Below, one piece after another: positions 1 through 61,190 of a stretch of 61,190 nt of DNA. The DNA comes from Pseudobutyrivibrio sp. (lineage in GTDB: Bacteria; Bacillota; Clostridia; Lachnospirales; Lachnospiraceae): positions 1-61,190 of the forward strand of contig NZ_JAFUSK010000078.1 of assembly GCF_017471675.1 (NCBI RefSeq), given 5' to 3'. The notes below the pieces were generated by a model. The model ran no database searches, was not told the DNA's origin, and saw only the letters and a program-made list of their open reading frames with translations. The position numbers and the translations under genes are program-made. How positions within the stretch are numbered: the first letter of the stretch is position 1; every line of letters begins with the position of its first letter.

Positions 1-382
1 ACTAGGCTCATTTCAAAATCATGCAATTAATACTAATATTGCCGCCACTGCTATTTCTTTAGGCTGAGGGTGTCTGCGAGATACATACAGTGCCGACAGA
101 ATTGTCAAACCTTGAAAGAACACGTGTAATAGGGGATGCGAGTGTGGCATTTAGAAAATCAGTAATTCTTCGACTGTGCAATAAGCTAGAGGCGTTGGCT
201 GAGTCCATGGTGGGCGCAATTGTAGTTAAATAGCAAGCCCAGGCAGTGGCGTAAGCCGGCCCACTGTAAAATCCACCTTTCAATACCTGGGGCAGGGAGG
301 GGTGGGGCGGAGCACAAAATGTTGTGATTGTATTGAATTATATGTACAAGATATGCTAATATTTATATAGGAGGAGTATCCC
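1..382. other. Stretch without a supported gene
   Basis: I find no gene here. Bases 1-310 are visibly richer in G and C than the rest of the window and contain a G-rich run around 291-311. The only open frame (minus strand, 59-283) starts at a non-ATG codon, lacks a ribosome site and resembles nothing I know. From about 320 the sequence turns AT-rich and leads into the next gene; a weak promoter-like TTGAAT...CTAATA with a 17-bp spacer lies near 334-362. Confidence 0.4.
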
Positions 383-1183
383 ATGTATAGAAACGATTTT
401 TTGTTTAGTAGCCATTTGAATTACCAGATTAATGCAGCTAAGCCTGCTGAGGATGGGTCTGACGTGGCAGGAAAGGATATTACAGACATAAATCTTAGGA
501 AGTGCACTTTTGAAGATTTTTCTAATGCCCTTTTGTATGAGAGGGGGCTGAATCCTGATTTCAGCTTTATGGATTCTAGTTTGGATGCAGTGAAGCCTTC
601 AGAGTTTGTGCCTGAGAATACATATAACTTTGTGGATTTAGCAGATTATGCTAAGCATACGGCTATCACTATCGGTAATATGTCATTGTTTAGCGAGCTT
701 CAAAAGATTGCCAGTGCTATTGAATCCTTTATGAAGAATACAGCTCAGGCAGCTAACACTCCTTCTCATGTAATTAGAACCTTTGATGATTATAATAACT
801 TTGATATTAAGTCACAGCCTGCCACTATGGAAGAGCTGGGTAGCTGTGTTATCGGTGGTGGCAATGAGGGTGCTATCAAAATTGCGGCCACTTTTCATGA
901 AAGCAGTACCGGGGAACATCCAATTGTTTCTATCAGGTTTTACTCAATAAATAACAGAGTATATCTTACAAATCGTGATATAATTGGAATTGATAACATA
1001 TATAAGGCCAATGCATCTTTGATAGAGGCTTTTGCTTATATGAGCTATCATGATTATATTAATAATCATTTTAACTATTCCTTCGATAAATTGCTGATTA
1101 GTGATTCCATCGAAATAGATAGTTTGGATGATATGTATAACAAGCATTACGACCTTCGTATATACGATAAGCTATATGCGTAG
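383..1183 (+). CDS. Hypothetical protein, 266 aa
   Basis: I do not recognise this protein. It starts at ATG 383 after a strong AGGAGGAG site with 6-nt spacing. It has no signal peptide, membrane helix or Cys-rich motif. It is acidic and soluble, with a glycine-rich stretch (GGGNEGA near residue 155) and a C-terminal half rich in Tyr, Asn and Ile. Only 31 bp separate it from the AraC regulator downstream, so the two are probably cotranscribed. A sensory or accessory role beside the regulator is possible but is inference only. An exact CGTATATACG palindrome lies near its 3' end (1157-1166). Confidence 0.7.
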   Translation: MYRNDFLFSSHLNYQINAAKPAEDGSDVAGKDITDINLRKCTFEDFSNALLYERGLNPDFSFMDSSLDAVKPSEFVPENTYNFVDLADYAKHTAITIGNMSLFSELQKIASAIESFMKNTAQAANTPSHVIRTFDDYNNFDIKSQPATMEELGSCVIGGGNEGAIKIAATFHESSTGEHPIVSIRFYSINNRVYLTNRDIIGIDNIYKANASLIEAFAYMSYHDYINNHFNYSFDKLLISDSIEIDSLDDMYNKHYDLRIYDKLYA

Positions 1184-1214
1184 GGTACTTAATAAGGGGC
1201 TATACTAAGATATT

Positions 1215-1997
1215 ATGGATGAAAACCACTTGAATTATATTATAACTGACAATGATGATGAGATTGTACATCGCCATCAAAATAGAGAGCTGCTTTTCTA
1301 TCAGCAGGTTGCCAGCGGTGATATGGAAGCAATTCATGAGAATTGTCTTAAGCACGAATTTTTAAACCAGGCAGGAGTTGGCAAGCTTTCTAAGGATCCT
1401 ATCCAAAATCTCAAATATCATTTTGTAGTGTCTGTAGCTATCATTTCCAGACTTTGTGTGGATAATGGCATGGAAATGGAGAAATCTTATCGCCTTAGCG
1501 ATTATTATATTCAAGCTCTTGATGATATTAATACTGTGGAGGCCATGGAAGAAATACACGATAAGATGGTTTCCGATTATACCTATCGTATGCAGATTAT
1601 CAAGCAGAGCGCCGGCTTATCCCGTCCTATGACAGAATGCTTGAATTATATCTACTCTCATATTAAAGAACGTATTACTGTAAAGGATTTGGCTGAATAC
1701 ACCAGTAACTCTGCCAGCTATATTTCTAGGTTATTTAAGGAAGAGGTAGGAGTTTCTACCAGCGATTATATCAGAAACGCCAAGCTTGAGGCCTCTAAGA
1801 ATTTGCTTAGATTTAGCGATTATAGCCTTGCAGATATTGCAAACTATTTTTCATTTACTTCTCAGAGTCATTTTAGCCAGCTCTTTTTAAAAGAGACTGG
1901 CCTGACACCAAAAAAGTACCGTGAGAAATACTACGGTACTCAATGGAAAGGGACTGCAAATGATATTATGACATATACAGATGAGTCCCAAGAATGA
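1215..1997 (+). CDS. AraC-family transcriptional regulator
   Basis: 260 aa. The last ~105 residues form an AraC/XylS DNA-binding domain with two helix-turn-helix units: ITVKDLAEYTSNSASYISRLF, then the second unit around SLADIANYFSFTSQSHFSQLF, and the family's LTPKKYREKY ending. The N-terminal ~135 residues carry no cupin or other effector domain that I recognise. The ribosome site is weak (AAGGGG about 17 nt upstream of ATG 1215), so translation may be coupled to the preceding gene. The gene ends 10 bp from the convergent GH94 gene. It is a plausible regulator of the beta-glucan operon; direct repeats of ATCGAAAA at that operon's promoter (11000-11023) are candidate targets, but this link is inferred from position only. 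Confidence 0.9.
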   Translation: MDENHLNYIITDNDDEIVHRHQNRELLFYQQVASGDMEAIHENCLKHEFLNQAGVGKLSKDPIQNLKYHFVVSVAIISRLCVDNGMEMEKSYRLSDYYIQALDDINTVEAMEEIHDKMVSDYTYRMQIIKQSAGLSRPMTECLNYIYSHIKERITVKDLAEYTSNSASYISRLFKEEVGVSTSDYIRNAKLEASKNLLRFSDYSLADIANYFSFTSQSHFSQLFLKETGLTPKKYREKYYGTQWKGTANDIMTYTDESQE

Positions 1998-2006
1998 AGA
2001 AAAATT

Positions 2007-4697
2007 TTATCCTAACACCACGAGAATATTATTGTTATTTTCAAGCCTCTCAATAACATCCCTTGTGATAATTAGCTGTGAATCATTAACAGGTAGCTTG
2101 CTTTCATTTAAGTAAGCTGCCTTTATTTTATATGAACCAAAATCCTTCTTATCAGGATTTTCTATGATAATTTCAAATCTCTTATCTGCAAAATTAAGCT
2201 CTATTTTTGCCTGATTATTTTCATCGAACTGTTCTTTTAAAAGGGATGGTGCAATCTGAAGGTTTCCACCATTGCCTCTTACTCCAAATACTTCTGTTAT
2301 CATTGTAAGCAGATACCATGAAGCAGCTCCTGTAAGATATGGATATTTGCCTCTTCCATCTGCTGCAAAATATTCAGGAATGCCTAGATAGATATGGCTT
2401 ACCCCAAAATTCATAGAGGCATCAAATAAAGCCTTAAGGGATTTGTAGCCTTCCTTTGCAAAACCTCTTTGATACAAAGCATTTGCATACATAACAGACA
2501 TGTGGGAGAATACTGCACCATTTTCTTTTTCGCCGTAAGCGAATCCAAACATTCTGCCAAGGTCAGATTTTACTTCGGCAAAATCAGTGTTTAATCGGTA
2601 ACCGCCAATCTCACCTTTATATAAATATCTATCTGCAGCCTTTGTAATCTTTTTGACCTGGTCATCCTTTGCCACATTTCCCATTATGGCAAATACCTGG
2701 CCGGTAAGCATCATTCTGGTTTTCTCATCTGCTTCGTCAAAGAACTCCACCTTGCGCTTACTATTATCGTAGTAGCTGTTGAACCAGCCTTCATTTTCTT
2801 TACCATCAATCCATTCATTAGAATTAAGATGATTTGCAAAATCCTCTGCCATTTTGTTTATGGTAGCAACCAGGCTTGCAACAGTGATAATGCTCTGCTT
2901 GCCAGAGATATCCCCATCCACAAGCTTCATGTAATTTTCTAAGATTTCCCTTTTAGAAGCAATAGTCTTATCACTTCGTATATACGAATTAATTAGTACT
3001 ATTAGCTCTTCTGCAATGGATATAGTATCAATGCCTTCCTTGGTTGAATAATCCATTATAAGCTTTGACAAATCCTTAAGATTTCCAACGTAGGCATAGG
3101 AGAATGCTACAGATTCACCACCTGCCTCTGCCATATCAAGGGCATCGTTCCAATCGGCGCCACGCAGCCTTAGGGCACCATGCTCTCCCACCTCATAAAA
3201 GGCAGCAAGATTTTGAACAAGTAGATGTTCAATGATAGAGCCTACATATATTTCCTTATCAACTGTAAGCTGTTTATTCTCGCTGTTTTGGTATTTCTTA
3301 TCTACAATGGTTCCCCTGTGAACAATAGAATCCTTAAAATAAGGAACCTGTTCCTTTAAAATATCGTAATCACCTGACTGATTAATATACAAAAGCAATG
3401 TCTTAAGTGGCCAGTATGCGTGATCCATCCATACTCTGGCAATGCCATTTCTATCTGCGATGAAGTTCCCTAAGCCTTCTCCAATGATTGTGGCATTGCT
3501 TCCATCCATTCTTACTCCACCGAAGTTTGCCACTATCATTTTTCTAACATCTGTTGGCTCCATGAAAAGAAGTGATAGACAATCCTGCCACAAATCTCTC
3601 CAGCCTCTGCCGCCTCTTCCATAATCGTGATATGGAAGGAAGGAACAGCCATACACTCTTCTAAGGAATGGTTGAAAAGCCACCCACTGCATGTATTCAT
3701 CAAATGCTTTATCACCTGTTTTAAAGCCTACATTAACTTTATCAAGCCAGTATTTCTTAGTAGCCTCAAGCTCCTTTGCAACATCCTCAGAAGTCTTAAA
3801 TCTATTTACCAGACTTTTGATTTCTGCTACGTCTTCTGTCACTCCAATCATTATGGTATATACGATACTTTCGTTGTAACCAAGTTTTACCTCTGCAAAT
3901 CTAAGGGCGCCTACAGCTTCCTTACCATCTACTGTGTAACCTGCTGCAACACCTGTTTCCTGACGGTACACACTTCTTGGCTTTGCAAAGCTTCCGCCTT
4001 CACCAATGTAGCTTTCCACAGTAGGAAAGAATCCTTTTGGTGCATTTCCACATTCATCCACACCTACTACATAGTAAGTTTTGTGATTCATTCTGTGGCC
4101 CTTTTCATCAAAGGACATGGTAGGTGTTACAAGTACACCTTCATCTACAGTCTTTATTCTATGCAACATAGATGTAACATTGCGATGGTCTCTCAGATTA
4201 TCTGCTGACCTGCCGTAGATTGGCACTGCTGCAATAGGAGTGATTGTCTTTGGCTCAGGGCTTTCGTTTTTGATACACACTGACATTATTTCCACATTGG
4301 CATCCACTGGGATGAAGGATGTAATTTCAGAGCTTATCTTGTAATCGTTACTGTATCTGCTTGCCTTGTGCCACATAAAGCCAGCTGTTACACTGCTTTC
4401 ATCCTGGCTAAGGGTAAACTTCTTGCTTTCCTGGTCAGCAGAATTGCCAACTGCCGACCAAACCTTACCATTATCCATGTACAACCAGAAGTTGCGGCCA
4501 TTTTTATTGTTATGTAAGTTTTCCACGCTGACAGGTTCTAGTAAAAATGTCTCCTGGTCTATCATGGAATCTCCTGAAAGATTAGGTGTAACTGATGCCT
4601 TAAGCCCCTTTTCTCCTGCTATTGGAAAATATAAATAGCTGGTGTCCTCAGCCTTTGATACCTTGAAGGTTCCATTCTTATCTATAAAATCTATCAA
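2007..4697 (-). CDS. GH94 disaccharide phosphorylase (candidate laminaribiose phosphorylase)
   Basis: 896 aa, no signal peptide, so cytoplasmic. GH94 signatures are clear: RGWRDLWQDCLSLLF near residue 362 and RGADWNDALDMAEAGG near 514; the Asp of DWND is the family's general acid. GH94 enzymes split beta-glucosides with phosphate to give a sugar 1-phosphate. The length is close to known laminaribiose phosphorylases and the operon contains a laminarinase-type GH16, so laminaribiose or short beta-1,3-glucan is my preferred substrate; cellobiose, cellodextrin or beta-1,2-glucan cannot be excluded. Translation starts at a TTG codon 7 nt after AAGGAG; no nearby ATG fits. It is the last gene of the operon, 14 nt after GH3. 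Confidence 0.88.
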   Translation of the reverse strand: MIDFIDKNGTFKVSKAEDTSYLYFPIAGEKGLKASVTPNLSGDSMIDQETFLLEPVSVENLHNNKNGRNFWLYMDNGKVWSAVGNSADQESKKFTLSQDESSVTAGFMWHKASRYSNDYKISSEITSFIPVDANVEIMSVCIKNESPEPKTITPIAAVPIYGRSADNLRDHRNVTSMLHRIKTVDEGVLVTPTMSFDEKGHRMNHKTYYVVGVDECGNAPKGFFPTVESYIGEGGSFAKPRSVYRQETGVAAGYTVDGKEAVGALRFAEVKLGYNESIVYTIMIGVTEDVAEIKSLVNRFKTSEDVAKELEATKKYWLDKVNVGFKTGDKAFDEYMQWVAFQPFLRRVYGCSFLPYHDYGRGGRGWRDLWQDCLSLLFMEPTDVRKMIVANFGGVRMDGSNATIIGEGLGNFIADRNGIARVWMDHAYWPLKTLLLYINQSGDYDILKEQVPYFKDSIVHRGTIVDKKYQNSENKQLTVDKEIYVGSIIEHLLVQNLAAFYEVGEHGALRLRGADWNDALDMAEAGGESVAFSYAYVGNLKDLSKLIMDYSTKEGIDTISIAEELIVLINSYIRSDKTIASKREILENYMKLVDGDISGKQSIITVASLVATINKMAEDFANHLNSNEWIDGKENEGWFNSYYDNSKRKVEFFDEADEKTRMMLTGQVFAIMGNVAKDDQVKKITKAADRYLYKGEIGGYRLNTDFAEVKSDLGRMFGFAYGEKENGAVFSHMSVMYANALYQRGFAKEGYKSLKALFDASMNFGVSHIYLGIPEYFAADGRGKYPYLTGAASWYLLTMITEVFGVRGNGGNLQIAPSLLKEQFDENNQAKIELNFADKRFEIIIENPDKKDFGSYKIKAAYLNESKLPVNDSQLIITRDVIERLENNNNILVVLG

Positions 4698-4711
4698 CGC
4701 TCTACTCCTTT

Positions 4712-7516
4712 TTACTGCCCCATTCTAGCAAACATAAGTCTGAATTCTTCTTCCTTAGATTTTGCAAGGGTTATTTTTATGTCCTCTATTTCCATTCCAT
4801 CCTGAGCAAAATACATTCTTAGGAAGAATGTCATTGCGCAGCCTTCAAACATTACCTCAACATCCTGCCAATCTCTATCAGCACCTGTCAAAGTAACCAT
4901 CTTTATTAATTCCTTATCTCTAAATATGCTTAGAGGAATCTGTGCCAAATCGCTGGTTGCATTAGAGCGAACCCGCATAGTCAGCTTATAGTCTCCTCTT
5001 TCCTTGAAGGATACTGAGATGGTATTATTACTGTTTCTTGCAGTTTCAATTAAGCTTGCATCAATTGCTGCTACACCGCTTTCATCAATTCTGCAATCTA
5101 TAATGTTATCAAATTCTGCCTCATCATCCTCTGCCTCATTAGCAAGAGCAATATCACATTCATTGTTTCTTTCAATAAATCTTGCAAAGGTAGGTGTGTG
5201 AAGCACAAAGTTACATATATTTTTGGCATTTCTTTGAAGCTCTCTTCTATCTAAGGAGCCGTCTTCAAGTGCCTCCTCAAGGTTATCCCTGTTTGTGTTA
5301 TCAATAGCACTTTGAGTTACCATGTACAAATCGTTTTGGGCTCTTACAATAGATGCCATATCTGCTGCATCACCATTTGCTGCATTGCCACCCTTTGCCC
5401 ACCAATCTGTCATTACGATTCCTTCAAATCCCCATTCCTCTCTAAGGATTCTGGTAACCAAATCGTAATTAGATGATGTGTAATAGCCATTTATTGAGCC
5501 GTATGTAGTCATTACAGCAGTAGCTCCTGCTTCCTTAACTGCAATCTCAAAGCCCTTAAGATAAATCTCCCTAACGGCACGCTCGCTGGCCACATGCTCT
5601 ACAGTATGGCGATATGCCTCCTGTGTGTTCATGGCAAAATGCTTGATTGTTCCTGTTACGCCCATCCTATGCATGCCCTTAAGCTGAGCTGCTGCATTCT
5701 TACCTGTAACAAATGGGTCTTCGCTGAAATACTCAAAGTTACGGCCGTTTAGTGGATTTCTGTGAAGATTCATACCAGGGCCAAGAAGAACATCTATCTT
5801 ATTTTTCCTAAGCTCTAAGCCTTCGTAGTTGTATAGCTTTTCTGTTAAATCAAGATTCCACATACATGCAAGCAATGTGCCATTTGGCATAGCAAATGCC
5901 TTCTTGCCTGAATCCATTCTGATGCCTGAAGGGCCATCGGTACAACAGCATGTAGGTATTCCCTTTTCTACCAAGGACTGGCTTACTCCACCAAAGGCGC
6001 CGCCACAACCAGGTGTTACCTTTGGTGAGCTCATGCCCTCGCCTCTTACTATGGCCATTAACTCCTCATCACTTAGCTGTGCCACAAACTCATCCATAGT
6101 GCAGTTATTATCTAACACATCAACCAGCTTGTAGGATGTATCAGGCTTAGCTTTAGGGGTTTTTAATAAAGCCAGTCTAACATCCTGCCAGCTACCGGTT
6201 GCCTTTGGCACATCTTCGTATGAAATAGCATATCCATCTTCACCAGCCTCTGGCTTAATGCGTGTGAAATCCACCACTGGAGCCAACGCCTCAGAAAGCT
6301 GTTTTACTACCTTAGTCTTGCCTATGTTATATGTGCCAATTCTAGTAAGATTTCTTATGCTGTCACCTACATAGAAGATATAGGTTCCTTCCTCTAGTAC
6401 ATAGGCACTCTTGTATCCTGTAACGCCACTGTCATCGTAGCTTGCCATTTGATAATTCGTAAATACGATATCAACTGTCTCCTGCTCATCAGGCTTAAGC
6501 TCCTTTGTCTTGGCAAAGCCAACAAGCTCAACTGCCGGCTTACCAAGCTTGCCCTGTGGCTTGGTTACATAGGCCTGCACTATCTGCTTGCCCTTGTAAT
6601 CACCAATATTTGTTACAGTAACCGAAACCTTAACCTGGCCATCAGCAACAGTAAATCCATTTGATACTATGTCAAAGGATGTATAGGATAAGCCGTATCC
6701 AAATGGATACATTACCTTGTCCTTAGCAAAGGTTTCAAAATATCTATAGCCTACATAAATATCCTCCTGTTGGATATTTCGTTTGCTACTGCCAAAATTT
6801 TTGGTAGATGGGTAGTCTGCAATATCATAAGCAATTGTATCTGTAAGCTTTCCAGAAGGTGAAACCATGCCCTTAAGCACATCTATTACACCGCTTCCAC
6901 CTTCCTGGCCTCCCTGCCAGATATAGGCTACAGCTGTTGGATTATACTTATCCACCCACTTCATATCTATGATATTGCCCACATTTAAAAGGACGATTGT
7001 TTTATTAAATGCTTTGGTAACATTTTCAAGCATCTGCTCTTCATCATCAGTAAGCAGATAGCTCCCCTTATGGGCGCTATTATCCTGATCTTCACCGGCT
7101 GTGCGGCCTATTAGGACAATAGCCACCTCTGAATCTTCTCTTGCCCCGTAAGCTAATTCTTTAGTTACTGGCATTTCCTTTTGGAACCAAGGTTCTGCAG
7201 CCCAACCTGCACCTGCATCAAATGGATTGTCTTCCACCCAATTTTCATAGGTGCTTCTAAGCTTGCTGTTAATCTCGAAGCTGCCATCCTCTTCTATGGC
7301 TTCATACACACCAGTGACATATCTGGTATTAACCATTCCGCCCGAGCCTGTTCCACTCTTATAGTAGTTAAACTGGCTACGGCCAAAGATTGCAACCTTT
7401 GTGCCTTCCTTAAGTGGTAATACCTTAGCTTCGTTTTTCAGTAACACAACTCCCTCTGCAACTGCCTGTCTTGCTACTTTAGCAAACTCTGTAGTATCAA
7501 AAATTTTGTTTGCCAT
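4712..7516 (-). CDS. GH3 beta-glucosidase with inverted domain order
   Basis: 934 aa, no signal peptide. The order of domains is reversed compared with most GH3 enzymes. The C-terminal-type alpha/beta domain comes first (VLLKNEAKVLPL near residue 24, GTGSGG near 57), then a fibronectin-III-like domain (~290-400), then the catalytic barrel (GPSGIRMDS, KHFAMN, and VMTDWWAKG with the nucleophile Asp near residue 702). The last ~130 residues look like a beta-sandwich. This order is known from rumen enzymes such as those of Ruminococcus albus and Butyrivibrio fibrisolvens. It should remove glucose from imported beta-gluco-oligosaccharides. The start follows a GAGG site. It sits between the secreted GH16 and the GH94 phosphorylase in one operon. 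Confidence 0.95.
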   Translation of the reverse strand: MANKIFDTTEFAKVARQAVAEGVVLLKNEAKVLPLKEGTKVAIFGRSQFNYYKSGTGSGGMVNTRYVTGVYEAIEEDGSFEINSKLRSTYENWVEDNPFDAGAGWAAEPWFQKEMPVTKELAYGAREDSEVAIVLIGRTAGEDQDNSAHKGSYLLTDDEEQMLENVTKAFNKTIVLLNVGNIIDMKWVDKYNPTAVAYIWQGGQEGGSGVIDVLKGMVSPSGKLTDTIAYDIADYPSTKNFGSSKRNIQQEDIYVGYRYFETFAKDKVMYPFGYGLSYTSFDIVSNGFTVADGQVKVSVTVTNIGDYKGKQIVQAYVTKPQGKLGKPAVELVGFAKTKELKPDEQETVDIVFTNYQMASYDDSGVTGYKSAYVLEEGTYIFYVGDSIRNLTRIGTYNIGKTKVVKQLSEALAPVVDFTRIKPEAGEDGYAISYEDVPKATGSWQDVRLALLKTPKAKPDTSYKLVDVLDNNCTMDEFVAQLSDEELMAIVRGEGMSSPKVTPGCGGAFGGVSQSLVEKGIPTCCCTDGPSGIRMDSGKKAFAMPNGTLLACMWNLDLTEKLYNYEGLELRKNKIDVLLGPGMNLHRNPLNGRNFEYFSEDPFVTGKNAAAQLKGMHRMGVTGTIKHFAMNTQEAYRHTVEHVASERAVREIYLKGFEIAVKEAGATAVMTTYGSINGYYTSSNYDLVTRILREEWGFEGIVMTDWWAKGGNAANGDAADMASIVRAQNDLYMVTQSAIDNTNRDNLEEALEDGSLDRRELQRNAKNICNFVLHTPTFARFIERNNECDIALANEAEDDEAEFDNIIDCRIDESGVAAIDASLIETARNSNNTISVSFKERGDYKLTMRVRSNATSDLAQIPLSIFRDKELIKMVTLTGADRDWQDVEVMFEGCAMTFFLRMYFAQDGMEIEDIKITLAKSKEEEFRLMFARMGQ

Positions 7517-7555
7517 TTACCTCAATTCCTCTCTTTTCTAGATTTTTGTTTTTCA

Positions 7556-10500
7556 TCAGAAAAGCGATTTGAAGAAGTCAAGTATAGCCTTGAAGAAATT
7601 TACGATTGCTGTAAAGAAGCCTACATGCTCTTTTTCAGCTGTCTTTGGTGCTTCTGGCTCTTCAATCTTTTCTTCCTTAGCCTCTTTTGAATCTACTGAT
7701 TCATCTTCTACTACTTCTTTTGTCTCTTCCTTTGCTGTATCTTCTACTGTGTCCTTTGTCTTTGTTTCTTCTGTATTCTTTTCTGCTTTGCCTGATTCTA
7801 CATTATTAGAATCCTGTCGCTTTTCGTTAGTTTTATTATCAGCTTTTTTAGTATCTTTAGCAACAGGTACATTTCCTGCCAGTGGAGTCTTAGTGTCAGC
7901 AATCTTCTGTGATGTAGCAGGTGTACTTACCACGCCGCTATTAGAAGAGCTTTGACCGTTGCCGCTTGGAGCAGGATTTACACTTGGCTGTGATGGGCTT
8001 GATGGCTGTGATGGCTTTGTTGGCTCATCATTTCCACCAGCTTCATCACTAAGTTCTATCAAGCTTATATCATCAATGTAAACATCATGCTTTTCTGTGA
8101 TTCTTATTCCATCAACAGAACCCATTGTGATGTTGAATCTTGTATTAGGGTCTGTCTCACTTTCCATTACAAAATCGTTGGTAAATGTTTTCCATTCATT
8201 GCCAATTTCTACGGCACCTGTGCCACTGTAGTTTGTCCAGTTACCTTCGAATTCCTGCAATGAATACTTGATTAATCTATCAATAGAAGACTTGGCCTTA
8301 AATGACATTCTGTATTTCTTGCCCTTTTCAAGCTTAATTCCATCCTGGTTAAGCTGTACATACCAAGAGTTTGCTTCGCTATCTGCCACTGTGTCATCTA
8401 TTGTTATGGCAAATGTATTGTCATTTCCATTCATATTGTCAATAACATAATTTGCCTTAACACTGTCATAGACGTATGGTGAAAATCCTGCAAGGCCTGC
8501 ATTAAATGAACCATTCTTTAAAAGTGCTGCCTCAGCTAAGAACACATTATCAATGTAATACTCACCTGGCTTAGTAAACAGGAATTCAATGTTAGAATCC
8601 TTGCGCTCAAGGTTCTTATCTAATACAAACTTATGAGAGTAGCTTACATTCTCATTTGCCAACTCCGGTGTATAAGTGTTGCCAGCCACATTTACTGTAA
8701 GACCATCTTTAACATCCGCATATCCGTTAAAGCTAAGCTCATACTGGCCAGCCATCATTGGAGATAATTCGCTCTGTGACACCTTCACAGGATTAGCTTT
8801 AGTTGTGCCCTTAGGTGCAACTACCTTAAGGAGTCTAGAGTTCTTCTTATTAGTAACACTAACTGCCTTTTTATTATTGATATCCCAATAGCCCAATCGA
8901 TTCTCACCTTGATCAAACCCTCCGTTGTAAATATAATTACCATCTGGTCGAATTGTCTTTGAATCGTCAGTTACTATTTCATCACCTGACTTATGTGTCA
9001 ATTTGACATTTGATATTGTTACTGCCGCTGTAGAATTCTGCTTGCCTAAGTTAAACTCAAGAGAACCGTTAGCATCTGTCTTTTCATTCATTGTGAATGT
9101 GTAGGTATATGACTGCTTCTTGGTAGAAACCGGTACAGATGTATCCTGCATATATCTTATCCAGCCTCTATCAGGACCTTCCACATCTATAATGATGTCT
9201 CTGTCTTCATCTGCCACAGCATCAAATGTAAGCTCATACTCCCATCCCTTATACATTGGGATATTCTGCTGCTTAAGCTGAACGCTGTGTGGCTGTGAAC
9301 CTACTGCTGTTGGATTAATCTTTATTTGATTATCTTTTACTGTATATTTTGTATCCTTTGCATCGCTTTCAAGATGTAGCTTCCAGTTGTCATCACTGGC
9401 ATCCTCTGCTCCATCAAATGCTATGTCCTTAGCAAAATCTCCGTTGATTACATAGTTGCCAGCTTCATCTGGCTCTCTAAATTTTACAGGCTCCTTTTCA
9501 GGACGCTTAGCCTCTGCCTCAGCCTTTTCATACTCCTCAGCAGATTTCTGATAAACTCTTACGTAATCAACTGCAAAGCTGTCATCATTCATGTGCTCAT
9601 ACACACTATCATCAGGATATCCTACCCAGCTGCCACCTACAGCAAGATTAAGTATGATGTAGAAATCCTGGTCAAATGGTGCAGGGTATGTAACCTGATT
9701 GTTGTCATCACTTCCTGTGTACCAGTCATTAGTGCTGTAAACCTTTTCATCATCTACATACCATGTGATAAGTCCCGGTTCCCAGTCCACTCTGTATGTG
9801 TGATATTCATCAGCAAAGCTTCCATCTGAAAGAACCTTACTTCCCTGATTTTCCTTGTGACCGCTGCCAGCACTATAGCCATAGTGGATAGTGTGGTAGG
9901 ATTTTGAAACATCCTGTCCCATTACCTCCATAATGTCTATCTCACCACACTTAGGCCACTGACCATAGAGGCCTTCGTCTGTAGCCATAAGCCAGAATGC
10001 TGGAAGATATCCCTTGCCCTCAGGTACCTTTGCTCTTGCCTCAAATCTTCCGTAGGTGAAATCGTGAAGCCCCTGAGTGGTGATTCTTCCTGATGTAATT
10101 TCTCTTTTTGATGAGCCAGTGCCTGCTGCACCCATAGCTGACTTTTCAATAGTAGCCTTTGTGCCTGCGTACCAGTTGTATCCATTGTCAGGATCAAGCA
10201 AGCTAATCTCTACCATTCTATCTGCATCTGCTACAGCATCCATGGAAAACCTGTAGGTGTGCCCCTGTTCAAGCTTAAGTCCGCTTTGCTGCAACTGATA
10301 GTTCCAATTGGCATCGCCTGATTTTTCCACATCAAGGATGGCACTGCCATCTTCATATTTGTAAGAGCCTTCTGCAGGAGAAGTGATTCCGCAATACCAA
10401 TCATCTCCATTTGAAAAGCTGCCGTTTCTAACAAGCTCACTGTCATCTTCTGTATCTACTAAGGACACATTGGAAAGCTTTACTTTAGCCTTTGCATTTC

Positions 10501-10948
10501 CTGCTTCTGAATCATCTATCTTTCCAAAATTAACCTGAAGGGCAATTGTTTCTGATGTTTCTTTATCATCCCCTACTGTAAAATCAAAGCTTATATGTGT
10601 AACCTTTTCTTCCTCAGGTTCACTTGCTTCGCCATCCGTGATTTCTTCCACATGAGGCTTGATGACCATATTGCCATCCTTCACCTGTATGTTTCCCTCT
10701 TCTATACCGGTATATCTTTGAAGCTCTGAATTAACCCAGCCCGGCTCGTGCTTTTCCACATTCCAATCATTTAGATTAAGGCTGTCTCCATCAAATTCAT
10801 CATTCCATACCAGGCTGTAGCCTTCATCAGAATACTTGTCCTTAATGGAATCCTTAGAACCTGCTTTGGCTTCCACTGGAATCCCTGTAAAAGCCATCAT
10901 GCCAGCCATCCCCAAAGCTAGCGCACGCACTATTTTCCCATTTCTCAT
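7556..10948 (-). CDS. Secreted GH16 endo-beta-1,3(4)-glucanase with CBM4-like modules
   Basis: About 1130 aa. I place the start at ATG 10948, not 10957, because the AAAGGAG site is 10 nt from the former and only 1 nt from the latter. A signal peptide ends near VEAKA. The GH16 catalytic motif EIDIMEVMG lies near residue 340, with substrate-cleft Trp motifs such as LPAFWLM upstream. Three CBM4-like modules follow, each opening with a NGDF/NGGF/NGSF motif (near 497, 662, 805). A further CBM4-like unit is inserted inside the GH16 domain (~115-285) with its two halves in swapped order. A Pro/Ser linker, a Lys/Glu-rich stretch and a hydrophobic tail ending FFKAILDFFKSLF close the protein. It should cut laminarin or mixed-linkage glucan outside the cell; first gene of the operon. 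Confidence 0.93.
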   Translation of the reverse strand: MRNGKIVRALALGMAGMMAFTGIPVEAKAGSKDSIKDKYSDEGYSLVWNDEFDGDSLNLNDWNVEKHEPGWVNSELQRYTGIEEGNIQVKDGNMVIKPHVEEITDGEASEPEEEKVTHISFDFTVGDDKETSETIALQVNFGKIDDSEAGNAKAKVKLSNVSLVDTEDDSELVRNGSFSNGDDWYCGITSPAEGSYKYEDGSAILDVEKSGDANWNYQLQQSGLKLEQGHTYRFSMDAVADADRMVEISLLDPDNGYNWYAGTKATIEKSAMGAAGTGSSKREITSGRITTQGLHDFTYGRFEARAKVPEGKGYLPAFWLMATDEGLYGQWPKCGEIDIMEVMGQDVSKSYHTIHYGYSAGSGHKENQGSKVLSDGSFADEYHTYRVDWEPGLITWYVDDEKVYSTNDWYTGSDDNNQVTYPAPFDQDFYIILNLAVGGSWVGYPDDSVYEHMNDDSFAVDYVRVYQKSAEEYEKAEAEAKRPEKEPVKFREPDEAGNYVINGDFAKDIAFDGAEDASDDNWKLHLESDAKDTKYTVKDNQIKINPTAVGSQPHSVQLKQQNIPMYKGWEYELTFDAVADEDRDIIIDVEGPDRGWIRYMQDTSVPVSTKKQSYTYTFTMNEKTDANGSLEFNLGKQNSTAAVTISNVKLTHKSGDEIVTDDSKTIRPDGNYIYNGGFDQGENRLGYWDINNKKAVSVTNKKNSRLLKVVAPKGTTKANPVKVSQSELSPMMAGQYELSFNGYADVKDGLTVNVAGNTYTPELANENVSYSHKFVLDKNLERKDSNIEFLFTKPGEYYIDNVFLAEAALLKNGSFNAGLAGFSPYVYDSVKANYVIDNMNGNDNTFAITIDDTVADSEANSWYVQLNQDGIKLEKGKKYRMSFKAKSSIDRLIKYSLQEFEGNWTNYSGTGAVEIGNEWKTFTNDFVMESETDPNTRFNITMGSVDGIRITEKHDVYIDDISLIELSDEAGGNDEPTKPSQPSSPSQPSVNPAPSGNGQSSSNSGVVSTPATSQKIADTKTPLAGNVPVAKDTKKADNKTNEKRQDSNNVESGKAEKNTEETKTKDTVEDTAKEETKEVVEDESVDSKEAKEEKIEEPEAPKTAEKEHVGFFTAIVNFFKAILDFFKSLF

Positions 10949-11010
10949 TACATCCATTCTCCTTTCATTTTCCTAAATGTTGGGATAATGATATGAAAAA
11001 TCGAAAAATC

Positions 11011-11040
11011 TTTATATCGAAAATGAACTTTTTTTATCAA
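11011..11040 (-). promoter_or_regulatory. Promoter of the beta-glucan operon
   Basis: Read on the minus strand: -35 TTGATA (11035-11040), 18-bp spacer, -10 TATAAA (11011-11016), giving a 5' leader of roughly 56 nt before the GH16 start. Two direct repeats of ATCGAAAA (plus strand, 11000-11007 and 11016-11023, 16 bp apart) flank the -10 box and could be a regulator site. Function is inferred. Confidence 0.6.
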
Positions 11041-11050
11041 ATTCATTCAT

Positions 11051-11083
11051 AAAAAAAATCGCAGAGCCTTATAGCTCTGCGAT
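11051..11083 (-). terminator. Rho-independent terminator of the RiPP operon
   Basis: A perfect 10-bp stem (ATCGCAGAGC, 11058-11067, with 11074-11083), a 6-nt loop and, on the minus strand, a following run of T (the eight A at 11051-11058). It lies just after the last ABC permease gene. Confidence 0.9.
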
Positions 11084-11091
11084 AAGAGAAA

Positions 11092-11874
11092 TTAATAATA
11101 GTCAAATGAACCCTTTTTTCTTGTTTCTTTTTCAACAACTGCAAATAGAAATCTTGCTAGAACCACATACACTATTCCACTTAATAATTCCAATAACAAT
11201 AATAACCAATAGTTTTTATAATCGCCAACACGAATCCCCTTTACAGCTTTTATAGATTTAGTAAGTGGTATACTCCACGAAACATATTGAACACAGATAG
11301 GTAACTGTTCAATTGGAAATTCTGCTCCAGTAAGAATCAAAAGCAATCCCTCCATCATATTCAACACCATATGCATACTATCAGTAAGTAATCCTAAAAC
11401 CCCCAATAAAAGACCAAAGCAGGATGCCGATATCATTGCAACTATTATTGAAATAAAAATATAAACAAAATCCACTTTAGAATAATCGATTTGAAAAACA
11501 ATAACTCCAACAATTAACCCTAAAAATGATGCGATTATAGCTAATATTGCTGGGAAAATACCATTTGCTAAAATTAGTGCTATTTTATTACACGGAGAAG
11601 CTATTATAGATCTAATTCTCCCTGTATATCTTTCATTCATAAACACTATACCCAATCCAAATATACACGAATTCACACAAAGCAAAAAAGAATTCCCTAC
11701 TACCCATTCGCCCAAATCATTTGTTCCATAGCAATACGAAGCTATAAGACAATGAAATATCATCGTGAGTAATGGATATCCAACCTCTAATAATACAAAC
11801 TCCTCCGCATTGAAAGCCGCTTGCCTGCCTTTGTGATACAAATAAGCTTGCTCAAAAAATCTCCTAATTGCCAT
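11092..11874 (-). CDS. ABC-2 type permease of the RiPP exporter (second subunit)
   Basis: 260 aa from ATG 11874, which follows GGAG at good spacing; a longer reading from 11889 has no site. About six membrane helices, with the ABC-2 layout (an amphipathic N-terminal helix, conserved EFPIEQLP and PLTKSIKAVKGI region near the end). Its partner permease just upstream has the same length, so the exporter is probably a heterodimer of permeases with one ATPase. Last gene of the operon, 17-32 nt after its partner. Likely job: export of, or immunity to, the modified peptide. Confidence 0.85.
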   Translation of the reverse strand: MAIRRFFEQAYLYHKGRQAAFNAEEFVLLEVGYPLLTMIFHCLIASYCYGTNDLGEWVVGNSFLLCVNSCIFGLGIVFMNERYTGRIRSIIASPCNKIALILANGIFPAILAIIASFLGLIVGVIVFQIDYSKVDFVYIFISIIVAMISASCFGLLLGVLGLLTDSMHMVLNMMEGLLLILTGAEFPIEQLPICVQYVSWSIPLTKSIKAVKGIRVGDYKNYWLLLLLELLSGIVYVVLARFLFAVVEKETRKKGSFDYY

Positions 11875-11905
11875 GTATAATATCTCCATATTCTCGTCTT
11901 ATATT

Positions 11906-12688
11906 TTAAACAACATTTAGATTGCCTTTTATCCTAACTCTTTTATCTATTATTCTATATAATAATCGCGCCCCCAAAACATACAACAAAGAAATACCTG
12001 TTAATAATACAACTTTATTCCAAAAATTATTTATATCCTCTATCCCACATGCCGTAATTCTTAACAGTTCAACCGCATACGTAGATGGTATTAATCTGCT
12101 AAATAGTTGCAGCGGCTTTGGAAGCAAATCAACCGGAAAAACAAATCCACTTAACATAATTAATGGCACTTCTATGCAATTCATGTATAATTCAGTCTTT
12201 CTTGAAAGCATCAATAAAAATGCAACTATAGTAGCTATTATTACAAATACCACTATAGTAGCTACAAACGAAAACAAAAAGTAGAACGGATTTTTTATAT
12301 CAATTTCAATATGAAATAATATTTTAGCAACCAATAATGACATCACAAAACTAAAAATCGAAAGAATAGTATTGCCCATAATTTTTCCAACTACTATCTC
12401 TCTAAAACTAACTGGCGCAGTATATATTATAGCCAACGTCCCACTATGACGTTCTCTGTTTATATCACCTGCTGAAGAAAAACATATACACCCCCATAAC
12501 CCCATTAAACCCGAGCCAAGAACCACGTAGGCAAAGTAATTAGTTTCACCCGAATTAATATACATTTCATATAGCAAAATCGTACTAATTATTGGATTAA
12601 AAAAAAGGCAAAATTTAAACATTGGTCGCACAAAAGACTGCCTCATTTGGACTAACATAGACTCATATATTACTACTATTTTTTTCAA
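11906..12688 (-). CDS. ABC-2 type permease of the RiPP exporter (first subunit)
   Basis: 260 aa membrane protein with about six helices and the ABC-2 family features: RERHSGTLAIIYTAPVSFRE in the cytosolic loop and the SGFVFPVDLLPKPLQLFSRL turn before the last helices. Its start overlaps the stop of the ATPase gene by 4 nt (ATGA), showing translational coupling. With the neighbouring permease and ATPase it forms a complete exporter. The substrate is inferred to be the product of the 24-residue precursor encoded in the same operon. Confidence 0.87.
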   Translation of the reverse strand: MKKIVVIYESMLVQMRQSFVRPMFKFCLFFNPIISTILLYEMYINSGETNYFAYVVLGSGLMGLWGCICFSSAGDINRERHSGTLAIIYTAPVSFREIVVGKIMGNTILSIFSFVMSLLVAKILFHIEIDIKNPFYFLFSFVATIVVFVIIATIVAFLLMLSRKTELYMNCIEVPLIMLSGFVFPVDLLPKPLQLFSRLIPSTYAVELLRITACGIEDINNFWNKVVLLTGISLLYVLGARLLYRIIDKRVRIKGNLNVV

Positions 12689-13443
12689 CTAACCTGTCCT
12701 CCCACTAGATCTATATAAGCATCCTCCAATGTTACATATCCACCCTTAATCTCCGATGGTACACCGGATTTTACAATCCTCCCATCTTTCATAATAACCA
12801 TCTTATCACACAATTCCTCAGCTTCTTGTAAGTAATGAGTAGTCAGAAGAACTGTTTTTCCCTGTTCCTTTAATTTAATAATTATGTTCCTAAGCATCCT
12901 TGCCCCTACCGGGTCCAATCCAACAGTTGGCTCGTCCATAAATATTATCTCTGGATCATTTATGAGTCCTCTAGCTATTTGTAAACGTTGAATCATTCCT
13001 TTAGAAAAGGTTTCTGCCAAATCATCTGCCCTATTTTTTAAATCTACCAACTCTAATATCTCATCTATTCGTTCTTTTTGTTTTGATGAATTCAGCATAT
13101 ATAAATTCGAAAAATATCGTAAATTCTCTCTTGCAGTCAATCTACGATATACTCCCGTCTCACCACCAAATATAAAATTAATTTTATTACGTATCTTTTC
13201 CTCCTCTCCAAAACAATCAAATCCTAAAACTTTACACTCGCCAGCTGTGGGTGCTAATAACGTTGTTAACATCTTAATAGTGGTAGTCTTTCCAGCTCCA
13301 TTCTGTCCCAATAATCCAAATATCTCTCCGCGTCCTACTTCAAAAGATATACCATCTACAGCAACTATAGTTTCCTTATTTCGTATACCTTTTTTTCTAA
13401 TATATTCTCTTCGTAAATTTCTAACTTCAATTATCTTATCCAT
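12685..13443 (-). CDS. ABC transporter ATP-binding protein of the RiPP exporter
   Basis: 252 aa. Walker A GQNGAGKTTT, signature FSKGMIQRLQIARGL (a variant of LSGGQ), Walker B IIFMDEPTVGLDP and the switch His in LLTTHY are all present. It belongs to the DrrA/NatA-like group of drug and bacteriocin exporters. It precedes two permeases and follows the PqqD-like gene by 29 nt. It should power export of, or self-protection against, the RiPP. Confidence 0.95.
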   Translation of the reverse strand: MDKIIEVRNLRREYIRKKGIRNKETIVAVDGISFEVGRGEIFGLLGQNGAGKTTTIKMLTTLLAPTAGECKVLGFDCFGEEEKIRNKINFIFGGETGVYRRLTARENLRYFSNLYMLNSSKQKERIDEILELVDLKNRADDLAETFSKGMIQRLQIARGLINDPEIIFMDEPTVGLDPVGARMLRNIIIKLKEQGKTVLLTTHYLQEAEELCDKMVIMKDGRIVKSGVPSEIKGGYVTLEDAYIDLVGGQVS

Positions 13444-13472
13444 GATTCATCTTTTCCTATTCTGGACCTATA

Positions 13473-13739
13473 TCACACACTAAGAACATTTATATTTTCT
13501 AAAAATTCGATAAAAGCCATAACATCTTTCATTATCATCTCACTTGATTCACTATCATATTTCTTGGCCATTTTTTGACAAAACAATGATATTGGCATAT
13601 CGCTTCCTATGTATTTATACACAAGTGCGCCAGTTTCATTCACTTTATAGCATTTACCATCTATAAAAATATAATAATTATCTTCTAATTTTCTTATAAT
13701 CGCATTTTCATTTTTATTTATCTCATTTAAATTATTCAT
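13473..13739 (-). CDS. PqqD-like RiPP recognition element protein
   Basis: 88 aa. The sequence fits a stand-alone PqqD-type winged helix: a short beta-hairpin (YYIFIDGKCYKVNETGALVY), then helices with LFCQKMAKKY and a C-terminal helix ending FIEFLENINVL. Such proteins bind the leader of a precursor peptide and present it to modifying enzymes. A 24-residue candidate precursor in the same operon starts with the kind of YEAPK leader these elements bind. It starts at an ATG after GAGGTGG, right behind the nucleotidyltransferase stop codon. Identification rests on fold-level sequence pattern, not on a search. Confidence 0.8.
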   Translation of the reverse strand: MNNLNEINKNENAIIRKLEDNYYIFIDGKCYKVNETGALVYKYIGSDMPISLFCQKMAKKYDSESSEMIMKDVMAFIEFLENINVLSV

Positions 13740-13741
13740 AA

Positions 13742-14590
13742 TTAAAAATCCACCTCTATACTATATTCTTCTATTTTATCCTCTAAATATTTCACATATT
13801 TACGTATATCGCCCTCTAATAGTTTTGTACCATCACCATACAAAACTTTCTTCATATATATATATACATCACTGTATTCTTTTTTATCATTTGATAAATT
13901 TTCAATTTTAATCCATGCCCATTTTCTTCTGTCATTGAATATTTTCTCTCTGCTAAATATATATTCAATAAATCTATAAATAGCTTCCCTACATAACATC
14001 AATGCTGTTGTATACTCACCCACCTCTACATTCCCCCAAATATCCTCCTTCATATTGTCAATCACTTGAATACAGTAATATTCTTTTAATTTGAAAAATG
14101 CATTTATATCTATTACATTTTTAAGCCAATTGTAGTATTCAATATTATAAATTGGAATTGAATAAAAGAATCGTGTCAAAAATTCATTAATTTTCTCAAA
14201 TGAATATCCTTTTGGCATCTTAATACAATTTAGTATTCTCTCTTTTTCTTCAAATCTAATGTTATTAACCCCATCAATAATCTCTTTTATTATGTCCATA
14301 TCATATACTTCAACATCACAATTTATACCAAAACAGCTAACAAAATCTGTCCTGCATATATCGGTAATATAGGTAGCTGATGTTTCTTTGTATCGTTCAT
14401 GCTTTCTTAAAATAAATACATCTAAATCAGAAAGCCTATTTCCCACCCTTCCGCTGTATTTATTTACTGAAGCCTCTACCAATGATCCGCCCACATAAAC
14501 AACATCATCATCTTGGACATTCAAAACCTCAACTAAGTTCATATAAGGTAGCGGTTGCTTCATATTCTTCAGCATAAGTATCTGCTCCAT
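13742..14590 (-). CDS. Nucleotidyltransferase-fold protein in the RiPP operon
   Basis: 282 aa. The N-terminal part has the pol-beta-type nucleotidyltransferase signature: VGGSLVEASVNKYSGRVGNRLSDLDVFIL near residues 33-61, that is GGS...SDxD, and a later acidic position in INCDVEVYD (~105) that could be the third metal ligand. The C-terminal ~150 residues are helical and resemble the substrate-binding half of aminoglycoside-type nucleotidyltransferases. It could transfer a nucleotide to the peptide, to a small building block, or act in immunity. Strong ribosome site AAGGAG, 8 nt from ATG 14590. It follows the protease gene by 21 nt. Confidence 0.78.
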   Translation of the reverse strand: MEQILMLKNMKQPLPYMNLVEVLNVQDDDVVYVGGSLVEASVNKYSGRVGNRLSDLDVFILRKHERYKETSATYITDICRTDFVSCFGINCDVEVYDMDIIKEIIDGVNNIRFEEKERILNCIKMPKGYSFEKINEFLTRFFYSIPIYNIEYYNWLKNVIDINAFFKLKEYYCIQVIDNMKEDIWGNVEVGEYTTALMLCREAIYRFIEYIFSREKIFNDRRKWAWIKIENLSNDKKEYSDVYIYMKKVLYGDGTKLLEGDIRKYVKYLEDKIEEYSIEVDF

Positions 14591-14611
14591 AACGTTTTCT
14601 CCTTTATATTG

Positions 14612-15358
14612 TTAAAAATCTATTGAAATATCATCATTTAAAATGTATTCATTATATTTTTCAGGGCTAATATAATACCTCACATATCTCAATAATTCCG
14701 TAATAATTACGTTCAAATTACAAGATAAATGAACTATAATACATGGAATAATACTTCCACTATATATTAGTAATAGTCCATTGATTACACCTATGCAAAA
14801 CTGTCTAAAAAAATCTTTTTTTCTAAAAGTATTCGACCATGGTAAACAATAATGAGACATAACAAACATTAAACTCGATGTCACTACTCCTATAATGTTA
14901 TTCTCGTACATACAGCACATATATCCTCTAAAAAAGACTTCTTCAAAAATAATAGCCCCAATTATTCCATACAAAAAAACAAATATCTCATATCTTTTCT
15001 TTTCGCTCAAAGTTGCTATACTGCTCTTAGTATAGTAAATCTTATTGATATTATAATCATGAATCCATATCATTCCCCCTATAGAAAAAGCCAAAATGAC
15101 CCATATTATTCCACCATCGTATAGAGAAAAAATATTCTTTAATCCAGTTCTTAAGAATAAGGGTATAGTTTCAACAATAAAATACCCCGTCATCCTAATC
15201 CAGTATAAATATGGTTTTTTTCTTGATATTCTCCTAACATTACCCGTAACTACCAAAAATATAATCCACATAATAGTCAGCTCTTTTGTTCCAAGTACCA
15301 AACACATTATAATGGATAAATAGATAACACTTTGTTTTACTGATATGATACTCTGCAT
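14612..15358 (-). CDS. CPBP-family intramembrane metalloprotease
   Basis: 248 aa with about seven to eight membrane helices. The CPBP (Abi) motifs are present: EEVFFRG near residue 110, a His in MFVMSHYCLPW near 150, and a second in IIVHLSCN near 210; these make the Glu/His metal site. Members in bacteriocin operons are thought to cut leader peptides or give immunity. Here it lies directly after the precursor gene, behind a long hairpin, which suits leader removal coupled to export. The ATG follows GGAGGAAT. Confidence 0.9.
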   Translation of the reverse strand: MQSIISVKQSVIYLSIIMCLVLGTKELTIMWIIFLVVTGNVRRISRKKPYLYWIRMTGYFIVETIPLFLRTGLKNIFSLYDGGIIWVILAFSIGGMIWIHDYNINKIYYTKSSIATLSEKKRYEIFVFLYGIIGAIIFEEVFFRGYMCCMYENNIIGVVTSSLMFVMSHYCLPWSNTFRKKDFFRQFCIGVINGLLLIYSGSIIPCIIVHLSCNLNVIITELLRYVRYYISPEKYNEYILNDDISIDF

Positions 15359-15389
15359 TATTCCTCCAAATACCTATTCTCACAAAAGC

Positions 15390-15437
15390 ATTTATGGTTG
15401 CTATTATCTAATATATGTATTAATAGCAACCATAAAT
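15390..15437 (-). terminator. Perfect 17-bp hairpin after the precursor gene
   Basis: Two arms of 17 bp (15390-15406 and 15421-15437, arm ATTTATGGTTGCTATTA) with a 14-nt loop. It starts 10 nt after the precursor stop codon. No long T run follows on the minus strand, so it looks like a partial terminator or an mRNA-stabilising structure that would raise precursor mRNA over downstream genes. Confidence 0.75.
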
Positions 15438-15446
15438 CTCAACTAA

Positions 15447-15521
15447 TTAGCGATAACCACACTCGTGCATAAGTGCTGCAGGCATCTTAACTTCAACAGC
15501 CTTTGGTGCTTCGTACTTCAT
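15447..15521 (-). CDS. Candidate RiPP precursor peptide, 24 aa
   Basis: A tiny gene with a very strong ribosome site: AAGGAGGG (15529-15536) 7 nt before ATG 15521. The peptide begins MKYEAPKAVEVK and ends HECGYR before TAA at 15447-15449. The opening YEAPK...VEV is like leaders of other Firmicute peptides handled by PqqD-type elements. The likely core is the last ~8-10 residues, holding single Cys, His, Tyr and Arg residues. It sits between the HAD phosphatase and the CPBP protease genes, with an inverted repeat before it and a 17-bp hairpin after it. That it is a precursor is inference from size, signals and context. Confidence 0.8.
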   Translation of the reverse strand: MKYEAPKAVEVKMPAALMHECGYR

Positions 15522-15552
15522 AGCATTTCCCTCCTTTTCTTTTTATAGTTAT

Positions 15553-15593
15553 ACTAAAAATCATCCATATGATATTTTACGAATGATTTTAGT
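15553..15593. repeat. Inverted repeat before the precursor gene
   Basis: ACTAAAAATCAT (15553-15564) is mirrored by ATGATTTTAGT (15583-15593), an 11-bp match with one bulged A and an 18-nt loop. It lies between the HAD stop and the precursor ribosome site. A weak promoter-like TTGGTA...TATCAT (18-bp spacer) overlaps it on the minus strand. It may be an operator or a leader hairpin. Confidence 0.45.
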
Positions 15594-15624
15594 ACCAAGT
15601 AAAATGTGAGTTGTATAAAAATTA

Positions 15625-16299
15625 TTAATATTCATTTAGTAAATCTTTTACTTCTAATAATGACTTTATCTTTTTTACTCCATAAGGACATACAGTATAT
15701 TTATTTTTTCTATCTATAAGAATTGACTTCATACCGACCTTAAGAGGACCAACAACATCATCATCCATCGAATCTCCTATAAAAAGACATTCTTCTGCCT
15801 TCCAATTTGTTCTTCTTAATATTTCAGAATAAAAGCTTTCCTTAGGTTTATAAATTTTTAAATTCTCAGATGTAAAAATATTACTTATAGAATTTAGAGA
15901 AGTGTTTTTTATGTTACACATTAACGGATTCGTATCTGTTGTTGAACCTATAGCAATATTAAAATCCTTTGACAATTCATTTATAGTCTCCGCTGTATCA
16001 TCAAATAATTTCCTATTATATAAAGATTCCAACATTGGTTTTACTTCTACCATTGGGTTAGCTTCTATGCCATATAGCAAAAATAGTTTCTCCAAATCTT
16101 TTATAAAAATCTCCTCTTCTTTTATAAATTCATTTAACGTATTAATATGTTCTTTATGAAATTCCTTCCATTTCCTATATATATCCTCCGCAGAATCATC
16201 CAAATTATATTTGTCAAAAATAATCTTAGTAGCATCAACGGAACCAGAACCTGTAGAAACTAATGTCCCATAAACATCAAAAATAATATTCTTAATCAT
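15625..16299 (-). CDS. HAD-superfamily phosphatase in the RiPP operon
   Basis: 224 aa. HAD motifs in order: FDVYGTLVS (nucleophile Asp with Asp+2 changed to Tyr, near residue 8), GSTTD near 117, a Lys in IYKPKESFY near 146, and FIGDSMDDDVVGPLKVGMKSI near 174 (motif IV). The missing second Asp (DVYGT, not DxDGT) also occurs in haloacid-dehalogenase-like members, so it could be a phosphatase or a C-X hydrolase. An ATG at 16299 is preferred over GTG 16302; the ribosome site is weak. It lies 42 nt after the pyruvate-kinase-like gene, and the pair may make or process a phosphorylated building block. Confidence 0.85.
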   Translation of the reverse strand: MIKNIIFDVYGTLVSTGSGSVDATKIIFDKYNLDDSAEDIYRKWKEFHKEHINTLNEFIKEEEIFIKDLEKLFLLYGIEANPMVEVKPMLESLYNRKLFDDTAETINELSKDFNIAIGSTTDTNPLMCNIKNTSLNSISNIFTSENLKIYKPKESFYSEILRRTNWKAEECLFIGDSMDDDVVGPLKVGMKSILIDRKNKYTVCPYGVKKIKSLLEVKDLLNEY

Positions 16300-16341
16300 C
16301 ACTTTTTAATTACCGCTTTCTTTTCCTTTCAAAATCCATTT

Positions 16342-17331
16342 TTATGAAATCATTGAAAAATCCATGCAAATATCTTCCATTTTATTTATCATTCTTAAAT
16401 ATTTGCTCCAACAAGAATCTTTATTTGTCTCATTAATATAAATACCGTAAGCTTTTTTTTGTATGAGCATCTCAATATCAAATAAATCCTCTTCATCATA
16501 TGTATTATTCTCATATACATTCTGAAGATAGTTTGATGCGCCAATACAACGTAAATTATTTTTTATGCATTTGTTAAGGATTGTCTCAACAGCACCTCTT
16601 ATCTCTTCCTTTTTCAAAAAAGCACTTAAATCATCTCTTCCAATTACTATTCCATCTGCCACTTTCAAAACATCATCTAAATTATTAATTGCTTCCTTGG
16701 TCTCTATTTTGGCGAAGATATCTGATTTTTCTCCCCACATATTCTTTGCCTGTTTCACAATTTCTTCCGTATCTGCAAAAGAAACCACTATTATATTTGG
16801 TTCTAACCGACGTATCCTTTGATCTTGCTTTAAATCTAGCTCACTTAACTCATTATTTACCTTGTATTCATATGGATTATAAATGTGATATCCATACCCT
16901 ATTAATCCCCCATGAAGAACTGTAGCCCTAGCTTTACCAGCAAACGCCTCATTTATTTCAATTATCACATTTTCCCTATGGACTCTTCGAATAAAAAATA
17001 TATCCCCTTTTCTTATATTGTCCCAAAATCGTTCACCTATAATTCTAAATTGCGCGGGATTAGTCAGATTATAATTCTCATTATATAAAAATATTTCATC
17101 AGACTCGTGAACTTGAATACGCTCTCTATTACTTGACCATATTCTCCATTTAACTCCTGGCAAATCATAGTATATTTTTATTTGTCGTTCCTTCTTTAAA
17201 TGACTAATTATTTTTATTGTGTCATCTGTAGCATGTATTCCATTTACTCTTATACTGGTAATTCCAGAGTCAACCATATTACAATAGTCATTAACCGCCC
17301 ATTTATTATTTACTGTAAAAATTTTTTCCAT
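16342..17331 (-). CDS. Pyruvate-kinase-like TIM-barrel protein lacking the C domain
   Basis: 329 aa versus ~470 or more for pyruvate kinase. I can align the A and B domains: VNGIHATDD (for RxNFSHG; Ser replaced), KIYYDLPGVKWRI (for DTKGPEIRT), a B-domain-like stretch with ATVLHGGLIGYG (~143), IFAKIETKEAINNLDDVL (catalytic Lys and metal Glu of SKIEN, ~205) and DGIVIGRDDLSAF (metal Asp of ARGDLG, ~228). The C-terminal regulatory domain is absent. The core phosphotransfer site thus looks partly kept. A specialised enzyme acting on phosphoenolpyruvate or an enol-phosphate is possible; the reaction is unknown. Ribosome site AGGAG, good spacing. Confidence 0.8.
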   Translation of the reverse strand: MEKIFTVNNKWAVNDYCNMVDSGITSIRVNGIHATDDTIKIISHLKKERQIKIYYDLPGVKWRIWSSNRERIQVHESDEIFLYNENYNLTNPAQFRIIGERFWDNIRKGDIFFIRRVHRENVIIEINEAFAGKARATVLHGGLIGYGYHIYNPYEYKVNNELSELDLKQDQRIRRLEPNIIVVSFADTEEIVKQAKNMWGEKSDIFAKIETKEAINNLDDVLKVADGIVIGRDDLSAFLKKEEIRGAVETILNKCIKNNLRCIGASNYLQNVYENNTYDEEDLFDIEMLIQKKAYGIYINETNKDSCWSKYLRMINKMEDICMDFSMIS

Positions 17332-17361
17332 ATTTTCTCCTAATCTTCATCATGAAATATT

Positions 17362-18474
17362 TCACTCTGCATTTACAATAATATAATCAACAAAGTTACT
17401 TTTTTTTAATACCATGCTACTAAATAACTCATATTTAAAATCCATCGAAAACATTCGGTGTCTTCCTGGAAATTTTCTTTTTCTTGCATGATTTGAAATA
17501 GCATCTATGTTATTTTCTGTAATGAAACACTCTTCTTTCTTGTAAATTAAAGTATTGTTCATCTTATCAAGATTAATACCAAAATTTTTCAATAAATCAT
17601 GTAACATTTTCTCAGCATATCTCCAACAATAAGCTTCTATTAGACAATGCGGTTCAAAAAATAATTCTGTATCATTTTCGCTTTGCAGAAAGTATCTTAT
17701 AAATCTATCAGAAAAATCCTCATATGCTTTATAATTTCTAACAATACTAGAATGTAAATAAAGTTCCATAACATAATGATAAAACTTTGAAATAACCCTC
17801 AGAGAATCCAACGAATCATCTATGTTAAAAATAAAAATTGCCCCCATTATTTTGTCCTCCCATACAGGAGCTTTTTCTAAATTTGCATATTCTTTGGATA
17901 AATGTTCTTTTTTTATGTATATAATCTCTATTTCTTTTTCTTCAAAATAATTGGGTTCCAATTCTGCATACAGTTTATACATTGCATTGTGCCAGCCTTC
18001 ATCTTCATACAGTCTTGTAAGCGCAAAAACATATTGAATCCCCAACTCATCACAAATATCTTCTATATTACTGTTCTTGTCTATAATAGACATTGTTTTT
18101 GTCGGAGGATTCTCCAACAATAATTTTCGACCATTGCTTTCACTCAAAAACAAACCACTCTTATACATGTCATCTATTTTTGTTCTACATATATCCAATA
18201 ATTCTTCTATGCATGATATATTATTGAGTATATCTAAGTTGATTTGCTTGACATTTGCCTGCATTCTTTGATAAATCCTATTTACATGTGAAATTTCATC
18301 ACATTCGACAATACAATATTTCTCATTAATTAGTTTGTTTAAATTCTCCCAATCAACTTGTTTTCCATTACCATAGGAATCAATTGGAACATCTACAAAG
18401 TTCCCTTCTGAATTACATAGAAAATCTACTAATTCTGAATTAAGCTCCTCAACTTTTTGACAATTAAACCACAT
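17362..18474 (-). CDS. Unknown protein of the RiPP operon, 370 aa
   Basis: I do not recognise it. It is soluble, with no signal peptide or membrane helix. Notable features are a helix-rich middle, LEPNYFEEKEIEIIYIKKEHL near 190, paired acidic residues in FNIDDSLDSLRVISKFYHYV near 230, and a basic C-terminal stretch HARKRKFPGRHRMFSMDFKY near 335. Its start overlaps the end of the SDR-kinase gene by 46 nt and uses a GAGGAAG site inside that gene, so the two are translationally coupled and probably act together. It could be a modifying enzyme of a new family or a scaffold. Confidence 0.75.
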   Translation of the reverse strand: MWFNCQKVEELNSELVDFLCNSEGNFVDVPIDSYGNGKQVDWENLNKLINEKYCIVECDEISHVNRIYQRMQANVKQINLDILNNISCIEELLDICRTKIDDMYKSGLFLSESNGRKLLLENPPTKTMSIIDKNSNIEDICDELGIQYVFALTRLYEDEGWHNAMYKLYAELEPNYFEEKEIEIIYIKKEHLSKEYANLEKAPVWEDKIMGAIFIFNIDDSLDSLRVISKFYHYVMELYLHSSIVRNYKAYEDFSDRFIRYFLQSENDTELFFEPHCLIEAYCWRYAEKMLHDLLKNFGINLDKMNNTLIYKKEECFITENNIDAISNHARKRKFPGRHRMFSMDFKYELFSSMVLKKSNFVDYIIVNAE

Positions 18475-20570
18475 ATTACTTCTTCTTCCTCTTCTATGTT
18501 TTTTAGTACAATACTAATTATCATTATTCCAATTAATAACTCTGCGATACATTGCTTATATGCATTTCCTTTTCCGCATAGCCTTGGATAAGAATCACAT
18601 AGAAAATGTATTCCGACTAATAACATAAGATTCTTCATATATAATTCATAATTAATGTCACTTAAGATTTGAATTTGTTTTTTTATACTTATATATGTTG
18701 TGTTCCCATATTCCAGCATACGTTTAACGATATTAGTTTTTGTATCCAAAAATTTAATTTTCCACTCACCACTTACTTCCTCAACATCGAATTTCTCCAA
18801 TCTAATTATTTTCCATCCCCAAAAGTAAAACACCATCTTTGCATAATCATAAATAGGGTAGTAATATGGTAAATTATCTATTTCCCAAATTAAGTCCCTT
18901 CCTCTGGAATCAAAAATTTTATAGTCTCCATCTTTGCCAATGATTATATTGTCAAATATCGCGTCACCACTAACACATATTCCCCAATTTTCACTAAACT
19001 TCTCAAATTTGTTTTTTATTTCATTTAATAACAATCCGATTCCAGGAAATTCTTGTGAATTGATATATAGATAATCTGAGAACACTATTGTTCTAGTTAA
19101 TTTTTCTATACTTGCAACACTATTTAATCTATTCCATGATCTTTCAATGTTTATCTCCCAAATATCCTTATCGCATTGTATCTGTTTTATTAAATAGCTC
19201 TTTGTTATCTCACCTATTATTTCATCAATATATTTTTTACAATTCTCTCCATTTAAAATCTTTTCAAATAAGACTTCTCCGTCTTTCCACTCAGAAACAA
19301 CATACGAGAAAGACAAATTACTACCGAATTTAATTATTTTAGCAGGATACATTTTTGAGCTTATCTGTTTATTCTTATAACAATCCTGAATTGCATATAA
19401 TTGTCTTACCTCATCAAATATTTTTTTACTACCATTATCTGCGCCTTCTCCCAATGCCATTTTTAAACTGTACATTTCTTCATCAGTGCATACTTTATAG
19501 ACTTTTGCATACGAGCCACCACATAATTCTTCTACTATGGTATAGTGCAACACGTTACGTATGTATGATCTATAAAAAAGATTTGTTATCTCATCTTCTA
19601 TGTTTACATATGAGTAATCGCGTTTATATACGTCTCTATATAAAGAAGTTGTATCTTCATTTAAGTCTTTATTACCTACTAACTCATAACCCCTTTCTAC
19701 CAATTCTATTTTTCTTTTTGAGTTTAAAATTTTTATATAAATATCAAGTTTTTTTATTAAATCATTTGCTGAATATTGATAAATCCCAAACAGATTAAAT
19801 GTCCTATCACTATGCATAGCAATTTCACTATCAAGTATTGCGTTTACTATATTCGACAAATCTCTGTATGAAATAAATCCCCTTTTTTTATTTGGTAATA
19901 TTAATGTATTCCTGTTAAATAAATCTTCAAATAAAGTAGATATTTGATTATCCTCATTTTCAATTCCTATGATATAATCACATCTTAAAATGAAGTAGTT
20001 GCAGCATATAATTCTAACTATGTATTCAGCAACCAATTTAGAAACACCATATGCATCATATGGTTGTTCTACTATATCAGAAAAGGCCTCTATTAAAGCA
20101 TTAATATCCAATGGAACATTTTCCTTTACTTGCGTCAATATTCTATTTGCCAAATAATAAGCTTTTTTTCTATCTTTTACCTTATGACATTTAACACTTG
20201 AAATAAAAATAAATTTAGTTTCCTTTATAATCTTATAGTTCAGTACCAAAAATTTAGCTAATAAAATACAATTAACAACAACATAATCCCCATAATCTCT
20301 TTCTTTTGTTGTCGTATTTGAATATCCGGTAAAATATACTATCCCGTTATAATCCTTTCCTACATAAGGAATTTCTTGCGATAATGATATTAAATCTATT
20401 TTATTGAATTTCTTAAAATCAGTTTCTAACATTCCAGCAAGAACTTTGGAATGTTTACCTACACAAGCAATTAACTTTTCTTTCACCTTCCCGCTTAGAC
20501 CTTCCTCTATATTTGTAAAGAATAAATCAACAATACTATTCACTAATAAGGCATTTAATATAGTACTCAT
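18429..20570 (-). CDS. SDR-like epimerase/dehydratase fused to a kinase-like domain
   Basis: 713 aa. The N-terminal ~300 residues resemble an NAD(P)-dependent extended SDR: YFTGYS, FIFISSVKCH near 125 and YDAYGVSKLVAEYI near 172 (the YxxxK pair). A classical GxxGxxG is not evident, so cofactor binding is uncertain. Residues ~345-600 resemble a protein-kinase or aminoglycoside-phosphotransferase fold: EELCGGSYAKVYKV (Gly-rich loop), YSLKMALG (Lys), VSGDAIFDNIIIG near 545 (catalytic HGDxxxxN with Ser for His) and KIFDSRGRD (metal Asp). The last ~110 residues are helical. First gene of the operon; the promoter lies so close that the leader would be only ~10 nt. Confidence 0.75.
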   Translation of the reverse strand: MSTILNALLVNSIVDLFFTNIEEGLSGKVKEKLIACVGKHSKVLAGMLETDFKKFNKIDLISLSQEIPYVGKDYNGIVYFTGYSNTTTKERDYGDYVVVNCILLAKFLVLNYKIIKETKFIFISSVKCHKVKDRKKAYYLANRILTQVKENVPLDINALIEAFSDIVEQPYDAYGVSKLVAEYIVRIICCNYFILRCDYIIGIENEDNQISTLFEDLFNRNTLILPNKKRGFISYRDLSNIVNAILDSEIAMHSDRTFNLFGIYQYSANDLIKKLDIYIKILNSKRKIELVERGYELVGNKDLNEDTTSLYRDVYKRDYSYVNIEDEITNLFYRSYIRNVLHYTIVEELCGGSYAKVYKVCTDEEMYSLKMALGEGADNGSKKIFDEVRQLYAIQDCYKNKQISSKMYPAKIIKFGSNLSFSYVVSEWKDGEVLFEKILNGENCKKYIDEIIGEITKSYLIKQIQCDKDIWEINIERSWNRLNSVASIEKLTRTIVFSDYLYINSQEFPGIGLLLNEIKNKFEKFSENWGICVSGDAIFDNIIIGKDGDYKIFDSRGRDLIWEIDNLPYYYPIYDYAKMVFYFWGWKIIRLEKFDVEEVSGEWKIKFLDTKTNIVKRMLEYGNTTYISIKKQIQILSDINYELYMKNLMLLVGIHFLCDSYPRLCGKGNAYKQCIAELLIGIMIISIVLKNIEEEEEVICGLIVKKLRSLIQN

Positions 20571-20586
20571 TCATCTATTAGTGCGT

Positions 20587-20629
20587 ATTATACCTCATAT
20601 ATTTCGCTTTAGCAATATAAAGTGCTAAA
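20587..20629 (-). promoter_or_regulatory. RiPP operon promoter with overlapping palindrome
   Basis: Minus strand: -35 TTGCTA (20610-20615), 17-bp spacer, perfect -10 TATAAT (20587-20592). Predicted transcription start is near 20580, about 10 nt before ATG 20570, and no ribosome site is visible, so the mRNA is nearly leaderless. A palindrome TTTAGCA-N8-TGCTAAA (20608-20614, 20623-20629) overlaps the -35 box and is a good operator candidate. Confidence 0.75.
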
Positions 20630-20724
20630 TTTTATTCATCTTTTTTTTATATACGTGGCTTATTTATAATTCATCCTATTTAATATTTACAAACAAACTA
20701 TTACATAATTTTTAGTAAATATAT

Positions 20725-20760
20725 TAAAAAAAGCCAGAGACATTTTCTGCCTCTAGCTTT
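20725..20760 (-). terminator. Terminator after the GPH transporter gene
   Basis: Minus strand: stem AAGCTAGAG / CTCTGGCTT (20751-20759 with 20731-20739) followed by a run of seven T. It lies 30 bp past the transporter stop codon. Confidence 0.85.
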
Positions 20761-20790
20761 CTAATATGATATATTCTATTTTATTAAATT

Positions 20791-21804
20791 TTACTCAGCA
20801 TTTCCTGCTTCACGAGCCTTGTTTCTATCTACAAGACCATCTCTTACTTTATCCATATAACCTGGCTTATCAAGTGTATAGAATAAGAGTGGAATGATTC
20901 CAAGAAGGAATACAATACCAGGAAGAAGGTTTGCACACATATCAATACCAAACTGGATATGTGTAATCTGAGCTGTAAGGTTTGCAATTTCAGCCTTATC
21001 TGTTGCAGCCTCTAACATTCCCTTAAGAGCAAACATGTTATCATAACCAAACTTGCCCATGATTAAAAGGAAAATTGAGTTTGCAAGAGCTGTACCAATC
21101 TTTGTAGCCATTCCTGAGAATGAGAATGCCATACCATCGTTTCTGTAGCCATACTTAAGATCAAAATCATCAATAGCATCAACAATCATACCTGATCCTG
21201 AAGGACCTGCAATATAACCAAGGCCATAAATAACCATCATTACAAAATTAAATGGAATGCTCTCAGCTGGTCCAAAGAAGATGATGATAAGTGAGAGACC
21301 CTGAATGAGCATTGAAACAATAGCGATGTTTCTCTTACCATACTTCATGCAAAGCTTTGGAGCAATTGGCATAACAATTGTACCAACAATCATCTGCATC
21401 ATCATAAAGATTGTAATGAATGTGAAGTTCTGTACACAGTGCATATAGAAGAATACTGCAACAGAAATACGTCCAAGCATACCAAACATGTTCATTAAGC
21501 TGTAAAGAAGTGCGCATACAAGGTTCTTGTTCTTTGCGATAAGCTTAAGTCCCTCGATAATACTTCCCTGCTCACTCTTCTTAACATCGATTCTTTCCTT
21601 TGATAATGCTGCAACAGCCCAGAACATTGGAAGAGCAACAAGTGCAAGCAAAATAGCTGTTGAATGATAACCTGCAGCCTGCTGGCCATGACCAAACCAC
21701 TCTACTAATCTAAGAACGAAAAGGTTAAGGATAATCTGACCAATTGTCATACCCATCATCTGAGCTGCATTAAGTCTGTTGATTTCCTTAGGGTCACGTG
21801 TCAT
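20791..21804 (-). pseudogene. 5'-truncated GPH-family sugar:cation symporter
   Basis: 337 aa, about eight or nine membrane helices. It matches the glycoside-pentoside-hexuronide transporter family (MelB/XylP type) from the cytosolic loop after helix 4 onward. Upstream of ATG 21804 the frame continues with GWRYLALPVV, which also fits the family (an LPVVMTRDP motif), but reaches a TGA only 13 codons before the ATG. Family members are ~450-500 aa, so roughly the first 110-130 residues are missing. The break falls on the hairpin behind the chemoreceptor gene. No ribosome site is seen. Most likely a deletion remnant; a short, still-expressed form is less likely. Confidence 0.75.
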
Positions 21805-21826
21805 TACAACTGGAAGTGCAAGATAA

Positions 21827-21851
21827 CGCCAGCCCTTTTTTCAGGCTGACG
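21827..21851 (-). terminator. Hairpin after the chemoreceptor gene
   Basis: Minus-strand RNA: 8-bp stem CGTCAGCC / GGCTGGCG with one G.U pair around an A-rich loop. It lies 19 bp past the chemoreceptor stop. The T run after it is poor on the minus strand. It marks the junction with the truncated transporter. Confidence 0.5.
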
Positions 21852-21869
21852 TTTTGATGTGTCATTATT

Positions 21870-23588
21870 TTATTCTATAGTGAAATAGCTAATCTTTTCA
21901 TATAGCTGTTCTGCCAGCGCCTTAAGGGATTCAGAAGCATTGGTGATAACCTCAAATGTAGCATTAAGATTATCCATAGAATCCTTTGTTTCTGCAGATG
22001 ATGCTGCGTTCTGCTGTGATATTGCTGAAAGGCTGTCAATAATCTCTACCAGATTATTCTTAGCTCCTTCCAGATTATCAACTCTTACTGATATATCCTT
22101 GGCATTAGCTGCCACATTATCTACACCTGCCTGCATCTTCTCCATGTTATGCTTTGTCTCATCCAGGTGTCCAGACTGAGCAGAAAGGTCACTGTTCATC
22201 TGCTCGATTGTCGTAATTGATTTTTCAGATTCTGTAGTAAGGTCATGAATGATTGCATTAATCTGCTCTGCTGTTTCCGCAGACTGTGATGCAAGCTTTC
22301 CAATCTCATCTGCAACTACTGCAAAGCCCTTTCCTGATTCACCGGCACGGGCTGCCTCAATGGATGCATTAAGAGCAAGCAGATTAGTCTGGGATGCAAT
22401 ATCTGTAATAAGCTTTGAAGACTCTGCAATATTCTGTACTGATGAATTAGTATTTCTAATCTGCTCATCAATCTGCTTCATAGATTCCATAACAGCAAGA
22501 TTCTGCTTAAGCAATATGTCAAGAGCCTGCATAGATGTGCTACAAGCTTCCTTCATCTCATCTGTATTATTGCTAAGTGTAGTTACATTATCGGTAATAG
22601 TCTCAATATCTGTTCCGATTTCGTTAACGTTTTCTGCTGAGCTTTGTACACTTTCAGCCTGACTCATTGCTCCTGTTGAAATATCATTTACAGCGTTTGC
22701 CACAAGTCCTGATGCGCTAGACGCATCCTCTGCTGAATCAGCCAGATTATCACCTGACTCTGTAACCTTACCAGAAAGCTTAACACTGGTTCCAATAATA
22801 TCTAAAAGCTTATTTTTCAGATTGAAGATGGATTCTGAAATGTTTCCAAGCTCATCATTTCTATCAATCAATTCCTGAGGAATTTCGTATGTAAGATTCC
22901 CCTCTGCCACCTCTTTAATAGAATCAGAAATTGCATTCATTGCCTTGGTGCCACTTCTTGTTGCCATAACACCTATCACTATAAGCACCAGCACAACAAT
23001 CACTGTAACACCAATAAGCACTGCTGATACTCTAAAGATAGTTGCATCAATAGTAGTTGCATCACGGCCTACAAACATCATACCTACCCGTGTACCATCA
23101 TCATTAGACAATGGTAAATAGTAACCATAATACTGATGTCCTTCAATTGTCATGTCAGGCTTGTACAATACTTTGTTTCCATTGATAACAGTATCCACAA
23201 CCTCAGCCGAAGCCTGTGTATTAATAAAATACTCATCTGTTCCCTGCTTCTTTAATGTTGTAACCGCTCTGGTGTCATTGTAAAAAATAGTATATTCAAG
23301 ATTTGTATCTGCCTTCAATTCCTCCATTGTTGAAAGATACTCATCATATACCGGCTCGCCGCCCTTTGTGAGAACAGAATCCTTATAATCCCAATCGCCA
23401 TCCCACATATTTGTAAACTCACTGTTTGCAATGGTTACAGCTGTGTGTAGCTCTTCTTCTGTCATATCTAAGTATGTGTCTTTAACTTCTTTCATTCAAA
23501 TTATGGATAGAATGATACAGCCTACAGCTGCAGCAATACAAGAAATTCCTACTACCTGCCCAATTAATTTACCTTTCCTCTGTTTCAT
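21870..23588 (-). pseudogene. Methyl-accepting chemotaxis protein with in-frame TGA after the first helix
   Basis: The main frame (21870-23495, 541 aa) holds an extracellular sensor domain (single-Cache type, ~1-165), a membrane helix (~168-190), a HAMP domain and the signalling tip ([12 protein letters not shown]-type: [20 protein letters not shown] near 370). It lacks the expected N-terminal helix. That helix lies directly upstream in the same frame: ATG 23588 after GAGGGGTG encodes MKQRKGKLIGQ... IILSII (30 residues), then TGA (23496-23498), then the ATG at 23495. So a nonsense mutation splits a 572-codon gene. The downstream ATG has no ribosome site and would give a receptor without its first anchor. 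A sequencing error is possible. Confidence 0.8.
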
Positions 23589-23825
23589 TTCACACCCCTC
23601 AAAAATAATGTTCTTATAACTATTTATTTTATTTTTTTTATAAAACAAATCCTGACTTGTATGAATGACAACACTTAAATAAGAAAAAACAGTGAAATAT
23701 TATTTAAAACTAACTTGTATTAGTCTTCTAAAACAGTAATTATTCCTATTTTTATATTGACTTTTGCTGTTTATTTGATATTATATAGTCAATCATTATT
23801 AATTTTAGATTGGCGGTGTTTAATT

Positions 23826-24215
23826 ATGAACTACAGCAGACAACGTGAATCAATTAAAGAGTATTTGATGTCAACCCATGAACATCCTACGGCTGATATT
23901 ATTTATCAGCATGTTAAGGCAGATTATCCCAAGATAAGCCTTGGCACCGTATATAGGAATCTCACTCTTCTTGTAGATTTAGGGGAAGTTCGTAAGATTT
24001 CCACAGGTGATGGCACAGAGCATTACGATGCTGACACATCAGCTCACAGCCACTATTATTGCAGGTGCTGTCACAGGGTAATGGATTTGGAGGTTACACC
24101 TAGTGTTGATCAAATCTTGGCCGCATCAAGTGCAGGCCTTGGCACAATTGAAATAGCTAATTTGCTTTTCACCGGTGTGTGCCAAAGCTGTCTTAATGAG
24201 CAGTCTAAAGAATAG
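23826..24215 (+). CDS. perR: PerR/Fur-family peroxide-type regulator
   Basis: 129 aa from ATG 23826; a longer frame from 23757 adds residues unlike the family. Helix-turn-helix: HPTADIIYQHVKADYPKISLGTVYRNLTLL. Metal-binding features: SAHSHYYCRCCHRVMDL and GVCQSCLNE, giving the CxxC pairs of the structural zinc site, plus the His/Asp residues of the sensing site (HYDADTSAHSH). Fur-family repressors of this type control oxidative stress genes. The next gene is a reverse rubrerythrin, with a PerR-box-like palindrome in front of it, which supports PerR. Confidence 0.85.
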   Translation: MNYSRQRESIKEYLMSTHEHPTADIIYQHVKADYPKISLGTVYRNLTLLVDLGEVRKISTGDGTEHYDADTSAHSHYYCRCCHRVMDLEVTPSVDQILAASSAGLGTIEIANLLFTGVCQSCLNEQSKE

Positions 24216-24251
24216 CTGGTAGTTTAGCTTGTATTAGGCAGCTTACTGCAA

Positions 24252-24280
24252 GTTATTATTAATAATGAAAATAATAATGG
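24252..24280. promoter_or_regulatory. PerR/Fur-box-like palindrome before rubrerythrin
   Basis: The AT-rich dyad TTATTATTAATAATGA, followed by AATAATAATGG, lies 40-65 bp before the rubrerythrin start. It resembles the family box TTATAATNATTATAA but not exactly. Confidence 0.45.
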
Positions 24281-24318
24281 TTACTATTTTATTTCAATAT
24301 GTGAAAGGAGTTTAATTT

Positions 24319-24906
24319 ATGGCAAAGTATGTATGTTCAGTTTGTGGTTATGTTTATGAGGGAGATAATCCTCCAGAGGAATGTCCTGTATGTCATGCAA
24401 GCTCTGACAAATTCAAGAAGGTAGAGGGTGAGCTTAAGCTTGCTGCAGAGCATGAATTCGGTATCTATGGTAAGACAGTTAAGAACAACCCAGATATCAC
24501 AGATGAAGATAAGAAATATATCTTAGACCAGTTAAAGTCTAACTTTACTGGTGAGTGCTCAGAGGTTGGTATGTATCTTTGCATGGCGCGTGTTGCCCAC
24601 AGAGAAGGTTATCCTGAGATTGGTCTATACTGGGAGAAGGCTGCTTACGAAGAGGCAGAGCATGCAGCTAAGTTTGCAGAGCTTTTAGGCTCAGAGCTTG
24701 AGGTTAACATGACAGATTCTACAAAGAAAAATCTTGCTTGGAGAGTTGACTGCGAGTATGGCGCTACATCTGGTAAGTTCGATCTTGCAGCTTGCGCTAA
24801 GAAGAATAACCTTGATGCAATCCATGACACAGTTCATGAGATGGCACGTGACGAGGCTAGACACGGCAAGGCTCTTGAGGGACTTCTTAATCGTTACTTT
24901 AAGTAA
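24319..24906 (+). CDS. Reverse rubrerythrin
   Basis: 195 aa. A rubredoxin domain comes first ([12 protein letters not shown] ... ECPVCH, residues 3-36; four Cys for one iron), followed by a ferritin-like diiron domain with [30 protein letters not shown] and [12 protein letters not shown], whose Glu and His residues bind the diiron centre. This order is the reverse of classical rubrerythrin and is typical of clostridia, where the protein reduces peroxide and oxygen in the cytoplasm. Ribosome site AAAGGAG. It follows perR by about 100 bp and has its own terminator. Confidence 0.95.
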
Positions 24907-24945
24907 ATCATAGCCACAGCAATATATATTGCTATAAGATGCGCA

Positions 24946-24976
24946 AAAGCTAGGAGTTTGATGGCTCCTAGCTTTT
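24946..24976. terminator. Bidirectional terminator
   Basis: Stem AAAGCTAGGAG / CTCCTAGCTTT around TTTGATGG, with T runs on both strands. It serves rubrerythrin (plus) and the RNase HIII gene (minus). Confidence 0.9.
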
Positions 24977-24985
24977 TTATTCAAC

Positions 24986-26029
24986 TTATATGTTTTTCCA
25001 ATCATTATAGGTTTTGGTATGTTTTACATCTGACATATCTGGATCCATTTCATTAATCCTTGCAAAAGAATCCCTAAGGCGTTTGCCCATACTAGGGTGA
25101 TTAACAATGTTGCCATAGTCTAATTCCATACCATATTTATTATTAAGATGCTGCTGCAACAATCCATCAAGATATGCACATATATCCGATGCAGTTCCCA
25201 CTATCTCTTTATATGTGCCATCAGCCTTTGTTTCAAAAGTAAGCTTTAGGCCTGTCTTATCTGTAAGTTTGTCCTTGTCATAGCCATTCTTATTAAGGTA
25301 TTCCCTAAACTTTTTAGCACCATATCCATTCATATAATCATCAATGACTATATCGCTTATTTTAATCCCTGCTTCCTCTAAATGCTGTAAAAGCCTAAGG
25401 TTTGCCTCGTTATGGATTCTAGTAAGCACTTCGTTAGCATTGATTCCAGCTTCGTGATACTTGTTATACTCAGCATTACTAATTATATATGGGCAATATG
25501 TAAGTCCATACTCTTCGTTCTCATATACCTTGCCTGATTCAAACTGCTCAAAGCTGTCAAAGCCTGTAAGTGTCTTTCCAATCTTACTTATCTTAGTTGG
25601 AATCTTCTTAGAATCATCCACACCAAGTGCTCTCATTTTATCAAACATATCTGCCTTTACATAAACAGCTACCACTATCAGCTGCTTAAGGGGCTCTATC
25701 TTTCCTACCTCATCTGAGCCTATGTAGGCGCCTGGTGTAAGCTTTGATGACGCTGCTGCCTTTTTTGCAATAGCGGTATTTGCCGATTTCGCTATTGCCT
25801 TATTACCGCTTGTGGATGTTTTCTTAGGCTTAGACTGTGAACCTCCACTAAAAGCCGCCTCTGCATCAGCCTGCGATTCATACCCTTTATTTGCACCACT
25901 AATATAATAAATGGTTCCATCTGTGCCTTCTACATAATTAGACTTATGCTGCACCTTATCAGCCATCCTATAAGTGCCCTTGACTACCTTATCCACACCT
26001 TCAAGAACCCAGTATTTTACCTTTGCCAT
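24986..26029 (-). CDS. rnhC: RNase HIII-like protein with viroplasmin-type N-terminal domain
   Basis: 347 aa. Residues 1-60 (KYWVLEGVDKVVKGTYR...GANKGYESQADAEAAF) resemble the RNase H1/viroplasmin RNA:DNA-binding module. After an Ala/Ser/Lys linker, residues ~98-345 are RNase HII/HIII-like: IGSDEVGKIEPL (Asp and Glu of the active site), GVDDSKKI, VIDDYMNGYG (third acid) and a later ETKADG...TASDICAYL. The first motif differs from the usual GSDEVGTGDYFGP: the Gly-Asp-Tyr/Phe-Phe-Gly part is replaced. The function should be removal of RNA from RNA:DNA hybrids; the variant motif makes full activity less certain. Ribosome site AAGGAA. Confidence 0.85.
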   Translation of the reverse strand: MAKVKYWVLEGVDKVVKGTYRMADKVQHKSNYVEGTDGTIYYISGANKGYESQADAEAAFSGGSQSKPKKTSTSGNKAIAKSANTAIAKKAAASSKLTPGAYIGSDEVGKIEPLKQLIVVAVYVKADMFDKMRALGVDDSKKIPTKISKIGKTLTGFDSFEQFESGKVYENEEYGLTYCPYIISNAEYNKYHEAGINANEVLTRIHNEANLRLLQHLEEAGIKISDIVIDDYMNGYGAKKFREYLNKNGYDKDKLTDKTGLKLTFETKADGTYKEIVGTASDICAYLDGLLQQHLNNKYGMELDYGNIVNHPSMGKRLRDSFARINEMDPDMSDVKHTKTYNDWKNI

Positions 26030-26125
26030 GTTAATTGTTTCCTTTTCTTTTTTCTTAAGGCTGTTTCCACCGCCCTTCGCCTCAAGTATGAATATAGTAT
26101 GCCACAGTTAAGCAGGTTGTGCCAT

Positions 26126-26160
26126 AAAAAAAGTGGCCTAGCAATGCTAGACCACTTTTA
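26126..26160. terminator. Terminator, probably the displaced one of tRNA-Leu
   Basis: Stem AAGTGGCCTAGC / GCTAGACCACTT (26131-26142, 26146-26157; one mismatch). On the minus strand it ends in seven T. It sits just beyond the left att copy, exactly where the terminator of the minus-strand tRNA-Leu would lie if the 9.4-kb element were absent. Confidence 0.8.
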
Positions 26161-26162
26161 AT

Positions 26163-26187
26163 TTATGCCGGCTGCGGGACTTGAACC
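26163..26187. repeat. Left attachment site copy
   Basis: 25-bp copy of the 3' end of tRNA-Leu, identical to 35588-35612. The sequences diverge directly after it (TTAAACAGG against CGCACGATG). Confidence 0.92.
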
Positions 26188-26230
26188 TTAAACAGGGTTC
26201 ACAAATACTATAAAATCAAGGAGGAAAAGC

Positions 26231-26320
26231 ATGTCGGAAGTCTCGTTGCCCTTTTGGTTGCCCGTTTATTTTTATGCTGTTAAAATGATAAAAAAAGAGC
26301 AGAATAATCAACGTAAATAA
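26231..26320 (+). CDS. Small ORF of 29 aa at the left end of the element
   Basis: ATG 26231 follows AAGGAGG with 6-nt spacing, an excellent site. The peptide begins MSEVSLPFWLPVYF and ends with a basic tail (KMIKKEQNNQRK): a short hydrophobic stretch then positive charge. It may be a small membrane peptide, a leader or an excision-related remnant. The two GTTGCCC motifs that I read as integrase arm sites lie inside it, so translation may be fortuitous. Confidence 0.4.
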   Translation: MSEVSLPFWLPVYFYAVKMIKKEQNNQRK

Positions 26321-26343
26321 TAAATATTATTTAGAAAAAACTA

Positions 26344-26372
26344 TTGATAATCTTCGCTGATGATGGTATCTT
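26344..26372 (+). promoter_or_regulatory. Promoter of the abiF-type RNA
   Basis: -35 TTGATA (26344-26349), 17-bp spacer, -10 TATCTT (26367-26372); predicted start near 26379. Confidence 0.6.
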
Positions 26373-26378
26373 TTAATT

Positions 26379-26460
26379 AGACCGCAGGAAGGCATGGGTA
26401 ATGCCCGAATCCAAATATTCCATCGGCGGGATTAAGAATGGTATATCCATTCTTTTTTTT
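26379..26460 (+). ncRNA. Candidate abiF RNA
   Basis: About 82 nt, from the predicted start to a terminator (AAGAATGG-TATAT-CCATTCTT then eight T, 26434-26460). A hairpin GGCAT/ATGCC (26391-26405) and a pairing AATCC/GGATT (26408-26412 with 26429-26433) are visible; CCGC (26382-26385) could pair with GCGG (26426-26429). Structured RNAs in this position are a known feature of abiF genes, where they act as the antitoxin-like partner. Assignment is by position and structure; I could not align it to the family model. Confidence 0.7.
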
Positions 26461-26477
26461 ATTTTATGGAGGATTTT

Positions 26478-27431
26478 ATGCTTAATACAGAGCTTCCAAT
26501 AGACCTTGAACAACAGGTGTCCTTGATGAAAAGATATGTGAGTTTTCGTCAAAAGAAAAGATTTAGAGATTTTTTAACATATACAGGTTATTTTAGAGCT
26601 AGTCGTTATGGTAAATTTCTGCTCACAAAAGTAGAGACTTTAGGTTTTAAAGCTGACTCAAAACTATTCTTTTCAACTTACGACTTTGATGTTCAACTAA
26701 GACAGTTGCTATTTAAATATTGCACAAAAGCAGAGATTTTCTTTAAAAGTAATGTAAGTAATGCATTATCTTTGAAAACAGGAGATGCCGCTTTTTATCT
26801 TGATAAGCAATATTATACCCCTTCTAAAGGTGAGCGTTTTAAAGTTACAAGAGAGAAAAATACACGTTTTTTTGGAAAGAAATTTTATCCTAGTTTGCGT
26901 GACAAAGAAGAACAGCTTCGAAAAGATGTAGTTAAGCATCCTGAATTGAAGGAATATAGAAAAGGTGGTAGTCGTCATAAAAATCTCCTTCCAGTATGGG
27001 CCGCTTTTACATATTTTGAAATGGGTACAATAACTATGATGTACTCTTATCTTAGAGGTGACTTGAGAAAAGCAGTTTTAGATTATGCATATCCTGGACG
27101 CAACTACAAAAAAGAAGTGACAAAACAAATTGATACATGGTTAGATGCTATACGAAACTTAAGGAATTATTGCGCTCATCATTCCATGGTTATAGGTATG
27201 ACATCTTCAGTAGTTATCCCTGATAAAAGAGATCCTCAAGATGTATTACCAACAGACACTGATTTGTATTCGCGTATATATGCACTGAAAAAACTTTTAC
27301 CTCAGAAAGAAGCGGATGCACTGGGGGATGAATTGAGTAAATTGATTAACAAATCTAAAATTGATGTATATAAAATAGGGATACTTCCCGATAACTGGAA
27401 AGAAATGTACGACAGAATTAATTACTTGTGA
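26478..27431 (+). CDS. AbiF/AbiD-type (Abi_2 family) HEPN protein
   Basis: 317 aa; start at ATG 26478, 4 nt after GGAGGA, rather than 26466. Abi_2 features: MKRYVSFRQKKRF...YTGYFRAS at the N-terminus, PVWAAFTYFEMGTITMMY near 175 and the HEPN RNase motif IRNLRNYCAHHSMV (RxxxxH) near 235. Such proteins are RNA-cutting toxins or phage-defence effectors held in check by a small upstream RNA and are relatives of Cas13 ancestors. The matching RNA candidate lies 18 nt upstream with its own promoter and terminator. A shared terminator at 27475-27510 closes the unit. Confidence 0.88.
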   Translation: MLNTELPIDLEQQVSLMKRYVSFRQKKRFRDFLTYTGYFRASRYGKFLLTKVETLGFKADSKLFFSTYDFDVQLRQLLFKYCTKAEIFFKSNVSNALSLKTGDAAFYLDKQYYTPSKGERFKVTREKNTRFFGKKFYPSLRDKEEQLRKDVVKHPELKEYRKGGSRHKNLLPVWAAFTYFEMGTITMMYSYLRGDLRKAVLDYAYPGRNYKKEVTKQIDTWLDAIRNLRNYCAHHSMVIGMTSSVVIPDKRDPQDVLPTDTDLYSRIYALKKLLPQKEADALGDELSKLINKSKIDVYKIGILPDNWKEMYDRINYL

Positions 27432-27474
27432 TTATGTATTTTTGAAATCAATTGATGTTTGCCTAACATAAAAC

Positions 27475-27510
27475 AACGGTTTGTGCAGTTTTGATGCCGC
27501 ACAAACCGTT
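27475..27510. terminator. Bidirectional terminator
   Basis: 12-bp perfect stem AACGGTTTGTGC / GCACAAACCGTT with a 12-nt loop, between the convergent abiF and 27528-28199 genes. Confidence 0.85.
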
Positions 27511-27527
27511 ATTATTTTAACATCAGT

Positions 27528-28199
27528 TTACTTGCTGATATTTACGGTATTCTCATTAATCACTTCCTTAGATTCGCTTTCCTTCGCCTTAAAATAATTA
27601 TCAAAGAGCGAATCCGCAGCATCCATGGTTTGTTGGCAAAAAGAAGGTAGTTTTCTTCCCCAAGACTTACCTGCTAAACCAAATCCTTTATGCATAGCCT
27701 TTTGCATTTCATGCATTTTTTCTACATCATCACCAGCTAATGCGCTAGCAAAATCAAAAAGTCTCTGAGAAGTTTGTTTTACGCCCCAATAACCATCTTC
27801 TCCAATATCAGCCTGAGCTTTTGCCTTGGTGGCAGCATCAACTTTGAAATTTCCGCCAGCTAACATTCGCCAAAAGCTGTCATCGTTTGCTTTTCCAAAT
27901 GTTCCAACTTGTCCTGAAATAGTCTTATTAACTAATTCAAGCATCTGCTGCTTCTGCTTTTCCATATTATCCTTTAATTGTTGTACTAGGGCAGCGCGGT
28001 CCTCTTTGCTCATTTTATTGATTTTGTATGAACCCATTTCAGTTTTATCACCCTTTTCGTATGTAACACCTTCATCATTCGATTTTTTATTTATACTGTT
28101 TATTCTTATTGGTGTTTCTGTATTCTCAATATTACTAGGTTCATTTGAAGTTAAAGCTGTAGAGGTTACATTTGAAATTCCATTTATATCCATACCCAT
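27528..28199 (-). CDS. Uncharacterised island protein, 223 aa
   Basis: Start at ATG 28199 after GGAGG. No signal peptide. It starts MGMDINGISNVTSTALTS, a short Ser/Thr/Asn-rich head as in flagellar axial proteins or other leaderless secreted proteins, then KMSKEDRAALVQQLKDNMEKQKQQML (helix, ~75-100), then a compact C-terminal half with FWRMLAGGNFKVD and GYWGVKQTSQRLFDFASALAGDD. I recognise no enzyme motif. Last gene of a four-gene minus-strand run; 21 nt after its neighbour. Confidence 0.75.
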   Translation of the reverse strand: MGMDINGISNVTSTALTSNEPSNIENTETPIRINSINKKSNDEGVTYEKGDKTEMGSYKINKMSKEDRAALVQQLKDNMEKQKQQMLELVNKTISGQVGTFGKANDDSFWRMLAGGNFKVDAATKAKAQADIGEDGYWGVKQTSQRLFDFASALAGDDVEKMHEMQKAMHKGFGLAGKSWGRKLPSFCQQTMDAADSLFDNYFKAKESESKEVINENTVNISK

Positions 28200-28220
28200 A
28201 ATAAATACCTCCATCCAAAA

Positions 28221-28997
28221 CTATTCTTTGAAGTCATACTTACTTTTTACTAAGTCATTTAGAGAATTAGAATAGCGTCCTTGTTTGTTATAAGAGCTTC
28301 CTACACCAGCAGCATTCGCAATTGAATTTCCCTTATTCATTAACTGCGAGGCATATGAATTATGGCCAGTGAATAGCGATTTAAGGGCTCCTATATCAGC
28401 CTTTTTCAGCTGCTCCACATCTAAAGAAAGCTTATTTCCCTTTCCAATGTAAATACCTACTTTGTTAAGAGTTTTCTCATGTGCAGAAGTTGTTTTGGTC
28501 ATCCATGCACCATTTCGTAAAACGCTTTTAGTATTGGAATTACCTGCAGCTTCAACAGTACTGTTATAGTCTTCAATAAATACATTTAAAGCTTTCTCAA
28601 TATCGGACCAGTTATAATCTGATTTAGTTTTTTCTTCTCCTGTTAATTCATCTTTTTCTGCAATTGTTTTCTGTTCCCATAAGGATGCACTCATGAGCCT
28701 TTCAGAAGATTTGGATAAAGCACTTGCTGCTTCAGCCATTGCTGTTAGCTTAGCCGAAGAGTCTTTTCCGACATTTGCTTTCTGAGCTTTGTCCTGTGCA
28801 TAATAAGCTTTCATTAGCTTTCCGTAAGTTCCACTTTTGATGAGTGAATAGTCGGATAGACTAAATGATCCACTGGAAACTTTAGGTGCTGATGCACTTA
28901 ACCCATCTAAGAAATCATTTGAATAGTTTTGATTGTTCACGTTGTAGTTCTCGTCAAAATACTTGTGATTTGATACATAGTCGCTAATCCTTGCCAT
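28221..28997 (-). CDS. Uncharacterised island protein resembling a flagellar cap/hook-like fold, 258 aa
   Basis: ATG 28997 after GGAGG. No signal peptide. The repeated Ala/Ser-rich helices at ~75-110 (ALSKSSERLMSASLW) and the stretch VFIEDYNSTVEAAGNS ... LDVEQLKKADIGALKSLFTGHNSYASQLMNKGNSIANAA resemble the FliD/hook-associated pattern of a helical rod with a GHNSYA-type C-terminal motif. This is a weak, fold-level impression. It may be an exported surface or effector protein using a leaderless route. It lies between two other unknown proteins of the same kind. Confidence 0.65.
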   Translation of the reverse strand: MARISDYVSNHKYFDENYNVNNQNYSNDFLDGLSASAPKVSSGSFSLSDYSLIKSGTYGKLMKAYYAQDKAQKANVGKDSSAKLTAMAEAASALSKSSERLMSASLWEQKTIAEKDELTGEEKTKSDYNWSDIEKALNVFIEDYNSTVEAAGNSNTKSVLRNGAWMTKTTSAHEKTLNKVGIYIGKGNKLSLDVEQLKKADIGALKSLFTGHNSYASQLMNKGNSIANAAGVGSSYNKQGRYSNSLNDLVKSKYDFKE

Positions 28998-29031
28998 AAT
29001 AATCGACCTCCTTGTCTATAAACCAATCCTT

Positions 29032-29610
29032 TTAAATACGATAATCAAACGGTATATAATTCTCAGGAACGTTCTTTTCCTGTTCTAGTCTTTCTATCTG
29101 TTCTTCTTCCAGCAGCATCATTTGATTTAGCTCGTCCTCTGATAATACTTCTTCCGATGTTTCCTGTAATTCTTCAACCATCTCCTCAGTAGATTCCTCA
29201 ATTGCCTCTGTAAGATTATCCATTAATTCATCAAGCAATCCTTCATTTTCTACTCCAGTAGCTTCTTCAATCATATCATCACGACGTTCTTCAGGAGTCT
29301 TAGGTTCATTCTTTTCAGCAGCTTCAGCAATCTTTTCTGCGAGTTCCTGAGCCTCATCAAATACATGAAACATCTGAGAATGGTTATATTCCATCCTTGC
29401 TGCTGCAATTTGATCTTCATATCCATGAAACATATCAAGCTTTCTGGCAATCTCATCAATTGTGTCTGCTTTCATGTTTTTCAGATTCTCTTTTTGCTGC
29501 TCAAAGAACGCTATTTTATTATCACGCTCAGCTTGTCTATTTAATCTATCTTGCGTACTTTTTAATCCAAGATTACCTAATAAATCTATGCCCTGTAACT
29601 TTATATTCAT
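29032..29610 (-). CDS. Uncharacterised acidic coiled-coil protein, 192 aa
   Basis: ATG 29610 after GGAGG. No signal peptide. Residues ~15-75 are a basic, Gln/Lys-rich helix; residues ~80-180 are very acidic (long runs of Glu in EESTEEMVEELQETSEEVL and LLEEEQIERLEQE). No catalytic motif. It ends NYIPFDYRI. The polarity (basic head, acidic tail) would suit a chaperone or partner for the neighbouring leaderless proteins. Function unknown. Confidence 0.7.
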   Translation of the reverse strand: MNIKLQGIDLLGNLGLKSTQDRLNRQAERDNKIAFFEQQKENLKNMKADTIDEIARKLDMFHGYEDQIAAARMEYNHSQMFHVFDEAQELAEKIAEAAEKNEPKTPEERRDDMIEEATGVENEGLLDELMDNLTEAIEESTEEMVEELQETSEEVLSEDELNQMMLLEEEQIERLEQEKNVPENYIPFDYRI

Positions 29611-29632
29611 AGGCGAATCCTCCTAGAATGAT

Positions 29633-30388
29633 TTACAACAACTCATCAACATTATTACCAACAGGGTTATCTGGATTTATCTCAACTCCCTCTGGAATTG
29701 AGTTGTCTACAGTAGCATCACGCTGTTCTTTATTTGAATTAGTTGATTTATCTGCAATTTCATCATTATTATTTTCAGCAGCCTTATCTAATTCTTTATC
29801 TGCTCGATTTAATACTTCTAGCTGAGCCGATTCTATATCCCTATTTCTAGATTCAATATCAGCAAGTTGTTCCTGTTTCTTTTCTACATCTTTGCCTCTG
29901 GCAGAATCTAGTTTGATTTCTGTTTCAAGAATGCCTGCTTCGCCTTTCAGATTGGCCTTAACAGCTCCTCCCGCTTCTACTTGATTCATAGCGCTATCTG
30001 CTGATATAAGAGCCTTCATACTAGCTGTAGAAATGCCTTTTGCGGCTTTAGATGATTTGGCTGTTTGCTTACCGCCAAGCATATCCTCCATAGATGAGCC
30101 CTTACTTTGTCTGCTTTCTCTATGCTGTTCAATCTGATGTTGACGTAATTGATTTTGCAAATCAGTAATTTGCTTTTGAATTTCTTGACGTTTTTTCATT
30201 TTTTCATCTATGGACATTTCTTTATCTTCGCCAAGAGATTGAAGCTGTTCATTGGCATTATTTATCTGCTCTTGAAGACTTTTACTATATGAATCCATCT
30301 GTTGATTCTGGTTTATCTGAAATGTTGTTCTGGATTTATGTAGTTCACTTATACTATTCATATTGATATTCATAGAAACTGTCCCCAT
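29633..30388 (-). CDS. Uncharacterised coiled-coil protein (FlxA-like), 251 aa
   Basis: ATG 30388 after AAGGAGG. It opens with MGTVSMNINMNSISELHKSR, then a long coiled coil (~30-95) with ITDLQNQLRQHQIEQHRESR, similar to FlxA-like proteins. The middle is Ala/Lys/Ser-rich; the tail is Asn/Asp-rich. No signal peptide or membrane helix. First gene of the four-gene run. An 18-bp motif in its upstream region (30491-30508) recurs before the 32847-33488 gene. Confidence 0.7.
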   Translation of the reverse strand: MGTVSMNINMNSISELHKSRTTFQINQNQQMDSYSKSLQEQINNANEQLQSLGEDKEMSIDEKMKKRQEIQKQITDLQNQLRQHQIEQHRESRQSKGSSMEDMLGGKQTAKSSKAAKGISTASMKALISADSAMNQVEAGGAVKANLKGEAGILETEIKLDSARGKDVEKKQEQLADIESRNRDIESAQLEVLNRADKELDKAAENNNDEIADKSTNSNKEQRDATVDNSIPEGVEINPDNPVGNNVDELL

Positions 30389-30536
30389 ACTTTAACCCTC
30401 CTTGGCTTCTTAATTGAATTCCTTTTCCTTTAACATAGACTTTAGACTAATGGTTTTCTATAATCGCTATCGACTAGGATTTTTTCAATCTAAACCCATT
30501 TGATGTGGACTGCATTTTATATGATGTGAATAACAC

Positions 30537-30567
30537 TAAAAAAGCCTGCTGCATTTCTGCAGCAGGC
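30537..30567 (-). terminator. Terminator of the two-component operon
   Basis: Minus strand: 10-bp perfect stem GCCTGCTGCA / TGCAGCAGGC, GAAA tetraloop, then T run. 15 bp past the kinase stop codon. Confidence 0.93.
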
Positions 30568-30581
30568 ACCATTCTGTATTC

Positions 30582-31973
30582 TTATCCAACAAACATTATG
30601 TTAAGCACAAACCATAACCCATCGTTTTCACTGAATTGCTTAATTTCAATATCACCATTATATTTTCTAGCGATTTCCCTTATGTTACGTACACCAAATC
30701 CATGACCATCGTCATTCTTTATTGAAATAGGAACACCTTCCTCATCAATCTGAGCCTTTTTATCAGACTTATTCTTAATGCTAATAATGTATACATTTTC
30801 TCGTTCAACTGATGATATTTCAACATATGGCTCATTAACTCTAAGCGAGGCTTCGTAGGCGTTTTGTATGGCATTTGTAAGAACCACACACATTTCAAAT
30901 GGATTAACAGCTACATTACTTGGATATTTTAAGGATGTCTTTAGTGTTATGCCATTATCAGTAAACCTATCTACAAACTCTGAGATTGCTATATCAGTTA
31001 CGACATTTCCCGTTTTAACTGATGGAACTATATTGCTATATACCTCTTCCCAATTGCCAAGGTAATCCCTTAGTTCCTGATACTTTTCTGTCTCCAAAAG
31101 ACCTTTCATTACAGCCATATGATTGCCTGTATCATGACGAAGGGCTCTCATCTGCTGATAAACATTATCAACTTGGCCTACATATTGCTTGCTATCTTCA
31201 ATCTGTCTGGCCAGCACGCGATTAGCGTATTCTATTTCTTTGTTAGCCTTTATGCTCTGGTAAAAGTAAAGAGTAACACAAAGCGTTAAATAAGCCATTA
31301 TGCAAAACAGTATGCGATACATATTGCCTGGAATATTGGCCTTTATGCTTCCATTTTCAATACCATCAAACCATAGCATATAGTACGAATAAATAATCCG
31401 TGTAGCAAAGAAGATGCTTATACAAGGAATTAATAACATAATCAGTTCCTTCCAAGACAATTCTTCATGCTTGTTTTTATATGTTTTTAGAAGTAGCTTG
31501 ATGGAAAAGAAGAGTAGCAATAAAGCTAATCCATACTCGACAATCGTTGATACAACATATTCAGCTACAATTGCAGGGATGCTTTCTCTAAATAATTTAA
31601 AGTTAGAAACAAAATCCCTTTCATAAAAACCAAGCTCAGTGAATATTTCCAAGCTTAACCATCTAATGATAAAAAAGCTAACACATAGAAATATTTTCTG
31701 CATAAGATTTCTTTTTTCATCTAAATAGAAAAGAATCACGCCAACAAAAAACAATGAAAAAATCGAGATTGTCAGTTTTATTCCATTTTGGACATCAACA
31801 TGCCTTAGTATACAGTCTGTAATCCATTCGAAAACTACAGCATAATAAACTGACTTCATATTTTTTACAAACGGCCTGAGCCAATATATAAATAACGCAG
31901 AAGTAATTATGCAATATATCTCGATTACAGTATTCATAAAATAATTAAAGAATGCATCAGACACCATCATCAC
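30582..31973 (-). CDS. AgrC-like sensor histidine kinase (GHKL type)
   Basis: 463 aa. Six or seven membrane helices in residues 1-235, then a dimerisation helix with the His motif RALRHDTGNHM (~280) and a GHKL ATPase: NAIQNAYEAS (N box, ~370) and DDGHGFGVRNIREIARKYNG (G box, ~425). This is the AgrC/FsrC/BlpH pattern that usually senses peptides. The ATG overlaps the response regulator stop by 4 nt. No agrB protease or agrD peptide gene is nearby, so the signal must come from elsewhere, or from a peptide made by the host or another cell. Confidence 0.92.
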   Translation of the reverse strand: MMMVSDAFFNYFMNTVIEIYCIITSALFIYWLRPFVKNMKSVYYAVVFEWITDCILRHVDVQNGIKLTISIFSLFFVGVILFYLDEKRNLMQKIFLCVSFFIIRWLSLEIFTELGFYERDFVSNFKLFRESIPAIVAEYVVSTIVEYGLALLLLFFSIKLLLKTYKNKHEELSWKELIMLLIPCISIFFATRIIYSYYMLWFDGIENGSIKANIPGNMYRILFCIMAYLTLCVTLYFYQSIKANKEIEYANRVLARQIEDSKQYVGQVDNVYQQMRALRHDTGNHMAVMKGLLETEKYQELRDYLGNWEEVYSNIVPSVKTGNVVTDIAISEFVDRFTDNGITLKTSLKYPSNVAVNPFEMCVVLTNAIQNAYEASLRVNEPYVEISSVERENVYIISIKNKSDKKAQIDEEGVPISIKNDDGHGFGVRNIREIARKYNGDIEIKQFSENDGLWFVLNIMFVG

Positions 31974-32686
31974 AATCCTCTTGTATTAAATGATAAATAA
32001 GCTCTTACCAAATCTTGATACTTGCCTCGGGCAACTGGTATTTCTACTCCTGCCACCTTAACAACCTTTGAATTATAAGACTGAATTGCTGAAAGATTAA
32101 TCAGATATGCCCTATGAACCCTAAAAAAATCATTTCCAACAGTATTCTCTAAATCTGTCATTCGTCCATAGTATTCAATCTCATCATTATCCCTCATGTG
32201 AAGCACAATTCTACGGTTAAATACCTCAGCAAATGCAATTTCTGATATAGAAACACTTCGGCTTAATCCATTGGCTTTGATTATAAATGACTTATTATCA
32301 GGCACTACTGGCGTTACTCTAGTTTGTCTATGTATTATTTCTTCAACGGCTGCATGTAATACCTCGGTTAGCTTTTCTTTATCTATAGGTTTTACTAGAT
32401 AATTAAAAGCTCTCACATCGAAGGCATTAAAAACATATTCCTCCAAAGCAGTAACAAAGATAATCACTGCATCACTTCCATTAGCGCGGACTTGCTTAGC
32501 GAGCTCCATGCCATCAATTCCAGGCATCTGTATATCTAGAAACAGAATGTCAGGATTATATGCTGCTTCCAATAAGTTCTCAGCAGATTCATAGCATTTA
32601 ACAATGGCATCTGTAATCTCATCAGAAATGCTTTTTGCTATGAAATCTCTTATATATTTATCATCATCACATATTGCAATTTTCAT
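31970..32686 (-). CDS. LytTR-family response regulator (AgrA-like)
   Basis: 238 aa from ATG 32686 (MKIAICDDDK); a GTG 12 nt upstream is less likely. Receiver domain with phospho-Asp in ILFLDIQMPG (~53) and Lys in LVKPID (~102). LytTR DNA-binding domain in the C-terminal half (FFRVHRAYLINL, VPVARGKYQDL). It pairs with the kinase downstream. Likely targets are the island genes that share an upstream motif (30491-30508, 33544-33561). A CGTATATACG palindrome (32699-32708) lies just before the start. Confidence 0.93.
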   Translation of the reverse strand: MKIAICDDDKYIRDFIAKSISDEITDAIVKCYESAENLLEAAYNPDILFLDIQMPGIDGMELAKQVRANGSDAVIIFVTALEEYVFNAFDVRAFNYLVKPIDKEKLTEVLHAAVEEIIHRQTRVTPVVPDNKSFIIKANGLSRSVSISEIAFAEVFNRRIVLHMRDNDEIEYYGRMTDLENTVGNDFFRVHRAYLINLSAIQSYNSKVVKVAGVEIPVARGKYQDLVRAYLSFNTRGL

Positions 32687-32846
32687 TTCCACCCCCACCG
32701 TATATACGAATATTATAACTGATTTTACGATATATATACCTTGCCTATTGTGCGAAACGCAGTTTTTTTGTTGTGAAATGAATATAATGAGTTAGAAAAA
32801 AGGAATTATGGCTGTTATGCCATAATCCCTAAATAAGAAAAAGTAG

Positions 32847-33488
32847 TTACACTTTTAAATCAAAAGAAGTTTTTCCATTACTACCAAAAATGTTTTCTGT
32901 AATCGCCCTTAAATCAGTTCCCATGCCAATATATTCTTGCATCTCAAGCGTTCTGTTTTGTAGCTTCTCTAGTTTTTGCTTTTCTTCAGCCTCTTTTTCT
33001 TTCTTTTTCTTAAGTCGTCTTTTTTCATTTTTGTTATGAGCTACTCTAGCTTCATCAGCCTTACGTTTTGCATTCTCACGTGCGATTTTACCATCAGGAT
33101 CATTTGTACAGGCACTTGTCATGGTAATCTCACCATTAGAATCATATTCTATTGTCATAAACGTCATAACGGGACTACCTGGCATATTTTTTGTGAATGC
33201 AACACTTCTTTTAACACACTCATTTGTCACAGCAAGATTCTCTTCAAGAAATGCAGCTTTTTGAGGATCCTTATTGCACTTTTCAAGAAATGCGCTCGAA
33301 ACCGTCACTGTTACAGGTACTCCATACTTATTCTTAGTCCCCGTATTCATTTCAGGATATTTTTCTTGAAGATATTTTGAATAATCATTTATATTCTTAA
33401 ACCCTGTTTTTATCTCCTCGTGCCTTGTCACATATGGAGTAGATGTTTTGAGTTCCATTATCTGAGAGGTTACCCCGCATACATCCAT
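32847..33488 (-). CDS. Uncharacterised island protein (DUF6033-like), 213 aa
   Basis: Start at ATG 33488, 9 nt after AAAGGAG; the TTG at 33497 directly abuts that site. It begins MDVCGVTSQIMELKTS. The region FKNINDYSKYLQEKYPEM...VSSAFLEKCNKDPQKAAFLEENL recalls a family of Lachnospiraceae proteins annotated DUF6033; the match is from memory and weak. The C-terminus is a long charged helix (RRLKKKKEKEAEEKQKLEKL). No signal peptide. It stands alone, divergent from nothing, upstream of the two-component genes, and may be a target of that system. Confidence 0.7.
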   Translation of the reverse strand: MDVCGVTSQIMELKTSTPYVTRHEEIKTGFKNINDYSKYLQEKYPEMNTGTKNKYGVPVTVTVSSAFLEKCNKDPQKAAFLEENLAVTNECVKRSVAFTKNMPGSPVMTFMTIEYDSNGEITMTSACTNDPDGKIARENAKRKADEARVAHNKNEKRRLKKKKEKEAEEKQKLEKLQNRTLEMQEYIGMGTDLRAITENIFGSNGKTSFDLKV

Positions 33489-33753
33489 AGTAGTCAACTC
33501 CTTTCAATCTCTTTCTAGTTGTATCGGATATAGAATCCACTGTTTAATCCATATGTTGTGGGATGCACAGATGTTGTTGTGAACAGTTCAAATTTCCAAT
33601 AATAGTAATTAACGTAGCGATAATCAATAATATTGGAAAAATTCTATTTCTAAATTAGAATCTGTTTTTCCATTATTTTCTTATAATGCTCCATTAATTT
33701 GAATTAATGGAATGGTTCTCAAATTGTATTTATAAAAAAACATAAAAATCAAG

Positions 33754-33810
33754 TGTACCAGTTTTCGAAAAGTGGGCCATTTTATTTATAGCAAGGCAAA
33801 AAGTGGGTCC
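33754..33810. repeat. Possible IS21-family end remnant
   Basis: TGTACCAGTTTTCGAAAAGTGGGCC-type sequence with AAAAGTGGG repeated at 33768 and 33799. Repeated TGTACCAG/AAAGTGG blocks are typical of IS21-type ends. No transposase gene is present. Confidence 0.35.
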
Positions 33811-34016
33811 GTTTGTTTTTTGCAAGCATAGACAAATGTCCTTTTTTTCATGGAAATTGCATTCCCATGAAAAAGTTGGGCAAGCCCAAAACCTTGAGCT
33901 TAAAGGAATCTCAAAAGCTGCGCACTGTTAGTGAGAAAACAAAAAATACGGAAAAAGAGGTAAATACAATGAATTGAAGAAAAAAATATAAGTAATTATT
34001 CTTTGTGGCTTTCTAT

Positions 34017-34095
34017 TGTATCAGGATAACCTGTGCCATCAAGGACTTCGCAAGTGACAGGAGTCATCCTTGACGGCCCAGCTTATTCTGATACA
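34017..34095 (+). ncRNA. Candidate structured RNA with pseudoknot, upstream of integrase
   Basis: Outer stem of 13 bp (34017-34029 with 34083-34095, one G.U), inner stem of 11 positions (34035-34045 with 34067-34077, one mismatch), and between the inner arms two small hairpins, CTTCGCAAG (34046-34054) and TGACAGGAGTCA (34055-34066). CCTGT (34030-34034) can pair with ACAGG (34057-34061), a pseudoknot alternative. I do not recognise a known RNA class. It could instead be a DNA-level recombination or control site. Confidence 0.55.
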
Positions 34096-34158
34096 GCTTA
34101 GCCAAGCAAAGAAAAGTGAAAAATGTATTTAAATAAGATTTAGAGAAAGGAATTATAA

Positions 34159-35550
34159 GTGAAAACAACTAAGGAAATATTATTATTTGCAAACGAAATA
34201 ACCAAATTATTAGACATTCAAATTAGCCGCAAAAAGACTTTGGAGGACGAATACAATTGTGATATTATTAGTCTTGCCGACATGCTAAAAGAATTAGACA
34301 TGATCAATAAAAAGGAGCTTAAATTAAAGCGTACGCTTGTTTCACAGGTCCATGTGAAGAAAAATGGACTGCCTAAAAGCATTAGATATGACGCTGGCAG
34401 AGACTTATGGATAACAAAGATTTCTGGCGACATCAGAATTCATGCTCGAACCGAAGAGACATTATTAGATAAGATATTAGAATACTATGATTGCCATTTA
34501 ATGTCATATACTATCGACCATATATTCACTTTGGCTCTTAAGCACAAAGAGGATATCGATATATGCAGTCCACTTACAATTCAACGCTATAAGGATTCGT
34601 ATAACCGTTTTATCTCTGAAGAATTTAGGGAAAAAGATATCAGAAAGGTTGATAACGATTCATTACAGTCATACAGCAAATTAATGACTGCACGACTTCA
34701 TCCTAAGAAAAAAGCATTCTTAAGCTATAAAGGGGTGTTGAATCTAATCTTCGACTATGCAGAAGAGAACAATTACATTCAAAACAATCCTGTTAAATCT
34801 ATCAATAACAAGAAGTTCTTGATGCAGTGTGATAATTCAAAGCCACAGAGCAGTGAGAAAATTCTTTCGCTGCATGATATTGAAGCTATTTATTCTGAAA
34901 TCAGTAGACGAAATAATCTTCCACGCTATCAGGGCTATTTTTATTATGGTTATATGGTTCGTATGGCTATTGCAACAGGTATGCGTGCTGGTGAGCTTTG
35001 TGCACTGAAATGGGCGGATATAGATGATTATTATATTCATATCCATGCACAGCAATTAACAGGCCGTGGTAAGGGAAATACAGCCAATTTCTATGCCGAT
35101 TGGACAAAGGATGAAAAAGGTATTTCACATGGTGGAAGGAAATTTCCAATCACTGATAATATTGCTGCCATTTTAGATGATTTGAAAAAGAATCAGCTTG
35201 AGAAAAACATTATTTCTGATTACGTATTTTGCAAGCCAAATGGAGACTGGATAAAGATTGGTTCATATCACGCTTGGCTTCGTGAGTTCATGAAAAGTAT
35301 AAACTTACCAGTCACGAATAATCACGCATTCAGAATGAGTCTTAATTCTAATGTTTTTATTCCAAACGGCATTCCTGTAACAGATAGAGCAAGATTGCTC
35401 GGCCACAGTGTTGAAACCAATATAAAGCATTATTCATACGCAAGAATTGGGGTTGATCAAGAAATAATAGATAGGCTAAATGGCAAGGTTGCCCCTAAGT
35501 TGCCCCAAAATATAATTGACTTCGAATCAACCAAAAAGAAAAAAGCTTGA
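34159..35550 (+). CDS. int: Tyrosine recombinase/integrase of the element
   Basis: 463 aa, start GTG 34159 behind AGAAAGG. An N-terminal AP2-like arm-binding and SAM-like core-binding region is followed by the catalytic domain: ATGMRAGELCALKW (Arg ~276), HAFRMSLNSNV (His and Arg ~389-392), LLGHS (~414) and HYSYA (nucleophile Tyr ~424). This is the Tn916/phage-type integrase family. It ends 37 bp from the att core in the tRNA-Leu gene. Two GTTGCCC repeats, likely arm sites, lie inside its 3' end (35488-35505). Confidence 0.96.
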   Translation: MKTTKEILLFANEITKLLDIQISRKKTLEDEYNCDIISLADMLKELDMINKKELKLKRTLVSQVHVKKNGLPKSIRYDAGRDLWITKISGDIRIHARTEETLLDKILEYYDCHLMSYTIDHIFTLALKHKEDIDICSPLTIQRYKDSYNRFISEEFREKDIRKVDNDSLQSYSKLMTARLHPKKKAFLSYKGVLNLIFDYAEENNYIQNNPVKSINNKKFLMQCDNSKPQSSEKILSLHDIEAIYSEISRRNNLPRYQGYFYYGYMVRMAIATGMRAGELCALKWADIDDYYIHIHAQQLTGRGKGNTANFYADWTKDEKGISHGGRKFPITDNIAAILDDLKKNQLEKNIISDYVFCKPNGDWIKIGSYHAWLREFMKSINLPVTNNHAFRMSLNSNVFIPNGIPVTDRARLLGHSVETNIKHYSYARIGVDQEIIDRLNGKVAPKLPQNIIDFESTKKKKA

Positions 35551-35569
35551 GAATTCAACATTCTCAAGC
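35545..35569 (+). terminator. Hairpin overlapping the integrase stop
   Basis: Stem GCTTGAGAAT / ATTCTCAAGC with a 5-nt loop; the stop codon TGA lies within the left arm. The following T content is weak; preceding A run makes it better on the minus strand. Confidence 0.6.
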
Positions 35570-35587
35570 TCTAATCATTAAAAAATA

Positions 35588-35612
35588 TTATGCCGGCTGC
35601 GGGACTTGAACC
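35588..35612. repeat. Right attachment site copy in tRNA-Leu
   Basis: Identical 25 bp to 26163-26187, covering the T-arm 3' half and acceptor end of the tRNA. Confidence 0.92.
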
Positions 35613-35674
35613 CGCACGATGTTGCCACCAACAGATTTTGAGTCTGCCTCGTCTGCCAATTCCGACAAGCCGGC
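35591..35674 (-). tRNA. tRNA-Leu (CAA)
   Basis: 84 nt with a long variable arm, minus strand. Acceptor GCCGGC pairs with GCCGGC(A). Anticodon loop CTCAAAA gives CAA, decoding UUG. The 3' CCA is not encoded. Its 3' end (35588-35612) is the right attachment core of the integrated element, which restores a complete tRNA. Confidence 0.97.
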
Positions 35675-35746
35675 GTCCGCAGACTAGTATACTAAATCTT
35701 GTCTGCGTTTTCAATATTATTTTAGGATTATTTTCCTAAAAATTCT

Positions 35747-37015
35747 TTATTTTAGAATGCCATCAACAATGCCTAGATTATCAAATGTAGCCAGGTAATC
35801 TTTGATTGTTTCAGGGCGACGGATGAGCTTAAATGAACCATCTTCCTTAAGTAAAACTTCTGCGCTCTTAAGCTTGCCATTGTAATTGTATCCCATTGAA
35901 TATCCGTGGGCACCTGTATCATGAATAAATAAGATATCACCATCGTCAATCTTAGGAAGCTGTCTGTCTACTGCAAACTTATCGCAATTCTCACAAAGTG
36001 AACCTGTGACATCATATACATGGTCTTCAGGAGCATTTTCCTTGCCAAGGACAGTTATGTGATGATATGAACCATAAACAGCTGGACGCATCAAATCTAC
36101 GGCACAGGCATCAACACCAATATATTCTTTGTAAGTGTGCTTTTCATGGATGGCTGTTGTAACAAGTCCACCGTAAGGGCCAGTCATAAAGCGGCCCATT
36201 TCTGTAAGGATAGCTACATTACCTAATCCTGCTGGAACTAAGATTTCATCGAATGCCTTATGAACTCCTTCTCCAATAACAGCAATGTCATTTGCCTTCT
36301 GGTCAGGGCGATATGCAATACCTACACCGCCTGAAAGATTTACAAATGAGATTGCAATTCCTGTCTTTTCCTTAAGCTCTACAATAAGCTCAAACAAAGT
36401 TCTTGCAAGAGTTGGATAATAATCATTGGTAACTGTGTTTGATACTAAGAATGCATGAATACCAAACTCTTCAACGCCCTTGCTCTTAAGCACCTTATAG
36501 GCCTCAAAGATTTGCTCCTTTGTCATGCCGTATTTACTGTCTCCAGGGTTATCCATGATTCCGTTGGATAACTCGTACACTCCACCTGGGTTGAATCTGC
36601 AGCACATCTTTTTAGGAAAATGTCCTACTGATTTTTCATAAAAATCTATATGTGTGAAATCATCAAGATTTACGATAACACCTAAATCGTCTGCGTACTT
36701 GAATTCGCTTGCCGGTGTATCATTAGATGAAAACATAATGTCATCCTTTTTGAATCCAAGCTCATCGCTTAGAGCAAGCTCTACATAAGAAGCGCAGTCC
36801 ACTCCACATCCCTCTTCCTGCAAAATCTTAAGAAGAAATGGATTTGGATTTGCCTTTACTGCGAAATACTCCTTGAAGCCCTTGTTCCAGCTAAAAGCCT
36901 TATTAACAGCTCTGGCATTTTCTCTAATTCCTTTTTCATCATAGATGTTAAAAGGTGTTGGAATTGTCTTTGTGATTTCTTCGATTTGGTTCTTTGTTAC
37001 AAATGGGGTTTTCAT
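35747..37015 (-). CDS. lysA: Diaminopimelate decarboxylase-like PLP enzyme
   Basis: 422 aa. Fold-type III PLP decarboxylase: EYFAVKANPNPFLLK carries the PLP Lys (~51), then GVDCASYVELAL, FSSNDTPASEF, SGGVGIAY (phosphate-binding Gly loop, ~240), MGRFMTGPYG and a C-terminal VTGSLCENCDKFA (active-site Cys, ~345) and GAHGYSMGYNYNG (Tyr). It would form lysine from meso-diaminopimelate. Several residues around the substrate loop differ from classical LysA, so a related amino-acid decarboxylase is possible. It overlaps the transglycosylase stop by 4 nt; both may belong to cell-wall and lysine metabolism. Confidence 0.85.
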   Translation of the reverse strand: MKTPFVTKNQIEEITKTIPTPFNIYDEKGIRENARAVNKAFSWNKGFKEYFAVKANPNPFLLKILQEEGCGVDCASYVELALSDELGFKKDDIMFSSNDTPASEFKYADDLGVIVNLDDFTHIDFYEKSVGHFPKKMCCRFNPGGVYELSNGIMDNPGDSKYGMTKEQIFEAYKVLKSKGVEEFGIHAFLVSNTVTNDYYPTLARTLFELIVELKEKTGIAISFVNLSGGVGIAYRPDQKANDIAVIGEGVHKAFDEILVPAGLGNVAILTEMGRFMTGPYGGLVTTAIHEKHTYKEYIGVDACAVDLMRPAVYGSYHHITVLGKENAPEDHVYDVTGSLCENCDKFAVDRQLPKIDDGDILFIHDTGAHGYSMGYNYNGKLKSAEVLLKEDGSFKLIRRPETIKDYLATFDNLGIVDGILK

Positions 37016-37692
37016 AAATAATTAATCTCCGCTAATGTGTTTCTTAGTGCAGCATATTCGTCAGTTTCAGGCAAATCTTTAAGCAGAGTCTTTAAGTCAG
37101 CTTCAATTTCCGCTTTAGAAGCAGTGCGAGAAATATAGTTGGTATAAGGAACGTCTGCGCCTCTTTGCATAATGGCCTTTACCCCTTGCACATAGCTTAA
37201 TGTCTCGCCGTAAGGAGGAACACCACCGTACATATCAACAGCGTTGCTACCAGCATTATAAGCCGCCAAAGCTTTATCTAAGTCCCCATTATATTCCTTT
37301 AGCTTCTGAGAGATATAATTGGCACCTGCCATAATATTCTCATAGGCATCGAATGGATGGGTAAGCTTAAGCTCATTTGCAGTGGCTGGCATTATCTGCA
37401 TAATGCCCATGGCGCCTGTATTGCTAACAGCGTTAGGATTAAATCCTGATTCCTGCTCAGCAATAGCCGTAAGTAAATCATAGCTGACACCGTATTTCTG
37501 GCTTGCCTCTATAAAGATATCCTTGTAAGAGGTAGCTGTCTTGATATTATCTGCTACAGTTTTTTGATTTAATGCCTTTACAAATGCCTTGCTAGTTGCA
37601 TTTGCATTACTAGTAGAAGTTTCCTTGTTTGGAGTCTCAATGATTTCCTCATAGGTAACCATAGAGTCCATGGATGCTACCGAAATTTTCAT
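37012..37692 (-). CDS. Lytic transglycosylase (SLT domain)
   Basis: 226 aa from ATG 37692, behind GAGGGA; the TTG at 37698 is less likely. Residues ~65-185 form an SLT/goose-lysozyme-like domain: AIAEQESGFNPNAVSNTGAMGIMQIMPATANEL (catalytic Glu in QESGFN, ~82) and ALAAYNAGSNAVDMYGGVPPYGETLSYV. It cuts murein between MurNAc and GlcNAc. There is no signal peptide; the first 60 residues are Thr/Ser-rich. Leaderless members of this type act in flagellar or surface assembly. Coupled to the downstream decarboxylase by a 4-nt overlap. Confidence 0.9.
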   Translation of the reverse strand: MKISVASMDSMVTYEEIIETPNKETSTSNANATSKAFVKALNQKTVADNIKTATSYKDIFIEASQKYGVSYDLLTAIAEQESGFNPNAVSNTGAMGIMQIMPATANELKLTHPFDAYENIMAGANYISQKLKEYNGDLDKALAAYNAGSNAVDMYGGVPPYGETLSYVQGVKAIMQRGADVPYTNYISRTASKAEIEADLKTLLKDLPETDEYAALRNTLAEINYL

Positions 37693-37771
37693 ACTCAATC
37701 CCTCATAAATTGACTGTCATCTATTGACATCGCTACTCAACTTTGATATGCTTTTTCTTGCTGAATAGCAA

Positions 37772-37843
37772 GCTGGTGTGGCTCAGAGGTAGAGCACTTC
37801 CTTGGTAAGGAAGGGGTCACGGGTTCAATTCCCGTCACCAGCT
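37772..37843 (+). tRNA. tRNA-Thr (GGU)
   Basis: 72 nt. Acceptor GCTGGTG pairs with CACCAGC; T-loop GGGTTCAATTCCC; anticodon loop TTGGTAA gives GGT. No CCA is encoded. A T run follows immediately. Confidence 0.97.
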
Positions 37844-37962
37844 TTTTTTAGTACCTAAAAGCATGTATACACCAACCTTTTTTATTTGGTTATACTTTAG
37901 CATAATAAAGTGTTTATGTAAACTGATTTTGTACAATTGATTTTTATTTTTAGGAGGCAACC

Positions 37963-39000
37963 ATGGATACAGAAAAATATGTAGATTACATCGTAAAACA
38001 AACAGAAGATATTCTTGCAATCGACAGCCCTACAGGCTTTACAGCAAATGCAGCTAAGCATCTTATAGCTGAGTATGAAAAGCTTGGATTCAAGCCGGAG
38101 CTTACTACAAAGGGCGGTGTGCTTGTTGACCTTGGTGGAAGCAATGCAGATGATGCCATTTTAATAGAAGCTCATATGGATACTCTTGGTGGTATGATTA
38201 GTAAGATTAAAACTAATGGTAATCTTGAAATCACTCCACTTGGCGGCTTCAATCCTAACAATGGCGAGTCTGAGAATTGCCGTATCTACACCCGTGATGG
38301 TGTAATTTACGAGGGCACTCTTCAGCTTAACAATGCCTCTGTACATGTTAACGACGATTACTCATCTACTACTAGAGAGTTTAACTGTATGGAAGTAGTT
38401 ATTGATGAAGAAGTATCCAGCGCTGATGACACAAAGAAGCTTGGCATTATGATTGGCGATATTGTTGCCTTTGAGCCTCGCACAAGAGTTACTAAGTCAG
38501 GCTACATCAAGAGCCGTTTCCTTGATGATAAGCTTTCAGTAGGTATTCTTCTTGGTCAGGCAAAATACATTGCCGACAACAAAATCACTACAGACAGAAA
38601 AATCTATCACCACATCACAGTATACGAAGAGGTTGGTCACGGCGCTTGCGGTACTGTTCCTGCTGGAGTTACCGAGATTCTTTCTGTAGATATGGGATGT
38701 ATTGGCGAAGGCCTTGATTGTAAGGAAACACAGGTTAGCATCTGTGCAAAGGATTCTGCTGGTCCTTACAACTATGATGTTGTTACAAATCTTATCAACA
38801 CTGCCAAAGCTAACGATATCGACTTTGCAGTGGATGTATATCCTCATTATGGTTCAGATGCTGATGCTGCACTTAAGGCTGGCTATGATGTAAAGCACGG
38901 CCTCATTGGTGCCGGCGTTTACGCCAGCCACGGCTACGAGCGTTCTCATAAGAAGGGGGCTGAAAACACATTCCGTTTACTTATTAATTATGTGAAGTAA
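37963..39000 (+). CDS. M42-family metallo-aminopeptidase
   Basis: 345 aa, ATG 37963 behind TAGGAGG. M42 (FrvX/PepA/TET) motifs: IEAHMDTLGGM (His, Asp; ~67), SRFLDDKLSVGI (bridging Asp, ~186), VYEEVGHGACG (Glu pair, ~222), LSVDMGC (Asp, ~244) and ASHGYERSHK (His, ~325). Cytosolic dimetal peptidases that cut N-terminal residues from peptides, often assembling as large tetrahedral particles. Monocistronic; the gene after it is convergent. Confidence 0.93.
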   Translation: MDTEKYVDYIVKQTEDILAIDSPTGFTANAAKHLIAEYEKLGFKPELTTKGGVLVDLGGSNADDAILIEAHMDTLGGMISKIKTNGNLEITPLGGFNPNNGESENCRIYTRDGVIYEGTLQLNNASVHVNDDYSSTTREFNCMEVVIDEEVSSADDTKKLGIMIGDIVAFEPRTRVTKSGYIKSRFLDDKLSVGILLGQAKYIADNKITTDRKIYHHITVYEEVGHGACGTVPAGVTEILSVDMGCIGEGLDCKETQVSICAKDSAGPYNYDVVTNLINTAKANDIDFAVDVYPHYGSDADAALKAGYDVKHGLIGAGVYASHGYERSHKKGAENTFRLLINYVK

Positions 39001-39415
39001 GTTCTTAGAAGCTTTTAGTTGTAGCTCCTATTGTTAATTATTCCTTGATAAACCAGCTGTATTTTTAGCTCTTAATTAATTTCCTTGAAAATATAAGTGT
39101 TATTTATATATTTATAAAAAACACTTATCACTCACGAAAAAAAGTTAAGTGTAAACAGGCTTTTATCCTGAAAAGCTTACTATTTTGAGAGGCAATTAAG
39201 TGGTATATATGGGTTCTATAATTACACTTACAAAATATATAAGTGTTATTATATATCCATCGATAACCACTTAAATCATCCTTGAAAAAGTGCGTTTATT
39301 TCAGCTTTTGCCCAAAAACACTTAACTTTTTAAAACGAGTGGTAAGTGTTTTTCTTCTATAATCATATTCAGCTTAACAAGAAGTCATATCATAAGTGGT
39401 CATTACCTCATAGCC
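39001..39415. repeat. Intergenic array of ten TAAGTGKT motifs
   Basis: The motif TAAGTG(T/G)(T/A/G) occurs on the plus strand at 39094, 39146, 39197, 39240, 39343, 39393 and on the minus strand at 39119, 39222, 39265, 39316. Start-to-start distances are 25, 27, 51, 25, 18, 25, 51, 27, 50. Positions and orientations mirror about ~39235 (except the outermost pair, 25 against 50). The gap lies between two genes that converge, so it is not an ordinary promoter. No gene is present. Confidence 0.85.
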
Positions 39416-40918
39416 TCATAGTCTCAAGCTATCTAGGAACACCTCCTGGAACTCAGGCTTTTCATTGAGTATCACCACCTTGGCGTGGTCCTTAATCTCC
39501 TGTAGAGCTTCCTCGTCACCCTCCATAACGAATTTCTTTGCCCCAAGCAAAGATGTGTTTCCTACTGCTTCAAACTTAGGCAACAGTTCGCTTGGGAAAA
39601 TTCCAATTCCTGCGGCAGACCATACGCCTATAGTGGCGCCTAAGCCACCTGATACAAATAGATGGTCAATATCATCCATCTTAATACCAGCTTCCTTTAT
39701 AAGCAGTGTTATGGCGGAATAAATAGCTGCCTTGGCAAGAAGCACCTGTTGAATATCCTCGGCCTTTATAACCACATTTTCTGCAACAGGATAGCCTGTA
39801 GCGCTATACTCATCTATGAGAAGGCCGCCATCATCTATGATGTTGTTGCGCCTTAGCTCATGAATCAAATCGATAACACCACTTCCGCATAGTCCTATAG
39901 GTGCTTCTCCACCTATTGTGGTATAGCTGCATTTGCCATGATTAATACTCAGATGATTAATAGCCCCTCTAACTGCTGCAACGCCACAGCTTAAGCTTGC
40001 ACCCTCTAGGGCTGGCCCTGCAGATGCAGATGTACAGTAATAGGTTTTTCCATCATATAAAACAAGCTCTGCATTAGTTCCCAAATCAACTAACAGATAT
40101 GTGCCCCTATCTTTCAGGTAATACAGGCCAGATACAATATCTCCACCTACAAAGGCGCTAATACCAGGCATGAAGAAAATATCTCTTCTATCCTTTACAA
40201 ACCTTACACTATCAAGGGTGTATGGCACAAATGGGTATTTAGCAAACCCATCTACAACCATTCCTAGAAACAGATGTGTCATAATGGAATTGCCGCTAAA
40301 TACGATTTTGTGCATAAGAAAATTAGGGCCAAGCAATTCCTTGCCCATTTTAATCAAATCATTTCTTACTGCATTTTGTAAATCTTCACCATGACCGTCC
40401 ATTGCAGCCTTAACTCTGCTCATAACATCTGCACCATATTTTAGCTGAGAATTAGTGCAGTTGCGCTGGCGAAGGATTTTGCCTGTTGCTAAATCTATGA
40501 TAGCAGTGGCGATAGTTGTAGTTCCAATATCCACCGCTATACCGATGTTTTCCTTTTCAAGATTTTCATCCTCTGCCACTTCATCGATTAGTACTGAAGT
40601 GATTTCCGATGCAAGAGAAGAAGGGACTTCTATCTTACAGTCCCTGGTGATGGTACATTTGCAGCCTAGTCTATATCCTGCCCGCATCTCAGAAAAATCC
40701 AAAGCACGCTCATCGTAGGATGTCATAGGCGGCATACCATATACGAATTTGATAACACAGCTGAGGCACTTGCCTATACCACCACATGGGCGATAAAAGC
40801 TAAGTCCCAGCTGATTCATAGCTTCTGCAAAGCTGATTGGTTCATCCGACACAAGGACATATTCCTTCTGTGGATTAGCACCTTCAATAACAATTTTAAT
40901 TTCCATGGTCTCTGTCAT
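39416..40918 (-). CDS. 2Fe-2S/ASKHA activator protein (RACE-type, DUF4445)
   Basis: 500 aa. N-terminal ferredoxin domain: FYRPCGGIGKCLSCVIKF plus a later RLGCKCTI (Cys ligands for 2Fe-2S, residues ~45-90). C-terminal ASKHA ATPase: IGIAVDIGTTTIATAII (~125), SGNSIMTHLF, LLVDLGTNAEL, SAGPALEG and LFVSGGLGATIG. This architecture is known for reductive activators of corrinoid enzymes (RamA and relatives). No corrinoid protein or methyltransferase is nearby, so its target is unknown. It overlaps the phosphodiesterase gene by 23 nt and ends the minus-strand run. Confidence 0.9.
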   Translation of the reverse strand: MTETMEIKIVIEGANPQKEYVLVSDEPISFAEAMNQLGLSFYRPCGGIGKCLSCVIKFVYGMPPMTSYDERALDFSEMRAGYRLGCKCTITRDCKIEVPSSLASEITSVLIDEVAEDENLEKENIGIAVDIGTTTIATAIIDLATGKILRQRNCTNSQLKYGADVMSRVKAAMDGHGEDLQNAVRNDLIKMGKELLGPNFLMHKIVFSGNSIMTHLFLGMVVDGFAKYPFVPYTLDSVRFVKDRRDIFFMPGISAFVGGDIVSGLYYLKDRGTYLLVDLGTNAELVLYDGKTYYCTSASAGPALEGASLSCGVAAVRGAINHLSINHGKCSYTTIGGEAPIGLCGSGVIDLIHELRRNNIIDDGGLLIDEYSATGYPVAENVVIKAEDIQQVLLAKAAIYSAITLLIKEAGIKMDDIDHLFVSGGLGATIGVWSAAGIGIFPSELLPKFEAVGNTSLLGAKKFVMEGDEEALQEIKDHAKVVILNEKPEFQEVFLDSLRL

Positions 40919-41399
40919 ATTCCTCTAACGAATGTAAATCCATTTTGAACTCACCTTCATTATCTACCAAAATTGTCATATAAGTGTGTTCTCTACTATT
41001 TTGTCTTGGATAAGATATACTTCCCGGGTTTGCAATTATAAGATCTTCGTAATGATCTATGGTTGGCACGTGGGTGTGACCGTAAAGAACAATATCGCAG
41101 CCCTTTTCATGGGCAGCCTTTGCAATCATTTCATAGTCATAATTAACTCCGTAATAATGGCCGTGGGTAAGAAGTATTACATGCTTTCCTACTTCTAATA
41201 CCACCTCATTTGGAAGGTCCGCGCCCCAGTCGCAGTTACCACAAACACATTCCGCTGGTGCTTCCGACATCATCCAAAGATTATCCTCTACCCCTTGGCC
41301 ATCTCCAAGATGGTATATTCTATCAGGCTTTTCTATCTCAATGGCATCTCTAAGATTTTCTGCTTTGCCATGTGTATCACTAACAACTAATATTTTCAT
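40896..41399 (-). CDS. YfcE/MJ0936-type metallophosphoesterase
   Basis: 167 aa from ATG 41399 (MKILVVSDTHG). Calcineurin-like motifs in order: VSDTHG, YHLGDG, CGNCDWG, ILLTHGHYYG and LYGHTH (metal ligands). Members hydrolyse phosphodiesters; the cell substrate is uncertain. It overlaps rdgB, a common pairing in Firmicutes (rdgB-yfcE), and the activator gene downstream. Confidence 0.92.
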   Translation of the reverse strand: MKILVVSDTHGKAENLRDAIEIEKPDRIYHLGDGQGVEDNLWMMSEAPAECVCGNCDWGADLPNEVVLEVGKHVILLTHGHYYGVNYDYEMIAKAAHEKGCDIVLYGHTHVPTIDHYEDLIIANPGSISYPRQNSREHTYMTILVDNEGEFKMDLHSLEEYDRDHGN

Positions 41400-41991
41400 G
41401 CTTAACAATTTCTTCCTTTATCATTCTAAGTGCTTTGCCTCTGTGGCTTATGGCATTCTTCTCCTCTGGGCTGATGCTGGCTGTGCTCACATCCTTATCC
41501 CATAGATAGAAGATTGGGTCATAGCCGAAGCCGTTTGTCCCCATTGGCTCGTAGCCTATGTAGCCCTCAATAGTGCCTCGCACACATTCTTCCTTGCCAT
41601 CAGGAAATACTGCTGAGACAGCACATACGAATCTGGCGCCTCTGTCCTCTTTTTTAACCCCATCCAATCTTTCGATTAGATTTGCATTCTTTATATCATA
41701 AGATGTATCCTCGCCCATGTATCTTGCAGAATAAATACCTGGCTCTTTGTTAAGAGCATCGATTTCCAGACCGCTATCATCAGCAAGAATAATAGCATCC
41801 TTGGCATATTCAGAAATAGCGCGAGCCTTAATCAGCGAATTTTCCTCAAAGGTGCTTCCATCCTCTACTATATCGCAGTCAATTCCGGCTTCCTTCATAG
41901 ACTTGATATCGTAGTTGTCTTCCCCGAGAATCTCACGAATCTCACGCATCTTGTTAGCGTTACCTGTTGCAAAAATAATCTTAGTTTTCAT
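41380..41991 (-). CDS. rdgB: XTP/dITP diphosphatase (RdgB/HAM1)
   Basis: 203 aa. Family motifs: IFATGNANKMREI at the N-terminus, LADDSGLEIDAL (~70), PGIYSARY, and the C-terminal GFGYDPIFYL ... NAISHRGKAL. It removes deaminated purine nucleotides such as dITP and XTP, guarding DNA and RNA. Overlaps both neighbours slightly, so translation is coupled. Confidence 0.96.
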   Translation of the reverse strand: MKTKIIFATGNANKMREIREILGEDNYDIKSMKEAGIDCDIVEDGSTFEENSLIKARAISEYAKDAIILADDSGLEIDALNKEPGIYSARYMGEDTSYDIKNANLIERLDGVKKEDRGARFVCAVSAVFPDGKEECVRGTIEGYIGYEPMGTNGFGYDPIFYLWDKDVSTASISPEEKNAISHRGKALRMIKEEIVKHENISC

Positions 41992-43048
41992 TTAAATACT
42001 CTAGCACTGCATCATAAAGCGCCTGTGCTGCCTTTCTTTGATATTCTTTATCTTGAAGATTTTCAAGCTCCTTCTGATTAGTCATAAATCCTACTTCAAC
42101 AAGGGCAACTGGCACCTTGGACATACGAATAATGTATACCTCATCTCCCACCACGGTTCCCTTGGATTTAGCTCCAAGCTCCTTTAGAAGATGGTCAAGG
42201 CATGTTTCGGCAAGCTCCTTTGATTCTCCTGTGGAATCGCCACCTTCGTACATTACCTCACAACCATTGATGGATGACATTCGACCAGAGGCTGTAGAAT
42301 TGTTGTGAACTGATAAGAAAATATCAGCATTTGAATCATTAGCCAGGCCTACCCTATTTTCGAAGGCTGGATTAGAATCATCTGTACGGGTGTAGTATAC
42401 ACCAATATTTTTGCCACTTCTATCAAAAAGCTTTTTTAATTCAAGAACAATATCAAGATTGATATCTTTTTCATTTACCCCCATTTTGGTTGCCCCGGGA
42501 ACATTACCACCGTGGCCTGCATCCACAACAACTATCTTGTCATATACTTCATGAGGGTCAACAAAATCTATATAGATATATTCACCCTCAGATGTCATCT
42601 TGGCCTCAAGCACCTTATCCAAAGTGATTTCAATAACACCCAAAAGATTTTCACTGTCGTATGTAATATCTACAATGTTGTTTGATTCACCCCTCATAGG
42701 ATATTGCTCAAAATAATCCTTGCCAATACCATTTATGGAAATAGCTACCGTTCTATCAACATAAATATCCTCGATATTAACGCTGGCACTTGTAACATTC
42801 TTTGGCAGGGTCAATCTAATCTGATGGCCCTTTAGCACTGAATCTTTTGTTTCTTCTCCCTCGCCTCTCAGCTCTAAATCAGAGGCTCTCAACATTTCCA
42901 TTACTGAAACCCTGCCCCCGGTTAGCTTGCTGTCTTCAATCTTAAGCGCAATTATATGCATATTGGGCACATAAATAAGTATGCAGCTCATGATTATAAC
43001 AACAGCAAGGATTATGGCTGTAAAGGCACCCATTACCTTCTGTTCCAT
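41981..43048 (-). CDS. N-acetylmuramoyl-L-alanine amidase (Amidase_3)
   Basis: 355 aa. One N-terminal membrane helix (~8-30) anchors it outside. Residues ~65-165 form an AMIN-like beta domain; the catalytic zinc domain follows: VVVDAGHGGN (His, ~176), NEKDINLDIV (Glu), FLSVHNNST (His, ~245) and VALVEVGFMTN (Glu, ~317). It splits the peptide from MurNAc in peptidoglycan. The start codon directly abuts the end of the papain-like protease gene; both are envelope proteins. Confidence 0.93.
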   Translation of the reverse strand: MEQKVMGAFTAIILAVVIIMSCILIYVPNMHIIALKIEDSKLTGGRVSVMEMLRASDLELRGEGEETKDSVLKGHQIRLTLPKNVTSASVNIEDIYVDRTVAISINGIGKDYFEQYPMRGESNNIVDITYDSENLLGVIEITLDKVLEAKMTSEGEYIYIDFVDPHEVYDKIVVVDAGHGGNVPGATKMGVNEKDINLDIVLELKKLFDRSGKNIGVYYTRTDDSNPAFENRVGLANDSNADIFLSVHNNSTASGRMSSINGCEVMYEGGDSTGESKELAETCLDHLLKELGAKSKGTVVGDEVYIIRMSKVPVALVEVGFMTNQKELENLQDKEYQRKAAQALYDAVLEYLNEN

Positions 43049-44808
43049 TACTTGCTTACCTTTTTAGTCTCCTCCTCGAAGACCTCCATAACATTATTTG
43101 CATAAGCTTTAATACAAAGATTAGATTTAACTGCATCCTCCACATTTTCCCAATCTAATCCGTTGTTGCTGATAAAGCCCTTTCCATCTGTAATGTCTAC
43201 TGCCTGAGTCATCTTATCAGTGGCATATTCCACAGCAAGAGGACGCTTTGTCTCAGGAGTATTAACATACAAAACTATTGCAAAGCTTTCTCCCTTTTTC
43301 ACAGGCTTTGCTGAATTAAACTTTATTGTATAATAGCCTCTGTCGCTGACAGTTCCAGATGCTACTAATTCCTTATCTGAAAGAGTGCTTGTATTTTCGT
43401 AATTAGAAACAAAATAAATCTGGTAGCTGGTATCCTTGCCAAGGGCATAAAATCCAGCTGCCTCTATCTGCTGGTCTGCATCTGCAACAAATGTGTTAGC
43501 GCCATAAGCCCACTGCTTGTTGTAGCCAATCTGACCAACCCAACCGCACAAATCACTTTGATAAATGTAATTGTAGGTATTATTAGTATCTATAGACACA
43601 TAAGAAACTGCCTGGTTTCCAATGTTTGAATCATAGTAGGAAATGTAAAAAACTCCATCATCCCCAAAGCCTGTGCCCCAGCTGTTCTGGCAAATAAAGG
43701 CTCCATCCTTTGGCACATCTTCGCTAAAATTCTCAGCAGGATATTTATCATCCCAACCAATAATAACAACATCATGATTAGGCTTTGAATTACCCGTATA
43801 GCAGTAAGAATTCGTCCTTATATTATAGCTGCTAGAGCGGGTAAGATTGGATGTGGCAACACTAGCATAGATAGATGAAGATACTCCACCGTACTGGTAC
43901 ACTGCCTGCTTTATCTCATCCAGATTCTCCGAATCATAAAAATGAGCCTCCTGCAAATGTATCTGCGGCTGAGTTTTTTCATCATTAGATTTAAGATTAG
44001 GGATTATGCTGTTTGTGGATGCATTAGTCTCTATTGATGGACCCTGCCATGAAAGAAGATAGGCAAGAGCCATTGTATATTTTCCACCTGCAGATTCGTC
44101 CAATCCAAAGCTGTTCTCATTAATCATGGAATCCACAGAAAATAGATATGGCTTAGCAGGCAAAAGTGACGACTCCAATGCCTCTAGGGATGCGCATGCC
44201 CAGCATGTGGCAGTAGAACCCTGATTTCTGATTGTGCTTACCCTGTTAACACTTCTCAAATCGTATTTTGAAGGAAGTCTAGGGGCTTTATCAAAATCAA
44301 TTGTAACTGTGTAAGCAGATTTGTCGTAGCTGTATTCATAACCAAACACGTTACACAAATCCTCAAGTCCAATGTATAACTCTCCAAGATGTAGGGATGG
44401 AGCGATGGCAAGCTCCATATCATCACCATTTTCTGTAGCTGTACGATTACCATCAATAAATTCATAGATATTATTTGTAATCTGTACTACAGCGCTGTTT
44501 TCGTCCTCCATGAATGCCGAGCCCTTAAGCTGCGAGCGGATAAAATTAAGTGAGCCCACAGGATTAAGACCATCATCAAGCATAATATTAGACTGGTTGG
44601 AAGCCAATTGTTCCCCATTAACATACACTTTGAGCTGGCCTGCATCATTAAGATTCTTAGACATCAAAGGATACAACACGTCCTCGTTAAGTGTTGCCCC
44701 TCTAAATGCCTCTACAGCTGCATATCTATCATTCCAATTATTCAATTTCCAAATCAATACAAGCGCAATGATTATTGTAAAAACCAAAAATCTCTTGGAA
44801 AGTTTCAT
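43048..44808 (-). CDS. Membrane-anchored papain-like (C1) cysteine protease
   Basis: 586 aa. N-terminal membrane helix (~7-22); a copper-amine-oxidase-N-type domain (~60-165, with LYIGLEDLCNVFGYEYSYDKSAYTVTI); then a C1A protease: IRNQGSTATCWACASLEALES (oxyanion Gln, catalytic Cys ~212), HDVVIIGWDD (His ~345) and QNSWGTGFGDDGVFYISY (Asn ~375). The last ~150 residues are a lectin-like beta domain (AAGFYALGKDTSYQIY...). Such proteins sit on the surface of clostridia and Lachnospiraceae. Role unknown: surface protein turnover or host/diet protein digestion. 6-nt gap after rlmL. Confidence 0.92.
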   Translation of the reverse strand: MKLSKRFLVFTIIIALVLIWKLNNWNDRYAAVEAFRGATLNEDVLYPLMSKNLNDAGQLKVYVNGEQLASNQSNIMLDDGLNPVGSLNFIRSQLKGSAFMEDENSAVVQITNNIYEFIDGNRTATENGDDMELAIAPSLHLGELYIGLEDLCNVFGYEYSYDKSAYTVTIDFDKAPRLPSKYDLRSVNRVSTIRNQGSTATCWACASLEALESSLLPAKPYLFSVDSMINENSFGLDESAGGKYTMALAYLLSWQGPSIETNASTNSIIPNLKSNDEKTQPQIHLQEAHFYDSENLDEIKQAVYQYGGVSSSIYASVATSNLTRSSSYNIRTNSYCYTGNSKPNHDVVIIGWDDKYPAENFSEDVPKDGAFICQNSWGTGFGDDGVFYISYYDSNIGNQAVSYVSIDTNNTYNYIYQSDLCGWVGQIGYNKQWAYGANTFVADADQQIEAAGFYALGKDTSYQIYFVSNYENTSTLSDKELVASGTVSDRGYYTIKFNSAKPVKKGESFAIVLYVNTPETKRPLAVEYATDKMTQAVDITDGKGFISNNGLDWENVEDAVKSNLCIKAYANNVMEVFEEETKKVSK

Positions 44809-44814
44809 TTATTA

Positions 44815-45966
44815 TTAGCCCTTCTTTTTAGGTTTAGGTCCCAAAAACTGATAAAAATATGTCTTTATCATTCCATTATATATTTTGCGATTTTTATCTG
44901 CCTTTCTTCCGATATACTTAGGTGCATCCTCATAGCTGGTGATTACATACATAGACCAGCTATCAAGTGCCTTATAGGCATCACCAAGCTTTCCGTAAAG
45001 CTCAGGCAAATCCTTCTTATCCTCAAGTCTCTCACCGTATGGTGGATTAGTAAGGATGAATCCGTATTTCTTAGGATGACGCAAATCCCCTACATCCCTG
45101 GTCTGGAAGTGAATCATATAATCTACCCCGGCCTGCTTTGCATTAAGCCTTGCAATCTTAACCATCTCAGGGTCAATATCAAAGCCCTGCAGGTCACATT
45201 CTACAGAAGTATCAACATCTGCCCTAGCTTCATCAAAGCAATCCTTCCAGATTTTAGCATCAATAAGATTGTCCCAATCCATAGATGTGAAATCCCTGTT
45301 AAGACCAGGTGCGATGTTTGCTGCAATCATGGCTGCCTCAATAAGAAATGTGCCTGAACCGCAGAATGGGTCAACAAGAATTCTATCTGGATGCCAAGGT
45401 GTCAGCTGAATAAGAGCCGCTGCCATAGTCTCTGACAATGGCGCCTTGCTGGTGTAGGTTCTGTAGCCCCTTTTGTGAAGAGGTGTGCCTGTAGAATCAA
45501 GTGTAACCACAACATCATCCTTAAGCAGGAAAATCCTAACTGGATAATCTGCCCCGGTTTCCTCAAACCAGGTGATATCGTAGTAGGATTTCATTCTCTC
45601 TACCATGGCTTTCTTAACAATGGACTGAATATCTGTAAGAGAAAATAGCTTGCTCTTAACAGAGGTAGCCTTAGTAACCCAGAATTTGCCATCCTTAGGA
45701 ATGTAATTCTCCCAAGGCAAAGCCTTAATCCCCTGAAACAGCTCTTCAAAGGTGGTAGCATGAAACCTGCCAACCTCTACCAGTACACGCTCTGCCGAGC
45801 GTAGATGGATGTTAGCCCTGCAGATAGCCTCTGCGTCACCTGTAAAGGTAACACGGCCATCAGTAACCTCTGTGATGTCGTATCCCAAATCATATATTTC
45901 TCTTTTAAGTGGTGCCTCAAGGCCAAAGTGGCATGGGCAGCTGATTGTATAAATATCTGTTCTCAT
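44815..45966 (-). CDS. rlmL: THUMP-domain rRNA large-subunit methyltransferase (RlmL/YpsC type)
   Basis: 383 aa. Residues 1-160 are a ferredoxin-like plus THUMP RNA-binding region; residues 165-375 a Rossmann methyltransferase: LVDPFCGSGTFLIEAAM (SAM binding, ~190), DIDPEMVKIARLNAK and the catalytic NPPYGERL (~300). Equivalent to the N-terminal half of E. coli RlmL, which makes m2G2445 in 23S rRNA. First gene of the minus-strand run; weak ribosome site. Confidence 0.92.
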   Translation of the reverse strand: MRTDIYTISCPCHFGLEAPLKREIYDLGYDITEVTDGRVTFTGDAEAICRANIHLRSAERVLVEVGRFHATTFEELFQGIKALPWENYIPKDGKFWVTKATSVKSKLFSLTDIQSIVKKAMVERMKSYYDITWFEETGADYPVRIFLLKDDVVVTLDSTGTPLHKRGYRTYTSKAPLSETMAAALIQLTPWHPDRILVDPFCGSGTFLIEAAMIAANIAPGLNRDFTSMDWDNLIDAKIWKDCFDEARADVDTSVECDLQGFDIDPEMVKIARLNAKQAGVDYMIHFQTRDVGDLRHPKKYGFILTNPPYGERLEDKKDLPELYGKLGDAYKALDSWSMYVITSYEDAPKYIGRKADKNRKIYNGMIKTYFYQFLGPKPKKKG

Positions 45967-46149
45967 ATATTTCTTTCTATATAACTATTATTTGTCCTAT
46001 GTGGCATTTAGCAAATTGCCATTAGACCCTATTATCATATTATAGCTTTTTTCACTGCTTCATACCACAGAAAAATCAAGGTGACAGTGGTTTTTAGTTT
46101 CAATAATTGATATATTATTTGTATAATACTTGAAGTTAAGGGAGTTATG

Positions 46150-47310
46150 ATGAAAAGACTAATATCAGCTGGCATAATTGCATTGTTTTTAATACTTTGT
46201 TTTACATATTCTATCAACTGTCCAAAAGTTGTAAGCGACCCTAAGGTAACAGAACTTACAGACATTTCTGATGAATCTTCTTCCAATGATTTTAGCTTAG
46301 CAAAATATAAAGAAAACCATCCTAAGGTAAGAGGCATTTATGTTACAGGCCCCACCGCTGGCACCGAAAGGATGGATGACATTATAAAGCTTATTAACGA
46401 TACAGAGCTTAATGCCATTGTATTAGATGTGAAGGATGATAAGGGCAATATTTCCTTTAATATGGACAATCCAGATGTGATAGAAACTGGCGCCTGCATT
46501 CCTTATATTCACGATATTAAAGCTCTAATGAAAAAGCTGAAGGACAACAACATATATGTAATCGGCAGAATTCCTTGTTTCAAAGATCCTATATTGGCTT
46601 CAGCAAAGCCAGAGCTTGGGCTTCGCACCCTAGAAGGTGATGCTGTAACAGATGCAGGTGGCAATGCCTGGGTTAACCCTTGTAAGCAAGAGGTTTGGGA
46701 TTACATTATAAGCATAGCACAAACCTGTGGTGAATTAGGCTTTGACGAAATCCAGCTAGATTATGTACGTTTTCCTGTAGGTGTTAATGCTGATAAAGCC
46801 TATTATGGCTCTCCATCTGATGATGTAAGCAGACAAAAATATATTAACGATTTTGTTATAAAAATATCTGATACCCTTCATAAGGATGGTGTGCCTGTTA
46901 CGGCAGATGTTTTTGGAACTATTATAAAAAGTTCCCTTGATTCTAAACACATCGGGCAGGATTACAAGCAGCTTGCCTCATCCTTAGATTGTATATGTCC
47001 TATGGTTTATCCATCCCATTATGCATCTGGAGAGTTCGGTCTAGGGACACCAGATGCCAACCCTCACGATACTATTTTCTATGCACTTGATGGTTCTAAG
47101 AAGGTTTTGGCAGATGTACCCGAATCAGAGTGTGCCGTCATACGTCCTTGGCTTCAGGCCTTTACTGCCACATGGGTAGAAGGCTATCTGGAATATGATG
47201 GTGATGCTATCAGGAAACAAATAGACGCTGTGTACGAGTCTGGGTATGATGAATGGATTTTATGGAATTCCAAGAGTAATTATTCCTCAGATGGATTAGT
47301 TATAAAATAG
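46150..47310 (+). CDS. Putative glycoside hydrolase-like protein (DUF4015)
   Basis: 386 aa from the second ATG (46150), 5 nt after GGGAG. An N-terminal helix (~4-20) acts as signal or anchor. The DUF4015 barrel is clear: KVRGIYVTGPTAGTERMDDIIKLINDTELNAIVLDVKDDKGNI (~60-100), GRIPCFKDPILA, WVNPCKQEVWDYII, FDEIQLDYVRFPV (~200), and CPMVYPSHYASGEFG (~295). Related to alpha-amylase-like and GHL families; the sugar target is unknown. Monocistronic. Confidence 0.88.
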   Translation: MKRLISAGIIALFLILCFTYSINCPKVVSDPKVTELTDISDESSSNDFSLAKYKENHPKVRGIYVTGPTAGTERMDDIIKLINDTELNAIVLDVKDDKGNISFNMDNPDVIETGACIPYIHDIKALMKKLKDNNIYVIGRIPCFKDPILASAKPELGLRTLEGDAVTDAGGNAWVNPCKQEVWDYIISIAQTCGELGFDEIQLDYVRFPVGVNADKAYYGSPSDDVSRQKYINDFVIKISDTLHKDGVPVTADVFGTIIKSSLDSKHIGQDYKQLASSLDCICPMVYPSHYASGEFGLGTPDANPHDTIFYALDGSKKVLADVPESECAVIRPWLQAFTATWVEGYLEYDGDAIRKQIDAVYESGYDEWILWNSKSNYSSDGLVIK

Positions 47311-47356
47311 TTTGATAACTCTTTCATAAATTTCAGCTAAAATTCAGATTATTTTA

Positions 47357-47385
47357 TTGCAATGTCGGAGTTTCTATATTATAAT
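47357..47385 (+). promoter_or_regulatory. Promoter of the candidate small RNA
   Basis: -35 TTGCAA (47357-47362), 17-bp spacer, perfect -10 TATAAT (47380-47385). No coding frame follows; a structured 80-nt sequence with a terminator does. Confidence 0.8.
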
Positions 47386-47391
47386 TGCTTC

Positions 47392-47474
47392 GTAACTAGG
47401 AGTTTCCTAGTTTCACCCTTATTAATTATTTATACTCCCCTCAAAAAGACCGATTTTTCGGTCTTTTTCTTTTT
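47392..47474 (+). ncRNA. Candidate small RNA with C-rich loop
   Basis: From the predicted start: a hairpin AACTAGGA-GTT-TCCTAGTT (47394-47412), an unpaired linker holding CACCC and ACTCCCCTC (47434-47442), then a strong terminator AAAAAGACCGA-TTTT-TCGGTCTTTTT (47443-47468) and further T. The CTCCCC stretch can pair with ribosome sites (GGGGAG), as known C-rich small RNAs of Firmicutes do. A ~83-nt transcript is predicted; no ORF inside. Confidence 0.75.
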
Positions 47475-47558
47475 CACGCATTTTGTAGCGGTTGTGTATG
47501 GATAATCATTTTGCACAATTAGTTTCCCGATGCGCCTCAGTTAACAATTTTTGTTCTC

Positions 47559-47585
47559 AAAAAAAGAGACCGCTTTCGCAGTCTC
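47559..47585 (-). terminator. Terminator after cheY-like gene
   Basis: Minus strand: stem GAGACTGC / GCGGTCTC (one mismatch) with GAAA-type loop, then seven T. Confidence 0.9.
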
Positions 47586-47604
47586 CATACACCTTATTAA
47601 GTTC

Positions 47605-47988
47605 TCATTTGAAATGTGCTAACGCCTCTGCAAATCTAACTTCATCAAAAGGTTTAATAACAAAATCCTTAGCCCCTGCCTCAATAGCTTCGATAACATA
47701 ACACTTTTGTCCCATAGCACTAACAACTAGTATCTTTGCATCTGGATCAAATTCAATAATCTGTTTAATAGCATCGATACCATTAGAACTACGTCCAATA
47801 GTATGGCCATCTACAGTCATGGTAATGTCCATCGTTACTATATCAGGCTTTAACTCCTTGTACCGTTCCACCGCTGCGTCAGAACAATCGGCTTCAGCTA
47901 CAACAGTACAGCCATTTTTTTCAACTTCGCCTTTGACGACAGCCCTCATGAACTTAGAGTCGTCAACTACCAGTACTGTTTTTCCCAA
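47605..47988 (-). CDS. CheY-like single-domain response regulator
   Basis: 127 aa, only a receiver domain: VLVVDDSKFMR (acidic pair), VTMDITM (phospho-Asp ~54), VVSAMGQ (Thr/Ser switch) and FVIKPFDE (Lys ~109). Compared with CheY the loop after the phospho-Asp is longer: TVDGHTIGRSSNGIDAIK in place of PNMDGIEAIK, an insertion of about eight residues. The start is TTG 47988, 8 nt behind GAGGAGG; the nearby ATG is out of frame. Likely a chemotaxis or motility output; own terminator, so monocistronic. Confidence 0.92.
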   Translation of the reverse strand: MGKTVLVVDDSKFMRAVVKGEVEKNGCTVVAEADCSDAAVERYKELKPDIVTMDITMTVDGHTIGRSSNGIDAIKQIIEFDPDAKILVVSAMGQKCYVIEAIEAGAKDFVIKPFDEVRFAEALAHFK

Positions 47989-48101
47989 AGGTCATCCTCC
48001 TCACTGTTTTCGTTAATGGATGATTTAAGGTTATTATAGCACAACATCTATCGAACTAAGTATGAACTTTTAGTGACTAAAAGCAGGTGTGAGGCATATT
48101 T

Positions 48102-49103
48102 TTAGCAAATTCTAGGCAGACCTTCACCCTGGAGAATATCTAAGAATCTACGTCCTCCGATTTTAGTTTTCATAACCAAAGCGCCCTTTTCAGAATCATC
48201 AACAGGAGTCTTAACTTCGCCAATGATGCAGGCGTTTTCTCCGTACTTACTACTCTTAATAAGCTCCACCGCCTTATCAGCATACTCATTAGGAACAATG
48301 GCAACCATCTTGCCTTCATTGCCCATATAAAGTGGGTCAAGTCCCAGCAATCCGCAGAATGATTGAACCTGAGGGTCCACTGGAAGACTATCCTGAGCAA
48401 TCTCAAATGTAAGGCTACTAGATAATGCAAGCTCCTTTAATACTGTAGCAAGTCCGCCTCTTGTAACATCCCTTAACACGTGAACAGGAATGTTATTTGT
48501 AGTAAGCTTTCCTACCATCTCCTGAAGTGGTGCATTATCACTAACTATCGTATTCTTAATGCCCATTCTCTGGCTAAGAACTGTAGCGTGGTGGTCGCCT
48601 ACATTTCCAGAAACGATGATTACATCACCTGCTGTGGCGTTCTTTGCCTTAATATCAACACCCTTTGGAACAAATCCAACACCTGCTGTGTTAATATAGA
48701 TTCCGCCGTTTCCTTCGATAACTTTTGTATCACCGGCAACAATCTTGACACCTGCTTCATTTGCAGTGTCTGCCATAGACTTAACTAGTCTTCTAAGAGT
48801 CTCAACATCGGCTCCCTCTTCAAGAATAAAACCGCAAGTAATATATTTAGGAACAGCGCCTCTCATACACAAATCATTTACTGTTCCGCAGATGCAAAGA
48901 CGACCTATATCTCCGCCTGGGAACTCCAGAGGAGTAACCACAAAGCTATCTGTTGTCATGGCAATAGTAGCATCACCTGGGACAACTGCTGCATCCTCCA
49001 TCTCAGAAAGCACATCACTATTAAACTGTGCCTCAAAAATTTCTCTAATTAATTCTCCTGTGGCACGGCCGCCTGAGCCATGCTCCATAATAATCTTATC
49101 CAT
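48102..49103 (-). CDS. hypE: Hydrogenase maturation protein HypE
   Basis: 333 aa from ATG 49103 (MDKIIMEHGSGG, the canonical start); GGAG 9 nt upstream. PurM-like fold with DAAVVPGDATIAMTTDSFVV, VAGDTKVIEG, and the conserved ending LPRIC, whose terminal Cys carries the thiocarboxamide that becomes the cyanide ligand of [NiFe] hydrogenase. Works with HypF, HypC and HypD, all encoded upstream. Confidence 0.97.
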   Translation of the reverse strand: MDKIIMEHGSGGRATGELIREIFEAQFNSDVLSEMEDAAVVPGDATIAMTTDSFVVTPLEFPGGDIGRLCICGTVNDLCMRGAVPKYITCGFILEEGADVETLRRLVKSMADTANEAGVKIVAGDTKVIEGNGGIYINTAGVGFVPKGVDIKAKNATAGDVIIVSGNVGDHHATVLSQRMGIKNTIVSDNAPLQEMVGKLTTNNIPVHVLRDVTRGGLATVLKELALSSSLTFEIAQDSLPVDPQVQSFCGLLGLDPLYMGNEGKMVAIVPNEYADKAVELIKSSKYGENACIIGEVKTPVDDSEKGALVMKTKIGGRRFLDILQGEGLPRIC

Positions 49104-49123
49104 CTTTAATATCTCCACTACTT

Positions 49124-49187
49124 TAGTCCGCTTCGTTACGCTAACAAGCTGTAGAATTGCCTAGTCCGCATAGTTACACTAACAAGC
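49124..49187. repeat. Direct repeat between hypD and hypE
   Basis: TAGTCCGC-N3-GTTAC-N-CTAACAAGC occurs twice, 49124-49149 and 49162-49187, 23 of 26 bases identical, 38 bp apart. It fills most of the hypD-hypE gap. Confidence 0.7.
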
Positions 49188-49222
49188 ATTATTATAACGT
49201 ATCTAATAGATATTTTTTCGTG

Positions 49223-50266
49223 TTAACGACGTACCAGGTAGGCGTTGAAGCAGCTGCCTTCTTCGGAAACCATGCAGGCACCCTCTGGTGACATAGGGGT
49301 GCATACTTTACCGAAAAGTGGGCAATCGCTAGGTTTAGCCTTACCCATAAGGATATCACCGCAACGGCAGGCTTTATTACGCTTATTGTCTTCATCAAGG
49401 CCAGTGCTGCCTGCATCGAATCTCTTATATTCTTCCTTAAGCATCAAGCCTGAGCCTGGGATAACTCCCATGCCGCGCCATACTACATCTGCTGGCTCGA
49501 AATATTTGTTAAGCTGAGCAGTGATGATTTCGTTCTGACCTGCATCAACTACAGATGTATAGTAGTTCTTCACCTGTGGCTGGTTCTTAATGATCATCTG
49601 AACCAGGCCGTATATTGCAATAACAAGCTCCTGGTCACCAAAACCAGACACTGCAAATGGTATCTGATACTTGGCTGCTAAATCATTAAAATAATCTGCT
49701 CCTGTAACAGCGCTTACATGACCTGGTGCAATAAAGCCATCTATGGCAGCGCCATTATCGCAGAGATAAGAAATAGCCCCTGGCATAGTCTTAAGGGCTG
49801 TAAGAATACGGATATTCGTAAGATTAAGAGCTATGGCATTATCTAAAAGCAATGTATACACTGGCGCTGTGGTTTCAAACCCAACTGCTGCAAACACGTA
49901 ATTCTTATCAGGATGTTCCTTGGCAAGGCCTAGCACATCCATTGGAGAATACACCATCTCAACCGAGCCGCCTCTGCCCTTAGCCTCGTTAAGGCTCTCC
50001 TTAGAGCCTGGCACTCTCAGCAAATCGCCAAAGGTGGCAACTGTAGTGTTCTCCTCCAAGCTAAGCTCTATCAGCTTATCAATATAAGCTGTAGGTGTAA
50101 CGCACACCGGACACCCTGGGCCTGACAAAAGCTCAATATTAGGCGAAAGAATATCCCTGATACCATGCTTTGCGATAGCATGGGTATGGCTACCGCACAC
50201 CTCCATCAGCCTTATCTTAGGACCATTATATGTTCGTAAAAAGTCAACAACTTCACTGATTTCCAT
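49223..50266 (-). CDS. hypD: Hydrogenase maturation protein HypD
   Basis: 347 aa. All HypD signatures: MEVCGSHTHAI (~21), LSGPGCPVCVTP (~46), GFETTAP and C-terminal Cys-rich 4Fe-4S region (NKACRCGDILMG, DCPLFGKVC...GACMVSEEGSC). It forms the HypCD complex on which the Fe(CN)2CO unit is built. Start overlaps the hypC stop (TAATG). Confidence 0.98.
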   Translation of the reverse strand: MEISEVVDFLRTYNGPKIRLMEVCGSHTHAIAKHGIRDILSPNIELLSGPGCPVCVTPTAYIDKLIELSLEENTTVATFGDLLRVPGSKESLNEAKGRGGSVEMVYSPMDVLGLAKEHPDKNYVFAAVGFETTAPVYTLLLDNAIALNLTNIRILTALKTMPGAISYLCDNGAAIDGFIAPGHVSAVTGADYFNDLAAKYQIPFAVSGFGDQELVIAIYGLVQMIIKNQPQVKNYYTSVVDAGQNEIITAQLNKYFEPADVVWRGMGVIPGSGLMLKEEYKRFDAGSTGLDEDNKRNKACRCGDILMGKAKPSDCPLFGKVCTPMSPEGACMVSEEGSCFNAYLVRR

Positions 50267-50475
50267 TAGCCTTCCAGGCCTCCCATAAGCTCAAGAATTT
50301 CTTCTGCTTCATCCTTCTTAAGAGTCTGGATAACACAGCCTGCATGCACAAGTGCGTAATCACCCTCCTTTACATTAACAAGGCCAGCGTATGCCTCAAC
50401 CTCGTTGCCGTTGAAATCAACTGTTACTTTTCCGTCTTTTTTCTTTTTAACTAATCCTGGTATTGCTACACACAT
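50266..50475 (-). CDS. hypC: Hydrogenase maturation chaperone HypC
   Basis: 69 aa. Starts MCVAIPGLV, with the essential Cys2, and has GLVNVKEGDYALVHAGCVIQ, the OB-fold HypC/HupF core. It carries iron between HypD and the hydrogenase large subunit. Ribosome site AGAGG. 100 bp after hypF and overlapping hypD. Confidence 0.98.
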   Translation of the reverse strand: MCVAIPGLVKKKKDGKVTVDFNGNEVEAYAGLVNVKEGDYALVHAGCVIQTLKKDEAEEILELMGGLEG

Positions 50476-50574
50476 AATTATTACCTCTTAAAAACAAAAC
50501 TTACTATTATTAGTTTAGCACAATATATAATGAATAATTGTATAAAATAAAGGGCAGAAACTAGGTTTTTACAA

Positions 50575-52914
50575 TCATTGTTGCCTTGAAGCCAGATAAG
50601 CCTGCCCAAGGCAGATGCCTCCATCTCCTGGTGGAAGTTGCTGAGCAATATACACATTAAAGCCTTGTGATTCAAGCTCTATTATTACCCTCTCTAGTAA
50701 TATACGATTAAGAAATGTTCCTCCAGATAAAACTACCTGGTTTTTATCGTCAAGTTCCTGCTTGTGATTGCCTGCTATTGCCACAATATAACCTGCAACT
50801 GCATCTATAAAGCCTCTGGCTATCTGTGCTTTATCCACATTGTTTGATATCGCATATACGATATCTTCAAATAGTACCTTTATATCACCATCAACTCCTA
50901 TATGAAGGGGATAGCCTTCTTGTGCTTGTACCGCTATGTTTTCAAGCTCTATCGGAGCCTGTCCTTCATAAGAATTATAGTGGCATATATCAAGTAACGC
51001 CGACACAGCATCAAACAGTCTTCCCATGGATGTTGATGTGACTGTGTTTATATTGTTATCAATGGCTGCTTTTATAAGCTGCTGCTCCATGGAATCATTA
51101 TTTGCATCTGGTAGCTGTATGCCATAGTTATGAAGCATCCCCGTCAAAATGGTATCGCAATTCTTAGCGCCTTCATCACCGCCTATAAGCTTCATGGGCT
51201 TCAGGTGAGCAATTCGCGTCATTTCAGATATTCCATCCCACAGGAATGTTTCGCTTCCCCATATACTTCCATCATCACCATAGCCTGTTCCATCAAATGC
51301 AAAACCAAGTACCTTGCCCGTAAGCTTATGTTCTGCAATCACCGCTGCAACATGGGCTTTATGATGTTGAATCTGAGTTAGCTTCAGATTAGCATTCTCG
51401 GCCGCCTCTTCTCCTGCTTTTCTACTGAAATATCCTGGGTGCTTATCCACCGCCACCGCATTTGGATTAAATCCAAAAATCTGCTCCATGGCTGCCTTCT
51501 CATTCCTATAAAAATGCTGGCAGCTAACAGATTCCATGTCGCCAAGATATTGGCTAGTGTATGCCAAACCATTTTTTATATAACAAAAGCTTGATTTAAG
51601 ATCTCCACCTGCTGCAAAAAATTCCCCTGGGATATCCACACTGATTGGTGATGGCACATAGCCTCTTGCTCTTCTTATAAACTGCTGCCTGCCACATACT
51701 ACCTTCATTACAGAATCATCCATCGGTCTAAGGATTCTTCTGTTGTGGCTAAGCATTGCTATTGGAGTATCTTCCATCTCCCCCGATGATGCTCTATCCA
51801 TAAGCCACTGAAGCATTTTATCATCATCAGTTTCAAGCACATCGCCACTGGCATTTCCACTAGTCATAATGATTGGGCCAAGAATCTCTGCCAATAATAT
51901 CTGCACCGGATTACATGGAAGCATTGCTCCTACCTGCGGACTGGTAAGACAAACATTTTCTGCTAAGGGCTTATTATTATCGTATATACGTTTTAACAGT
52001 ACTATTGGTCTGGCTGGACTTTCTAATAGTGCCTGTTCTTTGAGATTTACCTGACAATAGCTTGAGACACTTTTCACATCAGCAAACATCACCGCAAATG
52101 CCTTGGCTTCTCTGTGCTTAAGAGTTCTAAGTGCCGCCACCGCCTGTTCATAAAATGGATTGCAGGCTAAGTGGTATCCACCTATGTCCTTCACTGCAAG
52201 AATTCCTCCTGCTGCAATTACATCAATAGCCCTTGCAAATTCTGGATTATCCAACTTTAAATCTGTGTATAGCTTCTTAGCCTGTTCTGAAAGCTGTGAT
52301 AAATCCATGACCTCAGCCTCACCTGACACTTGCTTAAATGAAAGCCTTGGGCCACATTCTTTACAAGCAATTGTCTGGGCATGACGCCTTCTATCCAGCT
52401 TGCCTGTGTATTCCTTAGCACACTTAGGACACATATCAAAATCAACCATAGTGATAGTATCTCTGTCATAAGGCAAGCTTTTTATTATTGAATATCTCGG
52501 GCCACAAATAGTGCAACTAATAAATGGATGCAGATATCGCCTATTACCAGGATTAAGTAATTCTTCCTTACACTTATCACATGTACAAATATCAGCTGGT
52601 ATAAGTGGAAGATTTGCTTTTACATCACTGTCCGACTCTATAATCTTAAACTGATGATCTGATGGTAGTTTCACTTCATTTCCACTAATCTCTTCATCAT
52701 CTATCGATGTGACAAATCCACCTGTTGGCACATTATTGCTAAGTCGCTGCTTCAGCTCTGCCAGCTGTTCCTCATCCCCAACAGCCACCACAGTCACAAT
52801 GCCCCCAGTATTTCTCACATATCCTTCTATATTAAGTTCATCTGCCAGCTTGGCCACCCATGGTCTATATCCTATTCCCTGCACCAAGCCCTTAATCGTA
52901 TATTTCCTAATCAT
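50575..52914 (-). CDS. hypF: Carbamoyltransferase HypF
   Basis: 779 aa from ATG 52914, 4 nt after AAAGGATAG; the frame opens 14 codons earlier without a site. Domains in order: acylphosphatase (IKGLVQGIGYRPW), two zinc fingers (CDKCKEELL ... CTICGPRYS; CPKCAKEY ... CKECGPR), YrdC-like (AVKDIGGYHLACN, HREAKAFAVM) and Kae1-like (HHKAHVAAVIAEH, FAFDGTGYGDDGSIWGSE, VLSGGTFLNRIL). It makes the carbamoyl group for HypE's Cys. hypA and hypB are not in this window, nor is a hydrogenase. Confidence 0.97.
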   Translation of the reverse strand: MIRKYTIKGLVQGIGYRPWVAKLADELNIEGYVRNTGGIVTVVAVGDEEQLAELKQRLSNNVPTGGFVTSIDDEEISGNEVKLPSDHQFKIIESDSDVKANLPLIPADICTCDKCKEELLNPGNRRYLHPFISCTICGPRYSIIKSLPYDRDTITMVDFDMCPKCAKEYTGKLDRRRHAQTIACKECGPRLSFKQVSGEAEVMDLSQLSEQAKKLYTDLKLDNPEFARAIDVIAAGGILAVKDIGGYHLACNPFYEQAVAALRTLKHREAKAFAVMFADVKSVSSYCQVNLKEQALLESPARPIVLLKRIYDNNKPLAENVCLTSPQVGAMLPCNPVQILLAEILGPIIMTSGNASGDVLETDDDKMLQWLMDRASSGEMEDTPIAMLSHNRRILRPMDDSVMKVVCGRQQFIRRARGYVPSPISVDIPGEFFAAGGDLKSSFCYIKNGLAYTSQYLGDMESVSCQHFYRNEKAAMEQIFGFNPNAVAVDKHPGYFSRKAGEEAAENANLKLTQIQHHKAHVAAVIAEHKLTGKVLGFAFDGTGYGDDGSIWGSETFLWDGISEMTRIAHLKPMKLIGGDEGAKNCDTILTGMLHNYGIQLPDANNDSMEQQLIKAAIDNNINTVTSTSMGRLFDAVSALLDICHYNSYEGQAPIELENIAVQAQEGYPLHIGVDGDIKVLFEDIVYAISNNVDKAQIARGFIDAVAGYIVAIAGNHKQELDDKNQVVLSGGTFLNRILLERVIIELESQGFNVYIAQQLPPGDGGICLGQAYLASRQQ

Positions 52915-52989
52915 CAAACTATCCTTTAATACTGTTTTCACCCCGTATTTTAACACTTTCCAGGGGATATTTCACTCCTGGGGGAGTCT

Positions 52990-53075
52990 TTCTGGGATTC
53001 TTTGTGAGATTCTTTTTGGTTCCTTTCTGAGATCCTTGCTTGGATACTTTCTTAGATTCTTTCTAGATTCTCCCG
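52990..53075. repeat. Degenerate 11-12 bp pyrimidine-rich tandem repeat
   Basis: About seven copies of a unit near (G)AGATTCTTTCT lie end to end upstream of hypF, immediately before the 74-75 bp array. One unit is about one helical turn. Confidence 0.6.
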
Positions 53076-53084
53076 TAGCCGTAA

Positions 53085-53434
53085 CTGTCACAAGAGCAAC
53101 GCTAACCCCACTGTTTTCACTTCTCCTGTGACAGAACTCTCCTTGATTTCCCCTTACACTGTCACAAGATTTCCTTTATTCCCTATATTTGCATTTCCAC
53201 TGTGACAGAAGTTTCCTTAACTCCCCCTTTCTCTGTCACAAGATTTCCTGCAATCCCTATGTTTACGTTACCCCTGTGACAGAAGTCTCCTACAATTCTC
53301 TGTTTCTCTGTCACAAGAGTCCCTTCAATCCCTATGTTTACGTTACCCCTGTGACAGAAGTCTCCTTGTTTGTCCTTCTTCTCTGTCACAACATCCTCTC
53401 CAATCCCTATATTCCCGTTGTCCTTGTGACAGCA
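53085..53434. repeat. Five tandem 74-75 bp units framed by CTGTCACA and TGTGACAG
   Basis: TGTCACA starts at 53086, 53160, 53234, 53309 and 53384; TGTGACA at 53127, 53201, 53275, 53350 and 53425. The distance within a unit is 41 bp in all five, and between units 33-34 bp. Sequence between the heptamers is also partly conserved (AATCCCTAT, TTTACGTTACCCC in units 3 and 4). Each unit can form a hairpin of 8 bp. The first two periods are 74 bp, so a coding frame cannot run through the array. It lies between hypF and the divergent nuclease-like gene. Confidence 0.88.
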
Positions 53435-53596
53435 TGTCAATATAATAAATACCCGAAAATGATAGATGCGTTACAATCAGACTCAATTGTTAGATTTTAA
53501 TAATATTTAATAACTTTCTATTGACAACACCTACCGTTTAATGTTATAAACTACTAGCTATTTTTTGTCGTTTTCCAATAAGCCAGAAATAAATAA

Positions 53597-54376
53597 ATGA
53601 ATTATATTGAACTAAATACTGAATTAGAGAAACTGGAAAAAGAACTAAGTACTTTACCAACAGGGAAACTGTTAGTGTATCCAAATGGAAATTGGTATCG
53701 ATGGTTCTATCTTAATAAATCTAAAAGAGAATACATATCAAAGGATAACATCTCTTTTGCATCAACTCTTGCCAGAAAAGAGTACCTTCTCCTCAAGCGC
53801 AATGTAATATTAGCTAAATTAAATGCTATCAATAAGGCTGACATTCCCATTCAGGCAGCTGAGGAAAAGCTTCTTGAATTTGTTCAAGACAAACGCTATC
53901 AAGCTTTGTTAAAACCATTTTATAGCAAAATCGAGGATGAAGAACTTTTGTCATGGCAAAATTCTCCATTTAATTCCAATACTAAATATACCGAACAATT
54001 AACATTTCAATGTCCATCAGGAAATGTTGTGCGTTCAAAGTCGGAAGTTTTTATCGATATGGCACTTGCTAGTAACGCCATTCCATATAGATATGAATGC
54101 GAACTATCGCTAGATAATCTAACATTCTATCCAGACTTTACAATTATGCATCCAATCACAAGGAAACTTATTTATTGGGAGCATCTAGGTATGATGGATA
54201 ACGATGAGTATTCAAGGCAAGCCTTTCAAAAGCTGCAGACATATCAAAAACATAATATTATACCTGGTGAGAATCTAATACTCACTTTTGAATCAAAAAA
54301 TAATCCTTTTTCCTATACCAATGCTCAATTGGCATTAGAAATGATAAATTTAAAAGATTTTTCATTAGCGTTATAA
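53597..54376 (+). CDS. Lone PD-(D/E)XK-like protein
   Basis: 259 aa. Residues 1-110 are helical and charged. The C-terminal half has a restriction-endonuclease-like pattern: VRSKSEVFIDMALAS (Glu), LTFYPDFTIM (Asp, ~180) and IYWEHLGMMDNDEY (Glu-X-His/Leu in place of the usual ExK, ~195). A shift from ExK to ExH occurs in some nucleases, but activity is unproven. Could be a defence or repair protein, or a regulator with a dead fold. It stands alone after the tandem array; no good ribosome site (AATAAATAA before ATG). Confidence 0.7.
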   Translation: MNYIELNTELEKLEKELSTLPTGKLLVYPNGNWYRWFYLNKSKREYISKDNISFASTLARKEYLLLKRNVILAKLNAINKADIPIQAAEEKLLEFVQDKRYQALLKPFYSKIEDEELLSWQNSPFNSNTKYTEQLTFQCPSGNVVRSKSEVFIDMALASNAIPYRYECELSLDNLTFYPDFTIMHPITRKLIYWEHLGMMDNDEYSRQAFQKLQTYQKHNIIPGENLILTFESKNNPFSYTNAQLALEMINLKDFSLAL

Positions 54377-54453
54377 AGCCTATTGTTTTTTTTGTAAAGG
54401 GTGTTAATATAACGCTGTAACAATTAAGTTCCAACTCGGAGGAATTAGATTAT

Positions 54454-55446
54454 ATGAAAAAGAATATTATAACAACAACACTCGCAGCTGCTATGGTTGC
54501 TACAACAATTTTAACAACAGGTATTTCAGCACAGGCAGCTGAGGCACCAGCAGCTCAGACACAGGTAGCAAAGCAGAACCTTAATCCTACAGTTATTGCC
54601 AAGGTATTTGATGCTAAGTATTACGCTGAGGCTTATCCAGATGTAGTTGCAGTACTTGGATCTGATCCAGCTGTACTACTTAATCATTATGTAACAAGTG
54701 GTATTTACGAGGGTAGAGATGCATCAGCTACATTTAATGCTTCTATTTATGCACTTGCAAATTCAGATATTGCTGCAGCTTATGGTGATAACCTTGAAGC
54801 TTATGTAGAACATTATCTTGCATTTGGTGCTAAAGAAAATAGAATCGCATGTAATGAGCAGATGGCTAAGCTTGATATTAACACTCAGGCACAGATTGCA
54901 AGCCAGGGTGCTGCTACATTTGAAGCTAAGGGTGTTACTGCTATCTCATTTGCTTCAACATACTCTAGTCAGGCTCCACAGGCTTCACTTTGGTATGGAG
55001 ATATTGTAAAGATTAATGCAAATGGTGATACAGCTGCACTTGGAGAAACAATCTCATTAGGAAAAACTAATCAGTATGTAACATATGTACCAACTGGTAA
55101 TGGTGGTTATAGAGCAGAATATTCTTTTAGAAATATGTATCTAGACGCTGCTGTAAATAAAGACCTTGCAGATGCTGGTGATCCTGAATATATCGCTTGG
55201 GTAGCTAATCATCCAGAGTGGTATGATGAAAATGGTGAAGCCATTAAGATGCCTACAGGTCCTATTGCCGGATTTGATGAAAGAGGATTTGCAATTCCTG
55301 GTACAGTATCATCTGGTTCATCTTCTAGTTCAGGTTCATCTTCTAGTTCAGGTTCTTCATCTAGTGCTCCTGCAGCTAGTTCAGAACCAACATATGTTGC
55401 TCCTGGAGTTACAGATGTAATGATGCGAATCCTTAATGAAGGTTAA
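54454..55446 (+). CDS. Secreted surface-repeat protein
   Basis: 330 aa. Signal peptide MKKNIITTTLAAAMVATTIL ... AQAAEA. Two copies of a ~38-residue repeat follow: FDAKYYAEAYPDVVAVLGSDPAVLLNHYVTSGIYEGR and FNASIYALANSDIAAAYGDNLEAYVEHYLAFGAKENR (55-130), a motif common in exported Lachnospiraceae proteins. A unique middle (~140-275) has Tyr/Trp-rich stretches; the end has a GSSSSSG Ser-rich linker and a short tail. No sorting motif. Ribosome site TCGGAGGA. Own terminator. Confidence 0.88.
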   Translation: MKKNIITTTLAAAMVATTILTTGISAQAAEAPAAQTQVAKQNLNPTVIAKVFDAKYYAEAYPDVVAVLGSDPAVLLNHYVTSGIYEGRDASATFNASIYALANSDIAAAYGDNLEAYVEHYLAFGAKENRIACNEQMAKLDINTQAQIASQGAATFEAKGVTAISFASTYSSQAPQASLWYGDIVKINANGDTAALGETISLGKTNQYVTYVPTGNGGYRAEYSFRNMYLDAAVNKDLADAGDPEYIAWVANHPEWYDENGEAIKMPTGPIAGFDERGFAIPGTVSSGSSSSSGSSSSSGSSSSAPAASSEPTYVAPGVTDVMMRILNEG

Positions 55447-55471
55447 TCTTATACTTCCAAATTTTAATATT

Positions 55472-55505
55472 ATCCCTACTGATTAAATTCAGTAGGGATT
55501 ATTTT
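55472..55505 (+). terminator. Terminator of the surface-repeat gene
   Basis: 11-bp perfect stem ATCCCTACTGA / TCAGTAGGGAT, 6-nt loop, then TATTTTTAT. Confidence 0.9.
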
Positions 55506-55510
55506 TATAC

Positions 55511-55551
55511 AAAAAAAAGATAGTTACGGATTACCCATAGCTATCTTTTTT
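55511..55551. terminator. Bidirectional terminator
   Basis: AAAAAAGATAG / CTATCTTTTTT with a 17-nt loop; serves the minus-strand remnant and genes to the right. Confidence 0.8.
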
Positions 55552-55563
55552 ATTAATATTTAA

Positions 55564-55782
55564 TTAATATCCTACGGTTATGCCACTTACAGATATTCTA
55601 GAAACTGCATCGGCAGGTTCCCATCCCATTGTCCAACCGTAATTGTCTAATACATTATGAGTTTGTGCTTTTGCACTAACTTTCAAAAAACAACCGTTAA
55701 GTTGTGAATCGCCTAGACCGTACAGATAAATTGGCTTGTACGTAGCTGCAAGGGAGCGTTTATCTGTTGGAAGAGCGTCGCT
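55564..55782 (-). pseudogene. 3' remnant of a secreted-protein gene
   Basis: A 72-codon frame with no start codon, bounded upstream by TAG. It reads DALPTDKRSLAATYKPIYLY, then GLGDSQLNGCF and a C-terminal NYGWTMGWEPADAVSRISV before TAA. The composition is coding-like and its end resembles a surface or glucan-binding domain. The 5' part is lost, probably when the HipA-like gene arrived. Confidence 0.6.
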
Positions 55783-55804
55783 CTATAACTATACCGCTCT
55801 CTTT

Positions 55805-56887
55805 CTAATTTCCATTATTATCAAGCCAAATATTATTTAGCCTGTCTCTTACATATCCACCGTACTTAAATTCAGATAAATCCGCATCTGTATTTAGTAC
55901 TACAGCATTTGATTGTAATATCTCTCTTGCAGCATCAGCTAACAACACATGCCTTCCAATAAAATGATATGGCTGGCATATTTCTGAACCTTCTGCTTCA
56001 AAAGCATGGTCAAAATCATATATTGGCGACAGTGACTTTACATTCATTTCAGAATCATATATCACTCCCCAATTTCGTGCATGCCTATCTATATTACCTA
56101 CCAAATAATCGGCAAGCACCATTTTATTTAATGCCTCTTTATAAATTGTTTGCAAATCGACACCAAAATCTAAATCTTTATTCATTAGATAAATACTATA
56201 ATAGTCAGCCTTAGCCATATGTGTATTCTTATCAGTAAAGCATTTGCAGATAGAAACTTGAGTATCATTGAATATATCTAAATTGTAATCAATAACATCC
56301 AATCCTAGTTTCTGAAGAATTTTTGATGCTCCAACTTCTCTAAGTGCAGACTCATTACTGCAATCTCTTTTTAATAAATAGAAGCCATCTTTTGTCCTTT
56401 TCCATGCTTTAGGTGCTTTTCCATCAGTATGTATGTCTGGAGTCAAGATTTCAATTCTATCAGCAGTAAATCCTTTCCCCAATAATGGGATTTCAAAAAC
56501 AGAATTTTCCAGACTATTGTCATATAGATTTATTTCACTCCAGGTAATATCTTCATCTTTTTGCTTTACCCAAAAACAATCATTTATAGAAAGACATCTC
56601 GTAGCAATACCTATATTTGCTCTTTCAGATAGCGTTAAGCTATTGTCATATCCATAATAAGCTAGTATTTCTTTTGCATATTTTCTATCAAGAGGAATTA
56701 TTCGCTCAGCACTCCAACTATTAAAATTAACAATGTTATTAGCCAAATCATCTATATCAAAGCTCTCTTCAAGATAGATTTCTATAGGCATATATTTTTC
56801 TTCATAAATATTAACTTCACCACTACTTTTTATTTCAAAAACAGGTATATCTTTAAAATAAACTTCATAAGTTAATCCTTTTTGCAT
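55805..56887 (-). CDS. HipA-like kinase-fold protein
   Basis: 360 aa from ATG 56887, 7 nt after AAGGAG; a GTG at 56926 is less likely. HipA/CtkA-type kinase motifs in the C-terminal half: LADYLVGNIDRHARNWGVIYD (catalytic Asp and Asn, ~250) and LSPIYDFDHAF (metal Asp, ~285); FYLLKRDCSNESALREVGASKIL (~190) fits the nucleotide-binding Lys/Glu region. No HipB-like antitoxin gene is adjacent. Could be a toxin-like or signalling kinase. The N-terminal ~170 residues are unlike HipA. Confidence 0.82.
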   Translation of the reverse strand: MQKGLTYEVYFKDIPVFEIKSSGEVNIYEEKYMPIEIYLEESFDIDDLANNIVNFNSWSAERIIPLDRKYAKEILAYYGYDNSLTLSERANIGIATRCLSINDCFWVKQKDEDITWSEINLYDNSLENSVFEIPLLGKGFTADRIEILTPDIHTDGKAPKAWKRTKDGFYLLKRDCSNESALREVGASKILQKLGLDVIDYNLDIFNDTQVSICKCFTDKNTHMAKADYYSIYLMNKDLDFGVDLQTIYKEALNKMVLADYLVGNIDRHARNWGVIYDSEMNVKSLSPIYDFDHAFEAEGSEICQPYHFIGRHVLLADAAREILQSNAVVLNTDADLSEFKYGGYVRDRLNNIWLDNNGN

Positions 56888-57144
56888 AGATGTTCTCCTT
56901 AAGGGTGACATACTTTTATTAGCCACCTAAATACAAAGGCAATATTATGCTATTTATTACCTCTATTTCATTTATATGCCAATATTTAACATACATCATT
57001 TTACAACGATATTTTAATTATAGCATAGAAAGTTATACATAAGTCAAAAAAAGGATGTCGACCCCTCATCAGCCAACATCCTCTTTGATACCTTAGACTT
57101 TCACAAACCTTATAAAATCTTATACGATATTAGTTACGAATCTT

Positions 57145-57870
57145 CTATAACAACTTCCCCATAATTTTGTATGGTGTTGGGGTATTTTCCAGGCAGTTAA
57201 CTCCCTTGGCTAAAACAAATTCAAACCTATAATTTCTAATGTTTGGTATGAACCAAGATGGATATTCTATAATAGATTCATCACTTACAATTTTATCCAC
57301 AAATTTTTCATCCGTCATAATATTATCGCAATTTTCAATAATATCATTATCCAATACGCAAATATTATCATCTATTAATCCTATAACTACTATCTCATTA
57401 GGTTCAACATCCGTATACTGAAAATCATATGGATCCTTTGTTAGATATTTATATGGACCTATATTAAATATATATATAGCATTTATGTTTTCGTCTCTAA
57501 GTATGCTTGAAGTCACATAAGGATTTGAGCCATATTCAAAATCCTGTTTCTGCACCATTGCCGCATTAAGCCATAAACTCATAAAAGTTTTATCATCCTC
57601 AGGTAGAAATAATTCGTATACATAAAAATCGCTTATGTCCTCATTGTTACCAGATTGCACATGATACATGGAACCAGAAATAACCGCTTTGTCCTCATCA
57701 TAATCAACAGTTGAAAACTTTGACCAAAAAGTATCCAAATCACTTTCTTCAATATTAGAAGTATTCAAATCTACATTTTCATTATCTAAAAATCTAGTAT
57801 TACTGCTCACACTACATCCACTTAACAGTATGCAACTAAATATTAATAAAAATAATCTGTTCTTACTCAT
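57145..57870 (-). CDS. Lipoprotein, function unknown
   Basis: 241 aa from ATG 57870 behind GGAG; 14 more codons upstream have no site. Signal peptide with lipobox LLSGCS. The mature part is acidic, rich in Asp, Asn and Ile, with no motif I recognise. Last of five minus-strand genes that look co-transcribed (61148 to 57145). Confidence 0.8.
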   Translation of the reverse strand: MSKNRLFLLIFSCILLSGCSVSSNTRFLDNENVDLNTSNIEESDLDTFWSKFSTVDYDEDKAVISGSMYHVQSGNNEDISDFYVYELFLPEDDKTFMSLWLNAAMVQKQDFEYGSNPYVTSSILRDENINAIYIFNIGPYKYLTKDPYDFQYTDVEPNEIVVIGLIDDNICVLDNDIIENCDNIMTDEKFVDKIVSDESIIEYPSWFIPNIRNYRFEFVLAKGVNCLENTPTPYKIMGKLL

Positions 57871-57927
57871 AGTAAACTCCGTTGTAAAATCTAGGAAACA
57901 TAATCTCAGCAAAAAAACTTTCTTATC

Positions 57928-58797
57928 CTACCCTTGTATAGGTGATTCATCAATCTCTACAATTTGGCCAAATTCATTTCCGTAAAGATATAACATTCCA
58001 GTACCTCGCCAAGTATCAATACTTAATCCAGATGCATCTTTATATGCAGATGTAATATCTTGATCATAGAATTCTTTAAAGGTTATTTCTTCATATTCAT
58101 TATTAGAATTATAACCTCCATTAAAAGTACATTCTTTCAGATACCTGATTGTAGCATCTGCTGCTATAATAGTCTTTGCATTTTCATAATATGTCCCATT
58201 ATCATATCGAATGTTGTAACTTTCATCTCCAGCATCAAATCCAGTCCCACTTAAAGGTATTCTTCCATCTGGCATTTTATTAGATTCTTTGAATCGAAGG
58301 AAATCACAATTTTCATGTCGAGATTCTTCCATTGTTGAAAATGAATCAGTAATAAAATATTTAGCATCGCTTACTTCTACGCACTTCCAAGAACTATAGT
58401 AATCAGCTCTCTGTAATATTGAATCAGGCAACCTATCTCCAACTTGAATAGCATCATATTCTTCTTGAGAAATAGCAAGTACTTCAGATACCGTTATATC
58501 GCCCCATATTGCCGTATATGTGCCATCTTCATTTTCTTCTACGCTTTGCAATGAAGTATTCCAATTGGCTGATGAAGTTTCATATATTCCTATATAACCC
58601 TCTGGAAGAACATATGCATTATTCCCTTCATCAGAAATATCATTGTCCACAACAGTATCAACACTCAGTTCTTTAGCATTATCAACATCTTCATTATAAC
58701 TCTCCACACCATTGTCACTCTGTACTGAAGAACATCCTATTAACAATACCGAAAATGATGTAATTACTGCTATACTTAGTTTTTTTATATTTTGCAT
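57928..58797 (-). CDS. Lipoprotein, function unknown
   Basis: 289 aa. Lipobox VLLIGCS near residue 22. Contains a GTYTAIWGDITVSEVLAISQEEY stretch (~90-115) and PLSGTGFDAGDESYNIRYDNG (~205); no known domain. Ribosome site GGAGGAA. It lies 15-60 bp from its neighbours in the five-gene run and, with them, would face the outside of the membrane. Confidence 0.8.
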   Translation of the reverse strand: MQNIKKLSIAVITSFSVLLIGCSSVQSDNGVESYNEDVDNAKELSVDTVVDNDISDEGNNAYVLPEGYIGIYETSSANWNTSLQSVEENEDGTYTAIWGDITVSEVLAISQEEYDAIQVGDRLPDSILQRADYYSSWKCVEVSDAKYFITDSFSTMEESRHENCDFLRFKESNKMPDGRIPLSGTGFDAGDESYNIRYDNGTYYENAKTIIAADATIRYLKECTFNGGYNSNNEYEEITFKEFYDQDITSAYKDASGLSIDTWRGTGMLYLYGNEFGQIVEIDESPIQG

Positions 58798-58850
58798 AAT
58801 ATTTCCTCCTGAGGAATATTATTCCTACACAACTCCTAGACTTGCACTTG

Positions 58851-59768
58851 CTATAAATCATAATCCCTAGCATAGGTACCCATAGAAATATCCCCTACAT
58901 GGGATGTGTTTTGGTCAATATTTAATGTCATATTTAAAACTGTATAGTATTTTGTATTACCTTCGACCATAGGTTGGAGGAATATAGCAAGATTATACTT
59001 AAGACCACTAGAATCCTTTTCGATGGCAGTTGTTCCAATGTATTTTTGCCAGTCAGCCTCACTATCTAATGTTATTTCTTTTTCTACAACAGTGGATATG
59101 TTATAGTTATTTACTAAATACTCTTCAATTGAACCAAAAGTCATCCCATCGTTGTTTCCAATATCATCAATATTCATTGAAAAACCCGGCGCCAAATATA
59201 TAGACCCATCATAATAAGAAGATGGGTAAAATATTGATAATTTGCACTCTTTCAATGTTACTGTGCCGTCGGTATAATTATCTACAACAAACTCTCCAAT
59301 ATATTGATTAATAGGCTGGTTTGTATTACTAATATGTAATCTCTCCATCCCCCCTTCAGTAATTAGCTTATCTAAATTCAAATCTTCATTACCCACTTCA
59401 ATCTCGTATCCAGAGAAAATATCGACGATTTCTTCTACTGTTTTACCTGGTGTCAAATCAATTATCTTATCATCAATTTGAAAAACATAATCTGAGAGAT
59501 TATAAGTTTTTAATTCTTCTTTCTGGTCATATTTAATCGGTTCTTTTTTAACTTCTTCAACAACTTCTGTTTTTTCTGTTGTTTCAACCTTAGATTTTGA
59601 CTTACTTTTTGTACTAGAGCCATTTAATGCAGATGATATTTCATCATATTCAGCAGAAGATATGCCTAGCTCATCCATTGCTTGTTTCTTTTGTGAATTT
59701 CCACAAGCAATAAAACCCGAGCATGACAAAACAACAACAAATAGTAGTGAAATAAACTTTATTTTCAT
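58851..59768 (-). CDS. Lipoprotein, function unknown
   Basis: 305 aa. Signal with lipobox SGFIACG. A Ser/Lys/Glu/Thr-rich linker (~40-80) leads to a beta-rich domain. Residues ~85-130 contain YNLSDYVFQIDDKIIDLTPGKTVEEIVDIFSGYEI. Ribosome site GAGGAGGG. Similar size and layout to the other two lipoproteins but no clear repeat between them. Confidence 0.82.
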   Translation of the reverse strand: MKIKFISLLFVVVLSCSGFIACGNSQKKQAMDELGISSAEYDEISSALNGSSTKSKSKSKVETTEKTEVVEEVKKEPIKYDQKEELKTYNLSDYVFQIDDKIIDLTPGKTVEEIVDIFSGYEIEVGNEDLNLDKLITEGGMERLHISNTNQPINQYIGEFVVDNYTDGTVTLKECKLSIFYPSSYYDGSIYLAPGFSMNIDDIGNNDGMTFGSIEEYLVNNYNISTVVEKEITLDSEADWQKYIGTTAIEKDSSGLKYNLAIFLQPMVEGNTKYYTVLNMTLNIDQNTSHVGDISMGTYARDYDL

Positions 59769-59785
59769 TGTAACCCTCCTCTCGT

Positions 59786-60199
59786 TTAAGCAGTTACCAT
59801 CTGCTGTCTACTCTTAACAAAATACACAATTGTTGTAACAGGAAAAACTACAAACTCAAAGCATAGAATAAAACCAATAATTATCACACCTATACTTGCT
59901 TTGACAGCATTCCATAGAAAAACTATTGCAAATAATTCAGCACTTCGCCCTTCAAAAGCAGCTCCGAGCATACCTGCAAAAACAGCAGCTCCTACACTAT
60001 ATGCCAAAGTAGATATTTTGTCTCCAGTCTTAGTAAAGGAGGCAACAATCGTTCCTACGACCCAGGCTCCTAATATCCACGTAAACAAACCAAACAATAT
60101 ATTTCCATATGATAAACCAGCCCAAACACCTATTATCGCACAGATAATATTAACAATTATAAGCTGAATTTTTCTTACCTTCCAAGCCTGTACGTAATC
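59786..60199 (-). CDS. Small four-helix membrane protein
   Basis: 137 aa from ATG 60199, 8 nt after GGAGG; ATGs further upstream lack a site. Four hydrophobic helices with Gly-rich faces (GVWAGLSYGNILFGLFTWILGAWVVGTIVAS). No transporter signature. It lies between the lipoproteins and the zinc-ribbon/J-domain protein and may anchor or scaffold them. Confidence 0.78.
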   Translation of the reverse strand, partial: DYVQAWKVRKIQLIIVNIICAIIGVWAGLSYGNILFGLFTWILGAWVVGTIVASFTKTGDKISTLAYSVGAAVFAGMLGAAFEGRSAELFAIVFLWNAVKASIGVIIIGFILCFEFVVFPVTTIVYFVKSRQQMVTA

Positions 60200-60275
60200 C
60201 ATTATTAATTCCTCCATAAAACATCCATATTTTCTCAACCAAATTTCAATTTTTAAATTAGTTTATATTCTGTAA

Positions 60276-61148
60276 TCATTTATTTTCTACTAATCCATCA
60301 AGTAACTCATATGCAGCATTGATTTTCTGTGAATAAGAATCATTATCTGCATCATTATCTGGATGGAACGCCTTTATTAAAGCATTACGTTGTCTCTTAA
60401 GTGAATCTTTTGTAACCTCATCCATACTATCAAACATAAATAGTGCTAATGCCTTCTCTATTTCGTTAATATCAGCCGTCTGAGCCTGATTTGAACCATG
60501 CCTTTTTTCTATTTCAATGTATATACAAATCGTAAAAGCTCTAATAATATCCAAAAACTCTTCCGTCAGTTCATATTCATATTTGGTTTTAATAAACCCT
60601 TTCTTCTTAGCCTTTAACCTGACACCAGTTTTTATGAATTCTTCGATATAAACCTTAGGCCTATTTAAATCCACTACAACATATTCAGTACCAGTAATTT
60701 TATCTCCAAGCAAACCTTCTTTAACTTCTTCTGGGCGAAAATTCAATTCATAATCATTTAAATCCGCGAATCTGTATACCATTGCATCGTGTGATCCATT
60801 TTTTATACTAAATAGTCCATGCTCGGTATCTACCAACAGTTTCGTTTTATTTCCATAACTATAATCAGGTTTAAATTGAGCCCTTTCTTCTTTCGTTTCC
60901 TCTTCCCATTTCAAATAATCTACATAATCACTATATTCCCAATTGCTTGTGCCATAAAAGCTTACTTCTATTGGAATTTTAGCCGCACAATCATCACATA
61001 AGACGAATTGAGATTTTCCGAATATGCGCTGCTCTGTTCCCTTTAACATTTTTCCGCAGTGCTCACATTGAGCTGGTTTTCTAAATATTCCCAAACCAAA
61101 TAATACAAACAATACAACTCCTGCAATTACAAGCAAAAAAATAAGCAT
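60276..61148 (-). CDS. Membrane-anchored zinc-ribbon protein with C-terminal J-like domain
   Basis: 290 aa from ATG 61148, 9 nt after AAGGAGG. N-terminal membrane helix (~2-22); zinc ribbon CEHCGKML ... CDDCAAKI (~28-56); a middle domain with LLVDTEHGLFSIKNGSHDAMVYRFADLNDYEL like DUF4428-type proteins; a C-terminal J-like stretch LKRQRNALIKAFHPDNDADNDSYSQKINAAYELL with the HPD motif (~258). J-like domains recruit DnaK. First gene of the run; the window ends 42 bp upstream, so its promoter may lie outside. Confidence 0.85.
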   Translation of the reverse strand: MLIFLLVIAGVVLFVLFGLGIFRKPAQCEHCGKMLKGTEQRIFGKSQFVLCDDCAAKIPIEVSFYGTSNWEYSDYVDYLKWEEETKEERAQFKPDYSYGNKTKLLVDTEHGLFSIKNGSHDAMVYRFADLNDYELNFRPEEVKEGLLGDKITGTEYVVVDLNRPKVYIEEFIKTGVRLKAKKKGFIKTKYEYELTEEFLDIIRAFTICIYIEIEKRHGSNQAQTADINEIEKALALFMFDSMDEVTKDSLKRQRNALIKAFHPDNDADNDSYSQKINAAYELLDGLVENK

Positions 61149-61190
61149 GCCTTCAATCCTCCTTAAAAAAGATGTCATAGCATACTCTCC

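Follow-up and report, generated by a model that had tools for sequence, protein, structure and literature searches.

Peptide-nucleotides of the microcin C type carry a seven-residue peptide, and their defining enzyme is an adenylating protein of the MccB/ThiF type. Linear polyphosphorylated peptides (LPPs), published in 2026, are RiPPs which, according to the available part of the report, are made with an RRE, a kinase, an NTP transferase, a peptidase and an exporter (PMC13381572). The kinase is HprK-like, an SpI-type signal peptidase serves as leader peptidase and the exporter is MsbA-like. LPP precursors comprise 35-200 aa with the motif YxxPxVLxHQxIxFETxxS, the RRE leader motif is YxxPx[LVIFA] and the phosphorylated residue is serine (PMC13381572). 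Phosphorylated or glycosylated lasso peptides were known earlier than LPPs, as the available portion of another report indicates (PMC9266682). The product of the agrocin 84 cluster is described in the accessible text as a nucleotide phosphoramidate (PMC6429109).

In the window, i.e. the whole 61,190-nucleotide stretch of Pseudobutyrivibrio sp. DNA that was analyzed, one AT-rich operon of eleven genes extends on the minus strand from 20570 to 11092. Its likely function is to produce a very short peptide, modify it with phosphate- and nucleotide-handling enzymes and export it. The 24-aa ORF and the ten larger proteins listed in an earlier note on this DNA all lie at the place and on the strand given there. 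The genes share one strand with short gaps and are evenly low in G+C. Inside the operon the G+C content is 27-34% per kb; in the flanks it is 38-43% (3 kb, left side) and 34-41% (4 kb, right side). The operon forms a low-G+C island and looks foreign. At its end lies a terminator (11058..11083, minus strand), a strong hairpin with an 11-pair stem and a T run (z -6.1). The promoter-like site TTGCTA-17-TATAAT (20587..20615, minus strand) is a consensus match only, and such sites are not enriched in the window (56 found, 69.0 expected from shuffles). Pfam searches of the ten operon proteins gave no match to radical SAM, lanthipeptide (Lan), YcaO, ATP-grasp, Asn-synthetase or lasso families, in agreement with the claim that radical SAM, LanB/LanC/LanM, YcaO and ATP-grasp enzymes are missing. 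In the host genome 35 radical SAM matches occur, so that modification in trans could take place. A viral collection searched for operon relatives yielded nothing.

The 24-aa precursor peptide (MKYEAPKAVEVKMPAALMHECGYR) is encoded at 15447..15521 on the minus strand. Judged by its ribosome-binding site, conservation and codon usage, the 24-codon ORF is a real gene. The ribosome-binding site is as strong as had been claimed, with AGGAGG eight bases 5' of the ATG. Codon adaptation of the gene is 0.81, whereas the other ten genes of the operon range from 0.38 to 0.51; flanking host genes are likewise high (0.55-0.82), so that the value of the peptide gene may reflect host-like codons more than high expression. 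A hairpin is located 3' of the gene (15385..15440, minus strand; z -4.3, 0/200 shuffles fold as well), and no T run was found 3' of it in the window.

In a second genome, from another family of the same order, a 24-aa peptide precedes counterparts of the two-permease exporter and the nucleotidyltransferase (NTase). Both peptides are identical at 11 of 24 positions (MKYExP, V11, PAAL and E20), 10 of which lie within the first 17 residues. The next best among 6652 short ORFs reached 7 matches after the Met, compared with 10. The leader motif reads YEAPKA in the window and YEKPSI in the relative, and the last seven residues, MHECGYR and SIEMTRF, are hardly conserved. As read from these two precursors, a conserved leader with a variable end is a RiPP signature. 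Both peptide genes have a ribosome-binding site, and in each locus the stop codon is followed by a strong hairpin. The G+C content of the peptide gene is only 32% in the relative. Identities are 34% for the NTase, 43% for the exporter ATPase, and 35% and 29% for the permeases encoded at 11906..12688 and 11092..11889. Precursor, exporter and NTase occur together in 2 of 344 genomes of the order including the host's own, which leaves one relative. The earlier note had tied its RiPP reading to a conserved small peptide near homologous genes, and such a peptide is present beside the exporter and NTase of the second genome. Homologs of the PqqD-like, PK-like and SDR-kinase proteins, of the 370-aa orphan and of the HAD and CPBP proteins were not detected in the relative's 20 kb, from a contig that ends after the NTase gene in an assembly that is 81% complete; the pathway role of these six proteins is therefore one that we only infer. 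PqqD searches of the relative's genome gave nothing above 12.2 bits. Contig L045, considered as a continuation of the relative's cluster, carries no operon homolog and was dropped.

The PqqD-type recognition protein (RRE; 13473..13739, minus strand) reached 30.3 bits with Pfam PqqD (cut-off 23.4), while matches to the NCBIfam PqqD models were far below their cut-offs. Searches of plasmids with this protein and both peptides gave no matches. The CPBP (Rce1-like) membrane protease (14612..15358; 54.3 bits, cut-off 22.4) and the HAD-family phosphatase (15625..16302; HAD_2 63.1 bits, cut-off 23.8) are encoded on the same strand. The exporter, also on the minus strand, consists of a DrrA-type ATPase (12685..13443; ABC_tran above cut-off) and two ABC-2 permeases (11906..12688 and 11092..11889; both ABC2_membrane above cut-off). 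The proposed labels PqqD, CPBP, ABC, HAD and PK hold above Pfam cut-offs; the SDR half stays below its cut-off, and the kinase half and the NTase are named by motifs. The NTase-like protein (13742..14590, minus strand) has a GGS...SDLD motif and a relative in the second genome, and no Pfam family of its own. In the relative's NTase, NTP_transf_2 is matched only below threshold (E 0.073). With an NTase profile, the only genome matched out of 48 in the relative's family was the relative itself, and the only one out of 314 in the phylum was the host. With AgnF, a PF14907 protein that served as comparator in place of LppN, hhalign gave no match. An NTase-like protein of C. yunnanense was considered as kin, and profile comparison gave no support. 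PADLOC reported generic ATPase matches and, for the NTase, weak similarity to Csx1/Csm6.

The short pyruvate-kinase-like (PK-like) protein (16342..17331, minus strand; PK barrel 60 bits, cut-off 30) belongs with AgnE2 of agrocin 84 (phmmer 2.6e-15, 24% identical over 331 columns) and was aligned with four relatives. AgnE2 is the top match by coverage; a full-length Bradyrhizobium 'pyk' is better by E-value (3e-10 vs 2e-7), so that the assignment to the AgnE2 subfamily rests on length and shared residues. HPrK-like and PEP-utiliser genes lie near the PK-like gene in 4/4 relatives examined and are both absent from the window, where tblastn with three HPrK-like proteins gave no match at E 0.05. 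The HPrK-like gene of Actinoplanes was found by tblastn. At 1e-25, the host's own genome was the only one of 397 family genomes with a PK-like relative. A five-row profile matched 15/398 phylum genomes at 1e-44, own included; the other 14 matches have frames of 476-596 aa and are full-length pyruvate kinases. A motif scan of a genome-contig collection returned 6 stretches with three short PK-like relatives (L009, L010 and L012). L011 (467 aa) and L014 (cut) are ordinary archaeal pyruvate kinases and L013 lacks PK similarity; these three were dropped.

The first gene of the operon (18429..20570, minus strand) encodes a 713-aa fusion of an SDR-like N-terminal and a kinase-like C-terminal half. 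The SDR-like half matches RmlD below the cut-off (8.9e-6) and contains YxxxK; no glycine-rich motif was seen at its N-terminus. The kinase-like half has no Pfam match and is labelled by motifs read by eye. Relatives of the fusion were found in 1/391 class genomes (the host) and in neither the genome-contig collection nor plasmids. The gene for the 370-aa orphan protein (17362..18474, minus strand) overlaps its upstream gene by 46 bases. Family and similarity searches gave no useful match for it, a single-sequence AF2 model had a pLDDT of 35, and relatives were limited to the host itself among 99 genomes, with none in plasmids.

We lean slightly towards a horizontally acquired operon for a RiPP that is tailored by phosphoryl or nucleotidyl chemistry. 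This reading is built on gene content and order, the G+C island and the conservation of the precursor together with the exporter and NTase. The PqqD-type protein would bind the precursor via its YxxPx[A/I] leader, with the last seven residues as core. The AgnE2-type enzyme and the kinase-like part of the SDR fusion may transfer phosphoryl groups, one of which the HAD protein may remove. The NTase could add a nucleotidyl group or a sugar phosphate. Leader cleavage, probably close to PAAL/M, would fall to the CPBP protease, and release of the product from the cell to the ABC-2 exporter. The four genes that precede the peptide gene would act in the same pathway; the modifications and their order are likewise putative. 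Phosphoryl-type chemistry is plausible from the kinase-like half, the AgnE2-kind enzyme, the HAD protein and the NTase. The earlier proposal of phosphoryl or nucleotidyl chemistry keeps this plausibility, although of these genes the relative's 20 kb shows only the NTase, whereas enolpyruvyl chemistry found no support beyond the PK fold. In a more specific version, which we consider rather unlikely, the heptapeptide is freed from a 17-residue leader and coupled, possibly by a P-N bond, to a sugar phosphate or a nucleotide through the PK-like enzyme, the SDR-fused kinase and the unusual NTase. This would be a ribosomal 'Trojan horse' conjugate with agrocin-type phosphorus chemistry in a RiPP.

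It is unlikely that the operon is a divergent LPP system, producing a phosphorylated, perhaps glycosylated, linear peptide with differing genes in place of LppK, LppN, LppS and LppD. The same roles are present, namely a discrete RRE (PqqD above cut-off), a YxxPx[LVIFA] leader, kinase and NTP-transferase functions in the kinase-like half and the NTase, a dedicated membrane peptidase and an ABC exporter, without a cyclase. However, compared with the available LPP description (PMC13381572), the operon proteins show no HprK-like kinase by Pfam and the window none by tblastn. The protease is CPBP instead of SpI and the only peptidase that the ten proteins include, and ABC-2 permeases with a separate ATPase stand in place of an MsbA-like exporter. 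The NTase may be of another family, judging by the comparison with AgnF, the 24-aa precursor shares only YxxP of the long motif, and PK-like, HAD, SDR and orphan genes are extra. Moreover, MHECGYR contains no serine, and phosphorylation would have to be on Tyr or elsewhere.

We consider it quite improbable that two systems lie side by side under a shared promoter, one that makes a RiPP (peptide, PqqD, CPBP, NTase, exporter) and the other an independent pathway to a small molecule (SDR-kinase, orphan, PK-like, HAD). None of the four genes that precede the peptide occurs in the relative's 20 kb, and no PqqD homolog was seen in the compared loci of four AgnE2-type relatives; yet both halves share one strand, short gaps and one evenly low-G+C island, and no terminator was called between them, where only a weak hairpin (z -2.2) is found. 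The hairpins after both stop codons would suit a regulatory leader peptide or attenuator, but conservation of amino acids including YxxP and PAAL, the presence of a PqqD-type gene in the operon and the lack of a T run at the hairpin in the window make this very improbable. An unmodified signal peptide, about seven residues long, that is released by CPBP cleavage and exported would agree with the variable end, protease and exporter, but is extremely improbable, as the RRE-type protein and NTase would have no role in it and no regulator or receptor family was matched by Pfam among the ten operon proteins.

If the tailored-RiPP reading is true, RRE-guided RiPP biosynthesis is joined here with a PK-like enzyme of a phosphoramidate antibiotic, a combination of which no description was found in the literature searched by titles and abstract starts. 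With eleven genes and a 24-aa substrate, the operon would be a compact system for testing phosphate-based tailoring of peptides by a route other than HprK, with a defined peptide on which to probe what AgnE2-type enzymes do. The term 'new RiPP class' used in the earlier note is too strong, since LPPs (PMC13381572) and phosphorylated or glycosylated lassos (PMC9266682) are already described, as far as the accessible parts of these reports show. With microcin C-type compounds the operon shares a seven-residue peptide end and possible nucleotide transfer; it differs in having a leader with RRE and a 24-aa precursor, and no MccB/ThiF-type family among the ten proteins. The agrocin 84 cluster (pAgK84) contains the short PK-like AgnE2 but, in the available description (PMC6429109), no peptide or PqqD, and its AgnE1 and AgnD1 partners are missing in the window. 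Lassos of the paeninodin/pseudomycoidin type, as portrayed in the available text (PMC9266682), resemble the operon in RRE, [Y/W]xxP leader, and kinase and NTase tailoring the C-terminal end; B2 protease and macrolactam synthetase (C) are missing among the ten proteins, as is HprK. Although the operon lacks the defining gene sets of both LPPs and paeninodin-type lassos, its gene content suggests that it works like them.

The operon on the minus strand of the window (20570-11092) comprises eleven genes, all on one strand, in agreement with the gene content described in the earlier note. They encode, in order, an SDR-like/kinase-like fusion (713 aa), an orphan protein (370 aa), a pyruvate-kinase-like (PK-like) protein (329 aa), a HAD phosphatase, a 24-aa peptide, a CPBP protease, a nucleotidyltransferase (NTase, 282 aa), a PqqD-type protein (88 aa), an ABC ATPase and two ABC-2 permeases. 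A terminator (11083-11058) and a promoter-like site (20615-20587) are located on the same strand; promoter-like sites in the window are not enriched over shuffled sequences. The run forms an island of low G+C (27-34% per kilobase, compared to 38-43% in the 3 kb to the left and 34-41% in the 4 kb to the right). G+C is low again (30-33% per kb) at 56001-61190. For the MFS transporter gene beside the island (20791-21804), the match to the Pfam model begins only at position 125 of 427, so that the N-terminal part seems to be absent. Between the HAD and peptide genes, a hairpin (15545-15600), perhaps a terminator or a regulatory element, has a z of -2.2, and 6 of 200 shuffles fold equally well. None of the ten larger operon proteins matches the radical SAM, lanthipeptide, YcaO, ATP-grasp or Asn-synthetase families in Pfam, which for these proteins bears out the lack of the first four enzymes noted before; lasso and ThiF-type enzymes were likewise not found among them.

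The 24-codon open reading frame is a real gene according to three lines of evidence of unequal weight, of which conservation is the strongest. AGGAGG is located eight bases 5' of its ATG and a strong hairpin 3' of the stop codon. The peptide gene has 45% G+C and a codon adaptation of 0.81, measured against the S10 (0.74) and L3 (0.79) genes of the same genome. The ten other operon genes show values of 0.38-0.51, and only 5 of 2792 23-codon windows taken from them reach that of the peptide. Since five flanking genes also show 0.55-0.82, this value may reflect host-like codons more than high expression. A search for the NTase in 344 genomes of the order gave two matches, the genome itself and one of another family (G1427). 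There, a minus-strand operon encodes a 24-aa peptide (MKYEKPSIESVSLPAALSIEMTRF), an ABC ATPase (43% identity to that of the window), two permeases (35% and 29%) and the NTase (34%), followed by the contig end. The conserved small peptide that the earlier note expected near homologous operons is found here beside the exporter and NTase genes. Both peptides share 11 of 24 residues, ten within the first 17 and one (E20) within the last seven. When 6652 short ORFs of the loci analysed were compared with the window peptide, that of G1427 scored 10 matches beyond Met, against 7 for the runner-up; two rows with 23 matches are the window peptide itself. An RBS and a hairpin (z -6.8) are present here too. 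In the G1427 locus (L039), a resolvase N-terminal fragment and an Abi_2 gene (5401-6858) are neighbours of the cluster, which suggests a mobile setting.

The two sequences, few as they are, look like RiPP precursors in combining a leader that is conserved with an end that varies. Both leaders contain YxxPx[A/I]; according to PMC13381572, [Y/W]xxPx[L/V/I/F/A] is recognised by discrete recognition proteins (RREs) of lasso and linear polyphosphorylated peptide (LPP) pathways. The PqqD-type protein of the window matches PqqD with 30.3 bits (cut-off 23.4), and in the G1427 genome no match exceeds 12.2 bits. A second RiPP-like locus on another contig of the window's genome (L036, 1613-4536) encodes a peptide of 41 aa in which YKKP occurs, along with a radical SAM/SPASM protein, a PqqD match slightly below the cut-off and a transporter-like protein.

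In the most likely mechanism, the precursor would be bound by the PqqD-like protein, and the SDR-kinase, PK-like, HAD and NTase proteins would attach a phosphate-based group to the seven-residue end. The CPBP protease may then cleave close to PAAL, and the ABC-2 pair would export the product. The weakest link is the assumption that the upstream genes belong to the peptide pathway. SDR-kinase, orphan, PK-like, HAD, CPBP and PqqD proteins are not detectable in the 20 kb of L039, which cover some 16 kb upstream of the peptide and end past the NTase; this slightly lowers the odds for our best reading.

Two enzyme labels of the earlier note stand on motifs. In the fusion protein, Pfam gives no match for the kinase half and one below the cut-off for the SDR half; the window NTase matches no Pfam family. 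The G1427 NTase shows a sub-threshold NTP_transf_2 match. Profile comparisons make the NTase a distant relative of proteins in Nonomuraea (probability 96.9%) and in Agrobacterium (probability 91.9%). They gave no match to AgnF, which in the agrocin 84 cluster is the NTP_transf_5 protein (0.1%), or to an NTase-like protein of Clostridium yunnanense (0.7%). In the Agrobacterium neighbourhood (L041, 3199-17699), genes are annotated as dTMP kinase, orotidine decarboxylase, nucleoside phosphorylase and aminotransferase; in that of Nonomuraea (L008, 5406-12792), asparagine-synthase-like and thymidylate-kinase-like ORFs were read by eye.

Among plasmid matches, AgnE2 of agrocin 84 plasmids covers the PK-like protein best, with a full-length Bradyrhizobium pyruvate kinase reaching a lower E-value in the same plasmid search. 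A phmmer comparison with AgnE2 gave 2.6e-15 and 24% identity over 331 columns. A motif scan added three short relatives, from C. yunnanense, a Clostridia MAG and Actinoplanes couchii. Compared with the full-length enzyme of the window's genome, all five short proteins lack the C-terminal domain and keep R and N of RxN, D of the D..G motif, K and E of KIE and D of RxDL. S of SHG is replaced by G or A in all five, and T of DTKG in four, being kept in the relative L012. Going by the roles of these residues in pyruvate kinase, PEP and metal ligands are retained and potassium or nucleotide ligands partly lost. This pattern makes PEP-type phosphoryl chemistry on a different acceptor plausible. HPrK-like and PEP-utiliser/PPDK genes occur within ~8 kb of the short PK-like gene in all four relatives; at E 0.05, searches of the 61-kb window and of L039 (20 kb) recovered neither. 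Should the enzyme need a partner, the candidate would be the kinase-like portion of the fusion protein. The trio recurs at 4/4 loci (agrocin 84, Clostridium, Clostridia MAG, Actinoplanes; L004 9306-13005, L030 10902-14198, L031 4350-9703, L033 3069-14705) and is a candidate portable phosphorus-chemistry module.

The RiPP reading is well supported by the conserved precursor; the 'new class' of the earlier note goes further than our analysis shows. In the open-licence literature searched, no title or abstract start describes this gene set. The nearest published system, with a similar way of working, is LPP (PMC13381572; Nat Commun, May 2026), which combines an RRE, an HprK kinase, an NTP transferase, an SpI peptidase and an MsbA-like exporter with precursors of 35-200 aa. 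As tested here, the window operon differs from it in kinase, peptidase and exporter families and, as a fourth feature, in precursor length and motif. It is best read as a new variant among phosphate-tailored, RRE-guided RiPPs.
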